From NCBI RefSeq assembly GCF_030270585.1, contig NZ_BSYI01000044.1, positions 1 to 44,253 of the forward strand: 44,253 nucleotides of DNA, given 5' to 3'. This stretch comes from Paralimibaculum aggregatum (lineage in GTDB: Bacteria > Pseudomonadota > Alphaproteobacteria > Rhodobacterales > Rhodobacteraceae). The position numbers and the translations under genes are program-made. The notes beneath the pieces were generated by a model. The model ran no database searches, was not told the origin of the DNA, and saw only the letters and a program-made list of their open reading frames with translations. This document shows, piece after piece, positions 1 through 44,253 of this stretch (positions within the stretch are counted from its first letter, which is position 1; each line of letters begins with the position of its first letter).

Positions 1-65
1 TCTCGGGCTGCAGTGCCGGAGGCGGCAGCCCGCAAAACTGGGTGTCGCCCTAGCTCGTCACTCGC

Positions 66-236
66 ATGTCGCCTTACATGAACGGGGTGAAGCCCATCCG
101 GGCGCAGCGCTTTCCGTTCTGGTTTGTGCAGCCATGGGCGACCTGGGCGCAGCACAACCCGGTCGAAGGTCCGACGCCGATAGCACCGCCGCTGCTGACC
201 CTAGAATACGTGAAGAAGGATCAAGGTCATGGGTGA
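66..236 (+). CDS. Small hypothetical protein next to mobile-element debris
   Basis: A short frame of 56 codons that I do not recognise. It runs from an ATG at 66 (second in-frame ATG at 78) to a TGA that overlaps the start of the next small frame at 229 by a few bases, which is the kind of translational coupling seen in real gene pairs. The product is rich in proline and tryptophan (residues about 18-45 contain two PxW-like patches and an NPVEGPTP stretch) and shows no signal peptide or obvious domain. An in-frame stop lies just upstream at 51-53. It may be a real small protein of an integrated element, or chance; the coupling is the only support. Confidence 0.3.
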   Translation: MSPYMNGVKPIRAQRFPFWFVQPWATWAQHNPVEGPTPIAPPLLTLEYVKKDQGHG

Positions 237-399
237 GTTTGAGGTTAAAGTGCTGGGCGTCAAGCCGCCCGGAAAGCCGGATGGCACGCTGAAGCGTCTG
301 ATCAAGCGCAGCGGCGAGCTGCTGAAAGCCATGCTGATGCGTCCAAGGGTGCTGGTCATCGCAGGACTTGCTGGTGCCGTGATCTTCATCGGCACGCCG
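229..399 (+). pseudogene. Truncated small single-pass membrane protein, interrupted by IS5-like sequence
   Basis: The frame opens with a plausible gene (ATG at 229 after a GGATCAAGG stretch) whose first 57 residues are basic and then carry one hydrophobic segment, about residues 43-54 (VLVIAGLAGAVIF), followed by IGTP. After about base 399 the frame becomes low-complexity Ser/Arg/Ala sequence, because it continues antisense through an IS5-family transposase fragment. I therefore read it as the 5' remnant of a small membrane protein cut at about 395-400 and fused to the insertion sequence. The open frame continues to 546 but the remainder is not native. Function unknown. Confidence 0.45.
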
Positions 400-554
400 C
401 CCTTCGCCCGGTCCGACCGCCTCGGCGCCGTGTCGAGATCGGCCCTGAAAATCTCGACGTCGACCACAGCCGCAAGCCCTTCGAGCGGATCGCCTGCTCT
501 CGAAAGGGCCGCATACCGCTCATCCAGATCGAAGAAACCGCGCTGATCCGCCAT
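396..554 (-). pseudogene. IS5-family transposase, N-terminal fragment
   Basis: Read from an ATG at 554 leftwards, the first 53 residues match what I know as the N-terminus of IS5-group transposases in alphaproteobacteria: a RGFFDLDERYAAL start, then GDPLEGLAAVVD, then EIFRADLD and RRSDRAKGG. In intact members this continues into a PPYD..LMFK segment and the DDE catalytic core of a protein of about 330-370 residues. Here similarity stops abruptly after the double glycine at about 396 and runs antisense into the truncated small gene at 229, so all DDE residues are missing and the copy is dead. I could not define terminal inverted repeats. Confidence 0.7.
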
Positions 555-964
555 GCCGCCCTCCCGCCGCCGATACAGCGACGGAATCACGCCAAGCCGT
601 TCGATGCGAGACGTTTCTCAAGGCCTCCAATCGTCTCATTCCGGGCTCCCCGCTCTCTTCCAAAGAGCACGAGGCTACCCCGCTGCACGATCGCTCGAGA
701 CGCGTCCCTCAGCCGGAACCCGGGTGACCGGGGAGTCCCGAATCTGTGACCGGATAGGCCCGGAATGCGAACGAAAAATAGGCCGAAGACTCATCCAAAA
801 CTGCTATGCCATTTGTCAGACAAGAAGACTGAGAAAACAAACAAGCCGCCAACTCACCAAGTACTTCAAGCACTTCGCCGTAGTCAGTCAGGCCCCGGTC
901 CAGACCTCCATGATCAGATCATGTCGAGGCGTTTCGCGCGCTACCGGGCGTTCCGAAACAGGCT
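555..964. other. Gene-free stretch downstream of the IS fragment
   Basis: About 410 bases with no frame that looks like a real protein. The left part (555-760) probably includes the 5' flank of the IS5-family fragment; the part from about 760 to 900 is clearly richer in A and T than its surroundings. It contains a perfect palindrome at 909-923, and a smaller one (TTGTCAGACAA) just after 810. I see no tRNA, no clear terminator and no further transposase. Confidence 0.5.
909..923. repeat. Perfect 15-base palindrome CATGATC-A-GATCATG
   Basis: The two 7-base arms are exact reverse complements around a single A. It lies just downstream of the last gene of the minus-strand Rieske/amidohydrolase group. 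It is not GC-rich and has no T-tract, so it looks more like a dimeric-regulator operator or an integration-related site than a terminator. No flanking gene is present to tie it to. Confidence 0.35.
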
Positions 965-1375
965 CTATACTTCCACGATCAGGTAGTCGTCTTCGACAGA
1001 GACATCGAATTTCTCGACCTGCAGCTCCTCCGGAACCTCCCCCGGTGCGGCGCGCTCCACGTCGTAGCGCCGGACCTTGATATCCGCAGGCCGGCACTTC
1101 GACTTCCCCGTGCGAATGTCGAATTCCCATCCATGCCAGGGACACCGTATGAACTCGCCTTCGCGGGAATAGCGGTATTCCCCCGGCACTTCGGACTCGA
1201 TCAGGCCCACCTGGCGTCCCTTGCAGAGGTCTCCGCCCTGGTGCGGGCAGCGGTTCAGGAGGGCGAACCATTCGCCATCCAGGTTGAAGATCACGATCGG
1301 ACGCCCCTTGACCGACACGAGCTTCCGCGCGTTCGGCGGGATCTCCGACGCCCGTCCCACCACATGCTTACTCAT
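965..1375 (-). CDS. Rieske [2Fe-2S] protein, 136 residues
   Basis: A small soluble protein carrying one Rieske cluster. The ligand motifs are C43-P-H45 and C78-P-W-H81, separated by 32 residues, a larger gap than in the ferredoxin at 3741-4103. There is no mononuclear-iron oxygenase domain, so it is an electron-transfer component or a stand-alone Rieske protein, not a full ring-hydroxylating oxygenase. I chose the ATG at 1375 because conserved-looking sequence begins there (MSKHVVGRA) and because it overlaps the end of the upstream amidohydrolase gene by 8 bases, which suggests coupled translation; the frame stays open further upstream but with low-complexity sequence. It is the last gene of the minus-strand group that also encodes a ferredoxin and its reductase. 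Confidence 0.82.
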   Translation of the reverse strand: MSKHVVGRASEIPPNARKLVSVKGRPIVIFNLDGEWFALLNRCPHQGGDLCKGRQVGLIESEVPGEYRYSREGEFIRCPWHGWEFDIRTGKSKCRPADIKVRRYDVERAAPGEVPEELQVEKFDVSVEDDYLIVEV

Positions 1376-2486
1376 GTCCGACCCCGTAAAGATTCCTGGC
1401 GTTCTCGAGGAAGAACTGCTGGCGCTGCTCCTTCGAGAGCGGTGCCGGCAGTACATGGGCGGGGTCGTCGAAATCCCAGTGCGGGTAGTCGGAGGCGAAC
1501 AGGACCCGGTCCCACCCGATCCAGCCCATCACGTCGACAATATGGCTCCGGTCCTCCGGCTCCTCGATCGGCTGGCTCGTGAGCCAGACATGCTCGCGGA
1601 TGTATTCCGAGGGAGGGCGCTTCACATGCGGGACTTCACTGCGCAACTGGGACCACAGCCGGTCGAGCCGCCAGGCAAGGCTTGGCAGCCAGGCGAGCCC
1701 CCCTTCCACCAGGACCAGCCTGGTGCGCGGGAACCGCTCGAACACGCCTTCGAAGACAACGCTGGAGACCAGCGACTGCATGGATTGCGAATGCGCGACC
1801 ATGTCTTCCATGTAGTAGGATGGCCACCCGCCCCCCGTGACCGCCCAGCCGCCATAGCCGAAGGCATGGACGGCGACCGGAAGGCCCGCCGCCTGCGCCG
1901 CCTCGAAGATCGGCCAGTACTTGCGGTTGCCCAGCGGCTCGGCGCAGCGGCTCAGCACCTCGACCTGCACGAAGTCGGGTTTTCCCGCGCACCGCTCGAT
2001 CTCCTGCACGCTTGCCGCGGGGTCTTCGTACGGCACCATGACGGAACCTCTCAGCCGCGGTTCCTTCGAGGTCCATTCGGTGATCTGCCATTCGTTCACG
2101 GCACGGCACAGCGCAGCGGCCAGTTCCTGGTTCTGCAATCCGAGGCCGACGCGCAGGGGCAGCATCACGCCGAATTCCACATTGTTGGGATCCAGATGCT
2201 GCTCTCGCATGAAGGCCAGATCGCTGCCAGGGAAACCGCCATCGGGCAGGAAGGAATCGCGCCGCGATGCCTGCGGCTGCCCCTTCGGATAGTTGGTTCC
2301 GTTCTGGAAACCGGAGCGGAGCGGCGCGCCGTACTCGGCCAGATGCGACTGCCACCGCTTCTCGAGATGCGGATAGATGTCCTGCTCCATCGACCGAGGA
2401 GCGGGGTGAATGTCGCAGTCGGCGACCCTTTGCTTGCTTGTCGGCCTGGCGCGCACGGCGCGGAGGTTGTTCTGAATCTCGTTCAT
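1368..2486 (-). CDS. Amidohydrolase-family metal-dependent hydrolase/decarboxylase (COG2159 type)
   Basis: A 372-residue TIM-barrel protein of the amidohydrolase-2 family, which includes hydrolases and non-oxidative decarboxylases such as ACMSD and resorcylate decarboxylases. Metal-site signatures are visible: DCDIH at residues 23-27, the VAVHAFG strand-end histidine in the middle, and the C-terminal FASDYPHWD aspartate. The first motif has DxH rather than the textbook HxH. The start ATG overlaps the stop of the preceding amidohydrolase gene (ATGA) and follows a GGGAGGAC ribosome site. Its sequence is clearly related to that of its neighbour (shared DCDIH, GGWPSYY/GIGWPTYH, SDYPHW/TDYPHW), so the two are divergent duplicates or a heteromeric pair. 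The substrate cannot be deduced. Confidence 0.85.
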   Translation of the reverse strand: MNEIQNNLRAVRARPTSKQRVADCDIHPAPRSMEQDIYPHLEKRWQSHLAEYGAPLRSGFQNGTNYPKGQPQASRRDSFLPDGGFPGSDLAFMREQHLDPNNVEFGVMLPLRVGLGLQNQELAAALCRAVNEWQITEWTSKEPRLRGSVMVPYEDPAASVQEIERCAGKPDFVQVEVLSRCAEPLGNRKYWPIFEAAQAAGLPVAVHAFGYGGWAVTGGGWPSYYMEDMVAHSQSMQSLVSSVVFEGVFERFPRTRLVLVEGGLAWLPSLAWRLDRLWSQLRSEVPHVKRPPSEYIREHVWLTSQPIEEPEDRSHIVDVMGWIGWDRVLFASDYPHWDFDDPAHVLPAPLSKEQRQQFFLENARNLYGVGHE

Positions 2487-3568
2487 TGCCGTCCTCCCTC
2501 GGATAGCCGCCGATAGGTCGCGTGCGGATTGTCTATCTTGATCTTGCTGATGAGACTGGCGGGAAAACCTTCGGGGATGGGGTCGCGGTCAAACTGCCAG
2601 TGCGGATAGTCGGTCGAATAGAGGATCAGGTCGTCGCAATCGAGATGGTCGAACAGCCGTTCCAGCTGCGCCGGGTCGGGCGGCGCATCCACCGGCTGCA
2701 GCGTGAAGCGCACGTTCGACCGCACGACCTCGATGGGGGAAACCGTGAGCCACGGCACTTCCATGCGCAGGCCATGCCAGTACTTGTCCAGCCGCCAGAG
2801 ATAGGGCGGCAGCCAGGTGAAGCCGCTCTCGCTCATGACGATCTTCAGGTCCGGAAACTTCTGGAACACCCCTTCGCAGATGAGGCTCGTCAATTGCGTC
2901 TGCATTGCGGTGGACTGGCTGGCATAGTCCTGAACGTGGTAGGTCGGCCAGCCGATGCCGGTGATCGGGTGGCGATACATGCTGCCTGCATGCACGGCGA
3001 CCGGGAGACCGTGGCGCTCGGCGGCCTCGTAGATCGGCCAGTAGTAGCGCTTGCCAAGCGGCATGTCGCCCATGGCCAGCATGAGCACCTGCACGAACCT
3101 CCGGTCCGGCGCGCAGCGGTCGATCTCTTCGACCGACATGGCCGGGTTCTGCATCGGCACGGCGATCGACGCCCGCAGGCGCGGGTCGCGGTCGAGCCAC
3201 TCCGCCTTCATCCAGTCGTTGATCGAGCGCGCGAAGGCCCGGCCCATGTCCTCGCTGTTGAGCATCTGGAAGCCATAGAGGCAGTTGCAGATCGCGAACT
3301 CGACATCGGTGCCGTCCAGGGCCTGGCTCGCGAGTTGCTCCAGCGGCACGGCATGAAACGGCGCATTGCTGGCCCGCCATTCCGGGCGGATCGTCAGCGG
3401 CGAGTTGTTGGGATATGCGTTGGTGTCGATTTCGGGGATGCCGCGCTGCATGATGGTATCGCGCCATTGCGGCTCGAAATAGGGCAGCAGGGACTTCAGT
3501 CCCGGCAGAACAGCATGGATATCACAGTCTACTGCGCCGCGGCCCGCCAAGCTGTCATCGTATGCCAT
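2483..3568 (-). CDS. Amidohydrolase-family protein, paralogue of the next gene
   Basis: A 361-residue member of the COG2159 amidohydrolase family, with DCDIH at residues 14-18, the PVAVHAGS histidine and the STDYPHW aspartate near the C-terminus. It is preceded by a strong ribosome site (GAGGAGAGG, about 6 bases before the ATG at 3568). It is the first gene of a tightly packed trio: 4-base overlap with the second amidohydrolase and, further on, an 8-base overlap with the Rieske gene. A 172-base gap separates it from the ferredoxin gene upstream, and that gap holds a palindromic motif at 3612-3624, so a promoter of its own is likely. Both paralogues keep the same metal-site motifs, so both are probably active. 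Confidence 0.85.
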   Translation of the reverse strand: MAYDDSLAGRGAVDCDIHAVLPGLKSLLPYFEPQWRDTIMQRGIPEIDTNAYPNNSPLTIRPEWRASNAPFHAVPLEQLASQALDGTDVEFAICNCLYGFQMLNSEDMGRAFARSINDWMKAEWLDRDPRLRASIAVPMQNPAMSVEEIDRCAPDRRFVQVLMLAMGDMPLGKRYYWPIYEAAERHGLPVAVHAGSMYRHPITGIGWPTYHVQDYASQSTAMQTQLTSLICEGVFQKFPDLKIVMSESGFTWLPPYLWRLDKYWHGLRMEVPWLTVSPIEVVRSNVRFTLQPVDAPPDPAQLERLFDHLDCDDLILYSTDYPHWQFDRDPIPEGFPASLISKIKIDNPHATYRRLSEGGRQ

Positions 3569-3611
3569 CCGTTTCCTCTCCTCATCGCCCCGAATATGGG
3601 CGCAATCTTTT

Positions 3612-3624
3612 TGTACTAGTATAC
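3612..3624. promoter_or_regulatory. Candidate operator TGTACTAGTATAC upstream of the amidohydrolase trio
   Basis: The site contains the 8-base palindrome TACTAGTA and overlaps GTATAC, about 45 bases before the minus-strand start at 3568. Its TGTACTRRTA core resembles the TGTACTGAT arms of the inverted repeat at the start of the divergent MocR gene (5495-5537), so the same regulator may act at both. The resemblance is short and the functional link is inference. Confidence 0.35.
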
Positions 3625-3740
3625 CCAGGTCCGTTGCGATCTGGCCGGTACAGATGCGCCTCGCTCGAACCGGCCGCTACCTGCGCTGCGGTCTGCCGGT
3701 TCGACGCGCGCGCCCGATGCGCCGCGGCCTGCCCGCCGCT

Positions 3741-4103
3741 TCACGCGCATTTCGTCTTGCCGGCTTCCTGCGCGGTCTCTTTCGGGCAAAGGACCTCCAG
3801 GATCCCGTCGACGACCCGAAGCTCGTAGGTCTGCAGGTCCACTTCGACCGGGTCTCCCAGCGCCTTGCCGGTGCACACGTTGAAACACCCGCCATGCAGC
3901 GGACATTCGACAACGTCGCCGTCGAGCCAGCCATCCGACAAGATCGCAAAGGCGTGCGTGCAGATATTGTCGGTGGCATAGAATTCGCCATCCACCTTGT
4001 AGATGGCTATCCGACGCTCGCCGATCTCGACACCGATCATCTCCCCATCGTCGAGTTCGTTCACGTCGATGACCTGATGCCACTGCCCGTTTTCTTCCGT
4101 CAC
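3741..4103 (-). CDS. Rieske-type ferredoxin (dioxygenase/monooxygenase ferredoxin family)
   Basis: A 120-residue single-domain Rieske ferredoxin with ligands C48-T-H50 and C67-P-L-H70, the 16-residue gap between the motifs being usual for BphA3/NDO-F-like ferredoxins that carry electrons to ring-hydroxylating oxygenases. Translation starts at a GTG (4103), chosen because an ACAGGAGA ribosome site lies about 6 bases upstream and the product then has the normal family length. The cysteine-containing tail (CPKETAQEAGKTKCA) is a little longer than usual. It sits between the reductase gene upstream and the amidohydrolases downstream, all on the same strand, and presumably accepts electrons from that reductase. 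Its terminal oxygenase is not in the window. Confidence 0.87.
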   Translation of the reverse strand: MTEENGQWHQVIDVNELDDGEMIGVEIGERRIAIYKVDGEFYATDNICTHAFAILSDGWLDGDVVECPLHGGCFNVCTGKALGDPVEVDLQTYELRVVDGILEVLCPKETAQEAGKTKCA

Positions 4104-4187
4104 AACCGTCTCCTGTCATCCGCATGTCAAGGCCTGAACGCCGAGGTTCAGAGCAACATTCCCATCCAGCGCACCGGTCATCGGGGG

Positions 4188-5411
4188 TCAACCGACTGCG
4201 TCTTCCGAAGACAGCCGCACCGCTTCGCATTCGTCCACAAAACTTTCGGGCAGGCGCCCCCCTTTCAGGATGACCCGGCGCAGCATCGAGATGTCGCGGC
4301 CATTGTTGATCGCGACCGCACCCATCGGCTGCATGGCGTCATTGACCGAAACGAGCGTCCAGCCATCGGACTTCGCCGCCCGGTGCAGGAGCTGCCGTGT
4401 GCCCGCCAGCGGATCGCCGAGGCTCTGTATGTTGAGGTCGTACTGATCCGACCAGAGATAGGGCGGATCGTCGAACGCCACGTCCTCTCCCAGCATGGAT
4501 GCCGCGGCGATGGCGGCCTGGTTGCCGGCGTGGCGCCAGGATTCGATCCGCCGCAGCTGCCCGGATGGCCCGCTCGGATGCCGGGTCACCTCGCCGGCTG
4601 CGAAGATGTCGGGATCGGAGGTCCGGCACTGCGCATCGACAACGATGCCGTTCTCCACCTCCAGCCCGGCCTCAGATGCCAGCTCGGTATTGGGAACGAT
4701 CCCGATCCCGACGATCACGACATCCGACACCAGGCTGCCGTCCGGCAGGTTCAGCCTCAGCTGCCGCGGCCCTTCCGCGACGATCGAGCCGGGAACGGAT
4801 GCCAGCATGACATCGACCCCGTTCTCACGATGCACGCCTTCGATGTAGTCGCTGACGAGACGAGGCATGCCGCGCGACAACAGCCGGTCGCGCGCCTCGA
4901 CCACGGTCACATCGCAGCCGAGGGAGCGTGCCGCCGCTGCCACCTCGAGCCCGATGAAGCCGCCGCCGACGACGGTCACCCGCGCGCCCTGCCCCAGCGC
5001 GCTCCGAATCCGCTTCGCGTCGTCCAATGTCCTTATGTAATGCAGGTTTTCCCGCTCGCCTTCGAGCGGCATCTTCCTGACCCGCGATCCGGTGGCAAGC
5101 AACAGCTTGTCATAGGACAGGGTGGCGCCATCCGCCGTCGCCACGATCCTTGCGCCGCGATCCACGCGGGTTGCGCGGACACCGGCGCGAAAGTCGATCT
5201 TCTTCTGCTCGTAGTTCTCCGCATTGCTGAGCGTCAGCCCGGCCTCGTCGATCTCGCCCAGGAGGAAATCCTTGGTCAGAGGCGGCCGATCGTAAGGCAG
5301 GCCAGGCTCCTCGCCGAGCAGGGTGATCTGTGCATCGTCCGACAGGCGCCGGAGCTCCAGCGCCGCCTTGTGCCCGGCCAGCCCGCCCCCAATGATCACG
5401 AATGCCTGCAT
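4188..5411 (-). CDS. FAD-dependent ferredoxin reductase (BphA4/putidaredoxin-reductase family)
   Basis: A 407-residue pyridine-nucleotide-disulfide-type flavoprotein. The N-terminal dinucleotide fold has GGGLAG at 8-13, the YDRPPLTK segment at 40-47 typical of ferredoxin reductases, an ATGS motif near 106-109, a second Rossmann motif GGGFIGLE at 149-156 followed by an acidic residue in TVVEA (E172), which favours NADH over NADPH, and the FAD-binding AAGEV at 271-275. In most relatives that last motif is AAGDV, so E274 is a conservative change. The C-terminal domain (from about 310) carries the usual LWSDQYDLNIQ signature. It would deliver electrons from NADH to the Rieske ferredoxin encoded 84 bases downstream. 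Its promoter region is shared with the divergent MocR gene. Confidence 0.88.
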   Translation of the reverse strand: MQAFVIIGGGLAGHKAALELRRLSDDAQITLLGEEPGLPYDRPPLTKDFLLGEIDEAGLTLSNAENYEQKKIDFRAGVRATRVDRGARIVATADGATLSYDKLLLATGSRVRKMPLEGERENLHYIRTLDDAKRIRSALGQGARVTVVGGGFIGLEVAAAARSLGCDVTVVEARDRLLSRGMPRLVSDYIEGVHRENGVDVMLASVPGSIVAEGPRQLRLNLPDGSLVSDVVIVGIGIVPNTELASEAGLEVENGIVVDAQCRTSDPDIFAAGEVTRHPSGPSGQLRRIESWRHAGNQAAIAAASMLGEDVAFDDPPYLWSDQYDLNIQSLGDPLAGTRQLLHRAAKSDGWTLVSVNDAMQPMGAVAINNGRDISMLRRVILKGGRLPESFVDECEAVRLSSEDAVG

Positions 5412-5494
5412 TATCGATCCCTAGCTGAAACCGGTTCGCGGTCAGACGACGACGGTTTCGTTGACAACCGAGGCGCAAGAGAGCAAAAACACTA

Positions 5495-5537
5495 CTGTAC
5501 TGATAGCATCAGAAATATCCAATATGGATCAGTACAG
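5495..5537. promoter_or_regulatory. Inverted repeat CTGTACTGAT / ATCAGTACAG overlapping the MocR start codon
   Basis: Two perfect 10-base arms, 5495-5504 and 5528-5537, are separated by 23 bases. Between them are smaller palindromes (TGATAGCATCA at 5501-5511 and ATCC..GGAT around 5518-5529). The right arm lies within codons 2-5 if the regulator starts at the ATG 5524, so a bound dimer would block both the divergent reductase promoter and the regulator's own translation start region. GntR-type winged helices usually bind such two-arm sites. Function is inferred from position and symmetry. Confidence 0.6.
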
Positions 5538-6978
5538 ACTTTGGGGGCCCCGCTTGTACCGATACGAGAGGATTCTCGTCCAGATCCGCACATGGATCGC
5601 GTCCGGCATCCTGAAGCCGGGAGACCGGCTCCCCTCGGTCCGGGAAATGAGCAAGCAGACCGGCTTCAGCGCCGTGACGGTCCAGAACGCCTATGCCATT
5701 CTGGAGAGCGAAGGCGTTGTCACTGCGCGACCCCGGTCAGGCTATTATCTGAACGAGGATCAGCATGATGCGGCGCCGTTTCCGAACGGGCAGGAAGATT
5801 TCCGGGCGTCTCCCGACCGCCCGGCATCGACCCTCAAGCGCCTCTACCGGCTGAAGCGGGCCTGGCACGAACACCGTCTCGACAGTTTCGGCCACACGCA
5901 TCTGAGCGACGACCTGCTGCCGCGCAAGGAAATGATCACCCACATGCTGCGCGCCCTGCGGGACCAGAACCACCGTCCGTCGGAGGTTGGCCCCGTCGAG
6001 GGAGAATCGGCCCTGCGGAAGATCATCGCGAAACGGGTCGCCATGCGCGGTCAGTTTGCGCATGCCGACGACGTGATGGTCACCAGCAGCGCCCAGTCCG
6101 CCCTGAACCTGTGCCTCGACGTCGTCACGAGCCCCGGCGATACCGTCATCATCGAGAGCCCCGGCTTCTTCCCGCTGTTCGGCGCGCTGCGTCGGCGGCA
6201 GCTCAACGTGATCGAGATCTACTCGCATCCCGATTCCGGCCTCGACCCCGATCAGCTTGGCTATCTGCTGCAGCAGAACGACATTTCCGCCTGCATCCTG
6301 ATGCCGGTCCATCACTTTCCGACCGGCGTCACCTGTTCGAATGATGCACTGATGCGCATACTCGAGCTGTGCGGGGCGCAGGAGATCCCGATCATCGAAT
6401 ACGACATCTATGGAGAGCTCGGGCATGGCGTCGTTCCCGCATCCAGCCTGAAGAAGTTCGATCACGACGATCTTGTCCTACAGATCGGGAGTTTCTCCGA
6501 AACGCTGGGGCCCCGGTATGGCATGGCATGGATCATCAACCAGCGGTTCAGCAGCCGGCTGGTCGAGCAGTTTTTCCTGGACGACATTGCCAATCTGGAC
6601 GGGGCCCTGCAGTCGGCCCTGATCCATTACTTTCAGAAGCGCAGCTATGATCGACATCTCAGAACGCTGCGCGAGGAGCTGACGCGGCGGATGCGTTTCG
6701 GCATGGAAACCCTCCGGAACGAGATGCCGAGGAATTGCATCATCTCGGAGCCGACCGGCGGGTTCATGTGCTGGATGCGGGTGTCGTCTGACTTCGATTC
6801 GCTGGAGGCCGCGTTCAAGGCGGTGGGCCGGGGGATCAGCATCGCTCCGGGCTCGCTCTTCTCGGTGACCGGCTCCTTTCGCAATTTCATCGGGCTGAAC
6901 CTGTCATGCCCCTGGAGCGAAGACTACTGCCGGCGCCTCGGAACCCTGTCGGATCTGATCAGAGCCCGCACACCGTAG
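5524..6978 (+). CDS. MocR-type GntR regulator with aminotransferase-like domain lacking PLP-binding residues
   Basis: An N-terminal GntR winged helix (about residues 10-75: IASGILKPGDRLPSVREMS, then FSAVTVQNAYAILESEGVV) is fused to a fold-type I aminotransferase domain. The fold is clear (ESPGFFPLFGALRRR, HHFPTGVT, EYDIYGEL), but three hallmark residues are changed. The Schiff-base lysine of the SFSKTLxP motif is glutamate (E326, codon 6499-6501), the phosphate-binding arginine seven residues on is glycine (G333), and the C-terminal substrate-carboxylate arginine is glycine (FIGLN, G457). Classical PLP-dependent sensing is therefore unlikely. I chose ATG 5524 because the DNA-binding domain begins about ten residues later; a TTG at 5461 is the alternative. 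It is divergent from the reductase gene and probably controls the Rieske/amidohydrolase group. Confidence 0.85.
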   Translation: MDQYRLWGPRLYRYERILVQIRTWIASGILKPGDRLPSVREMSKQTGFSAVTVQNAYAILESEGVVTARPRSGYYLNEDQHDAAPFPNGQEDFRASPDRPASTLKRLYRLKRAWHEHRLDSFGHTHLSDDLLPRKEMITHMLRALRDQNHRPSEVGPVEGESALRKIIAKRVAMRGQFAHADDVMVTSSAQSALNLCLDVVTSPGDTVIIESPGFFPLFGALRRRQLNVIEIYSHPDSGLDPDQLGYLLQQNDISACILMPVHHFPTGVTCSNDALMRILELCGAQEIPIIEYDIYGELGHGVVPASSLKKFDHDDLVLQIGSFSETLGPRYGMAWIINQRFSSRLVEQFFLDDIANLDGALQSALIHYFQKRSYDRHLRTLREELTRRMRFGMETLRNEMPRNCIISEPTGGFMCWMRVSSDFDSLEAAFKAVGRGISIAPGSLFSVTGSFRNFIGLNLSCPWSEDYCRRLGTLSDLIRARTP

Positions 6979-7216
6979 CTGTTGGCGTTGCCCTCAGTTG
7001 ACCGGACCCCTCGGCGGGTTTTCGGGTATGCCGGAATGCGGATGGTTCCCGCCTTGGCCCTCGCACCAACCGGCGGTCGCCCGAAGCACCGCTGCGGCAC
7101 CTGGCAAAAAGGGCACGCGCGCATCATCGGACCAAGCGACCCGATCCGCCCGGACTGAATGGACCAGACGATGCGGTCAGGCCGGATGCCCGCCGGGGCG
7201 GGCAGGAACCGCGAGG

Positions 7217-8338
7217 TCAGGGTCCGGCGCGGAAGGCCCTGCAGTTCTGCCATCCCCAGCCGAAGACGGCCTCCTGCCCCGGCCTGAAGTCGGGGCGGTT
7301 CTCGGAGTTCGGCTGCTTGAAGATCAGCTCCTGCGACCCGAAGGCTGCGAGATGGCCGCGCAACTGATCGCCAAGGAAGATGACATCGCTCAGCGTCGCG
7401 CTGAAGCGGTTGTCGCAGGCCTCGGCATCCTGCCCGATCAGGATGCGCTCCGGCCGGATCGCCAGCCTTGCCTCGTCGCCCTCGCGCAGGTCGTCGACCG
7501 CCAGGGCGGACACCTCGTCTCCGCTCTCCAGCCGGATGCGCGCCTGCCGGTCGTCCCGCCCGATCACCCGGCCGGCGAGCTGGTTGTTCTCGCCGACGAA
7601 CTGCGCGACGAACAGGTTGCGCGGGCGCTCGTAGATCTCGCCCGGCGAGGCCACCTGCTGCATCACGCCATCGCTGAACACGGCGACCTCGTCGGACATC
7701 GTCAACGCTTCCTGCTGGTCATGGGTCACGTAGATCATGGTCACGTCGAGCCTGTCGTGCAGTTGCTTGAGCTCGTATTGCATCTGCTCGCGAAGCTGCC
7801 GGTCGAGCGCCCCGAGCGGTTCGTCCAGCAGGATCAGCTCCGGCTCGAAGACCAGCGCACGCGCGAGCGCCACGCGCTGCTGCTGCCCCCCCGAGAGCTG
7901 CGTCGGCCTGCGGTCCATGAACCCCTCGAGGCGGACCGTGGCCAGTGCCTTCTCCACCCGCTCGCGGCTCTCGGCACGCGGGATGTGGCGAACATCGAGC
8001 GGGAAGGCGACGTTCTCCGCCACCGTCATGTGCGGAAACAGCGCGTAGGACTGGAACACCATGCCGATGCCGCGCTTGTAGGGCGGCAGGTCGTTGATCG
8101 GACGGCCGGACAGCTCGATCGTTCCCTCCGTCACCGACTCGAAACCTGCCAGCATCATCAGCGTTGTGGTCTTGCCGGAGCCGGATGGCCCGAGCAGCGT
8201 GAGGAAGGTGCCTCGACGGACCTCGAGGTCGAGGTTGCGGACGACCAGGGTCCGGCCATCATAGCTCTTCTGCACGCCCCGGAACCTGACGAGGGGGGCC
8301 TCCGTCTCGAGTTGCGCCACGGTCAGGACCCCGTCCAT
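7217..8338 (-). CDS. ABC importer ATP-binding subunit, PotA-like (polyamine/opine type)
   Basis: A 373-residue ATPase of the spermidine/putrescine/iron group. Visible motifs are Walker A GPSGSGKTT at about 50-58, Q-loop in GMVFQSYALFPH, signature LSGGQQQRVALARAL, Walker B LILLDEP, and the H-loop in YVTHDQQEA. A C-terminal TOBE-like regulatory region follows (about 265-373, starting LAGRVIGRDD). Translation probably starts at ATG 8338, which overlaps the end of the amidohydrolase gene by 16 bases. It is the last gene of a minus-strand operon with binding protein, two permeases and a hydrolase. The transported solute is unknown; the family takes polyamines, opines and other small organic cations. 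Confidence 0.9.
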   Translation of the reverse strand: MDGVLTVAQLETEAPLVRFRGVQKSYDGRTLVVRNLDLEVRRGTFLTLLGPSGSGKTTTLMMLAGFESVTEGTIELSGRPINDLPPYKRGIGMVFQSYALFPHMTVAENVAFPLDVRHIPRAESRERVEKALATVRLEGFMDRRPTQLSGGQQQRVALARALVFEPELILLDEPLGALDRQLREQMQYELKQLHDRLDVTMIYVTHDQQEALTMSDEVAVFSDGVMQQVASPGEIYERPRNLFVAQFVGENNQLAGRVIGRDDRQARIRLESGDEVSALAVDDLREGDEARLAIRPERILIGQDAEACDNRFSATLSDVIFLGDQLRGHLAAFGSQELIFKQPNSENRPDFRPGQEAVFGWGWQNCRAFRAGP

Positions 8339-9822
8339 CCGGCGAAGCTCGGCGGGAAGACCTCCTCGACCGTCCGGCCGGCCCAGTGATAGTCGGAGAA
8401 GCTGCCCCAGACCCGTTCCGCATTCGCCCATGCGGCATCGAGCACCGCCGCCTGGTCCCACGGCCGGAGACGCTTGTCGGCGACCACGGTGCGCCCGTCG
8501 ATCACGACCCTGTCCACCATGTCGCCGGTGCCGCTGTAGACGAGGGCGCGGATCGGGTCGATCACGGGGCCTATCGTGTGGTTGTCGAAATCGACGATGG
8601 TGATGTCTGCCTTGGCGCCGGCGGACAGCCGGCCGATATCGTCGCGCCCGAGCGCCCGGGCGCCGCCGGTCGTCGCCGCGCGGAACACGTCGCGCGCCGC
8701 CGGCTCCTCGTTGTTGCGCTCGAGCAGCTTGCCCACGAGAGCGGCCATGCGCATCTCCGAGATCACGTCGGTCGGGAAGGTGTCGGTGCCAAGCGCCATG
8801 TTGATGCCGTGATCGATGTAGCGCTTGAACGTTTCGAGCGCGAAACCCCGGCGGGCATAGGCCACCGGCGAATGCGCGACGCTCGCGCCCGATGCGGCGA
8901 TGGTCTCGAGATCGCCGGGAAACGGATAGGCGGTCATGCTGTGCCCGCCGAGATAGATCCCGTGGCCGAGGATCACATCGGCCCCGAGGAAACCCTCGCG
9001 CGACAGCAGCTCGACGGGCGTGAGGCCGGTCTCCCGCAGCGTGTGATGGAACTCGTAGAGCTGCTCGGCGAAATGGGTGGTGATCGGCACGCCGAGCCGG
9101 GTCGCCGCCTCGCGCGTGCGGCGGCGAAGTTCCGGCGTGCTGGCGAAGAATTCGTTCAGCACCAGGATGCCGGTCAGGCGGCTGTCGGCGTCGCAGCGGG
9201 TCTCTATGAAGCCGACGGCCTTCTCCAGCCCCTCGAACCCTGCCTTTTCGTCCCATTGCTGAACCAGGCGCCCGTCCGGGGCATATCGGTAGCCGGCGGC
9301 CGAGAAGGCCGGGGAATATGCCATCCTTATGCCGCATTCCGCAGCCAGCGCGGCAACCGTCTCGCCATCGTCCGGCGCGCCGTCGTCCATCTCGAGGATC
9401 GTCGTCACGCCGGCGAGGAGATGCGTCGAGAGGCAGAAGCGTATCGCCTCCTCGTGATTGGTGGGGGCGAGGAAGGTCGGCCCGCCGTCGAGCTTGCTCC
9501 CGGCATAGTTGGTGAAGCCGCTGCGCAGGAAGTTTCGCCGGCCGCCGTCGATCACCATGCGGTAGCCTTCGTTGATCCGCAGATGGGTATGCGTGCTGAT
9601 CAGGCCCGGGATCACCAGACGGCGCCGGCCTCTGACGACGCCGTCGGCATCGCCGCTCCAGTCGCGCCCGACATGGATGATCCGGTCTCCGCGATAGACG
9701 ACGACGCCATCCTCGATGATCCGGTGGTCCTCGCCGTCATGCGCCACCACCCAGTCGCCATGCACCACGGTTGTCCGCGCATCGCCATCGTCTGACATCA
9801 TGGATCGCTTTCCCGCACTCAT
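8323..9822 (-). CDS. Amidohydrolase/deaminase (AtzA/TrzN/cytosine-deaminase-like) inside an ABC importer operon
   Basis: A 499-residue metal-dependent hydrolase with the layout of the chlorohydrolase/deaminase branch: a small N-terminal beta-domain, then PGLISTHTHL (metal HxH), THFAEQLYEFHH in the middle of the barrel, a HGIYLGG segment, the ASVAHSPVAYARRG strand, and MALGTDTFPTD supplying the metal aspartate. A C-terminal GAKADITIVDFDN stretch closes the composite domain. The ATG at 9822 overlaps the stop of the upstream permease gene (ATGA) and has an AAGG site just before it; ATGs at 9801 and 9798 are alternatives. Being between the permease and ATPase genes, it probably deaminates or dechlorinates the imported compound or a derivative. 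The substrate is unknown. Confidence 0.85.
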   Translation of the reverse strand: MSAGKRSMMSDDGDARTTVVHGDWVVAHDGEDHRIIEDGVVVYRGDRIIHVGRDWSGDADGVVRGRRRLVIPGLISTHTHLRINEGYRMVIDGGRRNFLRSGFTNYAGSKLDGGPTFLAPTNHEEAIRFCLSTHLLAGVTTILEMDDGAPDDGETVAALAAECGIRMAYSPAFSAAGYRYAPDGRLVQQWDEKAGFEGLEKAVGFIETRCDADSRLTGILVLNEFFASTPELRRRTREAATRLGVPITTHFAEQLYEFHHTLRETGLTPVELLSREGFLGADVILGHGIYLGGHSMTAYPFPGDLETIAASGASVAHSPVAYARRGFALETFKRYIDHGINMALGTDTFPTDVISEMRMAALVGKLLERNNEEPAARDVFRAATTGGARALGRDDIGRLSAGAKADITIVDFDNHTIGPVIDPIRALVYSGTGDMVDRVVIDGRTVVADKRLRPWDQAAVLDAAWANAERVWGSFSDYHWAGRTVEEVFPPSFAGWTGS

Positions 9823-10646
9823 TGTTTGCCTTGTATCCGCCTGCCCTGGCGGCGCAGCCATTCGGCCAGCAGCATCACCAGAACCGAGACCAGCATCAGG
9901 ACGACCGCAGCCGCCGCGATGGTGGGGTTGATCGTCTCCTGTACGCCCGACCAGAGCTGCCGCGGCAGGGTCCGCTGCTCGGGCGACGCGACGAAGAGTG
10001 TCAGGATCAGTTCGTCGAAGGAGGTGATGAAGGCGAACAGGCCGCCGCTCAGCACCCCCGGAAGGATCAGCGGGAGGGTCACCCTCGCGAAGGCCTGGCG
10101 TGGCGTCGCGCCCAGCACCAGCGCCGCCCGGAGCAGGTTGGCGTCGAAGTTCTTGAGCGTGGCGTTGACCGTCACCACGACGAAGGGGATCGCCAGCGCG
10201 GTATGGCCGAAGATCAGCCCCGGATAGGTGCCGACGATGCCGAGCCGCGAGTAGAAGTAGAAGGCCGAGACCGCATAGATGATCACCGGCACGATCAGCG
10301 GCGTGATCAGGAACACGGCAACCGCCGGCACGAGGCGGGATCGCAGCCGGTTCAGCCCGAGCGCGGCGAAGGTGCCGAGCGTCGTCGCCAGCACCGTCGT
10401 CGGGACCGCGATCAGCACGCTGTTCCACGTCGCCTGGACCCACAGCCGTTCGGTGAAGAACTCCTCGTACCAGCGCCCCGAAAGCCCGGGGAGCGGATAG
10501 ATCAGCAGCGTGCCCGAGGTCAGCGAGAGCGGCACGATGACGATCATCGGCGCGACGAGCACGACCAGGATGACCAGCGCCGCGATGCGGGTGCCGCGAA
10601 AGACGAGACGCTCGACAAGCGAGGCCTGGTTGGGTGCGCCGGCCAT
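9819..10646 (-). CDS. ABC importer permease, PotC-like
   Basis: A 275-residue inner-membrane protein with six predicted helices (the first at about 21-43) and the permease EAA loop visible as LVLGATPRQAFARVTLPLILPG before the fifth helix. That is the normal length and layout for the second permease of polyamine-type importers. Its start codon shares a single base with the stop of the upstream permease (TGATG), and its stop overlaps the amidohydrolase start, so the genes are translationally coupled. It would pair with the larger permease at 10646-11833 to form the membrane channel driven by the ATPase at 7217-8338. Confidence 0.88.
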   Translation of the reverse strand: MAGAPNQASLVERLVFRGTRIAALVILVVLVAPMIVIVPLSLTSGTLLIYPLPGLSGRWYEEFFTERLWVQATWNSVLIAVPTTVLATTLGTFAALGLNRLRSRLVPAVAVFLITPLIVPVIIYAVSAFYFYSRLGIVGTYPGLIFGHTALAIPFVVVTVNATLKNFDANLLRAALVLGATPRQAFARVTLPLILPGVLSGGLFAFITSFDELILTLFVASPEQRTLPRQLWSGVQETINPTIAAAAVVLMLVSVLVMLLAEWLRRQGRRIQGKQ

Positions 10647-11833
10647 CAGCGCGCCTTCAGCCGGTCGAGCCCGACGAGCCGGGCCAGCGCCGCATAAAGC
10701 ACCACCACCATCAGCAGCAGGATGCCGGCGAGCGACGCCGCCATGCCCCAGTTGACCGAGGTCGAGGTGAAATAGGCGATGAAGTGGGCGATCATCTGGT
10801 CACGCGGCCCGCCGACCAGCGCCGGTGTGATATAGTAGCCGAGCGCCAGGACGAACACGAGCGAGCATCCCGCGATGATTCCCGGCATGACCTGAGGCAG
10901 ATAGACCCTGCGGAACACGGTCGATGGCGGCGCGCCCAGTCCCGCCGCGGCGCGGGTGAGATCGCCGCCGACGCCCTTCATCACGCTGTAGAGCGGCAGC
11001 ACGAGGAAGGGCAGCAGCACATGGGTCATCGCGATATAGACGCCGAGCCGGTTGTAGATCAGCGTCAGCGGTGCATCGATCAGGCCGAGCCGTTCCAGAA
11101 CCTGGTTGACGAGGCCATTGCGCTGCAGCAGCACGATCCAGGCTGTCGTGCGCACGAGCAGCGAGGTCCAGAACGGCAGCAGCACCAGCACCAGCATCCA
11201 GCTGCTGAGCCGCGGCCCCGAAGAGGCCATGACATAGGCCAGCGGAAAGCCGAGCACGAGGCAGAGCAGGGTCACCGCGATGCTGATCCAGGCCGTCCGG
11301 ACGAGGAGATCGACGAAGAGGCGCCGCTCCGGCGGGATCGTCCGGATGCCCTCGGGCCCGCGTTCGAGGTCCAGCGATGCGAGGAGATAGAGCGGTGTGA
11401 GCCAGCTCCGCTCCTGCTGGATCACGCGCCAATGGGCCGGGTCCGACCAGCGCTTGTCGATCGCGATCAGCGCTTCGCGGCCGAGCGGTCCCTCGTGCCG
11501 GCGCAGGCCCGTGAAGGTCCGCATGACGAGGCTGCGATAGCCCGTCAGGTTGTGGTTCAGCCGCCGGCCGAGGCTGGCTGCGGCGGTAATGTCGGGCAAC
11601 GCGGTGAAATCCTCGCCGAGCGCCATGAACAGGCTCTCGTCGGGCAGATCCTGGCCGTTCCAGCCCCCGATTTCCGCCATCGTCCGGGGCATCGCGCCCA
11701 CCAGATCGGTGTTGTCCACGGATCTCAGCAGGAACGCCCCGATCGGCACGGCAAAGAAGAACGCCATGAACAGCAGTGACGGGGCAACCAGGAGCCAGCC
11801 GACAAGCTCGCGGCGGCGGTCGGCGCGCTCCAC
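10646..11833 (-). CDS. ABC importer permease, PotB-like, with a large periplasmic insertion
   Basis: A 395-residue permease. The first helix is at about 12-34, then comes an unusually long hydrophilic stretch (about 37-175) before the second helix, after which five more helices and an EAA loop (AAGLGAPPSTVFRRVYLPQVMPG region) follow the standard pattern. PotB-type proteins are usually near 280-310 residues, so the inserted periplasmic domain of roughly 140 residues accounts for the excess. The start is a GTG at 11833 with only a modest ribosome site. The frame stays open and basic for about 20 codons further upstream, so a non-ATG start there is possible. It follows the binding-protein gene after about 130 bases. 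Confidence 0.85.
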   Translation of the reverse strand: MERADRRRELVGWLLVAPSLLFMAFFFAVPIGAFLLRSVDNTDLVGAMPRTMAEIGGWNGQDLPDESLFMALGEDFTALPDITAAASLGRRLNHNLTGYRSLVMRTFTGLRRHEGPLGREALIAIDKRWSDPAHWRVIQQERSWLTPLYLLASLDLERGPEGIRTIPPERRLFVDLLVRTAWISIAVTLLCLVLGFPLAYVMASSGPRLSSWMLVLVLLPFWTSLLVRTTAWIVLLQRNGLVNQVLERLGLIDAPLTLIYNRLGVYIAMTHVLLPFLVLPLYSVMKGVGGDLTRAAAGLGAPPSTVFRRVYLPQVMPGIIAGCSLVFVLALGYYITPALVGGPRDQMIAHFIAYFTSTSVNWGMAASLAGILLLMVVVLYAALARLVGLDRLKAR

Positions 11834-11913
11834 CTTCCGGCGGAGGCGCCTGGTTCCATCGATTGGCGCTGAACTCGAAATGGTCCCAACTCCCCCAAGG
11901 CACCGCAGGACAC

Positions 11914-11948
11914 GGCCGATCGGCCGGGCCGGAAGGGTGGCCGCGGCC
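11914..11948. repeat. Two GC palindromes between binding-protein and permease genes
   Basis: GGCCGATCGGCC (11914-11925) and GGCCGCGGCC (11939-11948) are both perfect palindromes in the 129-base gap downstream of the binding-protein gene. Hairpins at this point in importer operons often stabilise or attenuate the message so that the binding protein is made in excess. There is no T-tract. The role is inferred from position only. Confidence 0.3.
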
Positions 11949-11962
11949 TGCGAAACCCGGCG

Positions 11963-13027
11963 TTACTGCGCTGCCCAGGTGGCGAGGCGCTGCGTCAGGC
12001 TCTCGAGGTTGTCGATCCAGAACTGGATGTATGCCTCTCCGCCCTGGATATACGCCTTGTCCATGTACTCGCTCGGCAGCGTCTTGAGCAGCTCGGGATC
12101 GACGAACTCGAGCGCCTGCTTGTTCGGCGGACCGTAGCGCATGCGGTTCGAGAACCTGGCGAGCGGCTCGGCCGAGGATGCGTAGGTGATGAAGTCGATG
12201 GCGAGCTCGCGCTCGGACGTTCCCGCCATCACCGCGAGATACTGGTTGCCCAGCACGAAGCCTGCCTCGAACGCGTACCGGAAGTTCCGGTTCTCGGTCT
12301 TGTTCATCGTCGCGACCCGTCCGTTCCAGACATAGGCCATCGCGACCTCGCCGGTGGCGAGGATCTGCACCGACTCGGCGCCGCTCCGCCACCAGTGGAT
12401 GTGGTCCCGGATCTCCTCAAGCTTGGCGAAGGCCCGGTCGATCCCCTCGGGCGTCGACAGCGTCGCAATGATCTGGTCCGGCGGGACACCGTCGGCCATC
12501 AGGGCGATCTCGAGCGTGCTGGCCCGGAAGAGAAGCCCGCGCTTGCCCGGCCAGGTCTCGACATCCCAGAAATCGGCCCAGCTCTTCGGCGGATTGTCGC
12601 TGAACACGTCGCCGTCATATGCGAGCCCGCCAACGACGCTCATGATCGGAACAGCGCAATCGGTCACGCCGCCGGCATCCGCGAAATCGGCCGGGTCCAG
12701 GTGCTCGGACCAGTCCACCTGCTCGATGTAGCCCTCGTTGCAGGCCAGCGACATGTGGTTGAGCGTGATCTCGACCACATCCCATTGCAGGTTGCCGGTC
12801 TCGACCTGCGTGCGCAGGCGCGCGTATTCCTGGCTCCAGTTGTCCTCGACGATCTCCACGCCGCGCTCGGCGGCAAAGGGTTCGTACCAGGCTTCGCGCG
12901 AAGCCTCGGCAACCGCTCCCCCATTGTTGACGATTCGCAGCGTCTCTCCGGCGTAGACCCGATCGGCGAGCCCGAAGGCCAGCACCCCGATCACCGACAG
13001 CAAGGCCGGCGTCATTCTGTTCTTCAT
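11963..13027 (-). CDS. Periplasmic solute-binding protein, PotD/opine-binding type
   Basis: A 354-residue secreted binding protein. The first 26 residues form a Sec signal (basic MKNR start, hydrophobic core, cleavage around VYA-G). The mature part begins ETLRIVNNGGA, the usual first strand of PotD-like proteins, and contains the hinge-region WDVVEITLNH and AMAYVWNGR segments. The ATG at 13027 follows an AGGGGGAACGG ribosome site. It is the first gene of the minus-strand importer operon (binding protein, two permeases, amidohydrolase, ATPase) and is divergent from a LysR regulator. The ligand cannot be read from sequence; polyamine-like cations or related amino compounds are the family norm. 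Confidence 0.88.
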   Translation of the reverse strand: MKNRMTPALLSVIGVLAFGLADRVYAGETLRIVNNGGAVAEASREAWYEPFAAERGVEIVEDNWSQEYARLRTQVETGNLQWDVVEITLNHMSLACNEGYIEQVDWSEHLDPADFADAGGVTDCAVPIMSVVGGLAYDGDVFSDNPPKSWADFWDVETWPGKRGLLFRASTLEIALMADGVPPDQIIATLSTPEGIDRAFAKLEEIRDHIHWWRSGAESVQILATGEVAMAYVWNGRVATMNKTENRNFRYAFEAGFVLGNQYLAVMAGTSERELAIDFITYASSAEPLARFSNRMRYGPPNKQALEFVDPELLKTLPSEYMDKAYIQGGEAYIQFWIDNLESLTQRLATWAAQ

Positions 13028-13125
13028 TGTCCGTTCCCCCTATTGTGGCAGGAGCCTTGGCAATTCGGAAATCGCCAGGGCGAGATCTGGAACCGTCCTC
13101 CCGATATCTTGTTTTTCTCAAATAC

Positions 13126-13169
13126 GGCGGAAAGCTTTTCTGCCGTTACCGACACCCGGTTGGCAGAAA
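13126..13169. promoter_or_regulatory. Triple GGCRGAAA motif between divergent LysR and importer genes
   Basis: The gap between the two divergent starts holds GGCGGAAA (13126-13133), TTTCTGCC (13137-13144) and GGCAGAAA (13162-13169). The last two are perfect 8-base inverted arms 17 bases apart, and the first two form a near-palindrome around AAGCTTT. This is a plausible LysR binding region controlling both directions. No footprinting-type evidence can come from the sequence, so it is a candidate only. Confidence 0.45.
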
Positions 13170-13244
13170 GAGTTGCAGCCCCTTCCACTTTGTGTAAATA
13201 CCAATCTTGAGAAGCTTACTTTGGATTTCCAAGAGGTAATAGGC

Positions 13245-14162
13245 GTGCCGGCCCGGGTGGACGACGTCGATTTCCGCTTGTTGCGGCTCTTCGCAAGCAT
13301 CGTGGAATCCGGCGGTTTCGCGGCGGCGCAGGTCGCGCTCAACATCAGCCCCTCGACGATCAGCACGCGCATGGCCCAGCTCGAGGCGCGGCTCGGGATG
13401 CGGCTCTGCCGCCGCGGCCGGGGTGGCTTCGCCCTCACCGCGGAGGGGCAGCGCGTCTACCAGGCATGCCTGCAACTCTTTGCGGCCACGGAAGATTTCC
13501 GCGCCGAGGTCAGCGGCGTGAAGGGCCGTCTTTCCGGCGAGCTGCGCGTAGGGGTCGTCGACAATACCGCAACCAATTCCCGCTCGCGGATGATCGAGGC
13601 GCTTGCCGCCGTCAAGGATCGCGGCAGCGACGTGGTCATCAGCCTGTCGATCATGGCGCCGAACGATCTCGAGATGGCGATGGCCGAGGGCCGGCTCGAC
13701 GCCGCCGTCGGCGCCTTCTACCGGCAGCTTCCGATGTTCGAATATGTGCCGGTCTTTCGCGAGCGGCTGCATCTCTACTGCGCGCGCGGGCACCCCTTCT
13801 TCGATCGGCCCGGGGAGGATATCGGCAGGGAGGAGCTGGAGGCGGCGGCCTTCGCCGGGCGTGCCTATGTCTACGAAGGCGAGGGCGAGCCGTTCAATCT
13901 GCGCTTCAGCCCCGCCACCGCCACACTGCACATGGAGAGCCTTGCAATGCTCGTCCTGACCGGCCGGTACCTGGGCTTCCTGCCGGATCACTACGCGGCG
14001 ATCTGGGTCGCCCGGGGGGAAATGCAGGCGCTCCTGCCGCAGGAGATCGGCATCGACAGCGAGTTCACGCTGGTCCTTCGCCGGGGCATGACGCGGACCT
14101 TGCTGCTCGAGGCCTTCATCGAAAGCTTCCTGTCGCTTCAGGACGCCGGGCCGGCAAGCTGA
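13245..14162 (+). CDS. LysR-family transcriptional regulator of the ABC importer/amidohydrolase operon
   Basis: A 305-residue LysR protein. The winged helix-turn-helix spans about residues 8-68 (DFRLLRLFASIVESGGFAAA, then SPSTISTRMAQLEARLG), followed by a linker helix and a periplasmic-binding-protein-like effector domain starting around LSGELRVGVVD. I chose the GTG at 13245 because an AAGAGG ribosome site sits 8 bases before it and the protein then has the normal length; a TTG at 13173 would add 24 unusual residues. It is transcribed away from the importer operon, the usual arrangement for a LysR regulator of its neighbour, so it probably responds to the imported compound. Confidence 0.9.
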   Translation: MPARVDDVDFRLLRLFASIVESGGFAAAQVALNISPSTISTRMAQLEARLGMRLCRRGRGGFALTAEGQRVYQACLQLFAATEDFRAEVSGVKGRLSGELRVGVVDNTATNSRSRMIEALAAVKDRGSDVVISLSIMAPNDLEMAMAEGRLDAAVGAFYRQLPMFEYVPVFRERLHLYCARGHPFFDRPGEDIGREELEAAAFAGRAYVYEGEGEPFNLRFSPATATLHMESLAMLVLTGRYLGFLPDHYAAIWVARGEMQALLPQEIGIDSEFTLVLRRGMTRTLLLEAFIESFLSLQDAGPAS

Positions 14163-14323
14163 GATCCCGCTGCGATTTCCGGGGCCCGGTTCCGGCGCCC
14201 GGACGGCACCGGATCGAATGCCGGCGACAGGCGCGGCCGGGCGGCGCGAGCCCCGGGCTGCCGAGGAGTTGGCGCGCCGCTGGCCCGGCCCGGGGTGCGC
14301 CCGGAGATCACAGGCCGTTAGCC

Positions 14324-14363
14324 GAGTGAAAAACTCGGATTGACAATTCCGAGTGTTTCACTC
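14324..14363. promoter_or_regulatory. 15-base inverted repeat with TTGACA in its loop, upstream of bfd-bfr
   Basis: Arms GAGTGAAAAACTCGG (14324-14338) and CCGAGTGTTTCACTC (14349-14363) match at 14 of 15 positions, separated by ATTGACAATT. The loop contains a perfect -35 hexamer TTGACA at 14340-14345. It lies about 50-90 bases before the bacterioferritin-associated ferredoxin start. A bound repressor would cover the promoter, and iron- or redox-responsive control is the natural guess for these genes. It could also form an RNA hairpin if transcription starts further upstream. Confidence 0.55.
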
Positions 14364-14414
14364 AGATCTCAAGGACGGCCTGCCGAAGGCCCTCGTCGAA
14401 CCGGGAGCGCGCCC

Positions 14415-14690
14415 ATGATCGTCTGCCATTGCCGGGCCATCACCGACCGCGACATCCATGCTGCGATTGACTGGATGCGTGCGGCCGACAAGGATACGCT
14501 CATCACACCGGGCAAGGTTTATCGCGCCCTCGGCAAGACACCCGACTGCGGCGGTTGCCTGCCGCTCTTCCTGGGAACCATGCGCGACAATCCGAACCTG
14601 GATATCCCCATGCAACTCCGCAATCTCCGGGCCGGAGCCACACAGGAAGACCGAGCATGCAAGGCGACGCGAAAGTCATCGACTATCTGA
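14415..14690 (+). CDS. bfd: Bacterioferritin-associated ferredoxin
   Basis: A 91-residue [2Fe-2S] protein with the distinctive Bfd ligand set C4-x-C6 and C45-x-x-C48 (VCHC near the N-terminus, DCGGC later). Bfd docks on bacterioferritin and reduces its ferric core through the heme so that iron is released. The start ATG at 14415 puts the first cysteine at residue 4, as in other Bfd proteins. The C-terminal quarter is longer than in the 64-residue E. coli protein and its last 34 bases overlap the start of the bacterioferritin gene, which suggests coupled translation. The strong inverted repeat at 14324-14363 is probably its operator. Confidence 0.92.
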
Positions 14691-15142
14691 ACCGGGCACT
14701 CCGCAGCGAGCTGACCGCGATCAGCCAGTACTGGCTGCACTACAAGCTGCAGGAGGACTGGGGCCTCAGCCACATGGCCAAGAAGAGCCGCGAGGAAAGC
14801 ATCGAGGAGATGAACCACGCGGACAAGCTGATCGCCCGGATCATCTTCCTCGAGGGCCATCCCAACCTGCAGAAGCTGGACCCGCTGCGCATCGGCCAGA
14901 CCCCCCGGGAGACGCTGGAATGCGACCTCGCCGCCGAGCAGGAGGCCCGGGCGCTCTACAAGGAGGCGCGGGAATACTGCCGCGAGGCCGGGGACTATGT
15001 GAGCATGGCGCTGTTCGAGGAGCTGCTGGCCGACGAGGAGGGCCATATCGACTTCCTCGAGACCCAGATCGACCTGCACGACCGCGTCGGCAAGGAGAAC
15101 TACGCCCAGCTCAATGCCTCGAGGATGGACGAGGCGGAGTGA
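14657..15142 (+). CDS. bfr: Bacterioferritin (heme-binding iron-storage protein)
   Basis: A 161-residue four-helix-bundle ferritin. All expected residues are present with canonical numbering: ferroxidase ligands E18, E51, H54, E94, E127 and H130, pore tyrosine Y25, and M52, the axial ligand of the heme shared between two subunits. It should assemble into a 24-mer that oxidises Fe2+ and stores it as ferric mineral in the cytoplasm. Translation starts at ATG 14657 behind an AGGAAGA site, inside the end of the bfd gene. A hairpin at 15153-15172 follows the stop codon. Confidence 0.96.
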
Positions 15143-15152
15143 CCCGATCCGC

Positions 15153-15172
15153 GGGGGCGCCCAGGCGCCCCC
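15153..15172. terminator. Hairpin terminator between convergent bfr and sulP-type genes
   Basis: GGGGGCGC and GCGCCCCC form a perfect 8-base stem around a 4-base loop (a 9th pair is possible) in the 40-base gap between two convergent genes. There is no T-tract on either side, but the position and symmetry fit a terminator serving both strands. Confidence 0.6.
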
Positions 15173-15182
15173 GAAACGCGCT

Positions 15183-16820
15183 TCAGTGCGCGCCCTCGAA
15201 GAGCCCCACCTTCACCGAATAGTCCACCGCCACCTGGTAATCCGGGTCGTCGTCGGATTCGTCAAACAGCAGCCCGGTCCGCGAGAGCAGCCGGTAGCAG
15301 TCGCGCGAGAGATGGCGCAGCCGGATCGACTTGCCGGCCTGATTGTAGCGCGCGGAGACGCCCTCGATCGCCGAGAGGGCCGACTGGTCGAACACCCGGC
15401 TGTTCGCGAAATCGAGGATCACCGTATCCGGATCGCGCTCCGGGTCGAAGAGCTCGCCGAAACCGGAGGCCGAGCCGAAGAAGAGCGGACCCTGGATGCG
15501 GTAGACCTTCTCGCCATCGGGGCCGGTCTCGGCGATCGCGTCGATCCGCTTGGCGCTCTCCCAGGCATACCAGAGCGCCGAGGCGATCACGCCGACCACC
15601 ACCGCGATGGCGAGGTCCTCCCAGACCGTCACGACGGTGACGAGCAGCATCACGAAGGTCGCGTGCAGCGGCACCACGCGCATGATGCGGAAGGTGTTCC
15701 AGGCGAAGGTGCCGATCACCACCATGAACATCACGCCGACCAGCGCCGCCAGCGGGATCTGCTCGATCAGCGGCGAGCCGATCAGGATGAAGCTCAGCAG
15801 GAACAGCGCCGCCGAGATGCCGGAGAGCCGGCGCCGCCCGCCGGAGCGCACGTTGATCATCGACTGGCCGATCATCGCGCAGCCGCCCATGCCGCCGAAG
15901 AAGCCGGTGACGATGTTGGCCGCGCCCTGGGCGATGCACTCCTTGCTGGCGCCGCCGCGCTGACCGGTCATGCGGTTGACCAGGTTGAGCGTCAGCAGGC
16001 TCTCGATCAGGCCGATGGCGGCGAGGATCACCGCATAGGGCAGGATGATCCAGAGCGTCTCGAAGGAGAGCGGCACCAGAGGCAGGTGAAAGCTCGGCAG
16101 CCCGCCCTCGATCGAGGCCATGTCGCCGACCCGCGGCACGTCGATGTCGAGCCCGATCACCACGAGCGCAACGATGCCGATCCCGGCCAGCGGCGCCGGC
16201 ACCACGGTGGTGAGCCGCGGCAGCAGCCAGATGATCGCCATGGTCAGCGCGACCAGCAGCAGCATGGTGGCGAGCGGCCAGCCGGTGAGCCATTCGCCCC
16301 CCGCGATCCCGTGGCCCGCAGCTTCCGCGGTGCCCGGCACCTGGAATTGCCCGAGCTGCGCGAGGAAGATCACGATCGCCAGCCCGTTCACGAAGCCGAG
16401 CATCACCGCATGCGGCACCATGCGGATGAACTTGCCGAAGCGCAGCACCCCGGCGGCGACCTGCAGCAGCCCCATCAGCACCACGGTGGCGAAGAGATAC
16501 TCCACCCCGTGCTGCGCCACCAGCGCCACCATCACCACCGCGAGCGCGCCGGTGGCGCCGGAGATCATCCCCGGGCGGCCGCCGAAGATCGCGGTGATGA
16601 GCCCGACGAGGAAGGCCGCGTAGAGCCCCACCAGCGGATGCACCCCGGCGACGAAGGCGAAGGCCACCGCCTCCGGAACCAGCGCCAGTGCCACGGTGAG
16701 CCCGGAGAGCAGCTCGGTGCGGATCTCGCCGGCAGAGATCGGCTGGCCGGCAAGCGCCCGGGCGGCGCCGCGCGGGAAGCTCTCCTCGAGGTTCCTCACG
16801 AAGTCGGTATACATGGACAT
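15183..16820 (-). CDS. SulP/SLC26-family anion transporter with STAS domain
   Basis: A 545-residue polytopic membrane protein. The N-terminal half shows the SulP transport domain (AGEIRTELLSGLTVALALVPEAVAFAFVAGV around the first helix, GGRPGMISGATGALAVV, and the GFFGGMGGCAMIGQSMINVRSGGRRRLSG signature). A cytoplasmic STAS domain occupies about residues 425-545 (VILDFANSRVFDQSALSAIEGV). The family carries sulfate, bicarbonate or other anions, usually by Na+ or H+ coupling; the bicarbonate transporter BicA belongs here, but sequence alone does not tell the anion. I chose the ATG at 16820 (MSMYTDF), as the 19 codons before it look unlike a SulP N-terminus; 16814 is equally possible. Confidence 0.88.
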   Translation of the reverse strand: MSMYTDFVRNLEESFPRGAARALAGQPISAGEIRTELLSGLTVALALVPEAVAFAFVAGVHPLVGLYAAFLVGLITAIFGGRPGMISGATGALAVVMVALVAQHGVEYLFATVVLMGLLQVAAGVLRFGKFIRMVPHAVMLGFVNGLAIVIFLAQLGQFQVPGTAEAAGHGIAGGEWLTGWPLATMLLLVALTMAIIWLLPRLTTVVPAPLAGIGIVALVVIGLDIDVPRVGDMASIEGGLPSFHLPLVPLSFETLWIILPYAVILAAIGLIESLLTLNLVNRMTGQRGGASKECIAQGAANIVTGFFGGMGGCAMIGQSMINVRSGGRRRLSGISAALFLLSFILIGSPLIEQIPLAALVGVMFMVVIGTFAWNTFRIMRVVPLHATFVMLLVTVVTVWEDLAIAVVVGVIASALWYAWESAKRIDAIAETGPDGEKVYRIQGPLFFGSASGFGELFDPERDPDTVILDFANSRVFDQSALSAIEGVSARYNQAGKSIRLRHLSRDCYRLLSRTGLLFDESDDDPDYQVAVDYSVKVGLFEGAH

Positions 16821-16955
16821 CTGGCTTGGGCTCGCTGTCGAAAGGCTCGCATTGCACGGAAGCCCGGGACCTAGCACGCTGCCCCGTCAGCTTCTACCGC
16901 AGTTGCGAAAAAACAGAGTTTCGATCGCGCATCAGGTGCGGAAAGCCGCCTTGCG

Positions 16956-18125
16956 TCAGCGGCAGGCCTCGGCGATCGCGCGCCCGGCGGCATGACCCGA
17001 AGACCAGGCCCACTGGAAGTTGTAGCCGCCGAGCCAGCCGGTCACGTCCACCGCCTCGCCGATGGCGTGGAGCCCGGGCACGCCGCGTGCGCCCATGGTT
17101 TTGGAAGACAGGCAGGCGGTGTCGATGCCGCCGGCGGTGACCTCGGCCTTGGCATAGCCCTCGGTGCCGGTGGGGTGGAGGGCGAGGTGCTCCAGCTCCG
17201 CCGCGGCGCGATCGAGCACGGCATCGGGCACGTTGCCGAGCTCCTTCGCGATACCGATCCGCGCGGCCATCGCCTCGGCCAGCCGGCTCGGCAGGTGCTC
17301 GGCCAGCGCCGCCTTCAGATGCGCCCGCGGCATCCGCCGCTTGGCTGCGCGGAGCTTCTCCGCCGCCCCGGCCAGCACGGTCAGCGTCACCGGATCGCCC
17401 TCACGCCAGTAGGACGAGACCTGCAGGATCGCCGGGCCGGAGAGCCCGCGATGGGTGAAGAGCGCCGCCTCCTCGAAGCGTGCGCCGTTCACCTGCGCCG
17501 CGACCGGGAAGGCGACCCCGGCCAGCGCGCGGAACTCGGCCTCCGCCTCGCCGAGCCGGAAGGGCACCAGCGCGGGCCGCGGCGTCACCACGCCAAGGCC
17601 GAAGCGCCGGGCGATGTCGTAGGCGATGCCGGTGGCGCCCATCTTCGGGATCGAGGGCCCGCCGGTGGCGATCACCAGATGCCGGGCCGCGGCGCCGGCC
17701 ACGCGGAACCGGCCGTCGCCATGCCCGATCTCGCCGATCTCCGCGCCGAGCCGGATCTCGACGCCGCCCATCCGGCACTCCTCGAGCAGCATCTCGACGA
17801 TCTGCCGTGCCGAGCCGTCGCAGAACAGCTGGCCGAGGGTCTTCTCGTGCCAGGCGATGCCATGGCGCTCGACCAGATCGAGAAAGTCCCACTGCGTGTA
17901 GCGGCTGAGCGCCGAGCGCGCGAAATGCGGGTTCCCGGAGAGGAAGCACTCCGGCGCGGCGCCCATGTTGGTGAAGTTGCACCGCCCGCCGCCGGAGATC
18001 AGGATCTTCCTGCCCGGCCGGTCGGCATGGTCGAGCACGAGCACGCGGGCGCCCGCCTGCCCCGCCGTCGCCGCAGCGAGGAGCCCGGCACCGCCCGCCC
18101 CGAGGATGATCGCGTCATACAGCAT
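16956..18125 (-). CDS. HI0933/YhiN-family FAD-dependent oxidoreductase
   Basis: A 389-residue flavoprotein with the N-terminal FAD motif GAGGAGLLAA (about 9-18), the family signature RKILISGGGRCNFTN (about 39-53), and a C-terminal GGYNFQWAWSSGHAAGRAIA that closes the FAD site. Members of the HI0933/BaiN-like family are widespread and mostly uncharacterised; some reduce steroid double bonds in gut bacteria, which cannot be assumed here. The ATG at 18125 has an AGAAGG site about 6 bases upstream. It is separated by 135 bases from the SulP gene on the same strand and is divergent from the glycosyltransferase group, so it is probably a stand-alone gene. Confidence 0.88.
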   Translation of the reverse strand: MLYDAIILGAGGAGLLAAATAGQAGARVLVLDHADRPGRKILISGGGRCNFTNMGAAPECFLSGNPHFARSALSRYTQWDFLDLVERHGIAWHEKTLGQLFCDGSARQIVEMLLEECRMGGVEIRLGAEIGEIGHGDGRFRVAGAAARHLVIATGGPSIPKMGATGIAYDIARRFGLGVVTPRPALVPFRLGEAEAEFRALAGVAFPVAAQVNGARFEEAALFTHRGLSGPAILQVSSYWREGDPVTLTVLAGAAEKLRAAKRRMPRAHLKAALAEHLPSRLAEAMAARIGIAKELGNVPDAVLDRAAAELEHLALHPTGTEGYAKAEVTAGGIDTACLSSKTMGARGVPGLHAIGEAVDVTGWLGGYNFQWAWSSGHAAGRAIAEACR

Positions 18126-18287
18126 CGGGCGCCTTCTAAGCCGGCAGCGCGCCGACCGAAAGCGCCGCGTTCGCCGCGCCTGTTCCGGGCTGCCCGCCAG
18201 ACCGCCGGCCAGCGGGACTTGATTGGAATCCGCCGGCTTCTGTGCGACACCCCGTGGTCGACGGCGCTACGGGGGAGTGGTCTGCTC

Positions 18288-19478
18288 ATGGATGGAGCTG
18301 CGGAGTCGGTTTCCTTTGTCCTGCCATGCCTCAACGAGGCAGAGACCATCGAGTGGTGCGTGCGCCGGGCGCGGCTGGCCGCCGAGAAGATCGAGGCGCT
18401 GCACGGCATTCCGAGCGAGATCATCGTCGCCGACAACGGCAGCACCGATGGCAGCCGCGAGCTTGCCGAGGCGGCCGGCGCGCGGGTGGTGCCGGTGGCC
18501 GAACGCGGCTATGGCGCGGCGCTGCTCGGCGGCTTCCGGGCGGCATGCGGCACCTATCTGGTGATGGGCGACAGCGACCGCTCCTATGATTTCGTCGACG
18601 CCCTGCCCATGGTGGCGGCGCTGCGCGAGGGCGCCGATCTCTGCATGGGGTCGCGCTTTCGCGGCGAGATCAAGCCCGGCGCCATGCCGTGGAAGAACCG
18701 GCATATCGGCAATCCGGTGCTCTCGGGCATCCTGCGGCTGCTGTTCCGCACCGATATCGGCGATGCCCATTGCGGGCTGCGCGCGCTCAGCAAGTCCGCC
18801 TTCGAGCGCATGCGCCTGTCATCGACCGGCATGGAGTTCGCCTCCGAGATGGTGCTGAAGGCGGTGCTCATGGAGATGCGGATCGCGGAGGTTCCGGTGA
18901 CGCTCTGGCCCGACGGGCGCGGGCGGCCCCCGCATCTGCGGCCCTGGCGCGACGGCTTCCGGCATCTCGTCTACATGCTGCTGCTGAGCCCGACCTGGCT
19001 GTTCCTGGCGCCGGCGGGCGCGATGTTCCTGCTCGGCCTCGCGGTCATCGCGGCGCTGCTGCTCGCGGGGGATGCGCCGGTGCTGCGCTTCGGCGGCTTC
19101 TTCATCGGCGACCACTGGGCGATCGTCGCCAGCGCGATGCTGATCGTCGCGGTGCAGGCGGCGCTGATGGGGCTGACGGCGCTGCTCTACACCTATCGCG
19201 AGGGGATACGCCGGCCGAACGGTATCGCGATGGCGCTGCTGCAGCACTCGCGGCTGCAATACTGGATCCTCGCCGGCCTCGTCCTGAGTGCCGCCGGCAT
19301 CGCCGGCATCGTCCATATCGCGCTGGTCTGGGTCGCCTCGGGCTACGGTCCGCTCAACGAGATCCGGGGGCTCGTCGCCTGGGCCACCTGTTTCGTCATC
19401 GGCACGCAGGTCTTCTTCTCGGGTTTCCTTCTGTCGGTGGTCTCCGGGCACCGCTCGCGGCATGCGTTCGATCCCTGA
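18288..19478 (+). CDS. Membrane-bound family 2 glycosyltransferase (dolichyl-phosphate-mannose-synthase-like)
   Basis: A 396-residue protein with an N-terminal GT-A catalytic domain (VSFVLPCLNEAETIEW at 8-23, VADNGSTDGS at 47-56, and the metal-binding MGDSDRSYDF around 93-102) followed from about residue 225 by about five transmembrane helices. This DPM1/GtrB-like layout usually transfers a sugar from a nucleotide donor to polyprenyl phosphate at the cytoplasmic face. The start ATG 18288 follows a GGGGGAG site; a second ATG lies three codons later. It heads a compact three-gene unit with a GT-C-like membrane protein and another GT2, and likely supplies the lipid-linked sugar used by the GT-C protein. 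Confidence 0.88.
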   Translation: MDGAAESVSFVLPCLNEAETIEWCVRRARLAAEKIEALHGIPSEIIVADNGSTDGSRELAEAAGARVVPVAERGYGAALLGGFRAACGTYLVMGDSDRSYDFVDALPMVAALREGADLCMGSRFRGEIKPGAMPWKNRHIGNPVLSGILRLLFRTDIGDAHCGLRALSKSAFERMRLSSTGMEFASEMVLKAVLMEMRIAEVPVTLWPDGRGRPPHLRPWRDGFRHLVYMLLLSPTWLFLAPAGAMFLLGLAVIAALLLAGDAPVLRFGGFFIGDHWAIVASAMLIVAVQAALMGLTALLYTYREGIRRPNGIAMALLQHSRLQYWILAGLVLSAAGIAGIVHIALVWVASGYGPLNEIRGLVAWATCFVIGTQVFFSGFLLSVVSGHRSRHAFDP

Positions 19479-19501
19479 CGGCGCGGCAGGAGGCGACGGC
19501 G

Positions 19502-21202
19502 ATGTCGACGATCCATTCCTTCGCGCTGATGCTGCTTCTCGGCGCATCGGCGGCGGTGCTGGAGCTGTCGGGCCTCACCTTCCAGACGATGTCGCACACG
19601 ATCTGGGTGGTCGTCGGCGTGCCGGGCCTGCTGGCAGTGCTCGGCTGCCTCGCCGGCGCGGTGCTGTTCGAGCGGCTGGCCGGCGCCGGGCTCGTCGCGC
19701 GGCTTGAGCGGCTCGACCCGGGCCGGGTGCCGGTCTGGGCGATCGCGGTCGCGGCCACGGCGCTTGCCGCCATCGCCGTGCAGCTCGTGCATCACGACCA
19801 CGCCTTCTCGATGGACGAGTGGATGACCCGGTTCCAGGGCGCACTGTTCGCCGAAGGCCGGCTCACCGGAACGATCCCGGCCGAGTTCCTGCCCGAACGC
19901 CGCGCCCTGTACCACGACTTCGCCAGGATCGACGGCGCGACCGGGGCGGTCGCCAGCGGCTACCTGCCGGGGATGGCGGCGCTGCATGGGCTCTTTGCGC
20001 TGGTCGGAGCCGGCAGCTATGCCGCGAGCGCGATGGTCGGGCTCTCGGTGATCCTGGTCGCCGCGGTGGCGCGCCAGATCTGGCCGGGACAGGCGGCCCC
20101 CGCGGTGGTCGCGGCGCTGCTCGTCGCCACCTCGCAGCAGGTGCTCGCGGCCGGCAGCACCTCCTATGCGATGCAGGCCCATCTCGCGCTCAACCTGCTC
20201 TGGCTCTGGCTCTTCCTGCGCGACCGGCCGGTCTGCCATGGCCTCGCGGCACTGGTCGGCATCGCCGCCGCCTCGATGCACCAGATCCACGTGCATGCCT
20301 TCTTCGCACTGCCCTTCCTGCTCGGCCTGCTGCGGCCGTTCCGCCCGGGGCTCCTGCTCTGGTACGGCGTCAGCAACCTGCTCGGGCACCTGCTGCTCCT
20401 GTCCTGGGACCCGTTGGGCTGGGCCGGCGCCGCATCGGCCGCGCCCGCCCCGGCGACGGGCGCGGTGGCCGCGACGCTCGCGCGGATCGCCGGCTGGCCG
20501 GGCCTCGAGGCCTGGGCCACGGTCTACGGCAATCTCGTCCGGCTGCTCGCCTGGCAAAGCCTGGCGCTGCTGCCGCTGCTCCTCGCCTGGGCGGCCCGGG
20601 GCAGCCGGCAGCGGGTGCTGCTGATGCTGGCTGCCTCGGTGGTCACGACCTTCCTGCCCTATCCGATCCTGATGCCCGATCAGGGCCATGGCTGGGGCTA
20701 CCGCTATCTCCATGGCATCATCGGCAATCTCGCGCTGCTCGGGGCCGCGGGATGGATGGCGATCGCCGGGCGGGCAGAACTGGCCCGGCTGCGCGCCGCG
20801 GTGCTGCTGCTCCTGCTGCTCACACCGTTCGTGATGCTTCCGCTGCGCGGGGCGCTGATGCGCGATCTGGTCGGGCGCTATGCCGAGGCGGAACGGCTGG
20901 TCGCGCGCGATGCCGGGATCGTCGTGGTCGATGATGTCGGCATCTACTACGGCGCCGATCTGGTGCGGAACGACCCCTTCCTTGAGGAGCGCCCGCTGCG
21001 GATGCGGCTGAGCCTGCTCGACCCGGCGCAGATCGCCAGGCTCTGCCGGGCGCACCGGCTGGCCTACATGGCGCCGTCGGAGGCGGCGCCGCTCGGCCTC
21101 GCCGTGCCGGACCCACAGGCCCTCGCCGGGCGCTGGCCCGGCTATCGCGCCCGCATCGAGGCCCTCCGCGCCTGCCCCGGCGGCGCCGAGGCGGTGCAAT
21201 GA
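19502..21202 (+). CDS. Polytopic membrane protein, probable GT-C-type glycosyltransferase (ArnT/PMT-like)
   Basis: A 566-residue integral membrane protein with about eleven hydrophobic helices. The loop after the third helix contains [19 protein letters not shown] (about 99-117); an acidic residue pair in the first long periplasmic loop is where GT-C enzymes such as ArnT, PMT and PglB keep their catalytic aspartate, and D107-E108 fits that position. The C-terminal ~70 residues are soluble. A perfect AGGAGG site precedes the ATG 19502 by 8 bases. Its stop overlaps the next GT2 start (ATGA). Together with the upstream polyprenyl-phosphate sugar transferase it may glycosylate a lipid, polysaccharide or protein at the outer face of the inner membrane. 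The assignment to GT-C rests on topology. Confidence 0.65.
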
Positions 21203-22143
21203 CCCGACTGAGCGTGGTGATCCCGGTCTACAACGGCGCCGCCACGCTCGGGCGCACGCTCGGCTCGCTCGACGGGCAGGCACGGCTCGGGGAGGTCGAG
21301 ATCGTCGCCGTCGACCAGGCCTCCGGCGACGGCTCGCGCGAGATCCTCGAGCGCCATGCCGCCAGGTTGCCGTTGCGCGTGCTCGACGCGCCGGACTGCC
21401 GCAACTGGATGCAGACCACCAATGCGGGGCTGCGCGCGGCGCGGGGGCCGCTCGTCTCGATGCTGCACCAGGACGACATCTGGCTGCCCGGGCGCGTCGC
21501 GGCGATGCTCACCCTCGCCGAGCGCCATCCGGAGGCAGCGCTCTGGCTGCACGCCGCCTGGTTCATCGACGGGCAGGACCGCAGGCTCGGCCGGTTCTCG
21601 CCCCCCTTCGGCCGGCGCGCGCGGCTGATCGACAGCGAAACCGCGCTCGCCACGCTCCTGGTGCAGAACACCGTGGCGCTGCCGGCCGCCATGTTCCGCC
21701 GCGAGGCCGCGCTCGCCCGCGGCGGGCTGTCGGAGGATCTCTGGTACACCGCCGACTGGGATCTCTGGCTGGCGCTCGCCCGGCAGGGGCCCGTGGCCTG
21801 GACGCCGGAGCGGCTCGCCGGGTTCCGCATCCATGCCGGATCGCAGACGGTGACGGGCTCTCGCGATCTCGAGGACTTCGCCGCACAGCACCAGATCCCG
21901 CTCGCGCGGCACGGAGCGGCGCTCGGCGGGCGCCGGGGGCGGCAGGCACGGGCGCTCGGCGCGGCGGCGGCGGGCATCAACCTGGCGCTGGTATCACGGC
22001 TCCACGGCAGGCCCCGCCCGGTCTGGCCGCTGCTCGGCGAGATCCTGAGGCTCGGGCCGCTCGGCTGGGGGCCGCTGCTGGTGCGCAGCCAGATCCTCCA
22101 GCGCCTCGTGCCGCGGCTGCGAGCGCTCCGCCGGCGCGGCTGA
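21199..22143 (+). CDS. Family 2 glycosyltransferase
   Basis: A 314-residue soluble or peripheral GT-A-fold transferase. It begins with the standard [20 protein letters not shown] strand-helix, has [11 protein letters not shown] (about 37-46), a [10 protein letters not shown] metal motif (QDD at 91-93) and a C-terminal [14 protein letters not shown] segment like the acceptor region of rhamnosyl- and galactosyltransferases. The last 80 residues are arginine-rich and may touch the membrane. It overlaps the preceding membrane gene by 4 bases and closes the three-gene unit. Donor and acceptor sugars cannot be deduced. Confidence 0.87.
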
Positions 22144-22223
22144 GGCGGCCGGGCTGGCGGCATAGCCCCGGCCGGTGTATCAGGCGGGCAAGCCCGGCAG
22201 GGCCTCCCGACCAACAAGCCCCG

Positions 22224-22694
22224 GTGCCGCCCGTGACCACGCTCTATATCGATGCCGATGCCTGTCCGGTGAAGGCCGAAGCCGAGCGCGTCGCCACCCG
22301 GCAGGGGGTGCCGATGGTGCTGGTCTGCAATGGCGGCCTGCGCCCCTCGGCCAACCCGCTGGTGCGGGTGCAGATCGTCGCGGAAGGCCCGGATGTCGCG
22401 GATCGCTGGATCGCCGAGACCTGCGGCCCGGGCGATGTGGTGGTGACCGCCGACATCCCCCTTGCCGACCGCTGCGTGAAGGCAGGCGCCGCGGTGCTGC
22501 AGCACAATGGCGAGCGGCTGACGCCGAGCAATATCGGCCAGCGCCTCGCCATGCGCGACCTGATGAGCGACATCCGCGCGGCCGACCCCTTCCACCAGGG
22601 CGGCGGCGCGGCGTTCTCGAGGGCCGACCGCGCACGCTTCCTGCAGGCGCTCGACACTGCGCTCCTGCACGCCCGGCGGGGCGGCGGGGCCTGA
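22224..22694 (+). CDS. YaiI/YqxD family (DUF188) conserved protein
   Basis: A 156-residue protein of the YaiI/YqxD/UPF0178 family, recognised from the opening [11 protein letters not shown] and the later [25 protein letters not shown]. The fold is related to PIN-type nucleases (conserved aspartates in DADAC and TADIPLAD), but no activity is established to my knowledge. Translation starts at a GTG, at 22224 or possibly 22233; both lack a strong ribosome site. The stop codon is embedded in a hairpin (22684-22712). It is not obviously linked in function to the glycosyltransferases upstream. Confidence 0.85.
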
Positions 22695-22712
22695 GCCCGG
22701 CGCAGGCCCCGC
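22684..22712 (+). terminator. 10-base-pair hairpin overlapping the stop codon of the YaiI-family gene
   Basis: GCGGGGCCTG (22684-22693) and CAGGCCCCGC (22703-22712) are perfect complements around a 9-base loop. The TGA stop (22692-22694) falls in the 5' arm. No T-tract follows. It most likely ends or stabilises the message. Confidence 0.5.
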
Positions 22713-22800
22713 GCGGACCCAAGTTCCGACGACAGCGCGGATGCCCCCGGCGCGCCGCGGGGCTTGACCCGAGTACATTTCGGCATTGCACCATCCGGCG

Positions 22801-22828
22801 TTGCGCAAGGCAGCCCGCCCTCTAGATA
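22801..22828 (+). promoter_or_regulatory. Possible sigma-70 promoter of the Ca2+/H+ antiporter gene
   Basis: TTGCGC (22801-22806) and TAGATA (22823-22828) are separated by 16 bases and lie 34 bases before the start codon. Both hexamers are imperfect matches to TTGACA and TATAAT. In GC-rich DNA such matches are only suggestive. Confidence 0.25.
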
Positions 22829-22861
22829 CCTCCGGCGACATGCAGGAACGAGGGACAAGGA

Positions 22862-23956
22862 ATGGGCAGCACGGCCAGGCAAGGGCATCATCTCTGGACG
22901 ATCGCGGCGCCGCCCGCCGCCGCCCTCCTCGTCGCCGCGCAGCTGCTGCAGCTCGTCGAGCCCGCCAGCATCCCGGTGCTCGTGCTGGCGGCCGTGCTGC
23001 TCGGCGCCGCGGTCTTTGCCGCGGTGCATCATGCCGAGGTGATCGCGGCGCGGATCGGCGAGCCCTTCGGCTCCATCGTGCTGGCCGCGGCGGTCACGGT
23101 GATCGAGGTGGCGCTGATCGTCTCGATCATGCTGGCGAGCCCGGAGAGCGGCGTCGAGACCGCCCGCGACACCGTCTTTGCCGCGGTGATGATCGTGCTG
23201 AACGGCATCGTCGGGCTCTGCCTGCTGACCGGCGGCATCCACCACCGCGAGCAGGAGTTCCAGGTGCAGGGCGCGGGGGCGGCGCTCGGCGTGATCGGCG
23301 TGCTGGCCACCCTGACCATGATCCTGCCGAACTACACCGTGGCGGTGCCGGGGCCAGTCTATGCGGAGCCGCAGCTGGTCTTCGTGGCGGCGGCGAGCCT
23401 GCTGCTCTACGGCCTCTTCCTGTTTGCCCAGACGATCCGCCACCGCACCTATTTCCTCGACGAGCGGCGCCCCGAGGGCACGCCGCATCCGGTGCCGGAG
23501 ACGCGCGCCGCGCTGGCCAGCGCCGGGCTGCTGCTGGTGGCGCTCGTCTCGGTGGTGCTGCTGGCCGAGACGCTGACGCCGGTTGTCAGGTCCAGCGTCG
23601 CCTGGGCCGGGCTGCCGGCGGCCTTCGTCGGCGTGGTGATCGCCGCGGTGGTGCTGCTGCCGGAAGGGCTCTCGGCCTTCCGCGCGGCGCGGGCGAACCG
23701 GTTGCAGACCAGCCTCAACCTCGCGCTCGGCTCGGCGATGGCAAGCATCGGGCTGACCATTCCGGCGGTGGCGGTGGTGTCGCTGATCCTCGGCACGCCG
23801 CTGGTGCTGGGGCTGGAGCCCGAACACGTGGTGCTGCTGGTGCTCTCGCTCTTCGCGGCGACACTGAGCCTCGCGACCGGGCGCACCACGATCCTGCAGG
23901 GCGGCGTCCACCTGGTGATCTTCGGCGCATTCCTCACCATCGCCGCGGTGCCCTGA
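22862..23956 (+). CDS. Ca2+/H+ (or Na+/H+) antiporter, CaCA superfamily, ChaA-like
   Basis: A 364-residue membrane protein of about eleven helices with the two inverted alpha-repeat signatures of cation/Ca2+ exchangers: GEPFGSIVLAAAVTVIEVALI (about 67-87) and LPEGLSAFRAARANRLQTSLN followed by LALGSAMASIGLTIP. The glutamates in TVIEV and LPEG are the expected ion-coordinating residues. ChaA-type proteins expel Ca2+, Na+ or K+ in exchange for protons, especially at high pH. An AAGGA site directly precedes ATG 22862. It stands alone and converges on the TetR gene, 21 bases apart. Confidence 0.88.
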   Translation: MGSTARQGHHLWTIAAPPAAALLVAAQLLQLVEPASIPVLVLAAVLLGAAVFAAVHHAEVIAARIGEPFGSIVLAAAVTVIEVALIVSIMLASPESGVETARDTVFAAVMIVLNGIVGLCLLTGGIHHREQEFQVQGAGAALGVIGVLATLTMILPNYTVAVPGPVYAEPQLVFVAAASLLLYGLFLFAQTIRHRTYFLDERRPEGTPHPVPETRAALASAGLLLVALVSVVLLAETLTPVVRSSVAWAGLPAAFVGVVIAAVVLLPEGLSAFRAARANRLQTSLNLALGSAMASIGLTIPAVAVVSLILGTPLVLGLEPEHVVLLVLSLFAATLSLATGRTTILQGGVHLVIFGAFLTIAAVP

Positions 23957-23977
23957 CACGGGCGCCCGCTGCCCGGC

Positions 23978-24577
23978 TCAGTGCGCCTGCCGACGCAGCG
24001 CCTCGACCTCGCCGGCCATGTCATCGGCCAGTGCGGCGAGTTCCTCCGCGCCGGCGCCGCGCTGCGCCTCGATCCGCAGCGCCGTGAGATTGGCCTGGTA
24101 GCGCTGCGCGAGCCGTGCCGGATCGGCCTCCGCCGGCAGCTCGCCCAGTGCCTGCGCCTCGGTGAAGGCGGCGAGGATCTCGGCCCGCATCGCCGCCAGA
24201 TAGTCCCGCGCTCGATCGCCGATCGCGGTGCCCTCGGCCGTGGTGTCGAGCATGGTCTTGACCAGCATGCAGGCATGGATGCCGGTTTCGGGCTGCCGCC
24301 CGGCGCTCTCCCTCAGATAGCCCGCGAGCGCGGCGAGCGGCGAGGCCGCCTCGCCAAGCACGGCCCGGAGCCCGTCGCGGCTGCGCAGGAAATAGCGTTC
24401 CAGCGCGGCGAGATAGAGCGCCTCCTTGCTGGTGAAGGCGGCATAGATGCTGCCGGGTTTCATCGCGAGCGCCGCCTCGAGATCCTTGAGCGAGGTCGCG
24501 TGATACCCCTTCCGCCAGAAGAGGAGCATCGCCGCGTCGAGCGCGGTGTCGCGGTCATATGGCCGGGCACGTTTCAT
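23978..24577 (-). CDS. TetR-family transcriptional regulator
   Basis: A 199-residue TetR protein. The DNA-binding domain covers about residues 6-52 (DRDTALDAAMLLFWRKGYHATSLKDLEAALAM, then KPGSIYAAFTSKEALYLAALERY); the rest is a helical ligand-binding and dimerisation domain related to TetR_C groups that sense small organic or electrophilic compounds. ATG 24577 has a GGAGA site about 6 bases upstream; the frame remains open for 91 further codons but these cross the promoter and operator region and are not coding. It is divergent from the CMD-family gene, and two near-identical palindromes lie between them, so it very likely represses both itself and that gene. Confidence 0.92.
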   Translation of the reverse strand: MKRARPYDRDTALDAAMLLFWRKGYHATSLKDLEAALAMKPGSIYAAFTSKEALYLAALERYFLRSRDGLRAVLGEAASPLAALAGYLRESAGRQPETGIHACMLVKTMLDTTAEGTAIGDRARDYLAAMRAEILAAFTEAQALGELPAEADPARLAQRYQANLTALRIEAQRGAGAEELAALADDMAGEVEALRRQAH

Positions 24578-24644
24578 CACGTCTCCGAGAATAGGGGGCC
24601 TCGCCGCGCTTGTCTCTGCCCCGCGAGGCGTAGCTGCGCTCACA

Positions 24645-24685
24645 TTTGAGTGATCGCTCAAAATTACACTTGAGCGATCACTCAA
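24645..24685. promoter_or_regulatory. Twin TetR operators TTGAGYGATCRCTCAA
   Basis: TTTGAGTGATCGCTCAAA (24645-24662) and TTGAGCGATCACTCAA (24670-24685) are each almost perfect palindromes and are exact reverse complements of one another over 16 bases. Their centres are 24 bases apart. They occupy the gap between the TetR gene and the CMD-family gene. Two operators in tandem suggest cooperative binding of two dimers. Confidence 0.8.
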
Positions 24686-24746
24686 ACCGGTTATCTCTCG
24701 CCGCACAGGCACGGACCCGCCGCGCCGCCGAAACAGGAGCCTGCAG

Positions 24747-25313
24747 ATGACCAAGTTCACCTTCCACGACGAGACCACCGCCCCCGAAGAGAGCAAGCCG
24801 CTGCTCGAGAAGTCGAAGGCCGCCTTCGGCCGCCTGCCCGGTCTGCACAAGGTGATGGCGGATGCGCCCGGCCTGCTGGAGACCTACCAGGTGGCGCACA
24901 AGGCGTTCCAGAACTCGAGCCTCGACAAGGACGAGATCACCGTCGTCTGGCAGGCGATCAACGTCGAGAACGAGTGCCACTACTGCGTGCCCGCGCATAC
25001 CGGCATCGCCAAGGGCATGGGCGTGGACGACGCCATCACCGAGGCGCTGCGCAACAACACCGCGCTGCCCACCCCGCGCCTCGAGGCGCTGCGCGACTTC
25101 ACCCTGAAGCTCGTGCGCCAGCGCGGCTTCGTGAGCGACGAGGACGTGCAGGCCTTCCTCGATGCCGGCTTCACCCGCCGCAACATCCTCGAGGTGATCC
25201 TCGGCTACGCGCAGAAGGTGATGTCCAACTACACCAACCACCTCGCCAAGACCCCGGTCGATCCGATCTTCGAGAAGTTCGCCTGGACGCCGCCGGCAAA
25301 GGATGCCGCCTGA
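24747..25313 (+). CDS. Carboxymuconolactone decarboxylase-family protein (AhpD-like)
   Basis: A 188-residue, mostly helical protein with the AhpD-type redox motif ECHYCVPAHT (about residues 71-80, CxxC plus a nearby histidine), the hallmark of peroxidase-related members of the CMD family. The GYAQKVMSNYTNHLA segment near the C-terminus fits uncharacterised peroxidase-related relatives. It probably acts as a disulfide or peroxide reductase rather than a decarboxylase. An AGGAG site lies before ATG 24747. Its promoter holds the twin TetR operators, so its synthesis is likely induced by a ligand of that TetR, for instance an electrophile or oxidant. A 10-base-pair hairpin follows the gene. Confidence 0.87.
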   Translation: MTKFTFHDETTAPEESKPLLEKSKAAFGRLPGLHKVMADAPGLLETYQVAHKAFQNSSLDKDEITVVWQAINVENECHYCVPAHTGIAKGMGVDDAITEALRNNTALPTPRLEALRDFTLKLVRQRGFVSDEDVQAFLDAGFTRRNILEVILGYAQKVMSNYTNHLAKTPVDPIFEKFAWTPPAKDAA

Positions 25314-25321
25314 CGGTCGCA

Positions 25322-25346
25322 CGGGCCCGGCAGCGCGCCGGGCCCG
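25322..25346 (+). terminator. GC-rich hairpin after the CMD-family gene
   Basis: CGGGCCCGGC and GCCGGGCCCG are perfect 10-base arms around the loop AGCGC, starting 9 bases after the stop codon. There is no T-tract, which is common for terminators in very GC-rich genomes. Confidence 0.65.
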
Positions 25347-25419
25347 CCTGCCCCTGCGCAAGCACGCGCGCAGGCCGGAAATCTCCGCTTACAGAAGCGG
25401 TCATAATAAATCGATTTTT

Positions 25420-25435
25420 GAAATCCCTGATTTTG
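25420..25435. promoter_or_regulatory. Candidate LysR-type site GAAATCCCTGATTTTG upstream of the SDH-like operon
   Basis: This lies in an AT-rich island (about 25400-25440) in an otherwise very GC-rich region, 65-80 bases before the SDH-like iron-sulfur gene. It matches GAAATCGTTGAATTTC at 34888-34903 in the lysR-tctC gap at 12 of 16 positions (GAAATC, TGA and TTT are shared). A common regulator for importer and enzymes would explain this. Confidence 0.4.
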
Positions 25436-25499
25436 ATAGACTGCGGGCCTCGATCCAGATCCGATCAGCAAGCCGAACCGCGCCGAGGTTGCCCGCAAG

Positions 25500-26225
25500 A
25501 TGTCCGAACTTCCCAGCCTGCATGTCCGCGTCTGGCGCGGCACCCCGGAGGCCGGCGACTATGCCGCCTACGAGGTCCCGCGCTACGAGAGCCAGACGGT
25601 TCTCGACGTGGTGTCGTGGATCCAGCAGCATCTCGATGGTGCGCTGGCCTATCGCTACGCCTGCCGGGTGGGAATGTGCGGCTCCTGCGCGATGACCGTG
25701 AACGGCGTGCCGCGCTGGACCTGCCGGACCCATGTCGGCAAGGTCGCCGAGGACGGCAATCTCGAGATCGGGCCGCTGGCGAACTTTCCGGTGATCCGCG
25801 ATCTCGCGGTCGACATGGATCCGTTCTTCGAGAAATGGGTGAAGGCCGGCGGCGTCTTTCATGCCGGCGCCACGCGCGACGATCCGGTGGCCGAGATCGA
25901 CCCCGCCGCCGAGACGCGCCAGATCGCCGATGCCGGGATCGAGTGCATCAACTGCGCGGTCTGCTATGCTGCCTGCGATACGGTGGCGGGCAACCCGGAC
26001 TATCTCGGCCCGGCGGCGCTGAATCGTGCCTGGACGCTGCTGAATGACGCCAAGGACACCGGCCGCGCCGCGATCCTCGAGGCGGTGACCGGCGACGGCG
26101 GCTGCCACAGCTGCCACACCATGGGAAGCTGCGCCGCGCATTGTCCCAACGGCCTCAACCCGCTCGAGAGCATCGCCGGGCTGAAGCGCGCGGCGGCGCG
26201 GTCGTTCTTCGGCAAGGGGAGCTGA
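25500..26225 (+). CDS. SDH/fumarate-reductase-like iron-sulfur subunit (SdhB paralogue)
   Basis: A 241-residue subunit B with all three cluster-binding groups. C55, C60, C63 and C75 match the [2Fe-2S] motif, C149-x2-C152-x2-C155-x3-C159 the [4Fe-4S] motif, and C205, C211 and C215 the [3Fe-4S]/[4Fe-4S] motif in CHTMGSCAAHCPNGLNP. C159 is followed by aspartate instead of the usual proline, and C202 is an extra cysteine (GCHSCH). Electrons would pass from the flavoprotein to quinone through this chain. The gene order here (B, two anchors, A) differs from the usual sdhCDAB, and the operon continues into hydratase and CoA-transferase genes. It is therefore likely a catabolic paralogue rather than the housekeeping TCA enzyme. 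The ribosome site is weak. Confidence 0.88.
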   Translation: MSELPSLHVRVWRGTPEAGDYAAYEVPRYESQTVLDVVSWIQQHLDGALAYRYACRVGMCGSCAMTVNGVPRWTCRTHVGKVAEDGNLEIGPLANFPVIRDLAVDMDPFFEKWVKAGGVFHAGATRDDPVAEIDPAAETRQIADAGIECINCAVCYAACDTVAGNPDYLGPAALNRAWTLLNDAKDTGRAAILEAVTGDGGCHSCHTMGSCAAHCPNGLNPLESIAGLKRAAARSFFGKGS

Positions 26226-26228
26226 GCG

Positions 26229-26597
26229 ATGGGCGAGATGCGACTCTACATGGCACAGCGGCTTTCCGCGCTGGTGATGGCGCCGCTGGTGCTCGGCCAT
26301 GTCGCGGTGATGATCTACGCCGTGCAGGGCGGGCTCTCGGCGGCGGAGATCCTTGGCCGCACCGCCGGCTCGGTCGGCTGGGTGCTGTTCTACGGGCTGT
26401 TCGCGCTGGCGGTGGCGGTGCATGCGGCGATCGGGCTGCGCACGATCCTGCGCGAATGGGCCGGGCTCGGCGGGCTGGTGCTGAACGCCGCCGCGCTGGC
26501 CATCTTCGCGCTGCTGCTGGCGATGGGCTGGCGCGCGGTCTGGGCGGTGACCTTTTCCGCCGGTGCAGCGGCCGCGGCCGCGGGAGGTGGCGCATGA
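26229..26597 (+). CDS. SDH-like membrane anchor subunit 1
   Basis: A 122-residue protein with three hydrophobic helices (about 12-32, 50-72 and 78-100) and a low-complexity Ala/Gly tail. H24 (in VLGHVAVM) and H65 (in AVHAAIGLR) lie in the first two helices, as expected of heme b ligands in succinate:quinone oxidoreductase anchors; the VHAAIGLRTIL sequence resembles SdhD/FrdD-like proteins. It starts 4 bases after the iron-sulfur gene and its stop overlaps the start of the second anchor gene (ATGA). The identification depends on size, topology and context. Confidence 0.78.
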   Translation: MGEMRLYMAQRLSALVMAPLVLGHVAVMIYAVQGGLSAAEILGRTAGSVGWVLFYGLFALAVAVHAAIGLRTILREWAGLGGLVLNAAALAIFALLLAMGWRAVWAVTFSAGAAAAAAGGGA

Positions 26598-26935
26598 TCC
26601 GGCCACATCGCAGGCACCCGCTCTGGTTCGCCTTCATCCTTCACCGCGTCTCCGGGCTGGCGCTCGCGCTCTTCCTGCCGGCGCATTTCCTGATGCTCGG
26701 CAGCGTGCTCGAGGGGGCGGCGGCGCTCGATGCCGGCCTCGCCTGGACCGACAACCTGCTGGCCAAGATCGCCGAGTTCGGGCTCGTCTTCCTGCTGGCG
26801 GTGCATCTCTTCGGCGGGCTCCGGCTGATGGCGCTCGAATTCCTGCCCTGGAGCCCGGCGCAGAAGACCATGGCCGCGGCCTCGGTGGCGCTGGCGGTGC
26901 TGGTCTCCGGCGGCTTCTTCCTGCAGGCGGTGTGA
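26594..26935 (+). CDS. SDH-like membrane anchor subunit 2 (SdhC-like)
   Basis: A 113-residue protein with three helices and the cytochrome b556 signature of SdhC: HRVSG at 17-21 at the quinone site, PAHF with H31, and AVHLFGGLRLM with H71 as a possible heme ligand. The ATG at 26594 overlaps the stop of anchor 1; the frame is open much further upstream but that part is a shadow of other genes. Together the two anchors offer four membrane histidines, so a diheme arrangement is possible but cannot be decided from sequence. The flavoprotein gene starts 12 bases after its stop. Confidence 0.85.
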   Translation: MIRPHRRHPLWFAFILHRVSGLALALFLPAHFLMLGSVLEGAAALDAGLAWTDNLLAKIAEFGLVFLLAVHLFGGLRLMALEFLPWSPAQKTMAAASVALAVLVSGGFFLQAV

Positions 26936-26947
26936 GCGGAGACCCAG

Positions 26948-28735
26948 ATGACCCAGTCCACGACCGAAATCGACCGCCACGACACCGACATCCTGATTCT
27001 CGGCTCGGGCGGTGCCGGGCTCTTCGCGGCGCTGCACGCGCTGCAATCGGCGCCGGAGGGCACCAAGGTGACCCTCGCGGTGAAGGGCCTGATCGGCAAA
27101 TGCGGCTGCACCCGGATGGTGCAGGGCGGCTACAACGTGGCGCTCGGCCCGGGCGACAGCGTCGAGCGGCACTTCATGGACACCATCATCGGCGGCAAGT
27201 GGCTGCCGCACCAGGACATGGCCTGGCGGCTCTGCGAGCAGGCGGTGGTGCGGGTGCGCGAGCTCGAGAACGAGATCGGCTGCTTCTTCGACCGCAACCC
27301 CGACGGCAAGCTGCACCACAAGGCCTTTGCCGGGCAGACCGCCGACCGGACGGTGCACAAGGGCGACCTCACCGGCATCGAGATCATCAACCGGCTGATG
27401 GAGCAGGTGCTCGCGCGCTCCGTGGAGAAGCTGCAGGAGCACCGCGCCATCGCGCTGATCCCCGCCAAGGGCGGCGAGGGGCTGGCCGGCGTGCTGCTGA
27501 TCGACATGCGCACCGGGCGCTTCCGGCTGGTCCGTGCCAAGGCGGTGCTGATGGCCACCGGCGGCGGGCCGACGATGTACCGCTACCACACGCCCTCGGG
27601 TGACAAGACCATGGACGGGCTCGCCATGGCGCTGCGCGCCGGGCTGCCGCTGCGCGACATGGAGATGGTGCAGTTCCACCCCACCGGGCTGCTGGCGGGG
27701 CCGGAATCGAAGATGACCGGCACCGTGCTCGAGGAGGGCCTGCGCGGCGCCGGCGGGCATCTGCTGAACGGCGCCGGGCACCGCTTCATGTTCGACTACG
27801 ACGGCAAGGGCGAGCGCGCCACCCGCGACGTGGTGAGCCGCGGCATCTATGCCGAGATGCAGAAGCAGAACGCCTCGCCCGGCGGCGGGGTCTACATCTC
27901 GATGGCGCATCTCGGCCCCGAGAACGTCGCGAAGAAGTTCAAGGGCATGGTGCGCCGCTGCGCCGATTGCGGCTTCGATCTCGCCGGCGGGCGGGTCGAG
28001 GTGGTGCCGACGGCGCACTACTTCATGGGCGGCGTGGTGGTCGATCCCGACACCCGGACCGCGCTTCCCGGCCTGCACGTGGCCGGCGAGGATGCCGGCG
28101 GCGCTCATGGCTCGAACCGGCTCGGCGGCAACGGGGTGGCCAACTCCACGGTCTTCGGCGGCATCGCCGGCGACGTGATGGGGGCGGATATCGCCGGCGC
28201 CGGCGCTCTGCGCGAGCCCGATCCGGCGGTGCTGGAGGCCGAGATCGGCCGCGCCCTCGCCCCCTTCTCCCGCCCTGCCGCGAAGGCCGGCGCGGTGCAG
28301 GGCCTGCGCCGCGCGCTGCAGGAGGCGATGTGGGAGCATGTCGGCGTGATCCGCACCGGCAGCGGGCTCGCGCGCGGCATCGCCCGGGTGGGCGAGCTCC
28401 GCGCCGAACTGGCCGAGACCGGCCTCGACGGCACCGGCACCGCCGGCGAGCGGGCCTTCAACCTGACCTGGCACGACTGGCTCAACATGGCCTCGCTGGT
28501 CGAGGTCTCGGCCGCGATCGCCGAAGCGGCACAGGCCCGCGAGAACTCCCGCGGCGCCCATCACCGCAGCGATTTTCCCGAGGCGGGCGATCTCGAGGCA
28601 TCGTATTATACGGTGGTGCGCCAGAGCGCGGCGGGGCTCGATGTCGACCGCGAGCCGGTCGCGTTCACCATCGTCCGCCCCGGCGAGACCGTGCTGCCCG
28701 AAGGCGAGCCGGAGACGCTGGTCGCCGCCCAATGA
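26948..28735 (+). CDS. SDH/fumarate-reductase-like flavoprotein subunit with cysteine at the FAD-linking position
   Basis: A 595-residue subunit A. The Rossmann FAD motif is GSGGAGLFAALHAL (19-32). Catalytic features of the succinate/fumarate site are all present: FHPTG, the SRDVV-like TRDVVSR arginine, HYFMGG, GSNRLGGN, and the SRGAHHRSDFPE capping segment. However, in the region where SdhA has SHTVAAQGG with the histidine that covalently binds FAD, this protein has GCTRMVQGG, putting C54 (codon 27107-27109) in that place. FAD is therefore either non-covalently bound or attached in an unusual way, which would lower its redox potential and favour a different substrate or direction. A GGAGA site precedes ATG 26948. 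It is the catalytic subunit of the complex encoded by the three genes upstream. Confidence 0.88.
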   Translation: MTQSTTEIDRHDTDILILGSGGAGLFAALHALQSAPEGTKVTLAVKGLIGKCGCTRMVQGGYNVALGPGDSVERHFMDTIIGGKWLPHQDMAWRLCEQAVVRVRELENEIGCFFDRNPDGKLHHKAFAGQTADRTVHKGDLTGIEIINRLMEQVLARSVEKLQEHRAIALIPAKGGEGLAGVLLIDMRTGRFRLVRAKAVLMATGGGPTMYRYHTPSGDKTMDGLAMALRAGLPLRDMEMVQFHPTGLLAGPESKMTGTVLEEGLRGAGGHLLNGAGHRFMFDYDGKGERATRDVVSRGIYAEMQKQNASPGGGVYISMAHLGPENVAKKFKGMVRRCADCGFDLAGGRVEVVPTAHYFMGGVVVDPDTRTALPGLHVAGEDAGGAHGSNRLGGNGVANSTVFGGIAGDVMGADIAGAGALREPDPAVLEAEIGRALAPFSRPAAKAGAVQGLRRALQEAMWEHVGVIRTGSGLARGIARVGELRAELAETGLDGTGTAGERAFNLTWHDWLNMASLVEVSAAIAEAAQARENSRGAHHRSDFPEAGDLEASYYTVVRQSAAGLDVDREPVAFTIVRPGETVLPEGEPETLVAAQ

Positions 28736-28784
28736 GCCACCCGCCGGCCGCCGAGCCGCGGGCAGTCAAGAGGAGCACGGGACG

Positions 28785-29744
28785 ATGATCCCCATCGATC
28801 TGATCCAGTCGACCGCCGAGAACCTGATGGACAAGGCCGCCATCGAGATCCCCGACGACTATCTCTCGGGGCTCGAGGCCGCGGCCCATGTCGAGGACGG
28901 CGATCTCTCCGCCTTCGTGCTGCAGGCAATGCTGGAGAACTACAAGGCCGCCAAGGAGGACCGCCGGGCGATGTGCGGCGACACCGGCTGCCCGCGCTGG
29001 TACGTCAAGATGTCGAACGAGGCGCAGGTGCAGGGCGGGCCGGTGGCGCTGGAGACGGCGCTGCGCCGGGCCACCGCCGCGGCGACCAACGGCGTGCCGC
29101 TGCGCCCCAACCGGGTGCATCCGCTCTGGCGGACCGACCACGACAATAATGTCGGCATCGCCGCGCCGGAGATCGAATACGGCTTCGAGCCGGCGCCGGG
29201 CGGCGAGTGGATCGACCTGACCACCGTGCACAAGGGCGGGCTCTTCGGCACCGACTACCGCATGCTCTTCCCGTCCGACGGGATCGAGGGGATCAAGCGC
29301 TTCTACCTCGACAGCCTCGTGGCCTTCGGCAAGCGCGGGCTGTCCTGCCAGCCGGCGATCATCGGCATCGGGCTCGGCGGCTCCAAGGATGCCTGCATGG
29401 TGCTCGGCAAGCGCGCCGCCTGCCTGCGCACCGTGGGCGACCGCAACCCGGACCCGAAGATCGCCGCGCTGGAGATGGAGTTCAAGGAGCTCGGCAACTC
29501 GATCGGCATGGGCGCCATGGGCTTCGTCGGCAAGTCGATGGTGATCGACTGCCATATCGAGGTCGGCTACTGCCACACCGGCGGCATGCAGATGTCGGTA
29601 CATGCCTTCTGCCTGAGCTCGCGCCGTGCCTGTGCCCGGATCTGGGCCGATGGCCGGGTCGAGCACCGCACCGATCCGGCGTGGTTCACCCCATACCAGC
29701 GGCGCGAGACGGTCGAGTGGCCGACCGCGCTGGCGGCGGAGTGA
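28785..29744 (+). CDS. Class I fumarase/tartrate-dehydratase-like hydratase, alpha subunit
   Basis: A 319-residue protein of the TtdA/FumA N-terminal family, which holds an oxygen-sensitive [4Fe-4S] cluster. CGDTGCP (about 66-72) corresponds to the conserved CQDTG region with the first cluster cysteine; GIGLGGSKDACMVLGKRA and the DCHIEVGYCHTGGMQMSVHAFC region give further candidates. An AGAGGAG site precedes ATG 28785. The partner beta subunit is encoded at 30998-31669, beyond a CoA-transferase gene, an unusual split. The enzyme should add or remove water at the alpha/beta carbons of an unsaturated dicarboxylate such as fumarate, mesaconate or a related acid, consistent with the SDH-like dehydrogenase upstream. 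Confidence 0.85.
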   Translation: MIPIDLIQSTAENLMDKAAIEIPDDYLSGLEAAAHVEDGDLSAFVLQAMLENYKAAKEDRRAMCGDTGCPRWYVKMSNEAQVQGGPVALETALRRATAAATNGVPLRPNRVHPLWRTDHDNNVGIAAPEIEYGFEPAPGGEWIDLTTVHKGGLFGTDYRMLFPSDGIEGIKRFYLDSLVAFGKRGLSCQPAIIGIGLGGSKDACMVLGKRAACLRTVGDRNPDPKIAALEMEFKELGNSIGMGAMGFVGKSMVIDCHIEVGYCHTGGMQMSVHAFCLSSRRACARIWADGRVEHRTDPAWFTPYQRRETVEWPTALAAE

Positions 29745-29748
29745 GGGC

Positions 29749-30969
29749 TTGAAACCTGCCCGCCATCCGCGGCCGCTCGACGGCATCCGGGTGCTCGACC
29801 TCACGCATGTGCTGGCCGGACCCTATGCCACCGGCCAGCTCGCGCTGATGGGGGCGGAGGTGATCCGCATCGAGCGCATCGGCGGCGACGATTTCGTGCG
29901 CCGCCACGGCGGCACGGCCGAGATGCGCGCGGCCGGGTTCGGCGCCTCCTTCCTCAGCCAGAACACGGGCAAGCGCTCGGTGGCGCTCGATCTCAAGGCG
30001 CCGGAGGGGCGGGAGATCTTCCTCGAGCTGGCGGCCACCGCGGACCTGGTGACCGAGAACTTCCGACCCGGCGTGGTCGAGCGTCTCGGCATCGGCTTCG
30101 AGGCGGTGCGGGCGCGGCGCGGGGATGTGATCTATGCCAGCCTCAGCGGCTTCGGCCCAGGGGGGCCGCTCGCCGGCCGCCCGGCCTATGACCACGTGCT
30201 CCAGGGGCTCTCGGGGCTGATGGCGATGACCGGCACCGCCGAGAGCGGACCGATGCGCGTCGGCATGCCGATCGTCGACTATGTCGCCGGCCAGGCACTG
30301 GTCGCCGCCCTGCTCGGTGCGCTGATCGAGCGCGGACGCCGCCCCGGCCGGGCGCAGCGGCTGCAGGTCTCGATGCTCGACGCGGTGACCACGCTGATGG
30401 GCGCCTATGCCATGCACCACCAGGCCACCGGCCAGCTCCGCGGGCTCGACGGCAACCGGGCGTTTTCGGATTCCCCTTTCTCGGGGCGCTTCGACACCGC
30501 CGAAGGGCAGCTCGTCATCACCGCGAACACCCCGGCCCAGGCGGTGCGCCTCGCCGCCGCCATCGGCCGCCCCGAGCTGGCCGAGGAGCCGGATGCCGCG
30601 CGCGTCGCCGAAGGGCTCGCCGCGGAGCTGGCCACGGCAACCGCCGCCGACTGGGAGACCCGCCTCGCCGCGGCCGGCGTGCCGGCGGCCCGGGTGCTGA
30701 GCCTCGCCGAGATCCTCGCGCACCCGCAGATGACCGATACCCCCTGCTGGCAGCCGCTCGCGGTGCCCGAGCTCGGCATCACGCTGCGCGCCCCGGCGCT
30801 GGCGTTCCGCGCACCCTGGCAACCCGATGGCCTGGACCCCTGCCCCGCCTTCGGCGCCGACACCGCCGCCCTGCTCGGCGAGATCGGCCGCGACGGCGCG
30901 GAGATCGCGCGGCTCGCCGATGCAGGCGTGATCGCGACCGGAACCGCCGATACCGCGGCGACCGGCTGA
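29749..30969 (+). CDS. Class III (CaiB/BaiF-family) CoA-transferase
   Basis: A 406-residue family III CoA-transferase: LDGIRVLDLTHVLAGPYATGQLALMGAEVIRIE at the N-terminus, VTENFRPGVVERLGIGF, YASLSGFGPGGPLAGRPAYD, and the active-site aspartate in MPIVDYVAGQ (about D177), which forms the aspartyl-CoA thioester in formyl-CoA and citramalate CoA-transferases. The start is a TTG at 29749 right after the hydratase alpha stop, with GGAGTGAGGG before it; no in-frame ATG is closer. It probably moves CoA from succinyl-CoA to the hydrated dicarboxylate or the imported acid. No lyase gene for a resulting CoA thioester lies in the window. Confidence 0.87.
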   Translation: MKPARHPRPLDGIRVLDLTHVLAGPYATGQLALMGAEVIRIERIGGDDFVRRHGGTAEMRAAGFGASFLSQNTGKRSVALDLKAPEGREIFLELAATADLVTENFRPGVVERLGIGFEAVRARRGDVIYASLSGFGPGGPLAGRPAYDHVLQGLSGLMAMTGTAESGPMRVGMPIVDYVAGQALVAALLGALIERGRRPGRAQRLQVSMLDAVTTLMGAYAMHHQATGQLRGLDGNRAFSDSPFSGRFDTAEGQLVITANTPAQAVRLAAAIGRPELAEEPDAARVAEGLAAELATATAADWETRLAAAGVPAARVLSLAEILAHPQMTDTPCWQPLAVPELGITLRAPALAFRAPWQPDGLDPCPAFGADTAALLGEIGRDGAEIARLADAGVIATGTADTAATG

Positions 30970-30997
30970 GCCGCGCTTCACCAAGAGGAGACCCGAG

Positions 30998-31669
30998 ATG
31001 GCGCCACCCGCCAAGATCCGCCTCAGCACGACCCCGACGCGCCAGGACCTCGAGGCCCTGCGCCTCGGCGACATCGTCCATCTCGACGGGCTGATGTATA
31101 CCGCCCGCGAAGGCGTCTACAAGCGCGCGCTCGAGGAGCAGGCCAACATCCCGATGGAGCTGCCGCGGGAGAGCGCGGCCAACTTCCATTGCTCCCCCGC
31201 CGCGAGCATCGACGCCGACGGCAGCTTCCGCCTCGGCGCGGTGACGGCGACGGCCTCCTTCCGCTTCGAGAAATGGCTCGGCGAGTGGTTCGAGAAATCC
31301 GGCGCGAGGCTGATCGTCGGCAAGGGCGGGATGTCCTCCGCCACCTACAAGAAGCACTTCGTGCCCAATGGCGCGATCTACCTCACCACGGTGGGCTACG
31401 GCACCGGCGCGCTGCTCGGGCGCGGGGTGGAGAACGTGGAGGCGGTGCACTGGGAGAAGGAGCTCGGCCTCGCGCAGGCGATGTGGGTGCTGAAATGCCG
31501 CGACATGGGGCCCTTCATCGTCGCCTCCGATCTCGAGGGCAACTGCCTCTTCGAACGCGAGAACGCCAAGATCGCCGAGAACCTGCACCGCGCCTATGAG
31601 GGCACCCGCCCGGCGGTGCTCAAGCGCTATGGCGAGACCGACGACCGTTCGGACGAACTGATCGGATGA
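30998..31669 (+). CDS. Class I fumarase/tartrate-dehydratase-like hydratase, beta subunit
   Basis: A 223-residue protein of the TtdB/FumA C-terminal family. The opening LEALRLGDIVHLDGLMYTAREGVYKRALEE matches the family's first strands (LKVGDVVLLSG.IVTARDAAHKR in typical members), VGKGGMSS is the conserved substrate-binding loop, and EKELGLAQAMWVLKCRDMGPFIVASDLEGNCLF matches the closing segment. It follows an AAGAGGAGA ribosome site and ends in a 4-base overlap with the YeiH-family gene. It needs the alpha subunit encoded at 28785-29744 for a complete active site. The CoA-transferase gene lies between the two. Confidence 0.86.
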   Translation: MAPPAKIRLSTTPTRQDLEALRLGDIVHLDGLMYTAREGVYKRALEEQANIPMELPRESAANFHCSPAASIDADGSFRLGAVTATASFRFEKWLGEWFEKSGARLIVGKGGMSSATYKKHFVPNGAIYLTTVGYGTGALLGRGVENVEAVHWEKELGLAQAMWVLKCRDMGPFIVASDLEGNCLFERENAKIAENLHRAYEGTRPAVLKRYGETDDRSDELIG

Positions 31670-32679
31670 CGCTCACCACAGAGGCGTCCCGCGCGGACGC
31701 CGCCAGACGGCTGTTTCCGGGGGTGCTGATCGCCGGGACGGTGGCGCTCGCCGCGAAATTCCTGTCCGAGCACTACGGCGCGCCGGTGATGCTCATGGCG
31801 CTGCTGCTCGGCATGGCCTTCGCCTTCCTGACGGAGGAGCCGACGAGCCGCTGCGCGCCGGGGATCGAGTTCGTATCGAAGGGCATCCTGCGCCTCGGCG
31901 TGGCGCTGCTCGGCCTCGGCATCACGGTGCAGCAGGTGATCGCGCTCGGCGGCTCGGTGGTGGCGATCACGCTGACCGGCGTCGCGGCGACCATCGGGAC
32001 GGGGCTACTGCTCTCGCGTGCGGTCGGGCGGCGGCACCGCTTCGGCGTGCTGACCGGCGGCGCGGTGGCGATCTGCGGCGCCTCGGCGGCGCTGGCGATC
32101 TCCTCGGTGCTGCCCAATCACCCGGAGAAGGAGCGCGACACGGTCTTCACGGTGATCGCGGTCACCACGCTCAGCACGGTGGCGATGATCGCCTATCCGA
32201 TCCTGGCCGGCGCGCTGGGCCTGAGCGACCGCGAGGCCGGCGTCTTCCTCGGCGCCACGATCCACGACGTGGCGCAGGTGGTCGGCGCGGGCTACAGCAT
32301 CTCCGAGGAGGCCGGCGACACCGCAACCATCGTCAAGCTGCTGCGCGTGGCGCTGCTGGTGCCGGTGGTGATCGCGATCTCCATGGCCTTCGCGACCCGC
32401 CAGCCGGGTGCGCCCGCCCGCCTGCCGGTGCCGCTCTTCGTGCTCGGCTTTGCCGCGCTGGTGCTGATCGGCTCCACCGGCGCGGTGCCGGCCTGGGTGT
32501 CGGAGGCGGTGCTCGAGCTCTCGCGCTGGTGCCTGATCGCCGCGATCGCGGCCCTCGGCATGAAGACCTCGCTGAAGAAGCTGGCCGAGGTCGGCCCGGC
32601 GGCGATCGGGGTGCTGGTGGGCCTCACCGTGATCCTCGCGGCGCTCTGCCTCGCGCTGATCGCCGGTTTCGGCATCTGA
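31666..32679 (+). CDS. YeiH/UPF0324-family putative sulfate/sulfite exporter
   Basis: A 337-residue membrane protein of about ten helices from the YeiH/YadS (UPF0324, PSE) family, recognised by ILRLGVALLGLGITVQQV, GGAVAICGASAALAISSVLPN and ATIHDVAQVVGAGYSISEEAGDTATIVKLLRVALLVPVV. Relatives (TauZ/SuyZ in my recollection of taurine and sulfolactate degradation clusters) are proposed to expel sulfate or sulfite set free from organosulfonates; other relatives are simply uncharacterised. Its start overlaps the hydratase beta stop (ATGA), so it belongs to the same operon and is probably needed to remove an anionic product of that pathway. Confidence 0.82.
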   Translation: MTLTTEASRADAARRLFPGVLIAGTVALAAKFLSEHYGAPVMLMALLLGMAFAFLTEEPTSRCAPGIEFVSKGILRLGVALLGLGITVQQVIALGGSVVAITLTGVAATIGTGLLLSRAVGRRHRFGVLTGGAVAICGASAALAISSVLPNHPEKERDTVFTVIAVTTLSTVAMIAYPILAGALGLSDREAGVFLGATIHDVAQVVGAGYSISEEAGDTATIVKLLRVALLVPVVIAISMAFATRQPGAPARLPVPLFVLGFAALVLIGSTGAVPAWVSEAVLELSRWCLIAAIAALGMKTSLKKLAEVGPAAIGVLVGLTVILAALCLALIAGFGI

Positions 32680-32719
32680 GCCGATCGCCAATCCAAGCAG
32701 ACAGGGAGAGAACACGCCC

Positions 32720-33067
32720 ATGTTCGTCGATGAACGGATCTACACCCTCCATGCCGGGCAGGTCCCGGTCTTCCTGAAGCTCTATCAGGAGAAGGGGATG
32801 GCGGTGCAGCTGCGCATCCTCGGCAGGATGGTGGGCTATTACACCACCGATTTCGGCCCGCTGAACCAGATCGTGCACATGTGGGGCTACGACTCGCTCG
32901 ACGACCGCTTCGAGCGGCGCAAGCGCCTGCAGGCTTCGCCGGAATGGCAGGACTATGCCCGCGAGATGCGGCCCCTCGTCACCCATGTGGAGAACAAGCT
33001 GCTGGTGCCGGCGCCCTTCTTCACCCCGGTGGCGCCGATCACCGCGGACGACGTCGCCAAGGGCTGA
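32720..33067 (+). CDS. NIPSNAP-family protein
   Basis: A 115-residue ferredoxin-fold-like protein of the NIPSNAP family: DERIYTLHAGQVPVFLKLY at the start, IVHMWGYDSLDDRFERRKRLQASPEWQDY in the middle, and a short C-terminal tail. NIPSNAP proteins occur often in aromatic and organic-acid degradation clusters of proteobacteria, but their biochemical role is not settled. An AGGGAGA site lies before ATG 32720. It closes the plus-strand operon that starts with the SDH-like genes, followed by a bidirectional palindrome. Confidence 0.85.
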   Translation: MFVDERIYTLHAGQVPVFLKLYQEKGMAVQLRILGRMVGYYTTDFGPLNQIVHMWGYDSLDDRFERRKRLQASPEWQDYAREMRPLVTHVENKLLVPAPFFTPVAPITADDVAKG

Positions 33068-33087
33068 GCCCCCGCCGGGCCGCCATC

Positions 33088-33109
33088 CCCGGCCGCCGCG
33101 GCGGCCGGG
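33088..33109. terminator. Perfect 22-base palindrome between convergent operons
   Basis: The left half is CCCGGCCGCCG and the right half is its exact reverse complement, with no unpaired loop base. It lies in the 49-base gap between the NIPSNAP gene (plus) and the TSUP permease gene (minus), so a bidirectional terminator is the natural reading. No T-tract is present on either side. Confidence 0.6.
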
Positions 33110-33116
33110 ACGCGCC

Positions 33117-33854
33117 TCAGAAGAGGCTGCGCACCAGCAGCGCCCCGCCCGAGACCAGCATCAGCACGATCAGCAGCCGGCGGAAGGTTGCGTCGCCGAG
33201 CCGCCGGAAGGTCAGGATCCCCACCTGCGCCGCCAGCAGCGTCGGCACCAGCGCCCCGCCGCAGAGCAGCAGGGTCTGCCGGTCATAGGCGCCGTCCATC
33301 GCCAGCAGCGACACCGAGAGCCCGAGCACCGCCATGTTGTAGGGCTGGAGCACGCCCCGGCTCGCCTCCTTGGTCCAGCCGCGGAGCGAGATCCACATCG
33401 TCGGCAGCGCGCCCGAAAGCCCCGCCGTGGCCCCGAGGATGCCGCCGACGAAGCCGATCCCGCCGTCGATCACCGGGGTCGGCCGCTCGTAGCGCGGCAG
33501 CGTGCGGCGGAAGGCGAAGAACAGCCCGTAGAGCAGCATGAAGCCGCCGATCACCAGCTTGAGCTGATCCGCGTCGATCAGGTCGAGCACGCTCAGCCCC
33601 AGCGGGATGCCGAAGAGCGCCGGCACCAGGAACATCGCCAGCCGCCGCCAGCGGATCGCGTGGCGCACGATCCAGCAGCCCTGGATGCCGCTCGCCACCG
33701 ACATCAGCAGCACCACCGGCACGGCCTGCTGCGGCGGCATGATCTGCAGCCACCAGCCGAGCGCGAAGAGCGCCGTGCCGAAGCCCGCGAGGCCGTTGAT
33801 GAAACCGCCCATGGCGGCGCCGGCCACGAGGACCGCGATGAAGTCGACTGTCAT
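33117..33854 (-). CDS. TSUP (TauE/SafE) family permease
   Basis: A 245-residue membrane protein with about eight helices and the family's two internal half-repeats, each opening with a glycine-rich helix: AAMGGFINGLAGFGTALFALGW near the N-terminus and DGGIGFVGGILGATAGLSGALPTMW around 129-153. TSUP members export sulfite (TauE), sulfoacetate or other small organic acids, or import them. It is transcribed with, and 53 bases downstream of, the LysR gene at 33908-34807. With the YeiH-family protein at 31666-32679 it makes two unrelated exporter families of sulfur oxyanions in one locus, although TSUP proteins also carry non-sulfur acids. Confidence 0.85.
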   Translation of the reverse strand: MTVDFIAVLVAGAAMGGFINGLAGFGTALFALGWWLQIMPPQQAVPVVLLMSVASGIQGCWIVRHAIRWRRLAMFLVPALFGIPLGLSVLDLIDADQLKLVIGGFMLLYGLFFAFRRTLPRYERPTPVIDGGIGFVGGILGATAGLSGALPTMWISLRGWTKEASRGVLQPYNMAVLGLSVSLLAMDGAYDRQTLLLCGGALVPTLLAAQVGILTFRRLGDATFRRLLIVLMLVSGGALLVRSLF

Positions 33855-33907
33855 TGGAAGGACGTCCTGCTGGATTCGGGTGGTCGGATGCCGGCCGGCA
33901 GAGGCGG

Positions 33908-34807
33908 CTAGCGGATGCGGGCGGGGTCGAAGACGCCGATGGCGATCGCCTCGGCCAGCTTCTCGTGCAACGCCTCTATGACGCGGGTCTTGACGGTGTC
34001 GGCATGGCTCAGCAGCCCGAGCACGCGCGGCCCCAGCCCCTCGGCCAGGGCCAGGCGGCGCAGCGGCAGCCGGTCCGGGCGCGGCACGATCTGGCTGGGC
34101 ACGATGGAGACCCCGAGCCCGGCATAGACCATGCTCGAGATCGCCTCGAGGCTGTCGAGCTCCATGGTGTCGGAAACCTCGATCTGCCGCTCCCGCAGCC
34201 AGGTCTCGATCATCGCGCCGACCACGGCCTGGCGGGAGAAGCGGATGTAGGGATGCGCCTGCAGGATCGCGAGCGGGTCGTCGCCCTCCACCTCGGCGCC
34301 GGCGATCAGCTCGAAGCGTTCCTCGCCGAGCTCCTGCCAGCGATAGTGCCGCGCCAGCATCGGCGGGCGGGAGGTGATGACCGCATCCAGCGCCTGCCGG
34401 TCGATCTGCGAGACGAGGTCGATGGTCAGCCCCGGCACCACGCGCACGCCGAGATTGGGATGCTCGCGCTTCAGCATGGCCACCGCGAGCGGCACCAGCC
34501 CGTTGACGAGGGTCGGCACCGAGCCGATCGTCAGCGTGCCGCGGAAGCCCTCGTCGCCCAGCACCGAGGCGACCATGCCGTCATAGGCGGCGACGATCTC
34601 CCGCGCCCGTGCCACCAGCGCCCGGCCGATCGGCGTCAGCTCCGGCGTGCGTCGCGAGCGGTCGAACAGCGTGACCTGCCACTCCTCCTCGAGCGCCTTC
34701 ATCTGCTGGCTCACCGCGGCATGGGTGACGAAGACCGCCTCCGCCGCGGCGGTGAAGGTCCGGTGGTCGTCGATCGCGATCAGGGTCTTGAGGTTCCGGA
34801 TCGACAT
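33908..34807 (-). CDS. LysR-family regulator divergent from the TctCBA importer
   Basis: A 299-residue LysR protein: helix-turn-helix at about 3-60 (NLKTLIAIDDHRTFTAAAEAV, then HAAVSQQMKALEEEW) and an effector domain from about residue 87 (FRGTLTIGSVPTLVNGLVP). I chose ATG 34807, which gives the typical MSIRNLKTL start with an AAGGAAAA site upstream; ATG 34834 would add nine residues. It lies divergent from tctC with a 157-base AT-rich gap and is followed on its own strand by the TSUP gene. A similar motif also occurs upstream of the SDH-like operon, so it may activate both units in response to the imported acid. Confidence 0.9.
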   Translation of the reverse strand: MSIRNLKTLIAIDDHRTFTAAAEAVFVTHAAVSQQMKALEEEWQVTLFDRSRRTPELTPIGRALVARAREIVAAYDGMVASVLGDEGFRGTLTIGSVPTLVNGLVPLAVAMLKREHPNLGVRVVPGLTIDLVSQIDRQALDAVITSRPPMLARHYRWQELGEERFELIAGAEVEGDDPLAILQAHPYIRFSRQAVVGAMIETWLRERQIEVSDTMELDSLEAISSMVYAGLGVSIVPSQIVPRPDRLPLRRLALAEGLGPRVLGLLSHADTVKTRVIEALHEKLAEAIAIGVFDPARIR

Positions 34808-34836
34808 TTCGTCAGTTTTCCTTACGGTTCTCATCA

Positions 34837-34850
34837 GAATTTTTCAATTC
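34837..34850. promoter_or_regulatory. Inverted repeat GAATT-TTTC-AATTC near the LysR start
   Basis: Perfect 5-base arms with a 4-base spacer, 30 bases upstream of the LysR start codon. A LysR protein often binds next to its own gene, so this may be an autoregulatory half of the binding region. The arms are short and AT-rich, so chance is possible. Confidence 0.3.
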
Positions 34851-34887
34851 ATAAAATACCTTTAACCAATATAAGCTGTCAATGCGG

Positions 34888-34903
34888 GAAATCGTTGAAT
34901 TTC
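34888..34903. promoter_or_regulatory. Candidate LysR operator GAAATCGTTGAATTTC upstream of tctC
   Basis: GAAAT and ATTTC form perfect arms with a 6-base spacer, 62-77 bases before the tctC start, where LysR activators usually sit. Twelve of 16 bases match the site at 25420-25435 upstream of the SDH-like operon. Confidence 0.45.
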
Positions 34904-34964
34904 AGGTAATTCTGGATTTGACGATGTAAAAACCAAGTGAAAACCGTCCGAGGGAGGGAAAAAC

Positions 34965-35951
34965 ATGAAAAACTTCCGGATCGCATCCGTAGCGGCACTG
35001 TCAATCGCGCTAACCGCAGGGGCCAGCCTGGCGGCGGACTACCCCGACCGCACGATCAACATGATCATCCCCTATGGCCCTGGCGGCGCGACCGACATCT
35101 CCGCGCGCACGCTGGCCGAGCCGCTGGGAAAGGTGGTCCCCGAGGCGCTCGTCATGGTCAACCGCACCGGCGCCGGCGGCGCCACCGGCTCGGTCTCGGT
35201 GAAGCACGCCTCGGCCGACGGCTACACCATGCTCTTCGCCCGCGTCGGCTCGCACACCGTGAACCCGGCGATGAAGGACACGCTGCCCTACACGCTGGAC
35301 GATTTCCGCTTCGTCGGCGTCTACGAGATCAACCCGGTGGCCTGCGCTGTGCGCAGCGACAGCGACATCGACTCGCTGGATGAACTGGCGAGCAAGGTGC
35401 AAGCGGAACCGGGATCGGTGACATATTCCTCCTCGGGTGTCGGCGCGCTGCAGCACATCGCGAGCGCAATGGTGCTCAAGAGCTTCGGCGTGGAGAAGCC
35501 GCTGGAGCAGGCGGTGCATCTGCCCATGAAGGGCGGCGGTGCAGCGGCAACTGCCGTGCTCAGTGGCACCGCGACTTTCATCTGCACCAACTCCGCGGAA
35601 CTCGCGAGCTTCGTTGCCAATGGCCAGTTCAAGCCGCTGATGGTCACCACCACCGAACCGGTCGCGGGCTTCGACGCCCCCTCGGCCGCCTCGCTCGGGC
35701 ATCCCGAGCTCGAGCAGCTGGTCGGCTGGACCGGCGTGGCCGGCCCCAAGGACCTGCCCGATGACATCGCCGCGAAATGGGGCGAGTGGCTCGCCGCCGC
35801 GACCGCCGATGCCGGCTTCCGCGAGAAGATGGAGGCCCGCGGCTCGGTGATCGAGCTGATGTCGCCCGAGGACTCGGCGGCCTTCATCCAGAAGCAGTAC
35901 GAGGTGTTCCGCGCCCTTGTGGACGAGCTGGGGATGCGGATCTCCGGCTGA
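34965..35951 (+). CDS. tctC: Tripartite tricarboxylate transporter substrate-binding protein, TctC-like
   Basis: A 328-residue periplasmic binding protein of the TctC/Bug family. A Sec signal covers about residues 1-24 (MKNFRIA start, cleavage at SLA-A), and the mature protein begins DYPDRTINMIIPYGPGGATDISAR, the characteristic first carboxylate-binding loop. NRTGAGGATGSVSVKHASADGYTM and YSSSGVGALQHIASA supply the other conserved ligand loops. Known ligands of the family include citrate, tartrate, aromatic and other (di)carboxylates and some sulfonated acids. A GAGGGAGGG ribosome site precedes ATG 34965. It is followed by a hairpin and then by the genes of the small and large membrane subunits, TctB and TctA. 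Confidence 0.93.
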   Translation: MKNFRIASVAALSIALTAGASLAADYPDRTINMIIPYGPGGATDISARTLAEPLGKVVPEALVMVNRTGAGGATGSVSVKHASADGYTMLFARVGSHTVNPAMKDTLPYTLDDFRFVGVYEINPVACAVRSDSDIDSLDELASKVQAEPGSVTYSSSGVGALQHIASAMVLKSFGVEKPLEQAVHLPMKGGGAAATAVLSGTATFICTNSAELASFVANGQFKPLMVTTTEPVAGFDAPSAASLGHPELEQLVGWTGVAGPKDLPDDIAAKWGEWLAAATADAGFREKMEARGSVIELMSPEDSAAFIQKQYEVFRALVDELGMRISG

Positions 35952-35999
35952 TCCGGGGCTCGCGCGCCCGACGTTCGCAGCAACGCCCTGTCCAGCACC

Positions 36000-36031
36000 G
36001 CGGGCCGCGGCTCCCCCGAGCTGCGGCCCGC
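36000..36031 (+). terminator. Attenuator-like hairpin between tctC and tctB
   Basis: GCGGGCCGC (36000-36008) and GCGGCCCGC (36023-36031) are perfect 9-base arms with a 14-base loop, placed after the binding-protein gene and ending 17 bases before the tctB start. Partial termination or message stabilisation here would make the binding protein more abundant than the membrane subunits, a common arrangement. Confidence 0.55.
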
Positions 36032-36047
36032 CCGCCAGGAGGACATC

Positions 36048-36536
36048 ATGACGCGTACGACCCACAGGCAGATCGGGATCGCGGCGATCCTCTTCGCCGC
36101 CTTCCTGACCCTTGCCGGCATTCCCTATGGCGTGACCGCCCCCGACAACATCCGCAACATCGTGCTCTCGCCGCTGTTCTGGCCCTATGCCCTGGCCGGG
36201 CTGCTGGCGCTGGGCGGCGCCGGGCTGCTGCTCGCCTCGCGCGGCCTGCCGAGCGCGGCCGAAGCCGAGGCGCCCGGCACCGGCTGGCGCCCCGGCGCGG
36301 GCCTGCGCCTGGCCATCGCGGCCGTTATCATGGTGCTGCTCGTGGCCTTCGCCGAGACGGTGGGGCTGGTCTGGGCCGCGATGCCGGCCTTCCTCGCCTT
36401 CGCCTTCCTCGTGCGCACGCGCCACCCGGTCGCCGCGACCATCGCCGCCATCGCCGCTCCGCTTGCGCTCTACGCGTTCTTCGCCCATGTGGCCGGCGTC
36501 GCGATCCCGCAGGGCATCTTCGTGAGGCTGCCATGA
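36048..36536 (+). CDS. tctB: Tripartite tricarboxylate transporter small membrane subunit, TctB-like
   Basis: A 162-residue protein with four predicted helices (about 10-25, 41-65, 85-106 and 113-152 in total hydrophobic extent), the normal topology of TctB. TctB subunits are poorly conserved in sequence, and the identification rests on size, topology and position between tctC and tctA. An AGGAGG site lies just before ATG 36048, and the stop overlaps the tctA start by 4 bases. Confidence 0.88.
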   Translation: MTRTTHRQIGIAAILFAAFLTLAGIPYGVTAPDNIRNIVLSPLFWPYALAGLLALGGAGLLLASRGLPSAAEAEAPGTGWRPGAGLRLAIAAVIMVLLVAFAETVGLVWAAMPAFLAFAFLVRTRHPVAATIAAIAAPLALYAFFAHVAGVAIPQGIFVRLP

Positions 36537-38044
36537 CGCTGTTCGACAATCTCGTCACCGGCGCCGCGATCTTCACCGATCCGCAGGCGCTGCTCGCGCT
36601 CGTCATCGGCATCGCGGTCGGCACCGTGGCCGGCGCGATCCCCGGGCTCTCGGCGACCATGGCGGTGGCGCTCACCCTGCCCTTCACCTTCGCGCTGGAG
36701 CCGATGACCGGCATCCTGCTGCTGCTCGGTGTCTACAAGGGCGGCATCTTCGGCGGCTCGATCCCGGCGATCCTGATCAAGACACCCGGCACCCCGGCCT
36801 CCTCCGCCACGGTGCTCGACGGCTACCCGATGGCCGAGAAGGGCGAGGCCGGCCGCGCGCTCACCATGGCGCTCTATGCCTCCTGCACGGCAGACCTCTT
36901 CTCCAACCTCGCGCTGATCCTGGCCGCCGGCTGGCTGGCGAGCTTCGCGCTCTCCTTCGGCCCGCCGGAGTTCTTCACGCTGATCCTGTTCTCGCTGACG
37001 ATCATCGCCGGCGTCTCCGGCGACAGCCTCCTGAAGGGGCTGGTCTCGGCGGTGCTGGGGCTGCTGCTCGCCACCGTCGGGCTCGACCTCGTCTACGGCA
37101 CCAACCGGTTCAACTTCGGCGATCCGAACCTGATGGGCGGGCTCAATTTCATCGCCGTGCTGATCGGGCTCTTCGCGATCCCGGAGATCCTCGCGATGGT
37201 GGCCGACCCGCATGGCAACGACGGCAACGTGCGCGGGCTCGGCGACAACCGCGTGTCCTTCGCCGAGTATCGCCGCTGCTTCAAGTCGATCATCCGCGGC
37301 AGCGCGATCGGCGCCTTCCTCGGCTCGATCCCCGGCATCGGCGCGGCGCCCTCGGCCTTCCTCAGCTATTCCGAGGCGCGGCGGACCTCGCCCAACAAGG
37401 CGAATTTCGGCAAGGGCGAGATCGAGGGCGTGGCGGCGGCCGAGGCCGGCAACAATGGCGTCGCCGGTGCGACGCTGATCCCGCTGCTGGCACTCGGCGT
37501 GCCGGGCGACGTGGTCACCGCGATCATCATCGGCGCCTTCATGATCCACGGGCTGCAGCCCGGGCCGCTGATGTTCGTCACCAATGCCGACATCGTCTAC
37601 GGGCTTTTCGTCGGGCTGATCCTCAGTTCCTTCGCGCTGTTCTTCATCGGCGGCGCGGCGATCCGGGTGTTCCGCTACGTGGCCGACATCCCCCGCGGCG
37701 TGCTGTTCCCGCTGGTGCTGGTGCTCTGCGTCTATGGCTGCTACGCGGTCAACAACAGCATGTTCGATGTCGGCGTGATGTTCGCCATCGGCTGGCTCGG
37801 CTTCCTGATGATGCGCTACGGCGTGCCGGCGGCGCCCTTCCTGATCGCCTTCATCCTCGGCCCGCTGCTCGAGGACAATTTCCGCCAGTCGATGCTGATG
37901 TCGGGCGGCTCGCCGGAGATCCTGTTCCGCAGCCCGATCACCTGGGTCTTCTGGGGCCTGACGGCGATCACCGCCACGGCGATCGCAATGGCCGGGCTGA
38001 AGGCCATGAGCCGCGCCCCGGCGCCGGCGGAGAGCCGCGACTGA
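36533..38044 (+). CDS. tctA: Tripartite tricarboxylate transporter large membrane subunit, TctA-like
   Basis: A 503-residue protein with about twelve helices, the transport subunit of the TTT family. Family signatures are GTVAGAIPGLSATMAVALTLPFTF (about 25-48), YKGGIFGGSIPAILIKTPGTPASSATVLDG, and the mirrored GSIPGIGAAPSAFLSYSEARR plus GVAAAEAGNNGVAGATLIPLLALGVPGD in the second half, which show the inverted repeat of the fold. It would drive uptake of the acid caught by TctC, coupled to the ion gradient. A GC-rich hairpin lies directly after the stop. Confidence 0.95.
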   Translation: MTLFDNLVTGAAIFTDPQALLALVIGIAVGTVAGAIPGLSATMAVALTLPFTFALEPMTGILLLLGVYKGGIFGGSIPAILIKTPGTPASSATVLDGYPMAEKGEAGRALTMALYASCTADLFSNLALILAAGWLASFALSFGPPEFFTLILFSLTIIAGVSGDSLLKGLVSAVLGLLLATVGLDLVYGTNRFNFGDPNLMGGLNFIAVLIGLFAIPEILAMVADPHGNDGNVRGLGDNRVSFAEYRRCFKSIIRGSAIGAFLGSIPGIGAAPSAFLSYSEARRTSPNKANFGKGEIEGVAAAEAGNNGVAGATLIPLLALGVPGDVVTAIIIGAFMIHGLQPGPLMFVTNADIVYGLFVGLILSSFALFFIGGAAIRVFRYVADIPRGVLFPLVLVLCVYGCYAVNNSMFDVGVMFAIGWLGFLMMRYGVPAAPFLIAFILGPLLEDNFRQSMLMSGGSPEILFRSPITWVFWGLTAITATAIAMAGLKAMSRAPAPAESRD

Positions 38045-38051
38045 CCGGCCC

Positions 38052-38074
38052 GCCGGCCCGCCCGCCGGGCCGGC
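38052..38074 (+). terminator. GC-rich hairpin after tctA
   Basis: GCCGGCCCG (38052-38060) and CGGGCCGGC (38066-38074) are perfect 9-base arms around CCCGC, starting 8 bases after the tctA stop codon. Alternative pairings with the CCGGCCCG at 38045 exist. No T-tract follows. Confidence 0.55.
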
Positions 38075-38469
38075 ATCTCGACCGGGCTCGCCCAGCCTGC
38101 CGCCCCTGCCCGCCGGCCCTCTGCGCCGGCTCCGCGTCGGCGCCCCGCGCGGGGCGATCCGTCTCCGCCCCGGCCGCAGGCGCCCGAAGGCAGGCGCAGG
38201 CCAGGACCGGACGCCCGACGAGACCGGCGAGCGACATTCACATCCCCGGCTCCCCAAAAATCCTGATTGTGAATGGACAGACGCCCTACCAGCGCACAAG
38301 GTGTTCGCCGGGAAACAGGGTGGGGTGCACTCGTGCATGGCGTGAACCGCCAGGCGGGCATCCGGCATCTTCAGGACCTGACGCCGGCGCCACCCCCACT
38401 CGGAAACACGCGCATACTCCATCGGGCCCATGCTCGCCCGGGGGCGGGGATGTGACTGCAGGAGGCACC
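38075..38469. other. Intergenic region before the autotransporter gene
   Basis: About 395 bases without a convincing gene. The first 130 are extremely GC-rich and full of short palindromes. An ATTCACA / TGTGAAT pair (38236-38242 and 38268-38274) and the AAAAATCCTGATT patch between them form the only less GC-rich island and probably mark the promoter region of the autotransporter gene. The last bases hold its AGGAGG ribosome site. Confidence 0.45.

Positions 38470-44253
<5,784 letters not shown>

Follow-up and report, generated by a model that had tools for sequence, protein, structure and literature searches.

3-Sulfopropanoate (3-SP) is produced by the fermentation of sulfoquinovose or DHPS in Enterococcus gilvus and by homotaurine metabolism (PMC11489063, PMC12890257). 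Its degradation is described in PMC11489063 as unreported apart from a thesis; a single sentence in that paper, citing a thesis, states that Roseovarius nubinhibens ISM breaks down homotaurine by way of 3-SP, sulfoacrylate and sulfolactate. How Bilophila degrades 3-SP is called unclear in PMC12890257. R. nubinhibens is known to have a tripartite tricarboxylate (TTT) system for sulfolactate (PMC5812351). Work on Paracoccus (PMC12421959) presents a 'cluster 3' of 11 locus tags, the seventh being a TauE homologue, nine proteins of which were increased on sulfofucose; there it is assigned to fumarate/tartrate metabolism, with a possible Krebs-cycle link. The tag of the TauE homologue is printed in two ways in that article, 0926757 and 0926575.

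We analysed a window of 44,253 nucleotides from Paralimibaculum aggregatum. We propose, with a probability of roughly two in three, that a locus in it is a 3-SP catabolic unit, in which a 3-SP:quinone dehydrogenase and a sulfoacrylate hydratase together form 3-sulfolactate.

Gene content and proposed route

A sequence-only reading had listed, at 25500-38044, a B-anchor-anchor-A dehydrogenase complex, a TtdA/TtdB-type hydratase, a class III CoA-transferase, YeiH and NIPSNAP genes, facing a TSUP/LysR unit and a TctCBA importer. Matches to Pfam and TIGRFAM profiles confirmed all of them (Table 1). The SdhB-like subunit carries cysteine motifs for three Fe-S clusters, as read from its sequence, and the TSUP- and YeiH-family genes encode, by family, candidate sulfite exporters.

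Table 1 Genes of the locus. Starts were refined for HydA (ATG 28785), the CoA-transferase (TTG 29749) and TctA (ATG 36533).
Feature	Position	Strand	Profile matches
SdhB-like iron-sulfur subunit, 241 aa	25500..26225	+	TIGR00384 180 bits (cut-off 88); PF13085
Membrane anchor 1 (Sdh_cyt), 122 aa	26229..26597	+	PF01127 30.8 bits (cut-off 25.8)
Membrane anchor 2 (cytochrome b556-like), 113 aa	26594..26935	+	PF01127 41.8 bits (cut-off 25.8); TIGR02970 51.7 (cut-off 52.3)
SdhA-like flavoprotein, 595 aa, proposed 3-sulfopropanoate dehydrogenase	26948..28735	+	PF00890 232 bits; PF02910
Hydratase alpha (HydA; TtdA/class I fumarase family, type a), proposed sulfoacrylate hydratase	28785..29744	+	PF05681 211 bits
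Class III CoA-transferase, accessory	29749..30969	+	PF02515 319 bits
Hydratase beta (HydB; TtdB family, type a)	30998..31669	+	PF05683 77 bits
YeiH-family exporter, putative sulfate/sulfite export	31666..32679	+	PF03601 222 bits; TIGR00698 129.5 (cut-off 232.6)
NIPSNAP protein	32720..33067	+	PF07978 97 bits
TSUP/TauE-family exporter, proposed sulfite exporter	33117..33854	-	PF01925 112 bits
LysR regulator	33908..34834	-	PF03466/PF00126
TctC, binding protein of TTT importer	34965..35951	+	PF03401
TctB	36048..36536	+	PF07331
TctA	36533..38044	+	PF01970 489 bits

In the proposed route, TctCBA would import the C3 sulfonate. 3-SP is a sulfonate isostere of succinate; the SdhBCDA-like complex would take two hydrogens from it, leaving 3-sulfoacrylate, and deliver the electrons to quinone by way of its Fe-S clusters and membrane anchors. 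Addition of water to 3-sulfoacrylate by the split hydratase would then give 3-sulfolactate, which would be handed to a ComC-like dehydrogenase and to a SuyAB-like lyase forming pyruvate and sulfite; Xsc is also encoded in the genome. TSUP and YeiH would export sulfite, and the LysR protein would regulate the unit, probably by sensing a C3 sulfonate. What the analysis shows directly is the gene content, its conservation, the altered active-site residues and a statistical link to genes of sulfolactate and sulfite metabolism; from these we infer which substrate is used, what is formed, in which direction the unit runs and what the transporters carry.

A complex II paralogue and its hydratases

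Like succinate dehydrogenase (SDH) and fumarate reductase (complex II), the window complex comprises a flavoprotein, an Fe-S subunit and two anchors, in a four-subunit B-anchor-anchor-A arrangement with PF00890/PF02910, PF13085 and PF01127 domains. Judged from its sequence, it is a paralogue of complex II. The operon is not the organism's only SDH, as an ordinary one is encoded on contig C18 (TIGR01816 935 bits, cut-off 727). The window flavoprotein, by comparison, stayed under the cut-offs of the curated SdhA models (TIGR01812, 389 vs 567; TIGR01816, 316 vs 727) and of all 25 models among the matches listed, the top-scoring one being TfrA, a fumarate reductase (456 bits, cut-off 718).

Alignment to 1nek placed Cys54 of the window flavoprotein at the position of E. 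coli SdhA His45, which we take to be the histidine covalently linking FAD; the genome's own SDH keeps a histidine there. In the same alignment, Glu262 occupies the position of Thr254, presumably a substrate-site residue together with His242, Glu255, Arg286, His354 and Arg399. In a survey of the flavoprotein, the equivalents of both Cys54 and Glu262 were invariant in all 143 distinct loci. The equivalents of Phe119, His242, Glu255, Arg286, His354 and Arg399 are kept in the locus flavoproteins, so that Thr254 alone is changed within the substrate-site set. The acidic Glu262 is no obvious sulfonate-binding residue.

In known enzymes, loss of the FAD-linking histidine, or a non-covalent flavin, generally favours reduction. 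We considered the possibility that the unit works in reverse as an electron sink, dehydrating sulfolactate to sulfoacrylate and using quinol to reduce this to 3-SP. The invariant cysteine and the TfrA score, though below its cut-off, would fit this. Yet the co-occurring genes consume sulfolactate and release sulfite, the unit holds an importer and likely sulfite exporters, and R. nubinhibens is reported to have 3-SP as an intermediate when homotaurine is the carbon source (PMC11489063), which makes the reverse direction very unlikely.

The hydratase resembles class I fumarase and tartrate dehydratase (TtdAB) in being split, with a PF05681 alpha and a PF05683 beta subunit, and in retaining the GKGGM motif. 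Its alpha subunit passes the broad model TIGR00722 (201 vs 100.65), whereas beta falls short of TIGR00723 (109 vs 145), and neither reaches the equivalog cut-offs for fumarase or tartrate dehydratase (alpha, 190 vs 276 and 134 vs 365; beta, 109 vs 269 and 121.5 vs 264). Three class I motifs that presumably have a substrate role all differ in the window type (type a): CQDTG becomes CGDTG, the GSEN segment becomes LFGTDYR and TTSARM becomes TASFRF. They are kept in the type b hydratase (9 loci) and, by alignment, in solved fumarases. The window HydA is the sole PF05681 match in the genome.

One dehydrogenase clade is accompanied by several hydratases: the window type in 127 of the 143 loci, canonical class I in 9, an ArgH-like protein in 2 (haloarchaea) and none seen in 5. 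Of the five loci lacking a hydratase alpha, two are short contig ends (L082 and L227) and three are not (L208, L213 and L219). We lean slightly towards a broader reading, in which a whole complex II clade has been repurposed as a 3-sulfopropanoate:quinone oxidoreductase that links an organosulfonate directly to respiration. It would have given up the histidyl-FAD bond, possibly exchanging it for a cysteinyl one, and have paired on at least three separate occasions with unrelated or distantly related hydratases that make sulfolactate (an altered class I enzyme, a canonical class I enzyme and a haloarchaeal ArgH-like lyase). It would be carried by marine roseobacters and soil bacteria under the names of succinate dehydrogenase and fumarase.

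These observations also bear on the suggestion made for cluster 3 by the authors of PMC12421959, which would make the products of the locus accessory Krebs-type (C4-dicarboxylate) enzymes merely co-induced with sulfonate degradation. Family membership and the proteomic annotation 'fumarate and tartrate metabolism' in that article speak for it. Against it, the organism has a normal SDH, the active-site residues of the paralogue are altered at every locus, the window-type hydratase is devoid of CQDTG, GSEN and TTSARM, and the clusters shared with SuyAB-like genes across lineages would be left unexplained. We regard this explanation as highly improbable.

Neighbouring genes and genome-wide co-occurrence

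The genes are found together elsewhere: the full core (SdhB, both anchors, SdhA, HydA and HydB) was present in 98 of the 104 loci flanked by at least 6.5 kb on both sides. Relatives of the other genes were counted at identities of at least 40% (TSUP), 45% (LysR and YeiH) or 50% (CoA-transferase). TSUP was near 75 of the 143 loci, LysR near 76, and NIPSNAP was in 15. Among the 104 well-flanked loci, the sulfur markers were TSUP (64), SorA-like proteins (14), SoxC (2), YeiH (9) and SuyB-like proteins (7). At least one of TSUP, YeiH, a sulfite dehydrogenase-like or a SuyB-like protein occurred in 76, and the stretches fetched for 28 had none of these markers. In Methylobacterium nodulans, SoxC (607 bits, cut-off 420) and SorA (696, cut-off 600) adjoin the locus; SorA-like proteins of the Marivita type are far under the SorA cut-off (166 vs 600). 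The dehydrogenase, a hydratase and SuyAB-like genes stand together in L093, L100, L216, L220 and M. oryzae L047, accompanied, except in L100, by a sulfolactate dehydrogenase-like pair.

The logic of the sequence-only reading, that an acid is imported, dehydrogenated with electrons going to quinone and hydrated, fits, but these recurrent neighbours (TSUP, YeiH, SorA/SoxC, SuyAB and sulfolactate dehydrogenase) point to another substrate class. The sequence that it named, methylsuccinate to mesaconate to citramalate to citramalyl-CoA, was to use every enzyme. The enzyme families could carry it out, and the best models for the CoA-transferase include succinate-glutarate CoA-transferase (196.5 bits, cut-off 750) and succinyl-CoA:mesaconate CoA-transferase (195, cut-off 700). 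However, only 9 of the 80 named loci and 11 of the 143 distinct ones have the CoA-transferase, which is therefore not a core step. The locus is also often accompanied by sulfite and sulfolactate genes, and the canonical class I motifs are missing from the window-type hydratase; this route is extremely improbable. No citramalyl-CoA lyase was annotated in the eight plasmid regions with gene tables; in the plasmid copies inspected, the annotations read FAD-binding protein, succinate dehydrogenase and fumarate hydratase.

The final enzyme is absent from the window, as had been remarked, and no recognised desulfonating enzyme is among the genes of the locus itself. SuyAB-, ComC- and Xsc-type genes are nevertheless present outside the window, the desulfonating candidates being a SuyB-like gene on contig C3, 75% identical to the L047 copy, and Xsc on contig C26 (901 bits, cut-off 676); in L093, L100, L216 and L220, SuyAB lies beside the core.

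Sulfosuccinate, which was among the substrates listed in the sequence-only reading, might be oxidised to sulfofumarate, whose hydration could take two courses: one gives 3-sulfomalate, and from it sulfo-oxaloacetate and then sulfopyruvate; the other adds water at the carbon bearing the sulfonate and would release sulfite and oxaloacetate directly. This would agree with importers of dicarboxylate type (TctCBA, and DctA in L042), with the SDH and fumarase types of the enzymes, with the export and oxidation of sulfite, and with the downstream sulfopyruvate genes. It is nonetheless unlikely: an extra dehydrogenation/decarboxylation step would be needed, for which no recurrent gene was seen, and the SuyAB-like and sulfolactate dehydrogenase-like genes of L216 and L220 would go unexplained. 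A literature search found no sulfosuccinate pathway of this kind. The optional neighbours vary (GarR- and SSADH-type genes, MMSDH, an MR/MLE enzyme and, in L040, a gene annotated as 3-sulfinopropanoyl-CoA desulfinase), as they might if another C3-C4 sulfonate or sulfinate of the same skeleton were the true substrate and 3-SP incidental. We consider this quite unlikely since, among the substrates considered, only 3-SP offers a fully accounted two-step route to sulfolactate with a reported physiological precedent (PMC11489063).

The 3-SP reading leads on to sulfolactate-degrading enzymes, whose co-occurrence with the locus was assessed in 32 genomes of the same order with the locus and 164 without it, with tests that ignore relatedness. 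Xsc was present in 31/32 vs 113/164 genomes, ComE in 23/32 vs 58/164, and ComE or SuyB in 26/32 vs 68/164 (p = 3.5e-5, relatedness ignored). SuyB alone was not associated with the locus in the order (3/32 vs 12/164, p = 0.72), nor was the control narG (9/32 vs 39/164, p = 0.65). Elsewhere in the class, SuyB was found in 19/31 genomes with the locus and 2/49 without, the latter including many small genomes; at genome sizes of at least 3 Mb the figures were 19/28 and 1/15 (p = 1.2e-4, relatedness ignored). Nine of these 31 locus-bearing genomes had neither SuyB nor ComE over its cut-off. In the order, a ThDP-enzyme gene adjoins the locus in 5 of the 6 locus-bearing genomes lacking both ComE and SuyB, vs 3 of the 26 others, a post hoc comparison; the genome without any of the three is G044. 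Xsc is missing from G176.

Comparison with known systems

If the 3-SP reading is true, it assigns candidate genes to a step of the organic sulfur cycle about which little is known, and it adds a complex II enzyme acting on a sulfonate. It would also correct the misannotation of the locus as succinate dehydrogenase and fumarate hydratase, and explain the induced proteomic cluster published for Paracoccus (PMC12421959). In P. onubensis (L053), the order is SdhBCDA-HydA-HydB with TSUP as the 7th gene; cluster 3 was matched to it by gene count and TauE position, not by sequence. R. nubinhibens ISM, which is in culture, offers a test of 3-SP degradation now that candidate genes are named; its locus (L081) reads TSUP-LysR-TctCBA-SdhBCDA-HydA-CoA-transferase-HydB.

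Sulfolactate degradation (SlcC/ComC, SuyAB, ComDE, Xsc and the TTT importer SlcHFG) shares with the proposed route its downstream intermediate and a TTT-type importer, and the window locus would feed that pathway from 3-SP. With respect to homotaurine and 3-SP metabolism, C. necator H16 and Burkholderia excrete 3-SP, whereas R. nubinhibens degrades it. The route given for the latter in PMC11489063, from 3-SP via sulfoacrylate to sulfolactate, is the same as the one proposed here; the passages of that paper on the route name no genes for its two steps, and candidates for both are proposed here.

Layout and conservation of the unit

Every gene that the sequence-only reading had listed is present in the window, in the same order and on the same strands (table below). 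The source genome of the contig (5.5 Mb) also encodes an ordinary SDH on C18 and an L-aspartate oxidase on C40, two other contigs. The complex in the window is therefore an additional one, and the possibility raised earlier, that the organism has no other SDH, does not hold.

Features of the window
Feature	Position	Strand
Carboxymuconolactone decarboxylase-family protein, immediately 5' of the operon	24747-25313	+
AT-rich patch, plausible promoter or LysR site	25400-25440	
SdhB, anchor, anchor, SdhA-like, TtdA-like, class III CoA-transferase, TtdB-like, YeiH, NIPSNAP	25500-33067	+
TSUP/LysR pair	33117-34834	-
TctCBA	34965-38044	+
Open frame of 1995 aa, truncated by the contig end; probably a surface/autotransporter-type protein	38269-44253	+
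Equally long frame, probably the antisense shadow of the preceding one	38371-44061	-

The AT-rich patch lies in a GC-rich intergenic stretch 5' of SdhB. In M. nodulans (L042), a gene annotated 'peroxidase-related enzyme' is likewise found upstream of the copy of the core. Ten upstream ORFs of the window were put to Pfam and gave one match; several of them were probably picked on the wrong strand or in the wrong reading frame. The 1995 aa frame encodes a stretch resembling a signal peptide and numerous glycine-rich repeats ('AQSIGGGGG'). For its presumed antisense shadow, Pfam returned no match.

A search of the named genome collection, with an alignment of eight flavoprotein members as query, yielded 580 stretches with an encoded relative at E ≤ 1e-3, ordinary SDHs possibly among them. 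The best 80 named loci listed share 73-82% identity, and Paracoccus, Sulfitobacter and Roseovarius are among the named relatives. The best of them (L048, 82%) is in a record titled Oceanobacillus sp. HTM 045, a Firmicute name among mostly proteobacterial loci, and is possibly mislabelled. The core genes, encoding the SdhBCDA-like complex and the two hydratase subunits HydA and HydB, were tallied in these 80 loci (SdhA 80, second anchor 79, HydA 79, first anchor 76, SdhB 75, HydB 75). Neighbours were labelled by their best blastp match against 46 reference proteins, with identity floors; many of the 80 loci are interrupted by contig ends. The counts obtained were for TSUP (50, at least 40% identity), LysR (49, at least 45%), TctC (28), a ThDP enzyme (19), a nitroreductase (15), NIPSNAP (11), SorA-like (10), CoA-transferase (9) and YeiH (7).

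Pooling the 80 named loci with 31 from the order, 31 from the class, 9 from plasmids and the window gave 152 loci, or 143 distinct ones once 9 duplicates had been dropped; these 143 were used for active-site residues, an earlier set of 119 rows having still contained duplicates. At least 6.5 kb is available on each side of 104 of them. The gene-neighbourhood comparison proposed by the sequence-only reading came out in its favour on this point, SdhBCDA and the hydratase occurring together, as a whole core, in 98 of these 104 loci. The plasmid collection holds the flavoprotein in 18 records, which include all 12 that have the hydratase at ≥65% identity. The range of the core extends to Betaproteobacteria (Cupriavidus) and Gammaproteobacteria (Pseudomonas), and haloarchaeal plasmids encode a flavoprotein of 47% identity together with its Fe-S subunit. 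In L208, L213 and L219, three loci that gave no hydratase match, nine ORFs in total were put to Pfam, which detected no hydratase or sulfonate enzyme.

Sulfur genes beside the locus and across genomes

Among the 104 well-flanked loci, TSUP was found in 64, a SorA-like protein in 14, YeiH in 9, a SuyB-like protein in 7 and SoxC in 2; 76 loci have at least one of these and 28 have none. SoxC and SorA of M. nodulans exceed the curated cut-offs; Marivita-type SorA-like proteins score far under that for SorA. The SuyAB-like genes occur as split pairs of the UxaA family (a SAF domain and GD_AH domains), which we take to be SuyAB. For their neighbours, the best model was L-sulfolactate dehydrogenase, with 164 and 167 bits (cut-off 500). 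This company supports the assignment, as does a SuyAB/SlcC/ComC cluster that PMC12421959 reports from Paracoccus. SuyAB lies immediately 5' of SdhB in L100 and is separated from it by a single YeiH gene in L093, while L216 and L220 bring together SuyAB, the dehydrogenase pair, SdhBCDA, a hydratase, a binding protein and TSUP. The locus thus keeps the company of sulfonate metabolism.

The route from methylsuccinate to citramalate outlined by the sequence-only reading was abandoned because the CoA-transferase is not a core gene (9 of the 80 named and 11 of the 143 distinct loci) and sulfur genes recur. CoA-transferase and NIPSNAP (15/143) are accessories; conceivably, the former exchanges CoA with 3-sulfopropanoyl-CoA. 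A direct desulfonation yielding malonate semialdehyde, for which MMSDH would speak, is weakly supported, this enzyme being encoded in 2 of 143 loci (L043 and L044).

Co-occurrence was assessed in 196 genomes drawn from the order (32 with the locus, own genome included) and in the rest of the class, where 31 locus-positive genomes were compared with 49 of 353 locus-negative ones picked at roughly even steps (385 drawn, 32 with the locus, own genome included). ComE was counted only above its cut-off; at E ≤ 1e-20 it matched in 89/196 and 40/80 genomes, respectively, the class matches being mostly weaker relatives. In the order, locus-positive genomes more often had Xsc (31/32 versus 113/164), ComE (23/32 versus 58/164), and ComE or SuyB (26/32 versus 68/164; p = 3.5e-5 in a Fisher test that, like the several others made, assumes independent genomes and ignores kinship). 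SuyB alone showed no association there (3/32 versus 12/164, p = 0.72). Isocitrate lyase, tried as a control family, was uninformative (0/196), so the unrelated narG was taken instead and showed none either (9/32 versus 39/164, p = 0.65). In the rest of the class, the figures were 19/31 versus 2/49 for SuyB (19/28 versus 1/15 in genomes of at least 3 Mb), 3/31 versus 2/49 for ComE and 13/31 versus 4/49 for Xsc, the 13 counting G281, whose partial match stays under the cut-off. Both samples suggest that the downstream compound is sulfolactate/sulfopyruvate, reached through different known routes in the order and in the class.

Six locus-positive genomes of the order lack both ComE and SuyB. A ThDP-enzyme gene adjoins the locus in five of them, as compared with 3 of the 26 others (p = 0.0015, post hoc), which suggests that this enzyme is able to substitute for the two-subunit sulfopyruvate decarboxylase.

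We considered the possibility that sulfosuccinate is the substrate, as prompted by TSUP, YeiH and SoxC. The link to sulfolactate makes 3-sulfopropanoate (3-SP) the simpler reading, and a literature search for a sulfosuccinate pathway found nothing relevant; we regard sulfosuccinate as improbable.

Apparently exchangeable partners of the dehydrogenase

Compared with solved fumarases, the hydratase of the window type departs at three motifs that those enzymes keep. A dehydrogenase of the same clade as the one in the window is accompanied by a motif-keeping hydratase in 9 loci, and by a nearby ArgH-like lyase, in place of the hydratase, on two haloarchaeal plasmids. The dehydrogenase is therefore the fixed element and the hydratase looks like an exchangeable one, whose job the ArgH-like lyase may do in haloarchaea. 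The two plasmids (L045 and L046) carry an SdhA/SdhB pair with no anchors annotated, the ArgH-like lyase, a SuyAB-like pair and TSUP, L045 additionally encoding an Ldh-family dehydrogenase; they amount to an archaeal form of the unit in which another protein is the candidate hydratase.

The importer also looks exchangeable, since an ABC transporter binding protein, with no full TctCBA in the stretch, is found in 8 of the best 80 loci (L053, L058, L073, L076, L078, L087, L093 and L100), DctA in M. nodulans and a TRAP system in Pseudorhizobium. A mandelate racemase/muconate lactonising-type enzyme, perhaps a racemase, is encoded in 11 of 143 loci (L040, 15398-16537, and relatives) and adjoins TSUP in several.

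3-SP as the proposed substrate, and known systems

3-SP differs from succinate by a sulfonate in place of one carboxylate. Its dehydrogenation followed by hydration would yield sulfolactate, with every enzyme accounted for, and we put the probability that the locus is a 3-SP catabolic unit at about two in three. The putative exporters, the sulfite dehydrogenases and the sulfolactate-consuming genes argue for the direction of 3-SP oxidation. Our literature search found no gene assignment for 3-SP dehydrogenation or sulfoacrylate hydration; J. Mayer's thesis and most subscription papers were outside its scope, and an earlier assignment is possible.

Aligned with E. coli SdhA (1nek), the flavoprotein retains Phe119, His242, Glu255, Arg286, His354 and Arg399, but Cys replaces His45 and Glu replaces Thr254 in all 143 distinct loci, whereas the true SDH of the source genome has His and Thr there. 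In E. coli SdhA, His45 is the FAD-linking residue, and His242, Thr254, Glu255, Arg286, His354 and Arg399 are substrate-site positions. Neither the flavoprotein nor the window-type hydratase is an ordinary SDH or fumarase.

In Paracoccus, the locus of P. onubensis (L053) reads SdhBCDA-HydA-HydB-TSUP-LysR, followed by ABC transporter genes. We infer that a locus of this type is the cluster (MDP0926751-0926761) induced on sulfofucose in P. wurundjeri that PMC12421959 describes; such induction would fit a sulfolactate-sensing regulator. When plasmids were searched at near identity for the P. onubensis locus, the matches listed included no P. wurundjeri record. P. pantotrophus NKNCYSA degrades homotaurine, according to the same paper, and a P. 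pantotrophus plasmid (NZ_CP038206.1), whose strain may differ from NKNCYSA, carries the hydratase and matches the flavoprotein over 67% of its length. The latter match spans residues 198-595 only, with no gene listed at the site, which may mean a truncated or disrupted copy. According to PMC11489063, which cites J. Mayer's thesis, R. nubinhibens ISM breaks homotaurine down through 3-SP, sulfoacrylate and sulfolactate; the genome of this strain contains the locus (L081) in the order TSUP-LysR-TctCBA-SdhBCDA-HydA-CoA-transferase-HydB.
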